Source of the DNA: Antedon mediterranea
Lineage: Eukaryota; Echinodermata; Crinoidea; Comatulida; Antedonidae
Assembly: GCF_964355755.1 (NCBI RefSeq)
Contig: NC_092672.1
Span: forward strand, 7,564,001 to 7,628,000
Length of the DNA: 64,000 nucleotides
Direction of reading: 5' to 3'
Every line of letters starts with the position of its first letter. Position 1 is the first letter of the stretch. Below, in pieces: positions 1-64,000 of the stretch. A program made the translations under genes and the position numbers. Under the pieces are notes generated by a model. The model did not search any database and was not told where the DNA came from. It saw nothing but the letters and a program-made list of their open reading frames with translations.

Positions 1-2
1 TT

Positions 3-33
3 GAGATGGCCATAGTATCTGAGGGTGAATGCG
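3..33 (+). CDS. agrn: agrin: end of a Kazal domain (partial exon)
   Basis: Reads [10 protein letters not shown], the typical end of a Kazal module, then a phase-1 donor (tgcG|gtgagt). The rest of the exon lies upstream of the window. Confidence 0.8.
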
Positions 34-3000
34 GTGAGTTTTTAAAATAATAAATTAATAATAAAATCAGTAATTTAAACATTTAAATATTAATTAATTG
101 TTTCATATTATGTTCAAGTAGCTTTGCATCAAAAAGTGAAGTTAGTTGGTAAGATGTTTTTCCCTATTTGAATAGTTAAAGAATGAATATTATGTCGGTG
201 CAGTATATCTATACCCCCTGCTTCCTTTAGCTTGAATCTAACCATAGCTATCAGCATAAGCTTGGTGGTCTTGAGGTATAATAAATCATTTTAAGCTCAT
301 TTGTTCAAGTCCCACTTTAGAGTTACTTACATGGTTGTGTTCTCAATGTAAGTATATTAAAAGGATCTTTAGTTTCTGCTACGACTTTATAAACATAATT
401 GTCAACACATGCCTACTAATCAAATAGTGTTGTGGTTGCATCAGTGCTATGATTTTAACCCCAAACCATATTTGTATTTGTCTTTAAATTCAGTGACTGA
501 CAAGGCAGCTTTGTGTCTAGAACATCTCTGTGACTTTGGTTACTGTATTGTAGAGGGCGGCAAACCAGTTTGCAAATGCGACATGATGTGTCCTGTAATG
601 TATAAACCAGTTTGTGGAAGCGATGGTATGTCTTATGGTAGTGGCTGTGAACTTTATCAAGCAGCCTGTGAACTGAAGATGGATATTGTTATTGCATACG
701 AAGGTCTATGCGGTAAGGACTGGTTTGCACTTTTTGGAAGTGTTGTACAAGGTCTCCCAATAATCGTGGGAGTGATCTTCTATTTTCCACTTAAGATGCA
801 AGTTTTCTTGATTGTTTTAAATATACTAAAAATCATCCTGATAGTACATAAATTAACAAATTAGTCCCTAATACTAGATTCATATTTTATTAGTCCAGTC
901 TTTTCTTCCTTAATTAAAAGTGAAAAATGTATTGCCAATATATTTTCCATAAAGCACATCAGCTTACTGTAGAGCCTATGTTATTGTTACTTTTTCCGGC
1001 CACGATTTACTATAAAAATGATATATATAATATCTATATAATATAACTGTTATTAACTTATTGTTTAATGTATTTTAAAATCTATGGTTTGGCCATGTTT
1101 TATAAAGTCTCCCAATATTTACAATTGTTCTCAAGTTTGGATCTTGAAACATTGAGATTTCAACTAAGAAACTCCATAGTACAAGTCTATAATCACACAT
1201 CCTTGAAACCTTATTGATAAAGCAAGCAATAGTTACAATTAGTACACATTTTACTCACCTGGCCTAAGATTAAATTTGTTTAGCTACCATCTTTTATATT
1301 TGATGGCAATCTAGTTTTATTGCATATAACATCACTCAGTTTAACTACACATTGTATTTTATTTTATACAAAGCACAGTTGTTTTCAATCTTCTCTATCT
1401 ACCTTTCCTGACTATTTTAGTGTCATACATCTTTACATAATATAAAAACAAATGCAAACTTTCCTATTCACTTTTTTTATTCAGTTTGTACTATTCTGTT
1501 AGTAAATACTTGAACAGTGCTCATCCATTTTAGATAGCACTAGTAGGCCTACAATGGAATCTATTTTATTTCAGAGGGTTGTGAGCAACATGAGTGCGAG
1601 TATGGTGCCATCTGTGAGATGACCATAGATGGACCTAAGTGCGTCTGTTCAGAAGGATGCATAGAAGTCCAGGCCCCAGTGTGTGGTTCTGATGGAGTCA
1701 CGTACAGTAATGAATGTGTACTACGTGTAGAAGCTTGTAAAACCGAAGCAAATACATCCGTGGCATCACTGGGTCTTTGTGGTAAGCACTGCACTATAAA
1801 ATGTTCACACTCACTCAGTAACAGCATCACATTTAATATTCATTTAGCTTCTATCACGTTTTTATTTATATTTCACTTTGGTTCTTTTACCTAAACATAA
1901 AGCTTGGTTCTCAATAGGAAGCAATTCAAAGACGTAAGCGCAACGCATGTTTATTAAAAAAAATCATAACACAATTGAACATCCAAACTGTCGCTTGTGA
2001 TTGGTCAACTCACTTGAGATGTTTTTACATCCTTGCATTGCGTCCTGTGTTGGATCCAAGCTTAAATTCTTTAATAAATTTACTGCAGTAGTAGTGTGTA
2101 CTGCAGTAACCTATTTGCTATAACTATTACTGGAACTTCCATTGAAATAATGCATTAATGTTTCATACTTTTTTTGGTTTTCTTACTTTACAGTAATAAC
2201 AATGGCACTAAAGCTTGGTGATGATTGTTTGCCTTTAAGTAAAAGGTGTTTGGTTCAATTTACTCATATACCTACTGTAATATTTTTGATGTATAATGGA
2301 ATAAAGCTACTACCATTGTTAATTTCTTATAGATGAATGTGCTGATGTCACCTGCGAGTTTGGAGCTGAGTGTGATCGAGGAATGTGTCAATGCCAGACA
2401 GTCTGCCCTTTGAACTTCCAACCAATATGTGGTGAGGATGGCAAGACTTATGATAATGAGTGTTCAATGAAACTGGCAAGTTGTGAAACAAAGAAAAACA
2501 TTCTTAAAGATTTTGATGGAAGGTGTGAACAAGGTGAGTATCTAAATAAGTTTGTATTGAAAAAACTAATGTTAACACCTTATCACAATCAACAGTCCTG
2601 TACAGTGGTTACTCACGCGAAACTGTGGGAGGAGAAAATTAGAGTTGAAAAAAAATACCATTTGGAAAATTCCAGTTAGAACCAGTTTACATGTAATTTG
2701 GAATTACAGGAATTGTCTCCTTCCAGAGTTACAGGTATCAATTGGAAACTGTTTCCTGTATTAACTTGCAATTTTGTTTAGGTGCTGATAGATTTACGAT
2801 TGCGGAGTTTGTTATGTGTCTTTGCATAGATTAGGTCATTATTAATTGTATATTTACTAGTTACTTTGCATTTATTTACACAGACGGTGATGATGAGGAT
2901 GACTTCAGTGGTTCTGGTATTTATCATGTTAACATATTAAATGTCTTGGGATTCTTGCTTTAATTCTTGATGGGCTTAAGCTTGCTTTAGATATGCACAG

Positions 3001-6000
3001 CACATCAATGCAATTCAATCTCTTTATTTATCTCATAAAAAAAACAAATAATACACATAATAAAGAGGAGTAAAATAAATTTAAAGAAGGTAGACCTCCA
3101 GGAAACCCCAAGGAGCTTGTGATAGAAGAAAAAAAAAGTTACAAAAGATAAATATAATAAAAAGCCTGAATCTTCTAATATAAAATACAAAACATGCATC
3201 AATTCCTGCAAATTTTGTTTTTTGCATACAAATTAGGCTGTGGGGTTGCCTGAAAGATATCACAGAATATTTTGGGTTTTTTACATAGCTTCAGCTGTGT
3301 ATCCAGATTTCAAATTTTTTAATTTTAAATAGAAAAGAACCAAAACTTTGAGATTGTTGGAAGTTTTATTATAAGATTTAAGACCTTACTAAACTTAACA
3401 CAAATTCTCCAAAAAAGAAAATTTCCACAAAATTTGTAATCATTAATTACTAATCGATACAGTACACTACTGTCTGATGTATTGGCATGCATATGGTAAA
3501 CACATCAAATACAAGTTCATTGAGAAGCTATAAGTGATTTCCCTTGTGGAAGATAAAACGTATGTTACTTCTAATGAATATATTCTCAGACGTTTTTGCA
3601 TCTTGTTGTCTTTATGTGCACTTGCATTGTGAATATAGTATGCCTACAGACTGGATTGTAATACTATAGGTTTTACACTTTTTTTTGCACAGGTTTTTAT
3701 AAAAAAATCACAAACCCTTGTTCTTACACACATGCAATGATTAAGAGAATAAACAATTTATAGACAGACCTTTTGCTTGCAATTATTATTGAGGTATTTG
3801 ACAAATTTCGAACATTTTGTTCTTTTTTCGGTTATGGTACTTTGTCTTTTGCTTTTTTTTTGGCTTGTTGGATAGTTTAGGATAGGAAATCGTGTGACAT
3901 ATGTGGAGATGTTCCCAATGCAAATAGAAAGTCACCTTTTTTATCTACGACAACCAACAAATTGGAGTGCCTTCCCAATTTCATCAGGGACATCTACACA
4001 ATGTTGCTATTTATTATAGTGTAATTTTAACATGTAATACCGCAGTACATTAGGTCTATGTAAACATGGTATTGGCGTTTCGATGTGTAAATGTTAATGT
4101 ACTGCTTTTATAGGAATATTAATATGTTGCTTAGTGAGAAATATCACAAATGTATGTATGGAATCGGCAATATTTAGCACCTGGTAATCCAGGTACTACA
4201 TTAAACACTGTTAAGTTGGCACCTGTTGGATGGTCATGTGTTAAGATTAACACCTGGTAGATAGTGTTTGCACTAGTTTGCATTTGTGCTGCACATTTGA
4301 ACTTGTCAATATGTGAATGGTGATTCTAAGTCCTAAAATGTGCTATCAGATAAAGTCTTAATTCAATATAACACATTAATAGTTTATTGTATTTTGTTTT
4401 ATATAATTCTAAATTCACATCTATTAACAATAATTTGTTTTAAGTTAATTTATTTTGTTACTAACATTTAGTTTGTTTTCTTAATTTATTTTAAATTCAG
4501 GGTCTGGATCAGGATACGAAGGAAGTGGACTAGGTAGAGTAGCCACACTGTTAATTGTCCAAACACTGTCCTTGTCAAATTTGTCCAATTCCAATACTGT
4601 AGAGCTTGTATTTTTTTAATTCTCTAGTTTTGCCATTTTCGTAATTTTCATCATTTTTTAAGATAGTCAAATTACCATCCATTTTTACATTGATGCCTTT
4701 TCTTAAATTACCAACCAGATTTACAAAACCTTAAACAAGTCCGCAGATCTAAATTTTTACATTCCTACTTTCTGAAACAATTCTCTTCTTAAATAAGGGC
4801 ATATAAAAGATACAGAGCTCTACAGTTCATTGCAGATCAAAATCAAAACATTCTGTTAAATTAAGAAATAATCCATAATTGTTTTGTTTATCGAGCTGTT
4901 TACTATCTGTTCTCTTGTTTATCATCTGTTTTATTGTTTGTCATAAGTTTAAAGTAGAGGTTGTGGATTATTGAATTTGTTGAATTAAATAGATTATTGT
5001 ATTGCATTAAAGTAAAATTGTTTATTTTGTTGGACATTTACTTTTTTTTTAATTCTTGGTGCCTGTCAACAAGTTCTAATAATTAATACTCACTAAAGCT
5101 GGGTTCCCACTACAATGAAATACAATGTTGTATGCACTAATTGAATGACAAATTACTAGTTTTGCATTACATCCTTGTATTGTCTCAATTTGATATTTAT
5201 CATTGACAAAAACAATATGTCCTTTGGTTTGGTAAAACTAATTGAATGTTTGTGTTATTTTATTCAATGTTGCTCAATTTCTGTGATGTGCTTGGTAACT
5301 CTAACTTTTCTCAAAATGTTGTTATTGTTGCTAAAGTACCTATAACACTACGCTATTTCTTGTGTAAATTCACTACATCATTTCAATCATATTTCACATA
5401 CATTTACAAGCTTTCATTTTATTCTATATGTGGATAAAATAAGTTATTAAACCGTCTTTTTTATACCTTTTTTATTATTCAATAATTCATCTTTTTGTGT
5501 TTTCTTGTATGGTGTAATTTAATACTAAAAGGTATATCTAAACATAAAAATTAATCTGTAGGAGTAAAGTTTAAATCATGTTTATACCATTATCAATAAA
5601 CCAGTTTGTTCCAGTATCAGTAAATCAATACAAGTTTAAAACAGATAAAGAAACCAGTTATACCAATATCAGTATCAACACTAGTTTATATCAGTATCAA
5701 TACACCAGTTTATTCTAGTATCATTAACCAGTTTATTCTAGTATTAGTAAACCAGTTTATTCCAGTATCAGTAAACCAATACCAGTTTATGCCAGTATCA
5801 ATAAACCAGTTTATGCCAGTATCAATAAACCAGTTTATGCCAGTATCAATAAACCAGTTTATGCCAGTATCAATAAACCAGTTTATGCCAGTATCAATAA
5901 ACCAGTTTACGCCAGTATCATTCAATCAAAAGTCATCAAAATAAGTACAGTATATTTACACTTTAATAATGTCTTATTTTGAATCAAGGTTCTGGGTCTG

Positions 6001-9000
6001 GAGAAGATGATGGTTCAGGTAAACGTTGCGATACTAGGTACAACTGTTTTTATGGAACGTGCGAACAGACTGATGATGAGTTTGGTCGCTGTAGTTGCAA
6101 GTTTCGCTGTCCTCTTTTACGTGAACCTGTTTGCGGTTCAGATGGCAAGACATATGCTAGTGAATGTAACATGAGAGAGCATTCCTGCAAGAGCAGTAAA
6201 TATATAGCTGCCACAAAGTATAGCTCTTGTGAAGGTAAAATTTATTTTCATAGCTCATATAACTGTATTCTTATACGGTAGAACCATTATTAGGGGGATA
6301 CCGTCAGGACCAAACAAAGTTTCCCCTGAATGACGTGTCTCCTGATTAGGGGTTGGCTTTCCAAAGAAAGTGTCCTCTTAATATGGATGTTTAAAGCATT
6401 TCTTGCCTTCTTTCATTTCACAAGATCGTGTCTTCATAACAAGGGTGTCCTCTAGTAAATAAATATTTTATTTTGCAGAAGATTTTGGGGCCTGTGATGG
6501 TGAGACACCATTAAAGAGACCAGGTACTAATAAAGATCTGTACTGTGGACCAGAGGAAGGTTCTGATACCTGTCCTGAGAAAAGTTACTGTCATACCAAT
6601 ACAGAGAAAACATTTGCTAAATGCTGTCCAGGTGAGAATATTTTTTTATTGTGAATTGTTAATTATGATTAATCAATATATTGATTTTTGTAAAAATCAA
6701 AATTGATTGTTGTTGATATGGTAAATTGATAAGACCATTCAGCTACCATTAATGTTACTATCTTTAAAGTGATTTTAATAAGTACACTTCTTACTTAACA
6801 TATTCATTGTGTATATATCAATAATATCTATTTTTTTATAATGATTTTCTTATAATTATTTTCTTATACAATGCATCATTTTTGTCATCTAGCTTTTCCA
6901 GGTTTGTTAAAATGACAGTGATACAGTTTTGCACAATATTTTCTGTGTTTCTATATTGTATGGTTCACCCACCTTAGTATAGTATGTAGTTTACTTGAGA
7001 TGTGTGTCATCCTTACTGGGTAAAGTGATGTGACCTATTGTGTTATTTGTTTGATATATTGTAATACTGTTGTAAAATTATGAAGCCTTCCTCAAATAAA
7101 AAACGAACAACCATTGTACTTTGAGTCTTGGTGCCATACAGTGTATGATTGAGTGGCAGATATTATTTTGTGGTGAAAAAACTTCTTTGACCAGCAAACA
7201 ACAAAGAACCTTATTAGTAGATAAAAGATTTTCCTAGTTTACCAGGTGTTGTTACCAGTTCTTGTGAGAGTATGTGGCTTATTGTGTATCAGAATGCTTT
7301 TGTCTGGAGCCGCCTAGTATTAAAACTACCTGTTTTGTTTAGTAAGGTTATTCCATTTGCCAGTCATCTCATAAATGGTTTGATGAATTCTTATATAGCT
7401 TTAGATGGTGGTTTTCAAGCACCATTTCGGATTTTCACACTGTGTTTCAACACATTCTGCTTTTTGGTAGCACCTAATTAATTGTTCTTCTATTTAATGT
7501 TGATAAAACTGCACTTCTGTTTCTGTTCTGTCAGAGATATGTTGATTTAACATGCACAATTTATTTAGTATGACTATTAAGATAAGGTTAATCACTTTAG
7601 CCACCATAATTTTAAGGAAATTCTATAAAATTATGAAAATATTAAGTGTTATTATTAAAATTTACTATTATTTTCAGAGGAAAAAACTCATGGATGCACA
7701 GAGTCTATGTATGGTTGCTGCCCAGATGGAAAAACTTCTGCAAGAGGAACAAACTTTGCAGGTTGTCCAAGTAAGTATGCATTTTAAATCTCCTAAAATG
7801 ATTATTAGATTTGACTTAATACACTGGTTCTTGCAATCCCACCAAATATAAAACACCAAAAGCCATATGTGATTAAGGAATGAGAAACTACATTTTATTC
7901 ATTATCATTTTTGTAAAGGCTTGTGCAAATGTAATGAGCTAGGATCCTATAGAAGAACATGTGACCCAACATCTTTCCAGTGTTCGTGTAAACCGGGTGT
8001 TGGTGGAAGCAGATGTGATCGGTGTGAACCAGGCTTCTGGGACTTCAGAGGAATTCAGAATGGAAATAGTGGTTGTCGAGGTAAATTATAGTTTACAATA
8101 TACCTTTACTTTCAAAACTAAACATTTCTTTTGTATTCTTTATACCAGGTGACCTCTTTTGTACAAGACTTCCCCTCCCCCCCTCAGAGGGTCAGTACAC
8201 AACTTACAAAACAATTGATACCATTCACAAAACACAGCACAACCAACCACCACACATCAAATGTTTACATATCTTTTAACTGTAAACCAAAATCTAGGAA
8301 GTTCACTATGCCATAGTACCAAGATTTCTCCAAAATTGTGCCACTGCCTATACTTGGAGACTTGGTTAAGAACGCAATGTTTTCCAATACTGTGTTTTGA
8401 TAAAAATTCCAACTAGGTTTTGAATAACCTGATGATACGTTGTGTAATAAACTATTGTATGTATTGATGGCCTGCATGTCATGTGACACGCCCAAGTTTC
8501 AGCTTAATTTAAATGTACCAATATTATTATACTTTAGCCTGTAGTTGTCAGCCTGGTGGATCGATACGTGATGATTGTCATCAAATGACTGGACAGTGTC
8601 TATGTAAAGAATCTGTTATGGGAATGAAGTGTGATATCTGTCCATTTGAAGAAGTTATGACATCATCTGGATGTAAGTACAACATCTGAATTGTATTGTT
8701 TAACTTAACTTTCACTGTACTTGTATATAAGCATACAGTATAGGACATTTGAATACCTTATAATTAACTGACTTACTTTATTATTTTAGGTGAGTTACTG
8801 GAACCAGGTCAGGTGGTCAAATCATGTGATGAGCTAGAATGTCGTTATGGATGCAGTGAAGCAAGAGGTGTAGCAACATGCAAGTGTCCTGTTAGCTGTC
8901 CAGATGTTGGACCTGTTTGTGGAAGTGATGGAGCTACATACGCTAGCGAGTGCATGCTTGACCTGGTTGCGTGTCGAACCAATCAAAATCTGCGACTAGT

Positions 9001-12000
9001 ATCAAGAGAAAAATGCAAAAGTAATAACATTTTGTAATTCTCCATTCTTTATGTCAAATGATTTAATAAACAATGCTTCAACTCACCAATAATTGATTAT
9101 TGATTGTATTTATTCAGAACCTCCTCCATGCCCATCGACAAACTGCCAAGTACTGTGTCCACGCGGATTTGAACAAGATGAGAATGGATGCCAAACATGC
9201 AAATGCATTGGTAGGTTGTTTTATAATAATGTTTGCTCCAAAAGTTCTTATTAACATTTTGAACTATTAAAAATAAGTTTTTACCCAGCAACTAATAAAA
9301 TATATATTTTGACAAGTTTTCACTCTGAATTTATTCTTTTTACCATAGCAGAACCAACAACAAGCCCCGATATTGTCACTGAAACACCAGAGGTAAGCTC
9401 TGAATCACCAGAGGTAAGCTCTGAATCACCAGATGTAGTCACCACAAAGTCGGAAATTGTCACCATGGCACCAGAAAATATCACCATGGTGCCAGAAGAT
9501 GTCACTATGGCCCATGAGGATATGTCAACAACACCAATGCAAACACAGCCAGGAAAACTTCTTACTGCTGATATGTCTACATTGGAGCCTGATGAAATGG
9601 CAACAACAATCATTGAAGGAGTTACTTACAGAACTGAATTGGTAACAGAGTATCCAAAGGAAGTCACTGGCGAACCAAAGATGGAAACTGATGGCCAACC
9701 ATCAAAGACTGATCAGTTTTTCACATCAAACATGATTGTAATGGAAACAAGTACTTTATATGAAACAGTAACCATTGATATTGATAAGACAGAGAAAATG
9801 GTTTCTGGTAAGACACTGAAAGCCACTGAAGAATCAAAACTAGAGGTCACTCCAGAACCTCTGATCCAGACAACACTTCTAGCTACTGAAGTTGTTACTG
9901 AACGTGTAGACATGGGACCCATACCAACCTCTTCAGAAAAACTTCAACAGCAGACTACTGGATTTGGTATGGAACCCACTAAAATGTCCACAGAGATAGT
10001 AGAAAAAGATGTTACTGAGACAGTAGAAAAAGATGTCACTGAGGCAGTAGGAAAAGATGTCACTGAGACTTTAGAAAAAGATGTCACTGAGACTTTAGAA
10101 AAAGATGTCACTGAAACATTAGAAAGAGATGTAACTGAAAAGACAGAAATAGTTACAGAGAAAGTTATTGCTACTGAAATGTCCAATGTCAGAGTCACAA
10201 AGAATATTCCAGTTACTACTATGCCATCTGATGATGAAGATCTCTCTACAGAAATGGGTTCAGGGACAGGTAAAGTTACAGTTTCTATACAATAAAAGAG
10301 GTAGTTTCTGGATGATTAGATTTGGAGTTTTCTAGTTGGTGGTTTTCCTAAGCAGGTAGCCTCAACTGTCTTTGAGGGCACTTCTGTTTGTTAAAATGTG
10401 TAAAAATAGTGTACATTATAGCTTCTTCTTACGGACACCCTGTTCAGCTGATACCCACATTTAGCTCCTTTTTGATGTTACATCATTGGTTTTTTGCATT
10501 AGGTGAAGATCTTGAGCAAGGTGGTACCACACCAGTACTCATGACAAATATTGTTGGAACCACAGTAATGCCATTGTACACTGGATCAGGATGTGAGATG
10601 ACTAAGTTTGGTTGCTGTGAGGATGGTATTACACCATCTGATGGTCCTGATGGAATGGACTGTCCGCTGGTTGGTAAGTAAAAATCTTATTCATTTAAAA
10701 AAAGTTCTTTAAATAGATTTTTTCCATATAGTTAATATCCATATGTTCAGAAAAATATGTGCAATTGTAAGTGAAGTGAAATTTATTATTTTCAACTGTT
10801 AAAATGTTAAGCTCTGTCAACACTATCAAACCAATTTGAAAAAAAGTGTGACGTGCCAAAATAATAATGGTATAAAAATAAAACCAGTATATCATCGTAT
10901 ATACATTTGATTGTCACACAAAGTTTGATAGTGTAGACAGGGCTTAAGTAACTGTTAACTCAATTCACTGTACTGATTCATTTTAGTGACAACACCTGAA
11001 CCACCACCGCCAGCATGTGACTCTGTGATGTGTCAACATGGAGGTTCCTGTATCAACCGAATGGAAGAGCCTGGATTTATCTGCTTGTGTCCTCTTGGTA
11101 GAAATGGTCCTGTATGTGAAGAAGGTAAGGAATTTGTAGGTTTAATAAGTTATCACTGACCATAGAATGAAAATGTCATATAGGTTTTTTTCTGTCAATA
11201 AATGTGAAATAAAAAAAGTAATATAAAAAGAAACAAAATAATTGAATGTTTTTCGACATTATATTCAATTCAGCATTTAAGGGGCAGGGTAGTTTTTACA
11301 AAGCTTTTTTCTTTTAAGGAAAAGTGTTCAGAAATATTTTGTTACAATTTTAATTTTTAGAAACTGAATACACCACTCCTTCATTCTCTGGTCATTCATA
11401 CATTGCCTTTGAGAAGAGACGACGAACGGCAAGCTCAACAGAAATTGAAGTTGAATTCTATCCAGAATCTGATACAGGCATCCTCTTCTACTCATCTTCG
11501 TCTGATGGAGATGAGTTTATTTCAATAGAAATTGTTGACGGTTTTGTAGAGTTCAGGTTTGTTTAACATATTTTTTAATTTTTTGCTTGTGCTTTTTTAT
11601 TTATACTATTTCATTTCTATAGTAATATTTTTTTTCATAAATAAAAAATGTCACTGCTTTTCTGTGTACAGTCAGACCTTCAATACTAGATCAAATACAG
11701 TAATTATGTAAAAAAGTGTAACGTTTTTCAAGCATGACATTAACATATCAGGTGTTACATCCTCAGGTGGCAAGGTAAAGATGATGGTATCGCTAGGACA
11801 ACAATCGCCATGCCAACCACAGACAACAATAACGAGTGCGTCTTCATTAGTTTTTACCATGGTTTTATGTTCAGAAATTCTTCCATGGTTACGCCTCTTA
11901 AGCAATTCATTTATGCTAACAATACATGTTTGACTTTATTTGCCAGTATTCATATCCAGCAATCTTCTAACTCTACCATATTATACTGCCTTTATTATTA

Positions 12001-15000
12001 ATATTAATTAAATTTTGTATTCATTTACTTTGGTTCGCTCACAATTTCTTTGGTTGCTAGCTAGTTATGGGACAAACTACTTTACTTCTAAACAAACTGC
12101 AGCTTTTGGGACTTGCTTTTCTTGTAGGATCTCTTAAAAATATTTTTTACGTCTTGTCAAAAAAGACTTTGAATATAATATCAGCTTAATTATACCCTTA
12201 ATACTATAACTAGTAAACCTTTTCTTCCTCCGTTTGTTTAAATTTGCAGTTATGTTCATACCTCCTAGCCAGATACTCACTGTACCTTATTGGGTTTATT
12301 CTAAACAAACTTTTTGGACTTTGTTTTTTTTTTTGGATCTCTTTTACAAGAAAAAAGGCTTTGAATTTAATACCAATCTCATTATAACCTTAACTGTAAG
12401 TCCTTCCTTCCGTTCATTTAATTTTCCATTCACATGCATACCTCCCAACCAGATACCATCTGTTGTCCACTATACCATTATTTATGCTCCATGCACACAA
12501 TAGCCTATTTGCGCTAATGTACTGTAGTATTGGCCTGATAGCCCAATAGACCATGACAATTTTTGAAAGATATCCTAGCAAAATTAATATTGTATATTTC
12601 TAATGTTGTTCTTGATTACATATGAAACACTGTTACCATTCAATGGAACCTTATAAACTTTATATTTTCATACTCTACATTGTAGAAGTTCATTACAAAC
12701 AATGCATTTTTCATTTTTAGTTTTACTTTTGTTCATTTATGCACTACGATCATTATTCCTAGCTACTATCATTTTGACAGCAGATTGTTTTTGCAGGCAA
12801 CATAATAAGACATTAATGACATTTTTTTGTTTTATTTTTGTTAACTAATGTTTATTTATAAAAACCTAACAGTGATTATAACTATGTTATAGCGACCAAC
12901 AGTATGCATAGTCCAGTATGACTAATTAATATACATTATTTTTATATTTTTAACCTATGATTGAATATTATTATATGAATGGTTGTGTAGTGTGCAACTT
13001 ATTCAGTCATGTTATATTTGTTGGCCTAGCAACTTATGATGTTCATTTATGTGTTAATTCAGTTTTTTTGTACATGTTTATCTGTTTTCTTTATGTTTTT
13101 CATTTCTAATAGTCTACATTTCCTTCCTAATATGCTATTTGTAACAGCTAATAGTCCAATTGCAAGCTACTAACAAATATCCGACAGCCAAGCATCTTGA
13201 TAAACCCGCCTAGCATGTTTTCAGATTAATTTTTACTGGTTCTAAATGCATGTAAAACAATAATAATAATATAAAAGTAATTAATATATCCAACAATCTA
13301 ACATCTAACAAGTCCCATTCTCAACCCCTAGAGTGTTCATTGTATAATAAGATCCTCTTAATAATATGAGCCTGTAGTCTATCTTTATGCAACAATAGTC
13401 ACAATAGAAAAAATAATTACCGTATGTACTAATGCAAACATTGAATAATTTGTTCTACTAGTACTAATATCCAACTAGTCTATGTTATAGACTGTGATTC
13501 AACTAATATGGGAAAAAACATTTTGTCACACATGGTGTGTCATACCTATAAAAAAAATCAAACCACTGCTGTTGGTGGTTCCCATAATAAATAAATACTA
13601 ACAACGAAAAAAACATTTAAGAAAGGGGCTTAAGATAAAATAAAGTGTCAGACTAATTTAACAAAAAACTAATTTGACTGCTTACTGTATAATCTTAGTC
13701 ATTCAATATCTTTACTGGCTTGTGGAGTTTCCACACCACAATTCCCATACACTGTACTTCTTTCATTTCCTTTATTTTCTGAATAATTATGAATTTTTTA
13801 AGATATCAATATGAGAGAGATACTAATTGATTTCATCGGAAAGTGTTTCCTTAACATTGGTGTCCCCCTGAATTAACTGTTTAAAAGCTTTTCAACCAAT
13901 TTTAACATGTAACTGTTTCTTTCATTAGCTTTGATGTTGGATTTGATAATCTTTTGGTCCTTCGAAGCACGGAGTCCGTGTCAGTGAATGAGTGGCATAC
14001 AGTCGTTGCCATGCGTGAACGTCGTGATGGCAGCCTACAAGTTGACGATCAGGCCAAAGTTTCCAACAGGTTGGGAAGTGGGTCATCTCTTCTAATTCTA
14101 GAAACAGATGTATTTGTTGGTGGCATTCCTCTGGACCAAGAAAGGTATGTTGTACAATTTGAATATAACAATAATTTGGGTTTCAAGGCCGAGCCAATAT
14201 GAGGCAGACAATGCCTCGTCTGAAACTTTCAATTTTCAATCTTCTGACACATCTCGTCAATTTATATTAATGATTATATTGAAAGCATATTTGCCTCGTC
14301 TGTTTTCAACCTCTCGCTACGACCTTGATTTTTTTATTCTTTACACATTGAACAATTGAGAGCAGTCCCATACATTTAAAAAAGCAAATTTTGATTTTAA
14401 GAAACCATAGAAAAACAATTTTCTGTTTAATATCCAACATACAAATGAGGATACTCTATTGTTTTTCTCAAGTTAAGTTAATACAGTAAAAACCTCTATT
14501 AAGGGCAAACTTTCAAAACTGTCCTCTAAAAAGGGATTTTTTCAAGAATCAATTGAGTTTGTGAAAGCGTCCCATGAAGAAGTCAAAAGTTTTAACACAA
14601 TTGATTTTTATAACTTCTTGTTTATTCCAGTACATATGATCATCTTCAAGTATCAAGTGGCCTTGTAGGGTGTGTCAGAAAACTGTCTATAAATGATGAG
14701 CCATACCAACTGAAAGATGATGCACTGTATGGTGCCAGTGTCGGTGAATGTGGTGTTAGTCCATGTGATGCTAAACCTTGTCTTAATAATGCCACATGCA
14801 TTAAAGAAGGCGAAAATTTCATGTGTAAATGTGTTGAAGGATTCTTTGGTAATTTTTTTTTAATTTTAAAGATCTATCATTCTAAAAGTATATATTCATC
14901 TTATTATAAAATAGTGTAACATTGAACCATCTTTAGTACATTTAATACTACAGTATTGAGAATCTCTAAACATTTAAACGTTTGATTTTTAGGCCCGCTC

Positions 15001-18000
15001 TGTGGAGATATATTTGTGGATCCCTGTGAAGGTAACTTGTGTCGATCTGGTTCAACGTGTGTGACTCTACCTGAGGGTGGATATCGATGTGATTGTCCAA
15101 TTGGCTTGCAAGGAGAGAAATGTGAAGAAGGTAAATAATGCACATCTCCCATTTATTGTGGTGTCTGTAATCTCTGTGGTTACCATGAGCTCGGTGACAC
15201 AACACCATGAAGGACGCCATAGCATAAGCAGAACCAATGCAACTAGCTAGCATTGGACGGCTCCATATGAGTACTCAGCCAGTGGCCTTTGTATTCTGTG
15301 TTACGCCACTGCATGGGCTGTGCGTGCTAGTACTGTAGATGGCCTAACGCTCTGTCTACACTATCAAAACTAGACAAAAAAAGTGTAAATGTGCCCAATT
15401 ATGGTAGTGATATGCCCAAATAGTTTATAGTGATATGACATCATCATGTCCATATATGGGCACATTACGGGTTAAATTATTGATTGCATTATTACATTTA
15501 ATACACTATTATATTACATTTTTTTGTGTTAAAAGAAGTTGTAGAGGAAGTGTACATCCCAGCCTTCTCTGGTATATCCTACATTGAGAGACCAGGACTT
15601 AAGAATCTTGCAGACCAGACAAGTATGAATATCTCATTCTTAACAAAGGCAAAAGATGGTATGATTCTGTACAATGGACAAAAAGGATCCAATAGAAATG
15701 GAGATTTCATTTCTCTTAATATGGTTAATGGATTCTTGGAATTCAGATACGATCTTGGTGGAGGAGAAGCAAACATTAAGTAATTAACGATTTTAAATTT
15801 AAATTGGATATAATTAAACAATAACAAAACAATATTAGCATATTCAACTTTTTTAGCAGATCTAACAAGTTTAATTAACACATTATTTTTATAACTTTTA
15901 AATAGTGTCTGTACTGTACTTGTTTATTGTTTTAAACATTGTTCATTTATTTAAAACTGATTTGATATAAAAGACCAATAAAGGATGAATTTAATTGAAT
16001 TTTCTGTGATGAAGTTTACCTTTTTATAGGTGTATATTGATAACAATAAATTTTAAAAACTAACTTCCACCAAAACAAATAATCAACTTTAAACTTCTTG
16101 CAGGAGTGAAACACCTTTATCTATGAATGAATTTCATGATGTTTATGTGACACGAAATCGCAGAAATGGAATGATGGTGATTGATAATGGTACACCAGTA
16201 TCTGGAAAATCTAAGGTAAAAAAATGTCATAGAATTGAATTGTCAACAAATGATGATATCATGTTACTATTATATGCCGAACGAGATTTGGACTTATTTA
16301 CGCACACCGTGTATGCGGAACCTGTGTGCAAACAATTTTGTTACTAAAACTCAATTTTTTAATTTTATATATCTCATGTGTTTATATTGTTTTACTTTTA
16401 AATGTTTGAAGCTCACTAGTATGGAGAGCCGTTTCGATAGTGCGTACCTGAAAATGGAATAAAATTAAATAAAAATAAGGTACTAACTTTCTAACAAAGC
16501 AACTTTTCTTTTCATGATAAAGGGAACTCAGTCCCAGTTGAATCTAGGTGGAAATCTATTTATTGGTGGAAGTAGAGATTTCCAGTTTGCTACACGAGCA
16601 AGAATAACAACTGGTCTTACTGGTGCCATAGATAAAGTGAGTGCTTTTACATTTGAAAATAGATTATTAATCTATAAAAATGTACATTTATTTTAAATAA
16701 ATATGTTACACTGTAACAAATACAAATATATTTCATTCAAAAAATTGAAAATAAAGATTTGATAATATTTCAAAATATATGCTAATTTTGATACATTCAT
16801 AGTTCATGGTCAGAGGAGAGATGGTTGATGATTTGCTAGAGGGCGCCATTAATATTGTTGAAGTTACAAACTACCAAGATGATGTTTGTAAGAATTCTCC
16901 ATGCATGGATGGTTACATGTGCATGAAAAACGTAACTACGTACGCCTGTGTTTGTCCCCCCGGTAAATTTGACACCGAAAATGGTTGTGCTTCTGAAATA
17001 GGTAAGCTTAGAGTTGACAGCTTGAACTTTACTTTACCTTTATCAATCCAGTGAAGATTGATTGATCAATCTATGTAAATATGATTTCCTATATGAACAA
17101 ATACAATTTGAAATAATGACTGGCCTCAATTTGTTTTATATATCAAACTTAAATGGGCAATCTGATATACTAGTGTTGTACAGTATGTAAAAGTTTATAA
17201 CTGATTTTTAATTTCAGATCCAGGCATGGTATCAGATGTTCAAACAACGCAGAAACCAACCATAACACCATCAAATAATATCATAGGTCTTGATGGAAAT
17301 ACCACCCTAGCATACCCATCTGGGGGTAAAATAAGGTAAGAAAATTATCTTGAGTGCTGTACCTTTGAATAGGAGCAACACGTCTTTTAAGGCCTGAACA
17401 ATAAGCGGTTTTGCAATGAACAAAACAGATTGTGTTTACGAGTGAATTCTTGTAATGTAATGTAGGGCAGAGGTGAGAAGACAGTTACAAATGATGCTTT
17501 ATTAAAATAGCAAACTGAAATAAAATGCAGACAAAATGATGCTTTATTCAAATAGGCAACTGAAATAATAATAATTCTGATATATCTTAACATAAGTAAA
17601 ATTACAGTATGTTTTGCTAACCCAGTTGCAGAACTTTTGTGTATAATTAATATAAATTTAAATAATTTTACTTCTAGTATATCTTTTACTAATATGATAC
17701 TAGCTTTGAATAGAAAGTATTATTTGAATAATAATATAATTGGTTTGTAATTGTCTAATGGATTTGAAAATGTCTTTTTTACCATCCAATCTTGAAAGAA
17801 ACTGATGGTGCCTTAACAGTTCTTTGCAAGTTTTCTTTCAATTTTAATTTGTTAAAAAGACATTTGAAAATTATTTTGTTACTACAAAACAGATGAACAG
17901 TTTTGTCTGATTATGTTGTTGTAACCTAATCAGTATAAGTGTTGTGTTAAATTAACTATACTCACATAATACTAAATTGTAGTAGATAAGATTCCTGATT

Positions 18001-21000
18001 TTATTTTAGTTACAGACGCACTAAAAACATGTATGATAATAGTGTAGTGAAATATTCAGCAACTTATTGGAGTACTATACGGTAAAAACAACAACAAACA
18101 AATAAAATACAACCGACTTCTTTGCTACATCTTCATCAAATATCATGTGTGGATTTTCCAAATTTAGCTTTACCTATTTCCAGGGAGTTGTAAAATACTT
18201 TACAACTCCATGCTTTTTCTTTCAACATATCAATTTTCTCTAGTTAATGTAAAAAAAACACCAAATCATGTTCTTTTTAAAAGCAATGTTTTCATACAGC
18301 ATATAGGCAATCCATACATAATTTATCACACATAATAAATCGAATTACATTAAGAATTGTATTTTAGGAATGAAATATACATAATTAGTGTTTGAAAATT
18401 TAATTTTAAACCGATATAAGGATCGATGTATGTATTCATCTTTACCAAAACCCTTGCACAAACTTGAAAACATTCCAATTGTTAGAATGTGTATGTATAC
18501 ATTTCAAAAAGGAAAATTGGCTTTTAAACATTGTTTACGAATATCTTTCTAAATGTATGACTGTTGTAGGTAGTAAAAATTGATTATACTAAATTAGATT
18601 ATTATACATTCAGTTTTAGTTTGGAAACTATTTGTTTGACTTTGACAGAAGCACCACAAGGCAAAACATTTTGCTTTGTGAAATCTGCCATTTTGATAAG
18701 ATAAGATAAGATAACTTTTATTGATCCTCAAAAAGGAAATTCATTGCTCGTCATAATAACAAAGAAAACACAATAAAAACAAATATAGCATAAAACCATT
18801 CATATAAAAACATCTAAAAAATTACAAGATAAAATTATCTTCTTGACTTCCTGTTGTACTGGAGGATACCGGAGGGAATAAAGGATTTAGCAAATCGATT
18901 TGTTTTCACACTGAGGAGCCTCAATCTACCACTTGGATTAAGTAGGTCTATGATCACTTTGTGGAGAGGATGAGAGGCATCCGACTAAATAGGGTTGATT
19001 TCTTTTTAAATTTGTTTTGTATAAAATATAATAATATGAAAAACATTAATATGTATTCTTATGCTTGCAATGGAAGGTTACAATGCATGAACTGAGTTTT
19101 GTTTGATATTAAGATTTTAATCACAATATCTTGGGATTGGTAGCCATCTAAGTTACAACTCTTCTATTTATACCATTCACTTATTTAAAATTTCATAACT
19201 ACTGCACTACTTAATGTTTGATGTGACAGTAATATATTTTAGATAATAGTTTAATCAATTTTGTCATTGGTGTGATTTTGCTTGCCATTTTACTTCATCT
19301 TTACACCATGTCATATTTCATTTTCTATTCACAGTGGCGACGAAACGGTTGCATCTCTTCGGTATTAAAACTTACAATTTGTTCAACAGTTATAGTTGCA
19401 TGAACTTTAACCTTTGCATGCCTGCATGTTTTCTCCATTCCATTAACAGTTAAATTAAACTACGTAATAAAACTAACTACTCTATGTGCCAAACTTTTAG
19501 AGAGTTGGACATCTATCCTTTCTTTTAGATTTATTGTGTAGACGATTTCAAATATCTAAATAAATTGTTCATTTTTTAGCAGTGTTGGAAAACTACAATA
19601 TAAGATATCAAATATCTATCAGAGATATATATGATCTTTAAACAATAAATACATATTACAACAACACTTTGTTAAAATTTCTTTGTTCCAATTCAACACT
19701 TCTTTCCAATTCCAATTCCTTCTTTTGGCAGGGTGTTGAAAACGGTGTTTTGTGAATAATCTTTATGCTAAACAAACTTTTTTTCAAAATTGCTTATTTT
19801 CAATTTTCTGCTTCATAGCTAAGGCTTTATTTTTTGCATTTTTATTGATAATTCAATTTACTTTTCACTTGGCATGGCATGGATAAATCACAATTTTATT
19901 ATTGAAATTGTTTTTTTTTTCTATAAAAAATGTATTTTTTATTTTTTCCATCTGGAAACATAATCAGAATGAAATACTATTGGTTTTTTAAACCTTCTTT
20001 TTGAGATTTTAGCATGTTTTTTCCATTTCTTTTCATAATTTCAGGGAATAGTAAAGGTTTTTTTTGTGTGTTTTTAAATTAAATTTTAACATTGTGTTAG
20101 GATGCTTGTTGGAAAACACATAGTTGCATGAGGGACATAAAGCATTTAAAAAATAGTATACAATCAAAGTAAAGTAACTTTCAATCATGCCAATTTCTAA
20201 TTGAATTTATTTTGATAATTCCTTTCATTATGGATAAATACAGTATTTACCAATCATACTTAAGTGAGACATGTTAACTTTTTTTTAAGGTGTCCCCTCA
20301 ATAGAGGTTCAACTGAACTTCAAAAGGGTTGCAAAGTAGATTAGTAGTTAAAAAAATATTCTAAAAAATTATTCAAATAATTAAAGACACCTTCCCTACA
20401 ATTTGTGACGTTTTGTTAAAATAATACATATATTACTTTAAAAACATTAAACCAGGTCATTTCTTGTCTTAAATGTACGTTTTGTGGTAAATTATGATAA
20501 AAAGTGAGAAACAATGCACTACCTAAGTAGCTCGCGTCGATTGACCTCTCGTACACGATCTTTAGGCCTAGCCTAGGTAGGCTTAGTTTTGTAGGCCAAG
20601 CTGGTAAACATCGGTAACGTACGAACATCATACGCTAGCTATATACCTAGCCTGACGTTGTATAGTTGCTGCATTAATTGTCTATTTTTGCGAGACTCCG
20701 TTGATACAAATTGGGGAAAAACCGATATTTTCGCTGAAAAGTTAGGAGTCTTCCATTTGTTTTGGCCTCACGATCGATCGAAAAGTTGGTGAATTACAAA
20801 AGAAAAACAAAAATATCAATCCGCGCGCAATGCATTTTGGGATATATAGCGGGCCGCTATAATTATTAGATTCGAATTATTTTTCACATTTTTAACCATT
20901 TAAAGACGAAAACAGTTATCGCAATAGGACCATATAGTACATTAAATATCGTTTGTGATCTTAAATTAGATCTAAATAATGTAGGGAAGGTGTCTTTAAC

Positions 21001-23048
21001 TATCACTAATTTTATTTTAAAAGAGTAAAAGCAGCCAGATCCAGTCAGATTGAATTGGATGTAAGGACTGTCAACAAGTCTGGTGTCATCTTATGGAATG
21101 GCCAAGATAATGGAAAGAGTGGAGACTTCCTTGCCATAGCTATTATCAATGGACTTCCAGAATTTTCCTACAATCTTGGTTCAGGCACGCTGCGCATCAA
21201 ATCCAACATTCCGATTAACGATGGACAATGGCATAGAATATATGCTATGAGGCAAGTATTGATAATAATAATTGATAATAATATTCGGGCATTCCAACCT
21301 TACCGATTTCTCCAGGAGCCTTGCAAATTTTCAGCCGATTCCCCGAATATTAACAAAATCTCCCGAAATATTGGTTTTGGATGAAAACATTTATTATTAT
21401 TTATTCTCATTCAGTGAAAAAACCTCTAATTTGTAAGGTGCAGACATAATGTGTGGCTGAGTAGATGATGGGGAGCTAAATTGTGATATCCTATTTGCTG
21501 ATTTTCAGTGCAATGTTGGAATGTTCTGTTAAAATATTTGAACAAAATTGGTAGAGTTAGTTTCATTTCCCAAGATCTTTTAGTGAAAGTGTACATATAA
21601 TTGGTCAGATGTTTTGGCCTACTCTGACGTAATTTGTACTTCATACGAAGTAGGTTCTAAGTGGGTTCGAGTTCCATCCTAGAATTACTTGCGAATTGTT
21701 TCGTAAGTATTCTCAAATGTACTTAGTATGAAGTACAAATTACGTCAGAGTAGGGCAAAACATCTGACCAATTACTCAACTCCCTGACGCAAAGCTACTT
21801 CACAGTAGTTTAATACAATTACAACCCTAATTAATAATTGTTTATTTTTATATGTAGAAATCTGAGGGAAGGTAGTCTGCAAGTAGATGAGGATGAACCC
21901 ATTCTTGATACGTCAAAAGCAGCCTCAACTCAACTTGATACAAATGGACTATTAATATTAGGTATGTAAACAGCTTGTGTGATGTGCCCAAATATGGTAG
22001 TGATATGCCCAAATATGGTAGTGGTATGACATCATCATGTCCATTATTATATGGGCACGTCACGTCATGTTTTTGTCACATAAAGTTTGATAGTATAGAC
22101 AGATCTTAAGAGGTTACACATTCATTAGAATAAAGTTAGTTCATACTTTGTGCTTAATCCTGAACTATAATATATGTTGTAAAGTCTAAAATGCATCTCT
22201 CTCTTTTTTAACATCTTTTATACAATTTCAATTTTTTATTTCAATTATTAACAACAACCCAATTAGCAGCAACTTATAAATTACATGGTGTTTACAGAAA
22301 ATATAAAACATTTACAGAAATACACATACCATACTCAAGGAAAGACATTTACAAAGAATTATTAAATTAAAAAATTATTGCATCCACAAAATCAGTTTCT
22401 AATTTATAGTACAATTATTTAAAACTATCTATGTATTTTAGCAATATGAAACTAATAAAGGCATAGTACTAAATTTTAAAATGGTTTATAACAATTATTG
22501 GAATATTTCACTGTTGAGACAGCGAGTGAGGATAAGGTATTGCATTATTCCTATATCTATATGTTACCTCCATCAAAATGGCTAGAGGTTTTGTGGTCAA
22601 TTGCATGTGTCTGTATGTGTGTTTGTTTCTTTTTATATTTGTTAGCAGGATTACTCAAAAAGTTATTGCTCGATTTTCATAAGATTTTAAAGGATGATTT
22701 CATTCCTGTATGGGAACACGTCATTAGATTGTCATATGCTATAGGCAGAGGTTTGCGCTCTCTGAGTGCCCTTCTAGTTTGTAATTGATGGGTTGATATA
22801 AATAACTTTTTGTTTATAGTACTAATTAATGTGTATATAAATGAATAACACTATTTTTAAAAGCCATGTTAACATTTTTACTATCTTCCAAAACAGGTGG
22901 TGTTGATTCTTTATCAGCAAATGCACCGTCAGAATACAGGAACATGTTTGTAGGTTGTGTCAAGAATGTTCAAATAGTTGGAAACAATTTAAAATTAGTA
23001 GATGATGCTATCGGCCAGAAACCAACTCAATTCTGCAGTGAGAACTAA
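3..23048 (+). CDS. agrn: Agrin-like heparan sulfate proteoglycan, 3' part of gene (about 28 constitutive exons + 2 putative cassette exons)
   Basis: Secreted basement-membrane and synaptic proteoglycan. The 5' end lies outside the window. Joining the exons listed separately gives an unbroken frame of 1701 codons plus a stop at 23046-23048, all introns GT-AG except one GC-AG. The order of Kazal domains, SGSG cluster, Cys module, two laminin-EGF, Kazal, Ser/Thr region, Cys module, EGF, LamG, EGF, EGF, LamG, EGF, LamG matches vertebrate agrin almost module for module. Short matches such as [10 protein letters not shown] in the first LE module and LQV, ILWNG and VGCV in LamG3 leave little doubt. 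Differences from vertebrate agrin: an extra lustrin-like module, an extra antistasin-like module and no SEA domain. By family knowledge the LamG domains bind dystroglycan and LRP4; here that is inferred from homology only. Confidence 0.95.
241..330 (+). repeat. tRNA-like SINE fragment (possible)
   Basis: Contains aagcttggtggtcttgag and a B-box-like ttgttcaagtcccac. Similar words occur on the minus strand near 40946-41010. Not a convincing intact tRNA. It lies in an agrin intron. Confidence 0.3.
494..712 (+). CDS. agrn: agrin exon: Kazal/follistatin-like domain
   Basis: Phase 1-1 exon after aaattcag. It begins VTDKAALC and carries [14 protein letters not shown], the Kazal core [14 protein letters not shown] and a closing GLC before gtaagg. 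The coding frame stays open past the donor but loses homology there. Confidence 0.93.
1575..1781 (+). CDS. agrn: agrin exon: Kazal/follistatin-like domain
   Basis: Phase 1-1 exon with [21 protein letters not shown], the Kazal core [15 protein letters not shown] and the closing SLGLC before gtaagc. Preceded by ttatttcag. Confidence 0.93.
1900..2063. repeat. MITE-like inverted repeat (AAGCTTGGTTCTCA family)
   Basis: Starts aagcttggttctca and ends ttggatccaagctt, with internal gtcgcttgtgattggt. The same core occurs at 39071-39171. Lies in an agrin intron. Confidence 0.5.
2333..2533 (+). CDS. agrn: agrin exon: Kazal/follistatin-like domain
   Basis: Phase 1-1 exon with [14 protein letters not shown], the Kazal core [14 protein letters not shown] and the closing FDGRCEQ before gtgagt. 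This is the last Kazal domain before the GAG-attachment exons. Confidence 0.93.
2884..2916 (+). CDS. agrn: agrin microexon: acidic Ser-Gly GAG-attachment segment 1
   Basis: 33-nt phase 1-1 exon between ttacacag and gtattt, encoding [12 protein letters not shown]. Acidic residues followed by SGSG are the usual signal for heparan or chondroitin sulfate attachment. It lies exactly where vertebrate agrin has its ECGSGGSGSGED segment. Confidence 0.8.
2917..4500. other. agrin intron, no feature seen
   Basis: AT-rich intron between the two GAG microexons. I saw no ORF with homology and no clear repeat. Confidence 0.6.
4501..4533 (+). CDS. agrn: agrin microexon: Ser-Gly GAG-attachment segment 2
   Basis: 33-nt phase 1-1 exon after tttaaattcag and before gtagag, encoding [12 protein letters not shown]. 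Same length and phase as the previous microexon, so it can be skipped or kept without breaking the frame. Confidence 0.78.
   Translation, partial: GLDQDTKEVD
5580..5925. repeat. 24-bp minisatellite in agrin intron
   Basis: Tandem copies of gccagtatcaataaaccagt plus ttat. Five or more near-perfect units lie between 5790 and 5925, with degenerate copies upstream. An apparent minus-strand ORF here (DTGINWFI repeats) is just the repeat read in frame. Confidence 0.9.
5989..6234 (+). CDS. agrn: agrin exon: GAG-attachment segment 3 plus Kazal domain
   Basis: Opens with [14 protein letters not shown], a third SGSG/acid cluster, and continues into a Kazal domain with [14 protein letters not shown]. 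Ends SSCE before gtaaaa. Joining the two 33-nt exons to this one gives a continuous Ser-Gly cluster as in vertebrate agrin. Confidence 0.93.
6276..6460. repeat. dispersed repeat (attaagggg-acac type)
   Basis: Shares words such as attagggggatacc and gtgtcctcttaata with segments near 14487, 24893 and 39400. Short degenerate copy in an agrin intron. Confidence 0.4.
6479..6631 (+). CDS. agrn: agrin exon: lustrin-type Cys-rich module
   Basis: Phase 1-1 exon. Core features are [30 protein letters not shown] and a terminal FAKCCP, the spacing of the lustrin Cys-rich repeat (C..G.PL....CG.....CP..Y.C......CCP). Vertebrate agrin, as I know it, goes from the last Kazal to the CCxD module without this insert. 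The exon is bounded by ttttgcag and gtgaga and fits the frame on both sides. Confidence 0.85.
7678..7770 (+). CDS. agrn: agrin exon: GCC-x-D Cys module before laminin-EGF
   Basis: Phase 1-1, 93 nt. Encodes [19 protein letters not shown] and then NFAGCPS, matching the vertebrate agrin segment YGCCQD...ARG...AGCPS just before its laminin-EGF pair. Confidence 0.93.
7919..8080 (+). CDS. agrn: agrin exon: laminin-EGF module 1
   Basis: Phase 1-1. [29 protein letters not shown] and DFRGIQ are the LE signature with eight Cys, almost identical in layout to vertebrate agrin LE1. Confidence 0.95.
8538..8672 (+). CDS. agrn: agrin exon: laminin-EGF module 2
   Basis: Phase 1-1. [20 protein letters not shown] followed by [15 protein letters not shown]. 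The last Cys codon is split over the next intron. Confidence 0.93.
8790..9020 (+). CDS. agrn: agrin exon: Kazal domain after the LE pair
   Basis: Phase 1-1. [23 protein letters not shown], the Kazal core [15 protein letters not shown] and the closing REKC before gtaata. Corresponds to the single Kazal domain C-terminal to the LE modules in vertebrate agrin. Confidence 0.94.
9118..9210 (+). CDS. agrn: agrin exon: antistasin-like Cys module
   Basis: Phase 1-1, 93 nt. Encodes [20 protein letters not shown] followed by CQTCKCI, with the antistasin pattern C...C...C..GF..D..GC..C.C. Not part of vertebrate agrin as I know it. Flanked by tattcag and gtaggt and in frame on both sides, so probably a real insert module. 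Confidence 0.82.
9349..10269 (+). CDS. agrn: agrin exon: Ser/Thr-rich mucin-like stalk
   Basis: 921-nt phase 1-1 exon rich in Thr, Ser, Glu and Met, with many VTMAP/VTTE-type motifs suited to O-glycosylation. It includes six 8-residue repeats of the type VEKDVTET and ends [14 protein letters not shown], an acidic Ser-Gly site that may carry a second GAG chain. Corresponds to the first S/T region of vertebrate agrin. The open frame upstream of the acceptor at 9348 is intronic. Confidence 0.92.
9999..10142 (+). repeat. 24-bp coding tandem repeat (VEKDVTET x 6)
   Basis: Six consecutive 24-bp units of the type gtagaaaaagatgttactga plus 4 nt, in frame in the Ser/Thr exon of agrin. Units differ by a few substitutions (VEK, VGK, LEK, LER). 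Confidence 0.9.
10503..10673 (+). CDS. agrn: agrin exon: CCEDG Cys module
   Basis: Phase 1-1. Starts GEDLEQGG and ends with [20 protein letters not shown] and DCPLV, matching the vertebrate CCSDGKTPS...NCPA segment. In vertebrates the SEA domain follows; here the next exon starts the EGF. Confidence 0.92.
10807..10947. mobile_element. MITE, TTAA-flanked (family AAGCTCTGTC...)
   Basis: TTAA then gctctgtcaacactatcaaa at the left, and gtttgatagtgtagacaggg then cTTAA at the right: imperfect TIRs of about 24 bp enclosing 141 bp. Relatives lie at 15345-15480, 21975-22110 and 40231-40407. Confidence 0.7.
10987..11124 (+). CDS. agrn: agrin exon: EGF domain 1
   Basis: Phase 1-1. [40 protein letters not shown]: a six-Cys EGF. 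Preceded by a Pro-rich linker, with a 313-bp intron upstream that is too short to hide a SEA exon set. Confidence 0.94.
11361..11556 (+). CDS. agrn: agrin exon: LamG1 part 1
   Basis: Phase 1-2. [31 protein letters not shown] and [11 protein letters not shown] are the first strands of a laminin-G fold. Confidence 0.92.
11557..13928. other. agrin long intron within LamG1
   Basis: 2.4-kb AT-rich intron. Apart from a tandem duplication at about 12060-12445 I see nothing supportable in it. Confidence 0.6.
12060..12445. repeat. imperfect tandem duplication, about 190-bp unit
   Basis: Two diverged copies share ctaaacaaac, ggatctctt, a gactttgaat/ggctttgaat block and cataccycccarccagatac. Confidence 0.55.
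13929..14144 (+). CDS. agrn: agrin exon: LamG1 part 2
   Basis: Phase 2-2. [20 protein letters not shown], then [12 protein letters not shown] and [11 protein letters not shown]: the middle LamG strands including the conserved W-H and GSLQVD. Follows a 2.4-kb intron. Confidence 0.94.
14485..14575. repeat. dispersed repeat (ctctattaaggg type)
   Basis: acctctattaagggcaaact followed by gtcctctaaaaaggg, related to the copies at 24893 and 39400. In an agrin intron. Confidence 0.35.
14631..14848 (+). CDS. agrn: agrin exon: end of LamG1 and most of EGF domain 2
   Basis: Phase 2-1. [18 protein letters not shown] closes LamG1, then [17 protein letters not shown] and CKCVEGFFG form the EGF. NATC is a potential N-glycosylation site. 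Confidence 0.94.
14993..15130 (+). CDS. agrn: agrin exon: EGF domain 3
   Basis: Phase 1-1. GPLCGD completes EGF2; [13 protein letters not shown] and [16 protein letters not shown] make EGF3, the back-to-back EGF pair between LamG1 and LamG2 that is typical of agrin. Confidence 0.94.
15345..15480. mobile_element. MITE copy of the AAGCTCTGTC family
   Basis: Left end cgctctgtctacactatcaa, internal gtgatatgacatcatcatgt and a palindromic cccaat...gggcac core. The right TIR is not clear. In an agrin intron. Confidence 0.55.
15536..15779 (+). CDS. agrn: agrin exon: LamG2 part 1
   Basis: Phase 1-2. [37 protein letters not shown] and [15 protein letters not shown] correspond to vertebrate LLLYNGQK...GDFVSLAL...[10 protein letters not shown]. 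Donor is aa|gtaatt. Confidence 0.95.
16104..16215 (+). CDS. agrn: agrin exon: LamG2 part 2, ends at the y-site position
   Basis: Phase 2-0. [20 protein letters not shown] and then [10 protein letters not shown]. The exon ends directly after the basic KSK, at the place where vertebrate agrin inserts the alternatively spliced KSRK (y site). Confidence 0.93.
16523..16636 (+). CDS. agrn: agrin exon: LamG2 part 3
   Basis: Phase 0-0. [20 protein letters not shown] and then TGLTGAIDK, matching vertebrate LYVGGAPDF...GFDGAIQ. Confidence 0.93.
16803..17001 (+). CDS. agrn: agrin exon: end of LamG2 and EGF domain 4
   Basis: Phase 0-1. Ends LamG2, then an [23 protein letters not shown] and [14 protein letters not shown]. 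Corresponds to the single EGF between LamG2 and LamG3. Confidence 0.92.
17218..17335 (+). CDS. agrn: agrin exon: linker and start of LamG3, ends at the z-site position
   Basis: Phase 1-2. A Thr-rich linker followed by [18 protein letters not shown], aligning with vertebrate LAFDGRTFVEYLNAV. The exon stops where vertebrate agrin has its z (B) splice site; the next constitutive exon begins at 21024. Confidence 0.88.
18010..18081 (+). CDS. agrn: agrin putative cassette exon (24 aa) at the z site
   Basis: 72-nt, phase 2-2 open segment between ttgattttattttag and gtaaaa. It encodes [14 protein letters not shown] and then [10 protein letters not shown] with split Ser and Arg codons at the ends. 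Length and phase allow inclusion or skipping without a frame change. It carries Asn-Ser-Val, which fits the NxI/V pattern of the vertebrate z8 insert. Its expression is unproven. Confidence 0.55.
18690..18985 (-). mobile_element. 5'-truncated LINE fragment (RT C-terminus and 3' tail)
   Basis: On the minus strand, codons for [20 protein letters not shown] appear, the common C-terminal motif of CR1/L2-like reverse transcriptases. Next comes a 3' UTR with tcaataaaagttatc and a (TTATC)n tail, seen on the plus strand as ataagataagataag. Stops lie further upstream, so it is dead. Inside the agrin z-site intron. Confidence 0.65.
19335..19361 (+). CDS. agrn: agrin putative 27-nt cassette microexon (9 aa) at the z site
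   Basis: After a long pyrimidine tract and ttctattcacag; donor tcg|gtatta is weaker. Phase 2-2, encoding SGDETVASL with split end codons. In size and position it resembles the vertebrate z8/z11 exons. Could be chance. Confidence 0.45.
20381..20999. mobile_element. TTAA-flanked TIR element, 619 bp, non-autonomous
   Basis: Perfect 20-bp terminal inverted repeats: ttaaagacaccttccctaca at 20381-20400 and its complement at 20980-20999. Both start with TTAA, consistent with a piggyBac-type target duplication (inference). No transposase ORF. The right end lies 24 bp from the LamG3 exon. Confidence 0.75.
21024..21251 (+). CDS. agrn: agrin exon: LamG3 part 1, GC donor
   Basis: Phase 2-2. [40 protein letters not shown] and [12 protein letters not shown]...[10 protein letters not shown] match vertebrate LamG3 (LVLWSGK...DYVALAIVDG...YNLGS). 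The donor reads atgag|gcaagt, a consensus GC-AG intron; the next exon at 21858 continues the frame exactly. Confidence 0.94.
21599..21773. mobile_element. foldback MITE with 48-bp arms
   Basis: Left arm 21599-21646 begins aattggtcagatgttttggc; right arm 21726-21773 is its near-exact reverse complement. The 79-bp loop has no coding. It sits in the GC-AG intron of agrin. Confidence 0.8.
21858..21961 (+). CDS. agrn: agrin exon: LamG3 part 2
   Basis: Phase 2-1. [20 protein letters not shown] and then [14 protein letters not shown], matching vertebrate QREGSLQVGNEAPVTG...TQLDTDGALWLGG. Confidence 0.94.
21975..22110. mobile_element. MITE copy of the AAGCTCTGTC family
   Basis: gatgtgcccaaatatggtag occurs in two near-tandem copies, followed by gtatgacatcatcatgtcc and the right end aagtttgatagtatagacag. 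The left TIR is missing. Confidence 0.55.
22560..22786. repeat. widespread dispersed repeat ending GCAGAGGTTTGCGCTCTCTG
   Basis: Contains ttactcaaaaagttattg and ggcagaggtttgcgctctct followed by gagtgcccttctagttt. Degenerate forms of this block are familiar to me from many animal genomes. The apparent membrane-protein ORF through it is incidental. Confidence 0.55.
22897..23048 (+). CDS. agrn: agrin terminal exon: end of LamG3 and stop
   Basis: Phase 1 to stop. [20 protein letters not shown], then [19 protein letters not shown] and TAA, matching the vertebrate C-terminus VGCLRDVVV...LLEDAVTKPELRPC. Confidence 0.95.
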
Positions 23049-24140
23049 AATAAGAAAATAAATAAATGGTTTTACATAAACTATGATGTATAAAAAAACT
23101 ATTACCAGGGTATGTTAAGTTTCTGTTTACTAGACTGTACTCCCTGGTTGGTATAACTCTGTCCTTATTTGCAAAACTATTTGCACAAAATTAAAATATT
23201 ACTTTTGTCAAAATGCATAATTAAATCAGCAAAAATTAATGAAAAGTGATAACCACACCACAAGACCATAGAGGCGAAAATCCACCGAAAAGCATCTACA
23301 ATTGTACAAAATTGGTTTAAGCATCAACCATTTAATTGTTATGATTAATAATGACCCCAAAATGGATGTTGTCTATTAACAGTGTTACTGTATACATTTT
23401 AGTTGTGAGATATTTGTATTTGAACAGATTATTTACAATTTTGTTTAATACTTTAACAATAATTATTATACAATTAGTGTTATAACATTTTATGAAAAAG
23501 TATCATTTATGTTAATGAAGAGTGTTAGTATTTATATATTGCCAGCTAGAGGAGAACATGTCATTGTATATATATCCATATCAATCATCTCTTTATTTAT
23601 TTATGTTGTGTAAATTGTTTTGAAATGTTACCATTAAGAAGGTAGAAAACAGAAGAATTTAATATATGCTGTGTTTACACCACTAAAGTTTTACTGCTGT
23701 TCAATGCCTGATAGATTTCAGAGTTACATTCGATGCAACTTAAACTCCAATAGGTTTCAGAATGTCACATTAGACGAGCGATTCATATCGGTGTTGTATC
23801 AAATGTTTAACTGCTGTGTTTTTTGCCGAACTAGCTAAACGGCAATGTAACTCCGATCAGCGTAACTTAACTCCAATAGAAAAAGAAATTTGTAAACACA
23901 GCTATATATAGAAATTAGACAAAATATTATTATGTGTTTGTAATATTTGTATTTTATGTTTATAAATAAATATATATAAATTTGTTTTAAGCTTTTGTAG
24001 TTAAGAATTGTACAGTTAAGGCGTACTGTGGGTTCATACAGTATAATCATTTACAAACTTGTAATTGCATGATATTTTTGGTCAGATTTTAAAGAAATTG
24101 ATGGAAAATACATTTGAGAGCTTTAAAAATAAAATGAGAC
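23049..24140 (+). other. agrin 3' untranslated region (approximate)
   Basis: No coding signal after the stop. AATAAA-type polyadenylation signals occur near 23057, 23963 and 24127. Which is used cannot be told from sequence. It includes an inverted-repeat element at 23664-23906. Confidence 0.4.
23664..23906. repeat. inverted-repeat element, arms gctgtgtttaca
   Basis: Left end tatgctgtgtttacaccac and right end tttgtaaacacagctatata, with internal copies of aactccaatag. In the agrin 3' flank. Confidence 0.45.
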
Positions 24141-25700
24141 TCATAATTTTTTATTCTTTAGTTTGGATATCGACAGATCGATAGTTATTGGTTATTAATA
24201 TTTAAAATTTCAAAATAGCAGGAATTAGTGTAAATTGTGAGAATATTCAAAATAAGCCTACTAGGCTGTACAATGTTGTAAACAATTGGAACAGTTAAAT
24301 TGCAGTTTACACCCTGTTCACATCCACAATTATGAGTCCCATTTTGTGGTGAGCCCTCACAACTGTGTTTTTTCCACAATGAGTTTGACATTCGTTAATT
24401 TAATATGCTGCTACGCTAAAAATTACGGGTTTTTGAAGGTTATATTTTTATTATGTTAGTTTTCTGATCAATACACAGTATCAGCTAGCACTCAACATAA
24501 GAACCGGCTATGTATAGTAAGCTTGGCTATAACTTATCAACACAGATATGATGTAGTAAGGCAGTAACTATTACCATTAGGCTGCTATATGCAATGTTCA
24601 AATTTTGCACGATTTTATGATTATAATTGTAATATCACAAGGTTCTATATGTGGATAGAGAAAGACAGCAACTCTTACATAAATAACTGATTGTCATTAT
24701 TACTATACATAGCACATATTGTACAGACTTGCTACTTTTACGTTCTTATATGATATTATTAAATCATCAAAAACAAGTTAAACACGGCCAAAATGTTCGC
24801 ACAAAAAAAAAACCCAGCAAAAACCCCCAGCAAATTGATTTAGTAGGTATGAAAAATACGCTTATAATAAATATGTGTATGATACACTTTTATAGTAGAA
24901 CCCCTCTTCCTTGGGATACTCCTATTATCAAAGGGACACCTCTATTAAGGGGACACTTTAACGTGAGAAGAATGAAGGGACACTGATGGCTAACCCAAAC
25001 ACCTAATATTTTAAATAAAAGGGGCCTCTTTAATAGTTCTTCTGTATTATAATATTGAATGTATGTTGGTAGGTTATTTATATCTGCCAATAGATCACAA
25101 CTCATCCCATTCTTAATTTTTTTTTTTTTATTTAAAATTCTAATCAAAATTCGTGTCTATAATTTGTTTCCAAGTGATTCAAGAGATACGTAATTTCTAT
25201 AAATTTACATTATATATCTGTATGTTGAAATTTACGTTTTTAATATGGTATAAATATGGCCAAAATATTTAAATTTCCAAATTTAGATATACGAAAATAC
25301 GTCTTTCAAAGAGATGACGAATCGTGTGCTTTCATTTGACGTTAATTGTTGTTGATAACACAGCGATTTTAATTCCATATTTACAGTAGTAATGTTTAAC
25401 CTTTAAACCTGTCGATTGTTGATCATTTTAAAAAGTTTTTATTTTACAAAATTATATTAAAATCATGTAAGCCTAAAGCTGAGGTTTTATTATATATTGT
25501 GCCATTCATTATAGTCTGTTCTATTGTAGCACTATATTATTATAATCTTTTTTTACAGTAATGGTTGGTTCATTGTTGTTTATTTCGTTTTTTATGTATT
25601 GTCGTAAAGTTGGTAGTATGTGTACTGTAGCTTGTGTATAAGAAAAAACAATTGTCCAAGAAAAAGATTTAAAACAACAAGGTCATATACATGGCTGCAG
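24141..25700. other. intergenic, no gene seen
   Basis: AT-rich. The only recognisable item is a dispersed-repeat copy at 24893-24985 (acctctattaaggggacact). Confidence 0.6.
24893..24985. repeat. dispersed repeat (cctctattaaggggacact type)
   Basis: agtagaacccctcttccttg followed by ctctattaaggggacacttt. Similar blocks lie at 39398-39560 and, more diverged, at 6276 and 14485. Confidence 0.5.
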
Positions 25701-25729
25701 TCGCATGCTCAAGTTAGTGTTTACCGACC

Positions 25730-28140
25730 AACCGAAAAAAAAGAAATGTTCGAAAAATGGACAAATTTCGATATTTTTTTATTTTGTTATCTAACTGGTC
25801 ACAATGGATCTTTAGAAGATGATAACAAAATAAAAGGTCGATATTTTGTGATTTTTTTTTCTCGATACAGGGAAATGAATTGAAATTTTCCTGTACTATA
25901 GTACATGGATTTTTTCGAAAAATGGCCAGAACATCCACTTTTTAAATTTCAATAATTATGCGATACTATTGCCATATATGAGCTATCATCATCTTATAGA
26001 GCCAAAGTAATTAGTTATGTCAACAAATAAATGGGTCGAAAAATTCCCATTTTTCGAAAATGTCCCTGTACAGGGATTTTTTCGAAAAATAGCCAAAACA
26101 TCCACTTTTTAAATTTCAATAATTATGCGATACTATTGCCATATATGGTGTTATCATCATCTTATAGAGCCATAGTAACTAGTTATGTAAAAAAACGGAT
26201 TTTTTCAAAAAATGGCCGATTTTCGACCTTTTTATTTTTCGATAAAACTGGTTACAATAGCACAATTGACATGCGCAGAACCCATTATTTCGACTCTGCG
26301 CATGTTGATTATGCTATAGTAAGCATTTATGTCAAAACTGGTTAATATAGCCCAACTGACATGCGCAGAACGCATTATTCGACTGCGCATGTTTCTTATG
26401 CTATAGTAAACATTTATGTCAAAAGTGGTTACTATAGCACGATTGACATGTACAGAACCCATTATTCGACTCTGCGCATGTTTATTATGCTATAGTAACC
26501 ATTTATATCACAAAATAAAATGGTCGAAAATCGGCCATTTTTCGAAAATTTCCCTGTAGGCCTACTATAGTACAGGGATTTTTTCAAAAAATAGCCGATT
26601 TTCGACCTTTTTATTTTTCGATAAAACTGGTTACTATAGCACAATTGACATGCGCAGAACCCATTATTCGACTCAGCGCGTGTTTATTATGCTATAGTAA
26701 CCATTTATGTCAAAAGTGGTTACTATAGCACGATTGACATGCGCAGAACCCATTATTCGACTCTGCGCATGTTTATTATGCTATAGTAACCATTTATATC
26801 ACAAAATAAAATGGTCGAAAATCAGCCATTTTTCGAAAATTTCTCTGTACTATAGTACAGGGATTTTTTCAAAAAATGGCCGATTATCGACCTTTTTATT
26901 TTTCGGTAAAACTGGTTACTATAGCACAATTGACATGCGCAGAACCCATTATTCGACTCTGCGCATGTTTATTATGCTATAGTAACCATTTATGTCAAAA
27001 GTGGTTACTATAGCCCAATTGACATGCGCAGAACCCGTTATTCCACTCTGAGCATGTTTATTATGCTATAGTAACCATTTATATCAAAAAATAAAAGGGT
27101 CGAAAATCGACCATTTTTCGAAAATTTCCCTGTACTGTAGTACAGGGATTTTTTTCAAAAAATGGCCGATTGTCGACCTTTTTATTTTTCGATAAAACTG
27201 GTTACTATAGCACAATTGACATGCGCAGAACGCATTTTTCGACTCTGTGCATGTTTATTATGCTATAGTAATCATTTATGTCAAAAGGGGTTTACTATAG
27301 CCCAATTGACATGCTTAGAATCCATTATTCGACTCTGCGCATGTGTATTATGCTATAGTAACCATTTATATAAAAAAATAAAAGGGTCGAAAATCGGGCA
27401 TTTTTCGAAAATTTCCCTGTACTATAGTACAGGGATTTTTTCAAAAAATGGCCGATTTTTTACCTTTTTATTTTTCTATAAAACTGGTTACTATAGCACA
27501 ACTATGCTATAGTAACCATTTATATCAAAAAATAAAAGGGTCGAAAATCGGCAATTTTTCGAAAATTTCCCTGTAGGCCTACTATATATAGTACATGGAT
27601 TTTTTTTCGAAAAATTGTTTAAATATCCACTTTTTAAATTTCAATAATTATGCGATACTATTCGCTATATATGAGCATATATGGTGCTATCATCATCTTA
27701 TAGAGCCATAGTAATTAGTTATGTCAAAAAATAAAAGGGTCGACAATTGCCCATTTTTTTCGAAATTTTACCTGTACTATAGTATAGGGATTTTTTTTCG
27801 AAAAATGGCCAAAACATCCACTTTTTAAATTTCAATAATTATGCGATACTATTGCCATATATGAGCATATATGGTGTTATCATCATCTTATAGTGCCATA
27901 GTAATTAGTTATGTCAAAACATAAAAGGGTCGAAAATTGCCCAGTTTTCGAAATGTTCCTTATACTATGATTGATAAATGTTTTTAAAATGTATTTAATA
28001 AATGCAACAAAATAAAAGGTCGACATTTTTTTAATGCCCAAAGTTCAACTTTTCAACATTCTATTTTTTATTTTATGCGATAGTAGAATGCTTATAGTGG
28101 TATTGTAACCAGTTATGTCAGAACATAAAAGGGTATATTA
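25730..28140. repeat. complex palindromic tandem array, about 285-bp period
   Basis: Repeated units contain cagggattttttcaaaaaat, a tgacatgcgcagaacccatt block and gactctgcgcatgtttatta, then ctatagtaaccattta and a complementary ggtcgaaaatcggccatttt. Starts near 26569, 26857, 27140 and 27425 give a spacing of about 285 bp. Flanking units (25.9, 26.1, 27.6 and 27.8 kb) replace the middle with aacatccactttttaaattt and caataattatgcgatactat. Each unit is self-complementary. Short ORFs here are repeat artefacts. Confidence 0.85.
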
Positions 28141-28339
28141 TTATAATACTCACAATTATGTGTTATTGCTTATTATAGAGTCATATTAACCATTTATATC
28201 AACAAATAAAAAGGTCTAAATATTAGTATTAGTAGGCCTAAATTAGTAATGAATATAATTTGAATAAAATACTACCGGTATATTAAAACATTTTATAAAT
28301 ACATAAATAAGTTTACAATTTATTATACAAACATGTCTA

Positions 28340-28477
28340 TTAAACATTTACCAGAAAGGTCTTCAATAATAGTCGTGGTATCACGCTATCAGTAGTGTCA
28401 GGGTTTGTTCGATTGGTAATCACAATTTTAGTAGTGTCAGGGTGTGTTCGATTGGTAATCGCACTATCAGTAGTGTC
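28340..28477 (-). pseudogene. spare receptor A tail exon, 3' part, cut by foldback element
   Basis: On the minus strand this reads DTTDSAITNRTHPDTT and then KIVITNRTNPDTTDS before a stop at 28342-28340. It closely matches the functional tail exon (NRTHPDTTDSVITMTD) at 30901-31014. It contains about three copies of a 39-nt repeat. The 5' part lies beyond the foldback element at 30876-30887. Confidence 0.7.
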
Positions 28478-30875
28478 GGTTCTAGGACACCTACCCCCTA
28501 GACAGTTACCCCCCGGATATTTACCACCCGGACAACTACCCCCTTAGGACAACTAACCCCCGGACAACTAACCCCCGGACAACTACCCCCCGGACAACTA
28601 CCCCCTTAGGACAACTACCCCCTTAGGATAACAACCCCCCGGACAACTACCCCCCGGACAACTACCCCCTTAGGACAACTACCCCCTTAGGATAACTACC
28701 CCCCGGATAACTACCCCCAGGTCAACTACCCCCCGGTCAACTACCCCCCCCCCCCCAATCCAAAAGTAGACAAACGGTTTCTGTAAAAATGAAATCATCT
28801 GTTTCGAAACTAGAGACCCGAGAACAGAGACCTGACACGAGGCCCAATACGAAAAGGGAGACCTATATTTGGGTCTCCCTTTTCGTATAGTGTGGTCTCT
28901 CTTTTCGTATAGTGGGGTCTCCCTTTTTGTATATTTAGGTCTCCCTTTTCGTATATTAGGGTCTCTTTTTTCGTATAGTGGGGTCTCTCTTTTCGTACGT
29001 GGGTCTCTCTTTTCGTATATTTAGGTCTCCCTTTTCGTATTGGGTCTCTGGTCTCTGGTCTCGGGTCTCTAGTTTCGAAACACCCGTTTTTACGATTATT
29101 CTGTTTAACAGCACGCTAGACCCTAGATGTGCTAGATTTAAAGTACCGTATTTATTGACAAAACGGCCTGGGCTGTTTATTGTTTAGGTGGTTTTTAGGT
29201 GGACATTTATTGGAAGAAAGTTGTTTATTCAATGGGAGGGGGTATAATCTAATGGAAATAGACGCCGATTATTAATTCCATATGATGTTTCATGGGAGTG
29301 ACATGATCACCGTTTATTTGAGGTGAATTTATTTAAAGATCGCCGTTTATTCGGTGAGTGAACATTGAGGTCAAATATCAAAAGTGATATTATTCTTCAA
29401 GTGTACAAAAATACTTAGGCCTATATGACAAATTTGAGACAAAAATTAATTCTTTTAAGACCATTCAACAACCTGACTCTGCAACAGTGTATAATAGGAA
29501 TTAATAACTATATTTTAATTCGTTACTTTGACGAATTACTATTCATTATTGTAAACAAAAGTATAAGATTGAACATAAATTAATATAGCCTGGTATAAAC
29601 TGAAGATTGTCACACATGATCATAGGATAGTCGAACGTATTATATAGTACTCCCTGTATTTACTGTAAAGACTGGGTTCGCTAATAATAATAATAATTTT
29701 TGCGTCAGGACAATGCTTCGATAACCACTGGTCTTAAAAGAATTAATTTTTGTCTCAAATTTGTCATATATGTATTTTTGTACACTTGAAGAATAATATC
29801 ACTTTTGATATTTGACCTCAATGTTCACTCACCGAATAAACGTCGATCTTTAAATAAATTCCCCTCAAATAAACGGTGACCATGTCACTCCCATGAAACA
29901 TCATATGGAATAATCGGCGTCTATTTCCATTAGATTACACCCCCTCCCATTGAATAAACAACTTTCTTCCAATAAATGTCCACCTAAAAACCACCTAAAC
30001 AATAAACAGCCCAGGCCGTTTTTTCAATAAATACGGTACTTTAAATCTAGCACATCTAGGGTCTAGCGTGCTGTTAAACAGAATAATCGGTTAAAAACGG
30101 GTGTTTCGAAACTAGAGACCCGAGACCAGAGACCAGAGACCCGAGACCCAATACGAAAAGGGAGACCCACGTACGAAAAGGAAGACCCCACTATACGAAA
30201 AGGGAGACCCCACTATACGAAAAGGGAGACCCCACTATACGAAAAGGGAGACCCCACTATACGAAAAGGGAGACCCTAATATACGAAAAGGGAGACCTAA
30301 ATATACGAAAAGGGAGACCCAATTATACGAAAGGGAGACCCAAATATACAAAATGGGAGACCCAAATATACGAAAAGGGAGACCCACTATAAGAAAAGGG
30401 AGACCCACTATAAGAAAAGGGAGACCCCACTATACGAAAAGAGAGACCACACTATACGAAAAGGGAGACCCTAATATACGAAAAGGGAGACCAAAATATA
30501 GGTCTCCCTTTTCGTATTGGGTCTCGTGTCAGGTCTCTGGTCTCGGGTCTCTAGTTTCGAAACACCCGTTAAAAACAGATGATTTCATTTTTACAGAAAC
30601 CGGTCCTATATATTTGTCTACTTTTGGATGGGGGGGGGGGGTAGTTGACCGGGGGGTAGTTGACCGGGGGGTAGTTACCCGGGGGGTAGTTATCCTAAGG
30701 GGGTAGTTGTCCTAAGGGGGTGGTTGTCCGGGGGGTAGTTGTCCGGGGGGTTGTTATCCTAAGGGGTAGTTGTCCTAAGGGGGTAGTTGTCCGGGGGTAG
30801 TTGTCCTAAGGGGGTAGTTGTCCGGGTGGTAAACATCCGGGGGGTAACTGTCTAGGGGGTAGGTGTCCTAGAACC
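28478..30875. mobile_element. foldback (FB/Galileo-like) element with repeat-filled inverted arms, 2.4 kb
   Basis: Starts ggttctaggacacctacccc and ends with the reverse complement. Arms are ordered as follows: array A of ggacaactacccc units (28478-28756 and 30638-30875); a unique segment with aaatgaaatcatctgtttc; array B of tacgaaaagggagaccc units (about 10 left, about 17 right); and a 380-bp unique arm (29084-29463, matched by 29729-30110). The loop of about 265 bp has no coding. Long TIRs built from direct repeats are the hallmark of foldback elements. No transposase is present, and no clear target duplication was seen. Confidence 0.8.
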
Positions 30876-30887
30876 ATCATATTGAAC
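30876..30887 (-). pseudogene. spare receptor A tail exon, 5' stub
   Basis: tatag acceptor then GTTCAATATGAT on the minus strand, identical for 11 of 12 bases to the start of the functional tail exon, then straight into the foldback terminus. About 34 bp of the exon between stub and remnant are missing. Confidence 0.6.
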
Positions 30888-30900
30888 CTATAATTTGACC

Positions 30901-31014
30901 TCAAAGGTCTTCAATAATAATCTTATTACGAGTGGTGTCAGTCATGGTAATCACACTATCAGTAGTGTCAGGGTGTGTTCGGTTGCTTGATGTCTTCCTC
31001 CAGTCATATTGAAC
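30901..31014 (-). CDS. receptor A last exon: cytoplasmic tail
   Basis: Phase 0 to stop. VQYDWRKTSSNRTHPDTTDS, then VITMTDTTRNKIIIEDL and TGA. VQ completes the family NEVR/NEVQ motif at the end of TM7; NRTHPDT is shared with receptor B. A damaged second copy lies at 28340-28477/30876-30887. Confidence 0.82.
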   Translation of the reverse strand, partial: VQYDWRKTSSNRTHPDTTDSVITMTDTTRNKIIIEDL

Positions 31015-34000
31015 CTATAATTAGGAATAATGATATTACTAAATAAGGTGTATCGCAAATAGCGTGAGCGATGCATGATGAAAAGGAATCGGTAGCAATA
31101 GCGCCTCCACCAGTATATAAAGTTGTTATTATACGGTGGCGCTATTGCTACCAAACCCTGACCATCATGCATTGTGCAATGACGTTCTTCGCGAAACCAA
31201 GCTATTTATGATAAATCTTATGAGCAGTTCTATTTTAAAAGAAGATAACCCGTGCATTTTTTTTTCTTTAAAAAGAACTGAATAAATTGAATAACATACA
31301 TGTATGCAGCAATAAAAACTACTACTTAAAAATAAGTTATGATAAAAATAGATTAAGTGTAATGTGAGCTGCCGTAAAGAACGTCTTTCAATTTAATCTG
31401 AAATGTCCATTATATAAACACGAAATAAACTTTTCAAACTATTTTTCAAATTATGGTTCATTTTTCTTTGTTATTCAAAAGTTGTTACCAATTTTTCTAT
31501 TAAGAACAAACATTTGAACATGCTGATTGTGACTACAGTACCATCGAGAAAACATCTACCTTTGCACACATACTATCCGTGAAAAATATTCCCCGAGGAA
31601 TACTTCCTCCTAAAAGTTGGAACTCACGGTACAGCGTGCTCCAGCGATCATCGAAAATGTGTTTAACAAAAGGTCCTTGGGGTATAGATTATTACGTAAA
31701 AAAAAAATTCAAACTGTATTTTTTGTGATTATTTTGAGAAAGATGTGGCAGTTACCTCATTACTGAAGACACACTGAGAGAGCCAGATGAAGAAACCTTG
31801 CAAAGAATTCATGATGACAAATATGTATTCCATTACTTTGGAACTACTGAAGAGGATGATTATACCAAAAATCCATGGCAAACCAACAACCGGAGTAAGC
31901 AAACCCAAGCCGTAAACCAAGGACCTTAAAATAAGCAAAGTAAATCACTATACAGATTATCGCTTAGAGGTGAAACATAATATTTGATATTCGAGAGAGA
32001 ATGATATTTTGCTTGAGTGTGAATATATATATTTCCCGAAGCGCAAGCTAAATATCATTCTCAATGGGATCTTATATTTCACCGATATCTGTTATATTGT
32101 TTTTGTCTTGTGTGGGTTCGTCCCACTTTTATTATAGTTTTCTGTTATAAATATAATAATATAAATATATATATATATGCACATTTATGTATTTCTCTTA
32201 TTTATAAGGTACATTGCTAAAAAATACATATCTTTTGAACAGTATATACATAGGCTAAGATTATATCTGTTATATTCAACAACCAGTAGAATAGCTGCTG
32301 GGTCGGCTAGCTAGGCCTTGTGGTTGTGGGCGATTTGTTTATGGATGATAACGAAACATACATGCAAATAGCAAGAATAGGCCTACTAGATAATTATAAA
32401 TGTTTGTAATGATGATTATGCAAATTCAGCCTCTTTTAATTCTCGACATGACTTAGTCATATGACACCATAAGATGTAGTCTAGGTTTTAGAGCGAAATT
32501 AGTAAAACGTAAAATATGTTGGCACATATAGCGTTTCATACATATTATAATACTTAAGCTCATAATTTTTAGACATAAAGCGAAACGACTTAGGAAATGT
32601 TTACATAAGATGATAATAATACGTAATAATGTATATAGATTATGTTACCGAATAATAATTATCTGCTGATAAATCGGAAAAGATATATCATTATCTTATC
32701 ACGTCATAATTATTCAATTTACCTAATTCGTGTGTATGACGTCTTATCGTCTTTAGATTGTTGTGGAAGTCGAGTTTTCTTGAAAGCTATATACCCAATG
32801 ACCACAGTTTGTAGGAAGATGATCTGGAAAAAATATATATATATATACTGGTATTATTAAGCTGTAGGTCTAATGTTGATTGGTAAGGTGTGATCGGGCC
32901 TTTACTGTTGTTGCCTAAAGTGTCCGGCCGTAACTCCAATTCTTTCCCACACTAAATAAAACCTCGGGGAGCTTTCCTAAAAATATTGAAGTTGCATTCG
33001 ATAGATTTTGTAAAGGTTTCACAAAACGGGCATGGAATAAAAGAAGGGAGATCAACAATGAAAGTGATTAGTTCTTGTAAATCATGTATTACTTTTATTA
33101 ATGTTACTTTTTGTTGTTGTGCATAATTTAGTTTCCTTGTAAATAGGCCTATTGTTAAATCATTTTTTTCTCTAACCTTTATTTTACTTACTCTGGACGC
33201 ACCTTAATTCAAGAAGTGTGCCACTGTTTCAAAAGTGTAGCTTCCAAATCAATTATATTATTAGAAATCAGACTTTAAAAATAAATACAATATTTCAAAC
33301 CACACCAAAAAAAAAAGTCAACAAACAAAACAAAATAAGACAACATCAATTGTGGACCAGCGGAATTGAAACGAGATTTATCGTATTTTTCTAGCACTAA
33401 ATTTTCACTCTACTTACCAGAAGTGTAGTAAGCATTGGTATAATAAATGTCCAGATTGCTATGTCCATATTTAACCAGCACCTGTAGTAAAAAGCGGATG
33501 TCTAAACATAACTACTTGTTTTGATGTATAACTTAAAATTTGTCCTTACAAGTTAATTCAAAATTTCGAAAATGGCATACTACCTATACTATACATTATA
33601 ATACAAATATATCTTACACGTCATCAGAAACGTAGTTGTCCTTTGTACATCCAGCCGTCACTCCTACGATTATACTAGGCACTATCCAGCCAAGATAACG
33701 ACTAAATAAAAAGCGTCGTTCGTGGTTAACAAACGGGTGTCTGATCTTCATGTACACGTCTGTAGACACAATTAGCATCCATGTGAAAGCGGCTAAAAGA
33801 CTGTAATGTAAACAACCAGCAATAACAGCACACACAATCTGGAAAATAAAAAGATGTCAGTGACGTAACGGCAATTTTCATCAATGTATAAACACACTTT
33901 CAATGTGTTATGTTAGACAAAAATGTAAATAAAATTAAACTCTAATATATTATTAGTGTAAGATTCCTTTTAAGAAAATTTTTTTGTAAACAGTGAAACG

Positions 34001-37000
34001 AATATAAGAATAAACCTGAAAAATAAAATTTAGTGGTTCTTATTTAAAAAAAACAGATGTTAAAATCTTAGTAGTAGGTTATATAGCATATTCCATTGCT
34101 ACAAAAAATATATTTGTCCAATGAACAATGTAGTGATGATGTGTGCTACAAAAATAACACGTACCTTATTCTTAACATTCGCTCCAAGTAAGAAATACAC
34201 AAAATTGACAATAAGAAGAGCCACTACCAGATGGCAAAGTATCTTATGGCGCTCAGAATTTCTTAAATTTCTGAAATAGTAATTCTGTCTGTTATGAAAA
34301 GTTAGGCAAAAAAAATATAATGTAACTGTGTATGAAACACATACAGTATTCATGAAAATTGCAAGATACAATAGAGCCAGTGGGGCAGCAAAAGAAGAAA
34401 AAGAAATATATTTAGAAATTCGAAATAATCAGTGTTTGTGGCTGTTGCCGGTACCAAGTATGAGAGACTGTTTAACATACTATTAAGAAGAAACATAGAC
34501 TCGAATTTAATACTGTAGGCGAAGTGTCTAGGTATTCATCCGACATTGCAGCGCTTTCAATCAATTTCTTATTTAAGAAAAGATAACTTACTTAAAACTG
34601 TATACAGTAATCAGGGTTATGATGAGAAATATACTCGAAATAATAAGTCCAAAGTTTGTAAGAGTTGATAAAATCTTGTCATTACTTGACTAAAAGATAA
34701 GAAACAATATACATGAAATTTAGTTCAACCGTATATAACATTTTAATGACATTCATAATATTCTATACCTTTATCGTTTTATTGTTGATATAAAGTTGAA
34801 TATATATTTTACCGGTATCGGTTTCATCAAAACGACAAATGACGTCATATGTGTACAATTGCATATCACGCCGTCGGCATCATTTACAGTAGAACAACCT
34901 TCAGTTGACCATATCCTTTATTAAAAGAAAACATTACTATTATTTAATAAAGATTAAATAATGTACATTATGATGATACCTGAATAGAATTGCTGTGCCT
35001 TTTAAACATTATAATCATATCGTTACTATTATTATAATCATATCGTTACTATTATTATAATCATATCGTTACTATTATTATAATCATATCGTTACTATTA
35101 TTATAATCATATCGTTACTATTATTATAATCATATCGTTACTATTATTATAATCATATCGTTACTATTATTATAATCATATCGTTACTATTATTATAATC
35201 ATATCGTTACTATTATTATAATCCGTTTAACGTGATTCTCTCGTGTTTATCACTGTGTATAATTGTTTCAGCAAGACCATCATCATAATATAAACCAACA
35301 TTATAACAATCATCTCATCACCGTCGTGATCATCATCACCATCATTATCTTCACCATTGTCATGATTGAGGCCTACTTACGCAAAAGGGTTTTCCTCTTC
35401 AGTAAAATGACACAAATGTTCATATTTCATGCTCAAAGAATCTTTCACAACATCCTTTAAATTCAAGAAGGCAGATTCGAAAATCATATTTAGCAAACAA
35501 TACTCATGTAAACAAATTGTGCGTAGCGAATGTGTACATATGTTCAGTCATCTCATACGTACAAAGTAAGGACATCAAGTTTAAAATTAATTCGTATGTT
35601 TATTGATGTTATCGATAGATGGTTACAATACATAGCATTCGCCGATCCACCAGTACCACCAATAAACAATTGCTACGTATTTCTACCGTTATTATGCATT
35701 ATACCTCATCCTTATATCAAGCATATCACAGTACACCGGTCCAACAGCCACTTTTAAAAGAGAACGAAATCAGTTTAAGGTACCAAATACCGAATTATTA
35801 TTTTGTTCTTTATTTTATTATCAGCATACCTTAATTGGAAACCTGATTTCACAATCAATACTGAGCTCGTTGCCTTTGTTGTCATATATGTCTATAGTAA
35901 CAATATCTGATACACTTTGAAGCGTTGGGCTGTCCCTTTAAAATATAAATTATTCAATTTGAAGAATTAAGCAATTGATAATTTAAAAAATAGTAAATAT
36001 AGACATAAGCAAGTCCAAAATATACAAGTAAACATTTTTCAACATGATTGATAATACAAACAACACTAAAGCATGACAAAATAATAAAGTAAATAATTTA
36101 TATGAACACCGATTCTATAATTATAAATAAATGCTTTTTTAGTTTGAAATATTTCCAGCATTATCATTTTCGGATTCAAGTATGCGAACACTTTTTTTCA
36201 GCTGTAAAAACAAATAGAATATGCGTAATATAACGACAAACTTACTGACTTTCTACATAAAAATAAGCAGTTGAATTTACATCATTTTGAGTTGCAACCA
36301 CTTGAAACGGTCCATCTGAATAAATTACATTACAAAAATAAATATATATTTTTCGATTGTTTACATATATTTGTTCATATATATTTGTTTACAAAAATTG
36401 ATATTACCAAAAATATCAAACCATTTACCGAAAAATCTTAATGGAAAATGTCATTTAATCACTTTTTCACATATATTTTCAGTTTTTTAGGAAAAAACCC
36501 TACATTGGTCATTTGAAATAGATAACGCATAATCCCATACCTTTTACCAAATAGGACTTAGTTGAAGTCGAGAAAGTAATGCTGTCAGGTTCAGATGTTA
36601 AAGGGACGTCTTTTACTTCTGGCGAACTAGATTCAAAATGTATGCTAACTGAAAAGAAATGAATAATTTTTGTTTATTCTAACTTCCAACTAATATACAA
36701 ATCTTAAAATTATAAGGAGCAATGTAAATTAGAAGTAAGATAACTCTGATGATATTGTTTTATGGTAAACCGTATGTTGAATGTGCTGAAGTGAATAAAA
36801 AAAAGTTAAAGTAGATGATAAGAAGCTTAAAAGATTGAACCGCTGAACTTTAACTACTTCTGTGACACCAGATGTACGGTATCAATAAAGTATGGAGTGA
36901 ACATGGTATGAGGAGAATAATAGAATTGTCTTTTGGAATAACCCAACTAGTAGTATTTTGTTACATTTTACATATATCTGAAGGGATGCCATTTTAAACG

Positions 37001-40000
37001 AAATTATATTTACCACCGGGTTTTTCTGAATCAGTCGAACAGATCGTCATAATATTCGTTGAATTGGTAGTAGATATACCAATACCAGTGGTAGTAAGAT
37101 CATTAGTAAGACTATGCATATCAGGTATGTTTGTTGCACTGGTAGTTTCTTGACTTGTACTTTCTGGACTTGTGCATTCTGGACGTGTAGTTTCTGAACT
37201 AGTAGTTTCTGGACTAGTAGTTTCTGGACTTGTAGTTTCTGGACCGGTAGTTTCTGGACCGGTAGTTTCTGGACTTGTAGTTTCTGGACCGGTAGTTTCT
37301 GGACCGGTAGTTTCTGGACCGGTAGTTTCTGGACTGGTAGTTTCTATACTTGTAGTTTCTGGACTGGTAGTTTCTGGATTGGTTTTTCTGACTGTTGTGG
37401 TAGGTATCGTGGCACTCCTTCTATCTAAAAACGTACGGTAAACATTTATTTCTATTTTACATAAAAAAAAGGCAAACATCTCCGATGAAGGAACAAGAAA
37501 TTAAACGATTTCTTAAACACATGGACACCCACGTCATATTTACGTAATTTGTGTGCAGAAAAATGGTAATAAATAATCTGAATGATCTATACTTTCAGAT
37601 TTGGAAGAGAATATGTAAAACAGAAGAGGTTTTGATGTGACAGTATGGTATACACCAGTGGAAAGGGTAGGACAAAATAAGTGAATAATCAATAGTGGTG
37701 GATGGTGATGTGGTAATCTCTGAACATTGAAAGGAAGGTAACTGAGTGAGTACATAAAACACTTTTTATATTTTCTAATTTGGATTATTTTTTTCTTCAA
37801 TTGTTTAAAAAGATATAATATGATCAAGTTCAAATTAAAGATTTACCCATTTTTGATTTCAATTACGTCACCTGCAACTCAAGAATAAATAATCCCAAAA
37901 CACTCACTGGAGTTTGTTTTTGATATCATACACTTCTATGTATTGCATACCCTCAAATCAATTCTATTTTGTATCAAACAAATTGTGGTTTTTAGTATCA
38001 AAAATAAAATTTGGTTCATCTTACCGTTATACACAACAACGTTAGCTGAGAATCCTCTGTATTGTGAACTACCGTCGGTTCGAAACATAACAACCAACGA
38101 GTTGTTTGAAGACAGTATCACCGGTGGTAATACAAATCCTGTGTACTTCACAATTCTGTCTTCATCTTGAATAGAAACATAATCGCTGTCTTGTTCAAGT
38201 TGGAAATCGGTAAATGTAAGTAACAGCAAATATCCAGGATATGTATGTAACGTCCAGTTGTAACTGACGGATTTCGGATAATCGTTTGGGTAATTTGGCG
38301 ATGTAATATTCTTGGACTGGTCTGGATATATAAAGTACTCATTGAATACCTTTGTATCTTCAAAGAAAATACAAAGTTACAATTATTAGTTAGAGACACA
38401 ATTAATCAAAAAACAAAATTAAATACATTATAAACGATAGAAAAAATAGGTGTGGTACGCCGTAACGTTTGTCTAAAATAACAACTTACCGCCAAATTCA
38501 GGTACAAAATGAAAGATTAGAAGCAAGAATAAAAGAATAGTTTCCATGGTAACACACATACAAGCGAAGAATACAATGATCGTACAATATAATAATTTAA
38601 TGCGTGTTGTTTCACAGAAAACATGCAACTGACTGAACCTAAGATCTGTCCATTTTAATTACCTTTCTATATTAATATTGTACCAATTGTTTTTCTAATT
38701 AAACACAACAACTTTTACATTCATATCAGTATGAGCATGAAGTATCCTTGCATCAGTATGGATTGTACCAAAGGTTGCTTATTAATTGTCGTAATGCATA
38801 AGTCCATGCCTAGTGTTACTAAGGACAGAAATGAAACTTTTCAATGAGTAAACACGATTCAAGTATGTATCCATTGTGTCGGTTGGATCGGAGTTCAATA
38901 AGCCTAATGTACGTCAAGTATTCATCAATTAAGCTGACTACTTTTAAAAGACTCGAATTGAAAATATAAGATGTTTCTTAAGTGTGGGTTAACAATTAGA
39001 CGTCAAGTGTTTGATTTCGATGATTCTAAACTATACTAAACGATTAAATACAATCCATACTATTCTGTAAGGTTGGTTCTCACAAGTGATTATTCGAACA
39101 GTCGCTTGTGATTGGTTAACATACTTACGTTGCGTCTACGTCATTGCGTTACGTCACTAGTGAGAACCAAGTATAAAGAAGTGTTTGGGTACATATTGTA
39201 TTTAATCGTTACAGTATAGATTAGAATCGTCATCGCATGTATTTAATCATAATTATAGCTACTCGGTATGGATTGCACTAATAATAATATTATTAATTAG
39301 AGGTGCTTTAGTTAAAAAATAATTTAAAGCTACAATATTTTACTTAAACATTGGGATCAGAGAAATTAGAACCCAACTCATTGCATAGTATTATAGTAAT
39401 ACCATAAAACCCCCGATCCCTTGGTGCACCTCTATCCAAGGGACACATTTCAATGATCTGCGTCATGGTAAATCCCTAAAAGACTACGGCCAATCCTTTT
39501 TCAGGACACCTCTATTAAGGGACTCTTTGTTGGGTCTCGAAAGTGGACGCCTAGCTTGTTGATGACATTATATGAAATAAAATGATTCATGTATCTATTT
39601 TAAATAAGATTGTAATTCTACCAAGCGCATAAAGCAATATCAATTCTATTTCACTTGTATCTTGATCGCCTTCATAATGTACTGTACGTCCTTCGTGTGC
39701 GGGAACGGGGAATTGGTCTTAAACTATAGAGGATCTGAATGATATATAATCGATTAATTTGTTTTAAATCACACATATTTACCTTCAATACAATCAACTT
39801 CACTGATGTAAACATTATCAATAGCTATGCGTCCTATATTACCCAGGTGTCCCGTAGTGTATCCACGAAAAATCACATAGTCTGGAGTATAATTAGCATA
39901 AAGAATAGCAGTAGCAAGTGTCCATTTATTGTTCCCTGTAGCATAAATATTATTCAAAATCTTGTAAGACGTTGGACCAATGTAATGTTTTACAACTAGT

Positions 40001-41089
40001 CGCTGCTTAGGACTTGAACCGCTCATGTAATAATAAAACTGAACATACACACATCTCCAACTTGGTGGTAACTCTGGACTTTGGATAGCCGCAATATGTT
40101 CAAGTCCGTTAGAAGATTTAACAGAAATGTAGTAATTGTCTGTGAAAAAAACAACAAAATATTCACGGGAGCGCTAACATAAAATATCAGTGGGTATATA
40201 TTAACGATTGACCTGGCATAAATTTAAACATAAAGCCCTGTCTGCGCTACCAAACTGACAAAACAAAGGGTGATATATGCCCATGGTAGTGATATGACAT
40301 CATCATTTCCATGGGCACATCACATTTTATTGTCATATGACAATAGAATATGATGTGCCCATATATAAACATTTATATAAAGTTTGATATTGTAGACAGA
40401 GCTTTAATAATGTGAATGAAAATAATAACAATTATTCAGAGGTTATTTAGACACTAATGATATGCATTGTGTAAGACTGTGTATGCATTTTATATGAAAA
40501 CACATACAGGAAACGCCCACCAAAGAGAACAGGTGCTAAGATGCCATTAGTCTCTTAGTTAAGTTCCCTGTCAATTTTGTTCTTATTAATTATGCATTTT
40601 TGCATTGTTTTTAAAAAACATTAATTTACATTGATGAATGAAATAAAAAAATACGTGTACTTATTTGATGAGGTGGGGAAGGAGTTATTGTAAGCGGTTG
40701 TTGGTACGAACATTTTCTTACCAGTTTCAACTGGTTTGCCTGTGTATGGATCAATATTGTTTTCTTCCATGGAGCGTTTCCAAGGCTCTAATTGAATTCT
40801 ATTAACCCATCCATCAAAATCGTCTTCAAAGTCAGAACAAAAGCCTGCAATTTCTGGAATGTAAAAATTACTAACAATTTCAGGGTTGAATCTATAATTA
40901 TATTTATATTTTATATAAGTATATAATTTGAGAACATCCGTAAGTAATTTTCTGGTGGGACTCGAATCCTCACAGATCACTATCTTTCGTACATCTCAAG
41001 ACCTTAGAGCCTTCGCCGATTGTTAGTATAGGATCGATCGATCGAGTTAAAGAAAGTAGCGAAGGTATGATAATTGTATAACCAATATT

Positions 41090-41120
<31 letters not shown>

Positions 41121-42349
41121 TTTAGTTCAAGAGATGGGTATAAGAGATAAACTGTTTATCAAAAATGTAATTACTCAGTCGTCATTAATTTAGATGTAAT
41201 TGTTATTTAGATTTTATTTTTGTTCGAACTGGTAATAGTATTTGCAAATTCTCACAGAATATTAGTTATATATTTCGACACTCAGGCGACTAGACAACTT
41301 TACTGAACTGAACTTTATTGTATGTCTATCAGAGAACAGTCTCAATGAAACGTGCAACAACTACAGTAAAATGTTGCAGTCTCGAAAATACATTAAATTG
41401 GATATGTTCAACTTACCGTTAGTTAGATACACAATGACGTAAGCTGAGAATCCTCTGTATTGTGAATTGCCGTCGGTTCGCAATTTAACAACCAACGAGT
41501 TGTTCGAAGACAGTATCACCGGTGGTAATTCAAAGCCCGTGTAGTCCACGATTCTGTGTCGATCCTGAATGAAAACATAATCGTTGTCTTGTTCAAGTTG
41601 GAAATCGGTAAATGTAAGTAACAGCAAATAGCCAGGATATGTATGTAACGTCCAGTCGTAGCTCACGGATTTCGGATAATCGTTCGGGTAATTTGGCGAT
41701 GTAATATTCTTAGACTGGTCTGGACATATAAAGTACTCGTTGAATACCTTTGTATCTTTAAAGAATAATACATTTTAAATTAGATACAATTAATGAAAAA
41801 AAAAAAATAATAAATAAATGAATAAATAAAGTAACGTTAGTCTAAAATCAGATATAACGCTGTAATTAATAACGTTATTTCAACTTTATATATTAACAAC
41901 TTTCTATAATTCCTTTTATTGTATCTTTAGTCACTGTGATCGTTTTAGAGTTTCGGTTCGATTTCAACGGAAACCGTTTGTGTCGCATAGAGTGATATGT
42001 AGGCACATTCGTCAGATGGACCAAGGCAATAACAACAGGATGCTGAGCTTTGAGAATCAAGGGTTTATCTGTGGCTGCGACACGATCAGTTCCACGCTCC
42101 TAATCAGACAATGCGGAGAATATAATACAATACTCTTGTTATTTTCCGCAGCTGCTAGACACAAGATCAAAGGACTGTTACCTGTTCTTGGCAAGTGTCC
42201 TGTAGTTAGATTTAGTTGCATGGACGATGTCTACCACTCTTAATATGATAATCGTAACATCGTAATAACAACTTACCACTAAATGCAGGTACAAAATGAA
42301 AGGGTAAAAACAAGAACAAAAGAATCATTTCCAACAGAATAATGTCCAT
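30901..42349 (-). CDS. Receptor A: adhesion GPCR with CUB, MAM, CUB, Thr-rich stalk, GAIN/GPS and 7TM
   Basis: Eighteen exons listed separately join into one frame of 992 codons plus TGA. Order: signal peptide, CUB, MAM (two exons), CUB, PETT-repeat stalk, four exons of GAIN-type sequence, GPS motif (CHFT...WSTEGC...CNCTHMTSF), seven TM segments and a 37-residue tail. The 7TM region has adhesion-family marks: LRNSERHKI before TM2, CW in loop 2, GLPWIFG in TM6 and NSLQGFFIWL in TM7. A second signal-peptide exon at 38490-38547 would give a 711-aa form (SP-CUB-stalk-GAIN-7TM). The ligand is unknown. Exon for exon paralogous to receptor B. Orthology to a named ADGR gene cannot be told from sequence. 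Confidence 0.88.
31071..31172. repeat. short inverted repeat in receptor A intron
   Basis: gatgcatgatg...ggtagcaatagcgcctccacc pairs with ggtggcgctattgctacc...catcatgcat. It lies between the TM6-7 exon and the tail exon. Confidence 0.55.
31756..31924 (-). CDS. receptor A exon: TM6 and TM7
   Basis: Phase 2-0. LLTPVVGLPWIFGIIILFSS, then FVIMNSLQGFFIWLSQCVFS and NE. Donor gag|gtaact. Confidence 0.94.
32723..32823 (-). CDS. receptor A exon: TM5 end and loop 3
   Basis: Phase 0-2. IIFLQTVVIGYIAFKKTRLP then QQSKDDKTSYTRIR, paralogous to the B exon. Confidence 0.85.
33418..33481 (-). CDS. receptor A exon: loop 2 CW motif and TM5 start
   Basis: 64 nt, phase 2-0. CWLNMDIAIWTFIIPMLTTL; the CW pairs with the TM3 Cys in this family. 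Confidence 0.88.
33618..33838 (-). CDS. receptor A exon: TM3 and TM4
   Basis: Phase 0-2. IVCAVIAGCLHYSLLAAFTW with the TM3 Cys, then YMKIRHPFVNHERRFLFSRY and LGWIVPSIIVGVTAGC. Donor gtaaga. Confidence 0.94.
34165..34270 (-). CDS. receptor A exon: loop 1 and TM2
   Basis: Phase 2-0. NLRNSERHKILCHLVVALLI then VNFVYFLLGANVKNK, the conserved adhesion-GPCR TM2 motif. Confidence 0.92.
34592..34689 (-). CDS. receptor A exon: TM1
   Basis: Phase 0-2. SSNDKILSTLTNFGLIISSI then FLIITLITVYSFK: one hydrophobic span after the GPS. Confidence 0.9.
34813..34915 (-). CDS. receptor A exon: GPS second half
   Basis: Phase 2-0. IWSTEGCSTVNDADGVICNC then THMTSFVVLMKPIP. GPS Cys pattern complete; the cleavage tripeptide reads His-Met-Thr instead of the common His-Leu-Thr/Ser. 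Confidence 0.9.
34995..35223. repeat. 23-bp minisatellite in receptor A GPS intron
   Basis: About nine near-perfect tandem copies of ataatcatatcgttactatt plus att between the two GPS exons. Confidence 0.92.
35381..35454 (-). CDS. receptor A exon: GPS first half
   Basis: 74 nt, phase 0-2. DVVKDSLSMKYEHLCHFTEE then ENPFA; holds the first GPS Cys (CHFT). Found by aligning with B; acceptor aatttaaag, donor gc|gtaagt. Confidence 0.75.
35830..35935 (-). CDS. receptor A exon: GAIN-region part 3
   Basis: Phase 2-0. SDIVTIDIYDNKGNELSIDC then EIRFPIK. Paralogous to SDIVTIDVYDDKGEKLSIKV in receptor B. Confidence 0.82.
36246..36315 (-). CDS. receptor A exon: GAIN-region part 2
   Basis: 70 nt, phase 1-2. 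DGPFQVVATQNDVNSTAYFY then VES; donor gtaagt. Same size and phase as the B exon at 50148-50217. Confidence 0.78.
36541..36648 (-). CDS. receptor A exon: GAIN-region part 1
   Basis: Phase 1-1. SSPEVKDVPLTSEPDSITFS then TSTKSYLVK, paralogous to TSPEVENIALTSGPDSITFS in receptor B. Donor gtatgg is chosen by phase and by the B paralogue. Confidence 0.8.
37014..37424 (-). CDS. receptor A exon: Thr-rich mucin-like stalk
   Basis: Phase 1-1. More than a dozen five-residue units PETTS/PETTG, then a Thr/Asn-rich stretch with STTNSTNIMT. Likely O-glycosylated spacer between the CUB domains and the GAIN region. Confidence 0.88.
37139..37400. repeat. 15-bp coding minisatellite (PETTS/G)
   Basis: Tandem gtagtttctggactg units (plus strand) inside the stalk exon. 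The antisense open frame across it is an artefact of the repeat. Confidence 0.9.
38025..38357 (-). CDS. receptor A exon: CUB domain 2
   Basis: Phase 1-1. KNITSPNYPNDYPKSVSYNW, then LEQDSDYVSIQDEDRIVKYT, PPVILSSNNSLVVMFRTDGS and YRGFSANVVVYN. Very close to CUB 1 of the same gene; no Cys at all. Confidence 0.9.
38490..38547 (-). CDS. receptor A alternative first exon: signal peptide
   Basis: METILLFLLLIFHFVPEFG, phase 1 donor gtaagt. Paralogous to the exon at 42277-42349 and with a matching 5' flank. It can only be a first exon (no acceptor in phase is evident), so it implies an internal promoter. Confidence 0.72.
38548..38940 (-). promoter_or_regulatory. duplicated 5' flank of the internal signal-peptide exon (putative promoter)
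   Basis: Aligns with 42350-42720 over several hundred bases (shared ggacagaaa, cacgattcaagtatgtat, aataagcctaatgta and tattcatcaattaagct). Retention of both flank and signal exon suggests a working promoter; no motif proves it. Confidence 0.4.
39071..39171. repeat. MITE-like inverted repeat (GGTTCTCAC family)
   Basis: Ends ggttggttctcac and gtgagaaccaag; shares cgcttgtgattggt with 1900-2063. Confidence 0.5.
39398..39560. repeat. dispersed repeat (cctctattaaggg type)
   Basis: aaacccccgatcccttggtg, then acacctctattaagggactc. Same type as 24893-24985. In the intron between the MAM exons and the internal first exon. Confidence 0.45.
39783..40139 (-). CDS. receptor A exon: MAM domain part 2
   Basis: Phase 1-1. 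DNYYISVKSSNGLEHIAAIQ, SPELPPSWRCVYVQFYYYMS and IGRIAIDNVYISEVDC close a MAM domain. Donor aag|gtaaat. Confidence 0.88.
40231..40407. mobile_element. MITE copy of the AAGCTCTGTC family
   Basis: Left taaagccctgtctgcgctac and right aagtttgatattgtagacag then agctttaa, with internal atgacatcatcatttccatg. It sits in the intron between the two MAM exons of receptor A. Confidence 0.65.
40722..40853 (-). CDS. receptor A exon: MAM domain part 1
   Basis: Phase 1-1. EIAGFCSDFEDDFDGWVNRI is the start of a MAM domain (C-DFE-D--GW). Donor gtaaga after PVET fits the phase of the next exon. The frame also stays open to 40665, so a longer exon is possible. Confidence 0.75.
40946..41010 (-). repeat. tRNA-like SINE fragment (possible)
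   Basis: Minus strand reads ggctctaaggtcttgagatg ... ggattcgagtcccacc, with a good B-box. Similar to 241-330. Too degenerate to call a tRNA gene. Confidence 0.35.
41095..41120. repeat. poly(A) run of about 26 nt
   Basis: Homopolymer in a receptor A intron. Confidence 0.8.
41417..41755 (-). CDS. receptor A exon: CUB domain 1
   Basis: Phase 1-1. KNITSPNYPNDYP, LLLLTFTDFQLEQDNDYV, LPPVILSSNNSLVVKLRTDG and YRGFSAYVIVY are CUB strand signatures. The usual Cys3-Cys4 pair is absent (EQDNDY, VDYTG). Confidence 0.9.
41930..42245 (+). other. unidentified higher-GC segment with an open frame, in receptor A intron 1
   Basis: An 87-codon plus-strand frame (41980-42243) with ENQGFICGCDTISSTLLIRQ is more GC-rich than its surroundings. 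I do not recognise it. It may be a transposon remnant. Confidence 0.2.
42277..42349 (-). CDS. receptor A exon 1: signal peptide
   Basis: MDIILLEMILLFLFLPFHFV then PAFSG, phase 1 donor gtaagt. The second Met (42328) may be the true start, since the paralogous exon at 38547 starts METILLF. Strongly hydrophobic core. Confidence 0.8.
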
Positions 42350-42720
42350 GTAACAAACAAACAAGCGAAGATAAAATGACTGCACACTACGGATAATGTT
42401 TGTCGTTTCACAGAAAAGAAGCAACTAACTGAACCGAAGATCTGTTAAATTACCCTTCTCTGTTGATATTGTTTCCATTATTAAACACAAAAATCTTTAA
42501 TTCATGAAAATATCACTGCAACATTAGTATGAATTGTACCAAAAATTACTTATTAATTGTCGAAAGGCATTAGTCCATGCCCAGTGTTACTAAGGACAGA
42601 AATTAAACTTTTCAACGAGTAAACACGATTCAAGTATGTATCAATATATTGTGTCGGTTTGATCGGAGTCCAATAAGCCTAATGTATGCCAAGTATTCAT
42701 CAATTAAGCTAAATACTTTT
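42350..42720 (-). promoter_or_regulatory. 5' flank of receptor A exon 1 (putative promoter)
   Basis: Paralogous to 38548-38940. No unambiguous TATA box placed. Confidence 0.4.
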
Positions 42721-45354
42721 TTAAAGACTTGAATTGAAAATATAAGATGTTTCTTAAGTGTAGGTTAACAATTAGACTGGATTTGAGTTTTATGAGTCTT
42801 ACAATCGGTTCCCAATAGCGACGCATAGTTATGTCAAAGGTAAAAAAATGGAAATTTCGTTCATGTTTAAAAAAAAATGTTAAAAAATTGTAAATATAAA
42901 TATATATTTTTTGAACATTTGACACCAACTATAGCTGTCTACGACAAGCGGTACCAATTTTTAAAAAATCGGCGGCCATCTTTTTTTAACGTCAAATTGT
43001 GAACCTTTGCGGTAGTCCGAATTTAGTAAACTTTTGATATATGCTTTTGAGACCATATTTTATTGTAATACATCAAAAAACATTTTTTTTTGCAGTTTTT
43101 TGGAGGTTAGGCCCTTTACTTTCATATTTTGACTACAAGCTTAAAGAAGGATACGGATACATATTGTATTCAATTGTTATAGTTACTCAGTATGGAATCA
43201 ATTACAGGTGTATCTTAATAATTAAGCTACACCATTATAGTTAAAAATAGGAGTGATTCAACAATTAGAACAAAATCATTGATATCAACAATACAGTAAA
43301 CCCTCCTTTGGACACCCTTAGTATCTTACTTAGTTAGACTTACATAACCTTGCACAACATTCTGATCTTGTTGACATCTATATATAAATTATGGTTAATT
43401 CTGACATAGGCGAGCACAATGGAAAAACTTCAGATACCTATCTTATCTATCTCAGATGTACCGCGAAACGTAGATTTAATAACATTAGTTTCCACTATTA
43501 CGATTGTTCTATATTTCTATCTTAGGAAGATATTAGTTTTATAACAAACTTTATTTCATCGGTAGATTTTTAACTCTACGCGCGGTAGAAGTAATATCCG
43601 GGTTCACGGTAAGGTTTGTCAATAACCTTGCAACTTCCTGCATGGTTGGTTTCAACTAAGTTGGCCGTTGGTGGCGAAAGCCATTTTAGTTTTTTATTTA
43701 TTTTCGGACTGCGCGTGTGAATTAAATTAAATATATTCATGAAACATAGGAGTATATTGTGGGGAATAAGTGTATAAAATTACATTGAGAGAACTGATGA
43801 TAAGAGGTTTTGTTTGAAATCGAATGAAACCCCGATAGCCGAATTTTTAGTAAGCTGCCAGGACTTTATGTACAGTACACTGTGTGCTATCTGTGTACCG
43901 TTATGACCCTGGGATACTTCTGCCCATGTTGCAATCCGTCTAAAACGTCTTCCTTCTTAGGCCAAAACGGCTCACTGTATCGCAGAATAATGTATTAATT
44001 ATACCAATTAGATGGTATTTATTTTAAGAAATGCCCGGAACACCTCCCCAATAAAACATCAATTAGTAATTCCCGCCCTTTATAATTACCGTACCTTTAG
44101 TTTTTAGAAGTATGAATACGGTACCGTATCTTTAGCCATAACGTTAAATATTATGCAAATGTTTATCCAATTTATCTAATTTATATGTCTATGGTTTATC
44201 CAATCGCGTTTTAAATCAGTTGTTTCCACAATTTCTTATCATTAATATTGATATTCCAATACCTACCGTATACTAAGCTTATTGTACAATAATGCATCGA
44301 ACAATGATCCGGTCGGCCTGTATTCTCTACCTATTATGCTTACCTTACCGTCGTCACATAAAACGTATCGTTTCTTAGGTAATCCATTTCTTTATGATGC
44401 AATTAAAACAAATTGGTTAATTTCCACAATTACTTATATCGATATGATACAATCAATGTATGAACACATATTTGATAAATCTACTTGATCTCTTTACATG
44501 CAATACACATTGTAGATTCTCAAAACAACAACAATTGGCAACAACTAATTTGTCTGAGCAGTTGTTATGTAACCTAATTTGCATGTTAGTGTGTGTACAA
44601 GAACGGATGATATTATTATTATTATTCCAAAGTACATTTTTATGAATTAATTTAATGTTAAGACCGCAAATAGTTGTTTTAAAAACAGTCAATTCATTTA
44701 TCCATTATTAAATCATTGTGTACAAAGTTCAGGCGATCGAAAAATGATCATTAAATTGATTTAATAATTTACAAGTTGAGGAAAAACACATTTTATGACC
44801 GTAATTAAATATCGTGTTTATGGCGCTGTTTCAAGTATGCCTACATATTAAAGTCATAAAACAATTTTTACACAGACTTACTTATTGTATTGAATATTAT
44901 ACCGAATTAGTAATTTATTTGGCCTACAATGTCTGAAAATTACGTTTACAGAAACTCCTTGGTGAAACTTTGATGTAGTACGGTTGGACTAAACTATTCC
45001 ATATATCCTCAATTTTAATAATGTTTAAACACATTCTTAAATATGAATTTAATTGTAACACAATAATTATACAAAACAGTATACAGTAATAACTAATAAT
45101 TGATGCCTCGATTAGCGGCATTTTCTAAGCATATATAACTCTTAATATTATCTGCCCCAAAATCGTTAATGAATTAATATTAATATTTGAATTTACTAAT
45201 TAAAATTAGGCCTATGCAATACATAAGAAATCTCAAGTACGTAAAATATAAACTTCAGTGGAATAAAGCTGTGCCTGGCCTGCCTTTGCGCTGCGGTCTA
45301 GCATGCATTTGCTACCTATCTAGTAAGGTTCTTCAGTGGTGGTTTGCTGCCTGC
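42721..45354. other. intergenic between receptors A and B, no gene seen
   Basis: AT-rich spacer. Short open frames on both strands lack recognisable domains or splice context. Confidence 0.6.
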
Positions 45355-45534
45355 CTAGTCACTTTCTATCGGAGGCATGGTGGGATCTTCCTGTTCAATA
45401 ATCGCATTGCTTATTGGTCGGTGGTAGGATGGGTCGTCAGTCTTATCAGGCACTTTAGTGGTCTGATCTGTCATAGTAAACGCGGTATCTGGATGGGTAC
45501 GGTTAGCCGACTTCTTCTTGCATGCATATTGAAC
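45355..45534 (-). CDS. receptor B last exon: cytoplasmic tail
   Basis: Phase 0 to TAG. VQYACKKKSANRTHPDTAFT, MTDQTTKVPDKTDDPSYHRP and ISNAIIEQEDPTMPPIESD. Hydrophilic and acidic at the end. The VQY...NRTHPDT start is shared with the receptor A tail. Confidence 0.85.
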   Translation of the reverse strand, partial: VQYACKKKSANRTHPDTAFTMTDQTTKVPDKTDDPSYHRPISNAIIEQEDPTMPPIESD

Positions 45535-48500
45535 CTATAGTTAATGAACATATTATTATACAAAATTATTTACTATTTAACCATAGTGTATCATTTAGTT
45601 TAATCACTGTCCAACAATACAAATGAAAGAAACATTTCGAAAGTTATGAATTACAAGCCTCCTCAAAATTGTGTTGCTGTAACTTTGTTTTCACTAAGTG
45701 TTAACAGATATTAATATTAAGCGCTCAGAAATGCAGACAGTGACAGAGAGCATGCTACTAATAGTTGATCCATATTGACGATACAGATAAATAGAGATTG
45801 TAATAAGCTTTTGTGACATCACCAATATATCGATTTTTCTGAAAATCAATATACATGGTCTGTTGGTACAGTATGTAGCTGAAACAACAAGTCTGGACGA
45901 TAACTTTTACTTTTTAAACAAATTTACATACATAATAAAACAATTATAAATGAATTATAATTTAAAGTATACGTGTGAAGTACTGTACCTCATTACTGAA
46001 GACACACTGAGACAGCCAGATGAAGAAACCTTGCAATGAATTCATGATGACAAATGTGTATTCCATGACTTTGGAACTACTGAAGATGATGATGATACCA
46101 AAAATCCATGGTAGTCCAACTACAGGTGCAAGGAGAATTATTCCGTAAGCCAATGACCTTAAATAAAAACAGAAACAGGATTGTTATTATTATTACGTAT
46201 ATAAATATACACCTAAAAGAGAGGTTGTAAGTTGGAACCAGACCTTCTTAATTTGTATACCCCTCTCAATATGACCCAGATAATTAGACAGTGTGACATC
46301 CACCTTTTTCTGTTGCAGGCTTACGCTCTCTTATGAATATGTAGGCCTATTATGCATATGTAGGACTCGTATGTACGTTTTAAGGCCTAATAATCTCTCA
46401 GTCTCTTATTTTGTAATATTTCTTCTCTGTATAATATTGTATTATTTTTGATATTGGTAATAATGACTCATCATCATCACATACCTGATACGTTTGTTTG
46501 TATTCTTGTCCTCTGCGGATTGTTGTGGAAGTCGAGTTTTCGTGAATGCTATGTACCCGATGACAACAATTTGTACAATGATAATCTACACAAAAAAGAC
46601 ATATTTTCCTAAGATAGCGTATTGTAGTAGATTGTTATGACATGATGACACAACATAATGAGGGTAGTTCAGTTTTCTACTTTTCGTGTTTGTATTGTAA
46701 TAATGATGGAGATGTAGCATGGGGAATGGAAGTGAGACTTACAGGGAATCGGTTAATAGAATAGAATAAGCAGGCAGAAAAATGCAGCATCACTTAAAGG
46801 GACACAACATACACACTGTTGCTTACCACAAGTGCAATAGTCATTGGTATGATAAAAGTCCAGATTGCAAAGCCCATATTCAACCAGCACCTATAAATTA
46901 AAATAATACAAGATGGTATTTAAGAATAAAGATTATTTATGCATTTGATCGTTTTCCAGATACCATAACAAACTGGTAATACAAGAAAACAGTAAATAAG
47001 AGTAAAGGGTATTTGTAATTTGGAGGATTGGATCGACTTGGTAATATACAATGCAACACAAGATTTTAAAAAGCATGTTGAGTACGCTGATTCACCGTAT
47101 ACAAGAAAATAGAATATATATTACACATCTTCGGATACGTATTTATCCCTCGTACATCCAGCCGTCACGACCACTATTATGATAGGAACTATCCAGCCAA
47201 GATAACGACTAAATAAAAAGCGTCGTTCGTGGTTAACAAACGGATGTTTGATCTTCATGTACACGTCTGTAGACACAATTAGCATCCATGCAAAGGCGGT
47301 TAAAAGACTGTAATGTAAGCAACCAGCAATGACAGCACACACAATCTGAAAAAAAATGTAAGGATGATGATGAATTTACAGCAGATGGATAATTCTCGAC
47401 TATGGTGGATTCATGAGGAATTTCAAGGTCATTGACTAGTCTGAGGAGTGGTGGGGTGTAGAGGTGGAATTAAGAGTTCCTCCTCTGGCTACAGTTCCAC
47501 ATCTTCCAGAGTTCCGCGTCGCTAAGATATGCACCTCCCCATGCATGTTTAAGTCTCAATATCATGTGTTTGTTTACGGTGGAGAAAGTTGAAGAACTAA
47601 GAGGAAAAGCATGTAATGCAACACCTTATTAACTGTTTTCCTATCTTTGAACAGCATTTAAACAAACATACCTCGTTTTTAACATTCAAACCTAGGAAGG
47701 CATAGAAGAAATTGACGATAAGTAGAGCAACCACCAGATGACACAGGATTTTATGCCGCTCAGAATTTCTTAAATTTCTGAAAGTAATTTTAAAATACAA
47801 TGTTTAGCATGTACTATTTTGTCATACGCTTGTTTGAGATATTAGAGAGGTTTCGCAATCTTACGAATACGATAACGAAAACGGATACGTCACATATTTG
47901 TGAAACTTTTGAGCTGATCCCCATTTCATATTCGTAAAGCGTATTTTTTGTGTAGTTGACGAATATCACCAGTCATATTCGTAACTACAAAACGAGTATA
48001 GTTTTTGATCTATTTTGCACATTTTGCATTTGAATCAGGAATGATTCATGATTATAATATAATTATACTTTTATTGAAAGTAATTTACTAAAGTAATTTA
48101 CTAAAATGCCAGGTAAATTTTGATAAATAGCAATTTTAAAGTCTTCACTCGCTTTGATTTCACGCTAGGCCTAGGCAGCCAAGCACCAAGCAACACGTAC
48201 CTGCGCTTCCCTCACATTTACCGCAGTCATATTTTGGGAGGCGCCCTCAATATTTCGTTGCCATGCGACACAGATTTTTACTGGCTTACGAAAAACGAAT
48301 ACGTGTGCGTGACGTATCCGTTTTTGTTATCCTATTCGTAAGATTGCGAAACCTCCCTATTAATGGAAACCAATAAAAGTATTACACACAAAGGAAGTCA
48401 CTTTGCTAATTATGAGGCTATACTGAAATGTTACAAACAAAGTTTTAGCAAAACCGACTTACATAGCACTAAAAATAAAGAACTATAAAATGTATAACAT

Positions 48501-51500
48501 AATTTTAACATTAACATCATAAAGAGTAAAGAGTTTGTAAAAGTGAAATAAACGTTTTAATGAAAAAAACTAACATGTTGTTAGTTATGACTTTGTGTCT
48601 TACATAATCTATGAATAACTTACTTGAAACTGTATACAGTAATCAGGATAATTACAAGAAACAAACTGGAAATACCAAGTCCAACGTTAGTAATTATTGA
48701 TAAACTCTTGTCATTAATATTTGACTACAAAAACATAAAAATAGAAATTACAATAAATATAACTACCTAACTACATACTTACATACAGCAACAGTAATTA
48801 ACAATACCACGCACATCTTCGTATTTTCATAATACTCAACAGTATTCAATATTAAAACATATTAGCAACTATTAGTGAACATTATTTAAACATACTCTGT
48901 TTATTTCTAAGATACTACTTGTTTTTACAAGAGTATTCTTAAAACGTAGAGTAAATTGTCGATTTACTAACAGAGACTGCGTTGGGTATATAATCATCAT
49001 AAACCAAGAATAATATTTCAATCTTCCCTGATTTCGATTTATATAAAACTGAATTTTTTACCTGTGTCGGTTTCAACAAAACGACAAATGACGTCAAGTG
49101 TGTACAATTGCATATCACGCCGTTGGTACGGTTGTTATATCTTAGAGTAGAACAACCTTCTGTTAACCACATCCTTGACAATTTATTAAAATGTAAAATT
49201 AACAGATTTATACATTACTATAATAATAATAATCATCATCATCAGAGCCATAATTGAAAATGTTCATCAACATTGTTATTGTTATCATCGTAATCATGAA
49301 GCATAACCATAATTATTCTTTAGACACCTCTTATAATAGCTTGTTAGGACGTATAAAAAGATTAGATCAATTACAGGTGACGGCTCATCCAAACTCGTCC
49401 GAGTCATCACTTGCCATTGATCAAATCTCCTAAATAAGTGCATACTCACGCCTCTGAAGAAACATTTTTAGTAAAATGGCATTCGGGTTTATATTGTAGA
49501 ACACTCGTAGATTTTTCTATTGTAATATTCTTGATTATGAACATTAAAAACAAAATGTTATTATATAATAACTATACATTTTTAAAGCTCTTTAAGAATT
49601 GTAATCTTAAGTACTATAATACTTTTAACCGATATATCTTACCTGAATAACAGGAAACTTAATCTCTACCTTAATGCTAAGTTTTTCGCCTTTATCATCA
49701 TATACGTCAATAGTGACAATGTCAGATGAACTGAATAGTGTCGTACCGTCCCTTTTGTAATACAAAATTATTTAACATGACATTCATTATAATTAAAATA
49801 GTGATGTAATTAGGCTATAGTTTTAAATCCCAACAAAATCAATAATTCACACTTTAACACTGCAGCAATTAGGGGATGTGTTACTAAAAATAGGTAAGAA
49901 ATAATGTTATTATGTACAGGCCTATTGAATTGAATTAGTATCTGATACCAATTAAGCAGAAGACAAAAGTCTACATTGATTACGAAAACTTAAAAGAAAA
50001 AAATAGAAATGTAACAGTCCAATCATGCTCATGAAAGAGGAAAATGGCATAAAATTGTGGAAAGGGTCATGTTGGAAGACGAGAGGCGGAACTGGTGATG
50101 ATGAATGTACAACGAATGGTTAGGAATAATGGTGCTTAATAACTTACTGATTTTCTACGTTGAAACGAGTACCTGGGTCAACAGTTTCCAACTCTGCAAT
50201 GATTGTGTAGTTTCCATCTATAGATTACAAAGGGTGAAACATATTGCAGAAAAGCAATATTAGTAAAAAAAGATATTCGATTGAGAGAATTTTGAAATGT
50301 ACACGCATTGTTGCAGTGCATCCACAAAGTATGTAATTGCATGTACGTGAAAATCCCACCTTTTTCTATAGGACTGTCAGTTGATGTCGAGAATGTAATG
50401 CTATCTGGTCCTGATGTTAAAGCAATGTTTTCCACTTCTGGTGATGTTGTTATGATAACTGAAAATACACGTAACATGTTATCATAGTAGAACTTGTAAT
50501 TGTATTAAATGCCAAAATAAACAACAATATTAATAAGTACATGTCCTCTTGCCGAAACACTATTTATTTTGCATTAGCTTTTAAATTCTCAATGTCAGTC
50601 AATATTTTCAGAATAATGTTCATAATAGTAGTAGATCATATTTTTGGCAAAAAATCTAAATATTTACCTTTTGTAACCGTAAGGTCAGTGGTGGTAGTAG
50701 TATCGTTTGGATTATTTTTAGTGGAATCAGTAGTAGCTGGATTAGTAGAAATAATATTGGTAGTTCCAGGATTAGTTGAAGTAGTATCTGCAGTCGCAGG
50801 ATTCATAATAGTAGTATCTGTATACCGCCATTAGTAAGAAAGAGAAAAAAACCTTAGTAGAAATATTATCAGTTAAAGCAGAATTTGTAGAAATAAGCCT
50901 AGATTTATCGAGGTTTTTTATACGGTTTGAATTCTTTGAATTTTGTGATGTTTTTTTAAAATCAAACGAAAGACCATATCTTAGATGTTTATTAATATCA
51001 GGATTCAAACATCATGAATCCAGTTTCATCAACCAATATGGTTTCATACAATGATGTTATCATTTGTGAAAGTTTCTTTTTCTTCTTTTGTGTATTTTTA
51101 ACGTTTGAAGGTTTGAGCTTTTGAAATATTCAGTGCAAATGTCCTGATCGGACAGCTTCTTCAGAAGAATAAGTAACTGACTGAATTGAATAACTGCCAA
51201 TGTTAGTTTTTGCTAATATTGTTTTATTTTTGTTTTGGGATTGTCAATATGAATATCTAAAAACCAGATAAACATGTTTAATCATCCTACCTGTGTACAC
51301 TATAATATCAGCAGAGAAACCTTTACGTTGTCCACTACTGTCGGTACGAAACAAAACAAGCAATGTGTTACTTGTCGACAATATATCTGGTGGCAAGTCA
51401 CTACCGCAGTAATTGGCAATAATATGTTCGTAGTCAACTAACACATAATCATGACAGTCGGGTTCGAGATGAAAATCAGAGAATTTGAGCAATAGTAAAT

Positions 51501-54500
51501 GTCCAGAATTTGTACGAAACTTCCAATTGTAGCTCAGATTATCAACATAGTTGCTGGGATAATTTGGTGATGTAATATTCATCGACTGCTTTGGAATTAG
51601 AAAGTATTCGCCAGACCATTCCGTTTGACCTTTAAAGGAAAAACCATTCATTTATGTTTTATAATCCTAAACAACAGAGACAATCAATACTTTTTTTAAT
51701 TACACCATAGTGTTTTTGAATTGTTTTCTGGTCTAATCTTTATCATAATTTTATATTATTACTATAGTTAGTCTTTCTTTCTTAGGAACATTGGCCAGAA
51801 CATTTATTATATATTAACTTAGCACGATTAAAATATATGCTTTCTTTTTTACTTGACATTAATAAAATAAATTTTAGTTGGTTTAATTTTCTCGGTTTAC
51901 TGTTTTGGTAAGTCCAGCAGCGAAAACTTGGTTTCATAAAACGTGGTTTGCCAAGACAGTGTTATCAATTATCATCAGTAAGGTACTGTATATGTACAAT
52001 GATGAGTATTACTTTCTTTGGTCTTTTGTGGATTTTAATATTTTGCAGTAGTCATGTCACAATATATATGTAATACATAGTGATGACATAAATGGTGGTG
52101 ACATAATCAACAATTGTATATACCCGAAAACATTAACAAAGATATTACTTCAAATATTACACTATCACAAGAATCATCAATGTAACTTTTGTCAAGTAAA
52201 AAATAATACAGGATTATCACACAATTTGAATATGTACATTAAGCAGTTGGTTCATCTACAAGTTACACAGTCACAAATTATTTATTTTTGATAAAATTTA
52301 AAATAATGTCAGGTAAAAGTTAGGATAATCTTTCAAAACATAAAATAATTTACAGATAACAGATCAATAAAAAGATCAATTTAAAAAGTTCCAACAGAAT
52401 AACAAAAGTTGAACTGATTTATTTCGAATCTATAAAACATAAGACAATAACAATAATATAATAATAATATTAAGACAATAGATCCAGGACGACCCAATCA
52501 ATCCTAAACACAGAAGAATTAGTTTCCATCGAGATCATAAAAAGTGTGAAAATAAGAAAATAAAAACGATAAAAGTAATTTAAGTTGATAACAAGGAATA
52601 GAAATAATTTCAATAGATCACATCCCATAGTAACTCACTCCTGTGAGTATACCTTCAACCCACATCGTATTTCGGAGGGACCGTTCTAACAGAGGTGGTG
52701 GTATTCTCACTGCAGTACATACCTCTCTTGCACCAATTCGTCTAAATGACCTTGAACCTAACGATCTTGAGCTGATATGGGTGATGTGCAGTGGTCACAA
52801 ATGTAAGTGGCTAATTGGCACCATATACCGTCCTCCGTCATCCACAGCTGCATACTGGGAGAAACTCCAAGTTGCATTAACCAACATCGAGCACAAGATT
52901 CACGACGTCACAGGTATCATCCCTTGGAGATCTTAACATCGACTGGTTGGTGAACACATCTGGCAAACGTCATTTAGTTGATATAACGGAAACATATGGA
53001 CTTGTTCAATTAGTCCCAACGTTCACTCGACCTTCATTGGATGATCCAACAGAAGGAACTTTTATTGATCACTTCTACATGAATCCGTCTGACAGTCTTT
53101 CGTTAATACAAACCGCAGACAATCCACTTGAATCTAACCACTTTGCTGTTGAATACAAATTTCAAATGCGAAAAGCTCAACCTGAACCAGCACTTATAAG
53201 GCAGTTTTTGTCTTATGCGAATGCTGACACTAATCATCTTAACCAGTTATTGCACCTTGCCCCGTGGTGTATGGTGATTGACCATCAAGACATCAACTCA
53301 TCTTGGGAAGGCTGTCTGGACCTACTAGAGGCCGCGGTTAGAGACAGTTTCCCAGTGGTGATACGCAAGAAATCCAAGAACAAACCATGGATTACGATCG
53401 ACATCTTACGGCTAGCCAACAAGAAACGAGCTCTGTTTATAAAGTTTGTGAAGACTCAATCAATGGACATTTGGACTAAATATAAACAAATTAGAAATGA
53501 TTTATAATACAAGACCAAAAGAGCGTATTATAATTATGTAAATAAATTGTTTTCATCTCCTGATAACAAACGTAGATTCTGGGGACATGTCAGAATGAAA
53601 CGGAAGTCTTCCTGTGCTAGTGTTTTCATGCTTGATGGAGCACAAATTGAAAAGCCGGAAGATATCGCTCAAGGCTTTCAAAATGTCTTTTCGTCCGTTT
53701 TTAATTATTCTGAGAATATTCCAGATACTCCTTTACCTTGTTTATATCCACTACCAACCTTATCTAATGTTTATTTTTCTGTTTCACAAATCACTAGCAT
53801 GTTGCAGAAGCTTAAAACAAACAAGGCTGCAGGCCCAGACAACTTGTCCCCCAAGCTTCTCCAGCTCTGTGCCCCGACATTTTCCCCAGTTCTTTACGAG
53901 TTGTTTAAAATTTCAATTTCATCAGGTTGTGTGCCAGAAGGTTGGAAGAGGGCACATGTCACCCCTATCTTTAAGAAAGGAGTGACTGCCGATTTTAACA
54001 ACTACCGCCCGGTGGCTTTAACATCTGTTGTGGGTAAATTGCTAGAGAGGCTTGTGGTGCAAGCACTTCTAAAACATGCTACTGACAATTGCTTGTTTAT
54101 CGAAAACCAACATGGGTTTTTACCTAATAAATCATGTGCCACGCAACTTGCAACTATTATCCATGACTGGTCCTCTGTTTTAGATAAAAGATCTCCACCC
54201 CATATTGATGCCATTTTTTAGATATCTCGAAGGCCTTTGACCGGATGCCTCATGACATTCTCCTCAATAAGCTTTCCCAGCAATTTAACATTACTGGTGA
54301 TATATGGTACTGGTTAAAGTCTTTTTTAATTAAAAGATACCAAAAGGTTCAATTTAAAGGGTCTTCATCTAACTGGGTGGAGGTAACCAGTGGGGTACCT
54401 CAAGGCAGTGTACTCGGTCCCATTCTTTTTAACTTTTTTATTAACGATATTATTTGTTCACTTAAATGTAAAACTGCTATTTTTGCTGATGATACTCTTA

Positions 54501-57500
54501 TTTATAATGCAATTAACTCTCCTCAGGATTCTCTAAACCTTCAAGTTGATCTGGATCGACTTGGTCTGTGGAGCCAAGCAAATCGCATGCCTTTCAATGT
54601 TATGAAGACGAATGTCCTGCATGTCACACGTTCGCGTAACAGACAGTTGTCTAAATACCTTTTGTTTGGCTCTCATATTAGTCCGGTGACATCTTTTAAA
54701 TACCTTGGTGTTACTTTTAACTCAAAATTGACCTGGGATGACCATGTCCATGTCATTGTTTCCAAAGCTAAACGTATTTTGGGCTTTGTTTGGAGTGTGG
54801 CTGGACATGCTTCGACCAGTGCATTTTTGTCTTTGTACAAAAGTCTTGTTTTGCCTGGTCTGGAGTATGCGCAACCTGCTTGGTTTCCATGGACGAAGTC
54901 TTTGTCAGATCAGCTTGAGGGGGTCCATAGGAGAGCAACTCGTCTTGCTCTCAAACAGCATCGTGGACAGATGTGCTTTGAGGAGAGGTTAAATTTGCTT
55001 TCAGTTTCATCTTTGTCTGTTAGAAGAGATACATTTCTTATTATATTTTGTTTTAAGCTTCTGGTGGGGTTTCTGGACTGTAACTCGCTGTAACTGTATT
55101 TTGTCTTTACGTCTTTTATGTGTTAACTGACTTTGGGGTTGGGTCAACCGGCTCAGCTACAGTGATTAAGTTCACTTAGGTTGACCCTGGTCTCCCCAAT
55201 TTCAGGTTTTTTGTTTTGTATATAATTAAATAGACCAAATAAATAATGAAATGGAATGAAATGAAAAAAGCGGTGACGATGAAATATTACTACTATTTCA
55301 CGAAATACAGTAGGCCTACAGACTGCATTATCATGTCTTTCAGAGAAATTTAACAATCTTAATTATTCTTCTCTGTTAATATTCTACAGATTGGAGTATT
55401 TTATGAATTTAATGATGACAATATTACACATTATTGTAAGTGCTATGGTTTGTATATTACCATTTCTTAGTAAACTAACTAACTATAAATTACTTATTAA
55501 TTTGTGAAAATTCCACCATTTTCAGTTTAAGTCGAGAATTTAATGCTATGGTCCTGATGTTGAAGAGCAGTGTTTTCTACTTCTGGTGATGTTGTTATGA
55601 TAACTGCAATTACACGTAATTTGCTATCATATTATAAATTGTAATTGTATTAAATGTCAAAATATTTAGAGGTGTATGTCCTCTTCTTCGCCGAAACACT
55701 ATTTATTTTGCATTAGCTTCTAAATTGTCAATGTCAGTCAATAAGTTCAGAATAATGTTCGTAATAGTAGATCATAATTTTTTGCGTAAACAGTAAAATA
55801 TCAAGATATTTACCTTTAGTAACCGTAAGGTCAGTGGTGGTAGTGATATCGGAAGTAGCTGGATTGGTCGTAGTACCGTTAGTAGCAGGATTAATTTTAG
55901 TGGAATCAGTAGTAGCTGGATTAGTATTAGTAGGATCGGTAGTAGGATTAGTAGCCGTATTATCCGTAACAACATGATCGATAGGATCGGATTTTGCAGG
56001 ATTATTATGCGTAGTATTAATAGTAGTAGAGTTAGTGATAGCGGCATCGGAGGTAGCAGTATTAGAAAGCGTATCTGTAGTTGCAGGATTCATAATTGTA
56101 TTATCCGTAATACCAAGATTAGTAGAAATGATATTAGTAGTAGCAAGATTATTAGAAGTAGATGTATCGGTTGTATATATGGTTGTGGTATCCTTTAAAA
56201 TTGGAGGCATCGGTTGATTAGAATAATCTATAATATTAATATAATAATAATAATTCGCTTTTCTAAAATGTAACTACAATTAATATTTTACTATATAAAG
56301 CAATATACTAATTTCAACCCAGTTTCATCAGTCAATAGGGTTCGTCGAAACAGTGATTCTATGATTTATAAAAATCTTGGCTGTTTGGGGTACTGTAGGA
56401 AGAGGGGTGAGTGGGGTTGGCGCAGATAGAGATTAAAATGGTATGGGGAAATACAGTACTCTTAACTATCCCATGTTTTGTATGAAACAGAATAATTCGA
56501 TTAAAATATTAATTAACAAATTTAAATAAAATAAACATATACATACTGTACACTCGTCCCTGATAATTTTTTTTTTTTAATTTGTATGGTGTTATATAAA
56601 CATAAATTCTAACATTTAAATTAACATCCTACCGTTGTACACTTTAATACCAGAAGAGAAACCTCTACGTTGTCCACTGTTATCGGTACTAAACTTAACA
56701 ATCAACGTGTTATTTATAGACAAAGTGTCTGGTGGCAAATCCTGACCGTCGTATCTGACAAGTGTACCTCCATCATCAACTGACACGTAATCATAGAATT
56801 CTTCGACATAAAAATCAAAAAATGTGAGCAACAGCAAATGTCCAGGATATGTACGAAACGTCCAATTGTAGCTCAGATTATCATCATACTTGTTTTGGTG
56901 ATGATAATGTGGTGATGTAATATTCTTCGACTGATTTGGATATAAAAAGTACTCAAAAGACCATTCCGTTTGACCTTTAACAAACGAAAAACATTCATTA
57001 AGTAAAACTATGTTTAAATAATTCGAAACAATATACACTGATATAACAAGGGAAGAGTTAACCCTGGATATAACCCTAGTAATTATTTATCGATTACAAC
57101 GCTGGTGTTTTTGTATTTTTTGTTGTTTTTGCTTGATCTTTTCATAATGTGATATTATTATTATAAAGATATAGAGTCACCGTAGTTCCACTGATACGCT
57201 TGTTTCTTCTTTTTACGTATTTTTTAAAATTTACCCTAACCTTAAAGAAAGTTATGGTAAATCTTCTTCTTTATAGCAATGTGAATGACACATTTATTGA
57301 ATGTCACATATTTTCTATATTGCGCATATTAAAACAAAATATAAATTAATTAAAAATAGAATAAAATATTAAATAAACATACCTTCAAAACTTTCACTAA
57401 CAAAAATATCATCAACAACTATAAGTCCTTTTGATGAGGTTTTTCCGAAAGCAATTCCGCGAATCAATATATTTGGAATTAAACTGTTACTAAATATTGC

Positions 57501-60500
57501 ACTTGCAAATTTCCATCCACCACTCGCTGTTTCATGAATGACAATAAAATCCTCAACAAAGCCATCTAAATAATATGTTACTTGAAGCTTCTGAGTGTAA
57601 GTTTGACTGCTTATGTAATAATAAAACTGAATAGATGCGTATTTCCAATTAGTTGGTAAATCTGAAAATTGAATGTCTGCAACATACCCTTGTTCATCAG
57701 AAGAATCAATATAAATATAATAATTTCCTTTAAAAAATAATGGAAATAAAGAGGTTGTTAATAATTCGATTTTTAAATGATTTACTCTATCTTTAAACAT
57801 ACAGCAGCAATGGAAACTAATTCTTAAATAACCTATTTAGTCTACATTAGTAAACACTGTGTTTGCAAACGCAGAGTTTGCTCGAGTGTGAAAACTAAAC
57901 TTTGCTTCCTGGGTTATTGCATCTCCACCCTAAAACAACTACAACAAAAACAATTTTAATCACTTCTTTTCTTGTCATTTAATAGTGTTTTAATAAGTTT
58001 TATCATCTAAAAATTTTTAATGGAGAAAAATGTGATTGTTCTATATAGGCCTATGTGTATATATTTATTTTTATCCTATATTATGATATGATATATGATA
58101 TGTGTAATATTTTAATACAAAGAGTAAGAGGTAGACTAATATTATGTCATTATGTTAAAAATCTATTTTATGGCAATAAAAGTGGGACGAGCCCACGAAG
58201 GACATAATACTAAACTTTGCTAGTGATCAGTATTCGTTGTGTGTTTAGCGGTGCTAAAATAAGTTTCTAAAGTGAATGATGAGGAAACATTATTTAGATC
58301 AGTATTAATAGTATGTTTTCTATAATTACTATAGTGGAAATAGTGAATGGCCAGTATGTAAATAATTTTGTGTGTGCTTGCTAAAAATGGCACGTACTAA
58401 ATATGATTGCTGACGTGTTTATGTGGAGGGTTTCTAACTTACTATTGGAGCCTGAGTGGCCAGAACTTGAATTGCTTATACTATTATTTGAGCGTTGCCA
58501 CACTGGTGAATGAGCATCAGGAGTCCAACCATTAAAATCATATTCAAAGTCAGCGCAAAAGCCTTCTGTTTCTATATTAAAATAAGATTAAGAAAAATAT
58601 AAATTTCTAAAATACATTTTATGAAATTTGTTCTATAATAAAACGTTGATATAATAAGTTATGAGCAATATACTGAAATAAAATAATATCGAACATTAAT
58701 ATAACACTTCCAGTCACAATGGTCTGGCAACAATAGAAACACAAAACATGAACCTATGAATTAGATAAACTAGAATTATGGCCAATAAGAGAATTCCAAA
58801 TGTTTAAAGTTAATAAGTTACATTATTTAGTACATAGTGTTGTTTTACCGTTGCCTAGTAGAGGCTTAATCAGAGGAAAGGGGTTTTCAGTGTTCATAAG
58901 ATTGTTTTTTAATACTTTAACTTCAAAATTTAGTGTTTGATTCTGTTATGTTACATATTTTGAGGAAATTGCATTTGGAAGATTCTTGCTTAGTCGTTCT
59001 ACAAGTCTGCATTTCAAAGGTCAAATTAATATTAGTAATTAACCTTTAAACTTTTCTCTCTCTTTTCACAGGTCGAACACCATGACATAATCAATTGGGT
59101 TGTGTATGTGCAACACGTCAGGTGAAATAATGCTTTAAGGGTCTGTCACACCTGTTCCGGCACGGTTTCGGTCCAAATTGCAAATTGAGTCGAACGTAAA
59201 TGTTTCGTTTTCACGCGGCCAAGCGCATATAGATTGACGCATGGCCACGTGGATTTGAAATGTTGACAAACCATTAATACAAAATATGCTAACCAATCAT
59301 AAACATAATACTACAATTATTAATATTCTGAAGAGTGGATTTTTCCAAGTGTACATCCAAACATCACATGATCTTTGGAGACCACGTTTACAATTTTGTA
59401 CCGGTACAGTCCACAACATGGCTGTTTACTATAGTTTTATTGTCCTGATCAGACAGCTTATTTAGAAGAATGAATAACTGTTTAATCACCTACCGTTGTA
59501 CACTGTAATATTACCAAAAAAACCATTACGTTGTCCACTACTGTCGGTACGAAACATAATAATCAATCTGTTACTTGTCGACAAGGTGTCTGGTGGAAAG
59601 TCTGTTTCGCAGTATTTTACAGTAGTATTTCCGTCGTCAATTAACACATAATCAAAACAGTCGGGTTCGAGATGAAAACTATAAAATGTGAGCAATAGTA
59701 AATTTCCAGGATATGTACTAAACGTCCAATTGTAGATAAGATTATCATCATAGTTGCTGGGATAATTTGGTGATGTAATATCCCTCGGCTGATTTGGACA
59801 TAGAAAGTACTCGCCAGACCATTCCGTTTGCCCTTTAAAAGTAAAAACACTCATTTAGTTTTTATAATCCCGAACAACAGAAACAACCAATATGATTATT
59901 TTTTTCAATTACACTCTAGTATTATGTAATTGTTTTTTGGCCTAATCGTCATCATTATAATGTTGATATCAGCCTATTACTATAGTCTTTCCTAGGAATA
60001 TTACCCGGGACATTCATCAAATACATAGTTCATTGGCCCGAATACGACAACAATTTAAATAATTTACAATAAAGTCAATTTATGTGTGCGTTAAATAATG
60101 CTTTCTCTTTTTTATAAGCAACGTAAATGAACGATTAAAACATTTGTATACCCGAAAATATTAACACAGATATTCAATCAAATATTACACAACTATCACA
60201 AGAATCATCAATGTAACTTTTGGCAAGTAAAAATAATACAGGATTATCACATACTATTTGAATATATTTTTATAAAGATTATACATTAGCAGTTGGTCCA
60301 TCTACAAGTTACACAGTCACACATTATTTATTCTTTCCAACAATTGTATTAAAAAATAATGTTTGTAAAATGTTAAGATAATCTTTCGAAAACTAAATTT
60401 ACAGATAACAGAGCAATGATAAGATCAATTTAAGAAAGTTACAACACACAAAGATTATGATTGTTACACTGCGTGTTGAGCTTATTTCGATTCTAAAAAC

Positions 60501-60983
60501 ATGAACATTGATAGAATAACACAATAGATTCAGGACGACCCTATTAATCCTTTAATATGTATTGTCCCCCTCCCCAAAATATGTAATAAAAAAGATCAAA
60601 TAAAAGAATGGAATGAAGAATATACATTCTTTCCTTTAAAAAAAAAAAACAATAATTCCACTTAAAAAAAACTTACATAGAACATAAACGGAAACATCCA
60701 AAAGTCATTGTCTGACAAACAATTCAAATTACAGTTTTTTAGGTGAATGCTTTTTTTCAACCTAATTTCAATCAAGATAATTAATAACTATTATGTTCAA
60801 TTAAAATGGCATTATTAAAACATATTTTCAAGGAGACAATTTTTTTTTAACACAGAAGAATTAGTGTCCATTGTGGTCCTAAAAAGTATGAAACTAAAAA
60901 AATGCATAGTTAAACTTACCAACAGAAAAATAGTTTAGGTTGATAACAAGGAATAGAAATGTTATCAACAGAACACGTTCCAT
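45355..60983 (-). CDS. Receptor B: adhesion GPCR with CUB, MAM, CUB, stalk, CUB, stalk, GAIN/GPS and 7TM
   Basis: Twenty exons listed separately give one frame of 1177 codons plus TAG. Order: signal peptide, CUB, MAM (two exons), CUB, Thr-rich stalk, CUB, second Thr-rich stalk, four GAIN-type exons, GPS (CHFT...WLTEGC...CNCTHLTSF), 7TM and a 59-residue tail. All exon phases match receptor A. The extra CUB-stalk unit and decayed signal-peptide and GAIN exons between the two halves show that the gene grew by internal tandem duplication. A dead LINE lies antisense in the intron at the join. The ligand is unknown. Confidence 0.87.
45989..46157 (-). CDS. receptor B exon: TM6 and TM7
   Basis: Phase 2-0. 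LLAPVVGLPWIFGIIIIFSS, then FVIMNSLQGFFIWLSQCVFS and NE; donor gag|gtacag. Confidence 0.95.
46485..46585 (-). CDS. receptor B exon: TM5 end and loop 3
   Basis: Phase 0-2. IIIVQIVVIGYIAFTKTRLP then QQSAEDKNTNKRIR. Confidence 0.88.
46827..46890 (-). CDS. receptor B exon: loop 2 CW motif and TM5 start
   Basis: 64 nt, phase 2-0. CWLNMGFAIWTFIIPMTIAL then V. Confidence 0.9.
47125..47345 (-). CDS. receptor B exon: TM3 and TM4
   Basis: Phase 0-2. IVCAVIAGCLHYSLLTAFAW, YMKIKHPFVNHERRFLFSRY and LGWIVPIIIVVVTAGC. Nearly identical to receptor A. Confidence 0.95.
47672..47777 (-). CDS. receptor B exon: loop 1 and TM2
   Basis: Phase 2-0. NLRNSERHKILCHLVVALLI then VNFFYAFLGLNVKNE. Confidence 0.92.
47845..48357. 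mobile_element. TIR element, about 512 bp, non-autonomous
   Basis: Terminal arms of about 48 bp: agaggtttcgcaatcttacg at the left and cgtaagattgcgaaacctcc at the right, near-perfect reverse complements. No transposase. In the intron between TM1 and TM2 exons of receptor B, with none in receptor A. Confidence 0.8.
48624..48724 (-). CDS. receptor B exon: TM1
   Basis: Phase 0-2. SNINDKSLSIITNVGLGISS then LFLVIILITVYSFK. Confidence 0.9.
49062..49173 (-). CDS. receptor B exon: GPS second half
   Basis: Phase 2-0. MWLTEGCSTLRYNNRTNGVI then CNCTHLTSFVVLLKPTQ. Canonical His-Leu-Thr self-cleavage site. Confidence 0.92.
49450..49529 (-). CDS. receptor B exon: GPS first half
   Basis: 80 nt, phase 0-2. 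NITIEKSTSVLQYKPECHFT then KNVSSEA; donor gtgagt. Exon limits supported by phase and by the paralogous A exon. Confidence 0.78.
49643..49751 (-). CDS. receptor B exon: GAIN-region part 3
   Basis: Phase 2-0. DGTTLFSSSDIVTIDVYDDK then GEKLSIKVEIKFPVIQ; donor cag|gtaaga. Confidence 0.85.
50148..50217 (-). CDS. receptor B exon: GAIN-region part 2
   Basis: 70 nt, phase 1-2. DGNYTIIAELETVDPGTRFN then VEN; donor gtaagt. Confidence 0.8.
50360..50458 (-). CDS. receptor B exon: GAIN-region part 1
   Basis: Phase 1-1. VIITTSPEVENIALTSGPDS then ITFSTSTDSPIEK; donor gtggga. Confidence 0.8.
50668..50817 (-). CDS. receptor B exon: Thr-rich stalk 2
   Basis: 150 nt, phase 1-1. TTIMNPATADTTSTNPGTTN then IISTNPATTDSTKNN and TTTDLTVTK. 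Acceptor gtatacag. Confidence 0.8.
51291..51629 (-). CDS. receptor B exon: CUB domain 3
   Basis: Phase 1-1. GQTEWSGEYFLIPKQSMNIT, SPNYPSNYVDN, HLEPDCHDYVLVDYEHIIAN and YCGSDLPPD. Cys3-Cys4 pair kept. Confidence 0.92.
52567..52627 (-). pseudogene. decayed receptor B signal-peptide exon
   Basis: Minus strand MGCDLLKLFLFLVINLNYFY versus MERVLLITFLFLVINLNYFS in exon 1. The donor GTTGgtaagt has become ATCGtttttа-like sequence (no GT), so it can no longer splice. Confidence 0.78.
52643..53507 (+). pseudogene. LINE endonuclease domain, frameshifted
   Basis: First frame (to 52936) with RGGGILTAVHTSLAPIRLND and GTIYRPPSS. After a shift near 52920 the second frame gives GDLNIDWLVNTS, PTFTRPSL and TFIDHFYM (the D-H endonuclease end), stopping at TAA 53505-53507. 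Confidence 0.85.
53547..55093 (+). pseudogene. LINE reverse transcriptase, one frameshift
   Basis: Motifs in order: AAGPDNLSPKLL, WKRAHVTPIFKKG, NYRPVALTSVVGKLLERLV and QHGFLPNKSC to 54221. After a shift in a T-run at about 54214-54219 the next frame gives SKAFDRMPH, SGVPQGSVLGPILFNFFIND and FADDTLIY, then KYLGVTF and a C-terminal domain ending at TAA 55091-55093. Confidence 0.92.
55255..55500. repeat. copy of the receptor B 5' flank
   Basis: Shares ggcgacgatgaaatatt, cttctctgttaatattctac and ttatgaatttaatgatgaca with 60996-61262. With 52567-52650 it forms the second copy of the promoter/signal-exon block, now split by the LINE. Confidence 0.8.
55535..55603 (-). pseudogene. decayed GAIN-part-1 exon
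   Basis: Minus strand VIITTSPEVENTAL matches the functional exon at 50360-50458 and then shifts frame and hits a TAA. Flanking intron sequence (to 55813) also matches 50459-50667, showing that a block was duplicated. Confidence 0.75.
55814..56227 (-). CDS. receptor B exon: Thr-rich stalk 1
   Basis: Phase 1-1. Thr/Asn-rich with repeated NPATTD-type units and a closing TDLTVTK. Its 3' end is duplicated in stalk 2 (50668-50817). Confidence 0.83.
56633..56974 (-). CDS. receptor B exon: CUB domain 2
   Basis: Phase 1-1. GQTEWSFEYFLYPNQSKNIT, LLLLTFFDFYVEEFYDYVSV and PPDTLSINNTLIVKFSTDNS. All Cys lost (EEFYDY, VRYDG). Confidence 0.9.
57383..57727 (-). CDS. receptor B exon: MAM domain part 2
   Basis: Phase 1-1. 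NYYIYIDSSDEQGYVADIQF, WKYASIQFYYYISSQ and KGLIVVDDIFVSESFE. The closing MAM Cys of receptor A (EVDC) is replaced by SES. Confidence 0.88.
58443..58571 (-). CDS. receptor B exon: MAM domain part 1
   Basis: Phase 1-1. ETEGFCADFEYDFNGWTPDA then a Ser-rich end SNSSSGHSGSN. Donor ata|gtaagt. Confidence 0.85.
59494..59832 (-). CDS. receptor B exon: CUB domain 1
   Basis: Phase 1-1. GQTEWSGEYFLCPNQPRDIT, SPNYPSNYDDN, HLEPDCFDYVLIDDGNTTVK and YC...PPDTLSTSN. Keeps the Cys3-Cys4 pair (DCFDYV and KYC). Confidence 0.92.
60920..60983 (-). CDS. receptor B exon 1: signal peptide
   Basis: MERVLLITFLFLVINLNYFS then V, phase 1 donor gtaagt. A decayed copy lies at 52567-52627. Confidence 0.82.
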
Positions 60984-61262
60984 AGTAACTTAAAACAGGC
61001 GACGATGAAATATTATTAGTATTAAATTAAAGAAATACCGTGGCAATATAATTATTTCTCCATGGAAATACAGTAGACCTACAGACTGCATAAGTCTTTT
61101 AAACAAATCATAACACTCCAATCCTAACCATAAGATTTAACTGTCTTAATTATTCTTCTCTGTTAATATTCTACATATTGGAGTATTTTATGAATTTAAT
61201 GATGACAATATTACACCTTATCTTAAGTGCTATGGTTTGTATATTACCATTTCTTAGTAAAC
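60984..61262 (-). promoter_or_regulatory. 5' flank of receptor B exon 1 (putative promoter)
   Basis: Several hundred bases conserved with the split copy at 55255-55500. No core element could be assigned with confidence. Confidence 0.4.
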
Positions 61263-61670
61263 TCAAAAGAGTTATTATTAGATTAGTCTCCATCGTCACC
61301 ATGGAAAGAACATTAATTTGTTAAGGTTAAACAACATTCAAGAGTGTTTCAATGTAATATTTTTAATAACGGTTAAATTCATCACTATAATTTTTATTAC
61401 GACGTGAAATGAAAAGCATCTAAGTTGTTGGAAAGGGTTGTTTACTTACAACTCAGTAATTATCTTGGAGAAAACAACCTGATATAAATAATAAATTGCA
61501 AGCAGGGTTTGTAAATCTCTATTCGACTAACACGTGTCTTACCTTCCTAACAATAATACGAATTTGTAATGAATAATAATACGAATTTCTAACGCGCAAA
61601 TTCCAGCAGTAAGTGATCAAAGGCGCAGAGTATGAGAGAGCTCAATTTGAAAGAACAAGGCCAACAGCCA

Positions 61671-62475
61671 TTAAGTCGCGTGCTACAATGCATAGTGATA
61701 CCGGACCGACAGACAAACAGACCGACAGACAGACGGACCGACCGACAGACGGACCGACCGACATAGTGAACTATACTGACCGAAATTACTGAACATGTTT
61801 AAAAATGTTGAAATGTTTAAAAACATTTATATTTTTTTAATTTACACGTGCGTAGCCTGTCACTTTTGACGTGCTCGTATAACGTAATTTCGAGTTGAAA
61901 AGTAAGTCAAGAAAACAGAAATCGGGCAAGAAGAGTGCGCAATAACATTTAACGCGCAGTGCGTGCGCAAAAATCTGCGCACTCATGGCAATTTTGTAAA
62001 CGCTTAAAATTGCCTGAAACGTACTCTTATTTCATCGACAATAAATTTTGAAAATTTTAAGCGCGCGTACGCATGCGTTACATGCGCTACGCACGTAATT
62101 GTATTGCCATATGATGATTTATGCCCTGACATTTATGAGTACCAAATTTTATTTAATTGTGATTCATGGTTGTTAAGATATGATTACAAACGTGATTTCG
62201 TTAAATCGTGCGTAGACCGCGTAATTTTTTATTGCGCACCGTGAAAACATAACCACATCGATTCCTGGCCATAAGGAATATTCTGTGAAAAATTGACTTA
62301 GCTAGATTAAACTGATATCAAGATAAGGTCATAAAGCGATAAAACGCATAGTGATACCGGACCGACAGACAGACAGACAGACAGACCGACAGACAGACCG
62401 ACAGACAGACAGACAGACAGACCGACCGACCGACCGACATAGTGAACTATAGAGTCGCTTCCACGCGACTAAAAA
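61671..62475. mobile_element. TIR element with (GACA/GACC)n microsatellite ends
   Basis: Ends taagtcgcgtg and cacgcgactaa. Both sides have tagtgataccggaccgacag then gaccgac/gacagac runs and acatagtgaactata (61693-61780 and 62347-62455). The interior is rich in gcgc words with no coding. Confidence 0.55.
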
Positions 62476-63704
62476 GATGACTTTTCAAGGCAGATTTAAA
62501 GGCGATAGAAGAAGAACATGACATAACAGAGGCGGGTAGGTCATTCCATAAGCGAGAGGCAGCGGAACTACAGGTGCTTAGGCTATACGTTAGATCACAT
62601 TAGAAAACAAACAGATGGAAGCAGGATGGCATATTGACGAATTATAATCTAATAATTAACGAATGAGTTGTTGACGAATTTGGAATGTTGAAAAAATAAC
62701 AACAAAAAACCAAAAAACAATGGAGTCAGCAGCTGAAAGAACGAAACGGCGAAATACAACGATGCCATTTGATTGTCAAATACACACATTTTAGTATTAG
62801 AACAATTGTATAAAACCGATTCTATTGATTGATAATAATATATGTACCGATGTCCGCATGTGTGCTACTATTATGTAAAGCTTGCACTAATTATTATAAA
62901 TTACTGATAATACAATTTATGTATAAAAATATATGAATTGCGATTACTGCGTACATGTACGAGTGTTTATTGATTATTTGGCTCAACATACAGTTTTTTT
63001 TTGGGGGGGGGGGAGGGGTGGGTAATGTACGATGTCGACAAAGCTTTCAAAACAATGACACGTGACAAGTCATACTTGTTTAGCATTGCTGTCTGACATG
63101 ATTTATTTTACAAAATATTATTGAAAATGAAAAATAGTAACATTGTCATTTTGTTATTCAATGCAATAAATTGTAGATTACAGATTTATTTAATTATTAA
63201 ATAATTTTCCACAAATTTCGATAGAACAAAAATCACGTGATAACCTCCAGTAATTATGCAAAGCAAATAGTGTGACTTAATAATACATGTATGCATATGA
63301 CGTTACTTACAAGTACCGGTAGTTCTACAATATTAAAGTAGTACAACAAATTAAAAACCGACTATTCAAATAATGTAAAAACAGAATGATTAATTCATTA
63401 CAAACTCTAAAAATTCCGTTTAAAAAGACGACGTCATAGAATACGGTAGTTCAACGCAAAGCAGTTCAGTGTGAACAACTCCCGTATTACATGTGCTTTA
63501 AAGATAATCAGAGCAAACATATAATTTTAACACATTAATTATAATATAAATAAAATAATTATACACAGCAATATATACAATACACAAACAAATACAAATG
63601 GTTTATGTTGGTGTGGGTTTATCAAAGGTTGCTTCCAGGCTAGAATGTTCAATTGCGGCCTTTGTTTGTCCTAATTGGCCCTGATTATTCGAATGAGGAA
63701 TGTG

Positions 63705-63960
63705 AATTAAGCCCCTTTCTCACAGAGTTGTGTGCCAGGAATATTGCGGGAATATACCATTACCATGCCGGTATGGTTTTCTGTGAGAACGGGTCGTCTT
63801 GGCATCATGCCGGCACCATGCCGGCATCGACATGACCTGCTTTAGACCTAGTAATATTCTAGGGATATTCCCCGCAATGCCAGACGGGCATTCTGTGAGA
63901 ACGTATCGCCGTTATATTCCGGGGTTTCCCGTCGAGGCTTTGACACCTTGCGCAGTCAAG
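63705..63960. repeat. GC-rich dispersed repeat with inverted words
   Basis: agcccctttctcacagagtt, caggaatattgcgggaatat, repeated catgccggcat and ttctgtgagaacg occurring twice. Two overlapping short open frames here look incidental. Confidence 0.45.
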
Positions 63961-64000
63961 TGTATCACTTTGGCGCCTATTCAATTCAATTAACAATAAT

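Follow-up and report, generated by a model that had tools for sequence, protein, structure and literature searches.

Z exons and regulated microexons

In vertebrate agrin, short exons at the z site make the protein build nerve-muscle synapses. The available text of a 2025 study (PMC12445529) lists Z8 and Z11 in vertebrates and Z6 and Z5 in Ciona, together with a putative amphioxus microexon encoding N-x-I. In the same text, the function of the chordate Z exons is the binding of N-x-I/V/F to LRP4, a constitutive N-x-I/V directly precedes the Z exons in agrins of vertebrates and invertebrates alike, and 18 YCAY are counted in the Ciona intron following Z5. In neither the nematode nor the sea urchin does the study find Z exons, and it concludes that the innovation is specific to chordates. 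Echinoderms have LRP4 homologues, according to the available part of PMC8006230, and a review of echinoderm agrin (PMC10381214) does not mention splice forms in its accessible parts. The literature searched, which covers the field in part and includes few subscription journals, yielded no description of a microexon at the z site in a non-chordate.

The second system relevant here is that of micro-exons enhanced by RBFOX. In mammals the splice sites of such exons are weak and their flanks long, and RBFOX bound in the 3' flank enhances them, as stated in the available part of PMC4317164. The regulators of microexons named in the accessible part of PMC10139058 are SRRM4, RBFOX, NOVA and PTBP1, the latter repressing the human Y and Z exons. 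The agrin gene considered below likely has a real z-site microexon of 27 nt, outside chordates, as judged from its sequence.

The agrin gene and the z-site intron

The window, that is, the whole analysed stretch of 64,000 nt, contains an agrin gene on the plus strand, whose 3' end encodes LG3 and whose stop codon is at 23046-23048. The best phmmer match of LG3 is agrin (8s9p_A, E 1.2e-66; 1q56_A, E 1.8e-34), with an alignment that extends as far as the C-terminal cysteine, and Pfam yields Laminin_G_1 (E 1.4e-31). The locus has three Laminin_G_1 matches (C3:7577930, 7579637 and 7585061), the family that the Pfam scan covered there, and Kazal-like and EGF-like stretches are seen in the translations by eye. 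The features of the LG3 region are:

17218..17335, plus strand, agrin LG3 exon upstream of the z-site intron, ending in phase 2 (AG/), from the alignment to 1q56_A
17336..21023, plus strand, z-site intron, 3,688 nt, phase 2
20377..21003, plus strand, MITE-like element of about 630 nt with 24-nt inverted ends, from the inverted-repeat and copy search
21024..21251, plus strand, agrin LG3 exon downstream of the z-site intron, from the alignment
21858..21961, plus strand, agrin LG3 exon, from translation, alignment and splice scores
22897..23048, plus strand, last agrin LG3 exon, with the stop codon, from translation, alignment and splice scores

The sequence-only reading had placed a 3.7-kb LG3 intron at the vertebrate z site, and the alignment confirms the flanking exons, the phase 2 and the position. 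When the intron segments are skipped, phmmer aligns the product with agrin 1q56_A without a gap across the junction, which reads GGKI-R-VKAA here, VTKS/EKAL being set against GKIR/VKAA. In agrin 8s9p_A, SGALHS immediately precedes EKALQ. We take 1q56 to be chicken LG3 lacking the insert, the alignment output printing 'Agrin' only, and SGALHS in 8s9p_A is presumably the end of vertebrate z11. Since the alignment runs ungapped through the junction and SGALHS stands before EKALQ, intron 17336-21023 is the z site. In LG1 and LG2 the equivalent position lies within exons (11361-11556 and 15536-15779), with no intron there in the translations read. The constitutive N-x-I/V is absent at the aligned place before the z site, with PSGG here against HNAV.

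Several other details of the gene may be mentioned. Exon 21024-21251 has a GC donor (GAG/gcaagt), so that intron 21252-21857 is of the GC-AG type; this short intron contains a 55-nt inverted repeat at 21598-21774, with arms 96% complementary and 67 nt between them. The MITE-like element stops 20 nt short of the LG3 acceptor at 21024, and it has at least 39 other long copies of 91–94% identity, as found by scoring 40 of the 2,215 first-look candidates. A minisatellite at 5624-5944 adjoins an agrin exon, and one of its frames consists of INQFMPVS units.

Open segments of the intron

The splice matrices were derived from 17 donors and 17 acceptors, all from the agrin gene of this window, and the coding log-likelihood model from 1,283 agrin codons; hence both rest on one gene. 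The z-site intron contains 81 open AG..GT segments of phase 2-2 and length 9–200 nt, and random genomic DNA yields about 0.63 segments per 3.7 kb that meet loose splice thresholds, so that little can be concluded from such segments by themselves. The highest splice sums in the intron belong to 18016-18081 (16.5), 18016-18030 (14.2), 19335-19361 (11.9) and 18010-18081 (11.7). Four segments thus have a sum of at least 11.5, whereas 150 shuffles average 0.97 (P 0.02) and 56 overlapping window tiles average 0.68, none of the tiles reaching four. Counted as places, the high-scoring segments of the intron are just two, and this number is not significant (P 0.24 for the shuffles, 0.07 for the tiles). 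Thus the splice scores alone do not decide the exon status.

Two of these segments had been proposed as cassette exons:

18010..18081, plus strand, open segment of 72 nt, judged to be due to chance by splice, coding, AG-free-zone and motif tests
19335..19361, plus strand, candidate cassette microexon of 27 nt, phase 2-2, open, from splice, coding, AG-free-zone and background tests

Both indeed have AG and GT borders, a length divisible by three and an open frame. As exons they part ways: the 27-nt segment is well supported by its sequence, and the 72-nt segment is at the chance level.

The coding log-likelihood of the 72-nt segment is −7.3, matched by 34% of 2,747 stop-free intron segments of the same length, and its GC content of 0.32 is reached by 42% of the segments. 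The AG-free zone in front of it measures 17 nt, or 4 nt if the 66-nt form is taken, and is shorter than in all 17 real exons. No motif is enriched near it, none of 16 motif-by-side tests being below 7.8%. The region 18010-18021 has two acceptor AGs 6 nt apart, and the inner one (18016), which gives the 66-nt form, scores better. Two further open segments encoding N-x-I, 17678-17716 and 17714-17746, were rejected as exons, having low GC and negative coding scores.

The 27-nt segment

The 27-nt segment encodes nine residues, SGDETVASL. Its acceptor scores 8.1 bits, within the range of the 17 real acceptors of the gene (0.5–10.4), and its donor, TCG/GTATTA, scores 3.8 bits, less than all 17 GT donors scored in the gene (4.7–10.1). 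The composition is coding-like: the coding log-likelihood is +6.3, matched by 0.8% of 7,373 stop-free agrin intron segments of the same length, and the GC content of 0.56, also reached by 0.8% of such segments, peaks within the segment itself. These figures are conservative, since the intron background still contains at least one unannotated agrin exon (6479-6631). The AG-free zone upstream is 83 nt, as compared to 22–103 nt in the 17 real exons; zones of at least 83 nt precede 3.1% of the 163 AGs of the intron and 1.8% of the 15,957 AGs of the background, a modest signal on its own.

A further background was formed by 15 readable random 10-kb tiles taken on both strands, that is, 300 kb of readable strands. 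Among the 55 background segments with an acceptor of at least 5 and a donor of at least 3.8, none has a coding score of +6.3 and none has three or more GCATG within 200 nt downstream; 13 of the 55 have an acceptor of at least 8 with a donor of at least 3.8, which amounts to 0.15 per 3.7 kb. Here the thresholds equal the observed scores, and the motif was tested after inspection. One of 1,000 dinucleotide shuffles has a segment equalling both the splice sum and the coding score of the 27-nt segment, and none has a segment with at least three downstream GCATG.

When the agrin gene was scanned in three frames, six of the 32 entries ranked above the 27-nt segment. They fall at 5989-6018, 6479/6482-6523 and 7678-7770, some of them in the wrong frame, and by eye we judged them to be agrin coding exons outside the training set. 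A repeat origin of either the 27-nt or the 72-nt segment was rejected, as the genome search with each region, in which very common words were skipped, matched that region alone.

According to one alternative, both segments are chance open stretches between AG and GT in an AT-rich intron, and neither is an exon. The abundance of open segments, the number of high-scoring places, which does not exceed that in the shuffles, and the weak donor of the 27-nt segment all agree with this. On the other hand, this segment unites splice, coding, AG-free-zone and motif signals, its coding score and motif count are unmatched in the background strands, and its combined scores recur in a single shuffle; we consider this explanation rather unlikely. 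A regulated 27-nt cassette microexon at the z site of this agrin gene is moderately probable, as far as its sequence signals allow one to judge.

Motifs flanking the 27-nt segment

Two groups of candidate regulatory motifs accompany the segment:

19264..19332, plus strand, seven YCAY (Nova-type) motifs just upstream of the candidate microexon
19398..19428, plus strand, three GCATG (Rbfox-type) motifs at 19398, 19416 and 19424, 37–67 nt downstream of the candidate microexon

The GCATG cluster is the only place in the 64 kb, on either strand, with at least three such motifs in 50 nt; if the span is extended to 100 nt, one other triplet place appears in the window, on the minus strand near 63.8 kb. 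Three GCATG in 150 nt are reached by 0.08% of 5,910 background windows, or P of about 0.013 after correction for 16 motif-by-side tests, the windows being overlapping. Genome-wide, the (T)GCATG triplet pattern occurs 1,782 times in the forward and 1,582 times in the reverse orientation, which is about 9.5 per Mb for both strands, or about one per 210 kb of strand. This is not above the reversed-pattern control (1,022 and 3,008). Among the matches listed, all triplet places are on contig C1, and mostly these are tandem arrays.

Upstream of the segment there are eight YCAY in 150 nt, a number reached by 0.37% of the background windows (about 0.06 when corrected for the 16 tests). Downstream, YCAY is not enriched: two occur in 150 nt, which is reached by 58% of the background windows, and 20 in the 1,662 nt to the next exon, as compared to 925 on the whole strand of 64,000 nt. 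Downstream TGC is at 3.2%, uncorrected, and the PTBP, CELF, MBNL, QKI and U-run motifs are unremarkable against the 150-nt background windows. Hence the motifs near the segment point to Rbfox more than to a Nova enhancer downstream.

The genome has genes for both factors. Exons of the Rbfox RRM are found on C1, matching query residues 1-22 at 95% and residues 31-72 at 67%, residues 23-30 being unmatched. A Nova gene is present, its KH1 match being 76%, with a 396-aa frame in which KH2 and KH3 are seen by eye. The Pfam families Fox-1_C and SRRM_C gave no match in the genome, and since the controls were silent as well, this has no bearing on absence.

The segment resembles the RBFOX-enhanced micro-exons of neurons and muscle in its length of 27 nt, a weak splice site, long flanks (1,999 nt upstream and 1,662 nt downstream), a GCATG cluster in the 3' flank with (U)GCAUG within 67 nt, and the presence of an Rbfox gene in the genome. 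It differs in that regulation is read here from motifs only, and in that the host is not a vertebrate.

We propose that the z-site intron would hold one cassette microexon, 19335-19361, skipped in most cells, the skip form, GGKI-R-VKAA, being the one that aligns gap-free with vertebrate agrin lacking the insert. Inclusion would take place in cells in which the three (U)GCAUG sites are occupied by an Rbfox protein, this binding compensating for the weak donor, and Nova may repress or tune the exon via the upstream YCAY sites. SGDETVASL would then be added at the LG3 site of the chordate z inserts. The splicing, its tissue specificity, the action of Rbfox and any change in ligand binding are what we infer from these signals.

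Alternatively, the segment may be a real microexon that is constitutive or tissue-neutral, gained in this lineage and not serving as a switch. A good acceptor and the coding composition fit such an exon, as does the dissimilarity to the chordate z exons. What makes it decidedly unlikely is the combination of a weak donor with a downstream GCATG cluster, which is the pattern of regulated exons in the available part of PMC4317164, as well as the gap-free match of the skip form to agrin that lacks the insert. The regulated cassette thus stays the preferred description.

Origin of the DNA and other features of the window

A homeodomain query yielded 40 matches, and 12 loci were taken out. Eleven of these form one run on contig C2 (7.83–8.21 Mb), and all eleven (L005-L009, L011-L016) contain readable homeodomains, in order; the twelfth, L010, is on C5, outside the run. 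A twelfth homeodomain match within the run, at C2:7848401 on the minus strand, is presumably posterior, which makes a cluster of about 12 genes. By eye, the run comprises Hox1 to Hox8, with Hox4 and Hox6 included, Hox9/10 and two posterior genes; these labels are our assumption. No UbdA-type tail follows the central Hox genes of the C2 cluster, and an ordered cluster without such a tail fits Ambulacraria. Hence the suggestion that the host is not a chordate holds: the Hox cluster is that of a non-chordate deuterostome, probably an echinoderm.

Eleven contigs of 22.3–41.4 Mb make up 353.5 of the 354.4 Mb of the assembly. Most echinoderms have 36–46 diploid chromosomes, according to the available part of PMC3308324, and this does not fit eleven. 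Crinoids presumably have eleven chromosome pairs. An echinoderm host is therefore regarded as probable.

Elsewhere in the window, the region 52634-55093 appears by eye to be a LINE-type reverse transcriptase with split frames; Pfam assigns RVT_1 to 53508-54219, below the curated cut-off, and to 54209-55093. The minus strand of 31700-62000 may contain a cluster of adhesion-GPCR-like genes, with Pfam matches to CUB (59486-59854) and 7tm_2 (45962-46183) and similar-looking frames elsewhere by eye; the frame 40621-40995 matched no Pfam family. Two arrays of a TKRETPLYEKGDP-like unit lie on opposite strands at 28679-30706 and look by eye like an inverted minisatellite pair.

Relation to the chordate Z exons

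The candidate microexon shares with the chordate Z exons its place in LG3, the microexon size, the length divisible by three and the frame open in the reading frame of the gene, and the skip form matches agrin without the insert. It differs in the peptide, in the host, which is not a chordate, and in having three GCATG downstream instead of a YCAY cluster as in Ciona. SGDETVASL has no N-x-I/V/F motif, and it resembles neither z8 (P 0.85) nor z11 (P 0.10). Since both the motif and the likeness are missing, the exon is not classed with the chordate Z exons. Judging by its position, it may act as a splice switch of the same LG3 loop. Since the LRP4-binding motif is absent, the insert probably changes another LG3 contact or none.

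The sequence-only reading had implied activation of LRP4/MuSK by the inserts, and this the peptides do not support. In its full form, such an explanation assumes two z-type cassettes that confer LRP4/MuSK activation as in chordates, and so overlaps with the preferred reading as regards the 27-nt exon. The exact z position, the N-S-V in the 72-nt peptide and the Nova gene in the genome speak for it. N-x-I/V/F, however, is found in 28% of the stop-free 72-nt segments of these introns, so that N-S-V is at the chance level; moreover, the 72-nt segment has a negative coding score and a short AG-free zone, the 27-nt peptide has neither the motif nor the likeness, and YCAY is not enriched downstream. 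Hence we regard two such cassettes as very improbable.

A related published case is the purpuratus sea urchin: its agrin, an echinoderm one, also has an intron at the z position. In the available text of PMC12445529, the results report no microexon encoding N-x-I/V/F there, and the discussion no potential Z exons; this comparison stresses N-x-I/V/F, and an exon without the motif, like the one here, might have gone unnoticed. The non-chordates named in that text are the nematode and the sea urchin.

Alternative splicing at the z site may be older than chordates. In that case the deuterostome ancestor would have had an Rbfox-run microexon that changed the LG3 loop with respect to a different ligand, and N-x-I/V and Nova control would be later gains of chordates, producing the LRP4/MuSK switch; on the present signals this scenario is tentative and quite unlikely. 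Whether chordates invented the splice switch by which agrin acts at the neuromuscular junction is under active discussion. If real, an ambulacrarian z-site microexon would mean that the splicing event and the motif binding LRP4 have separate origins.
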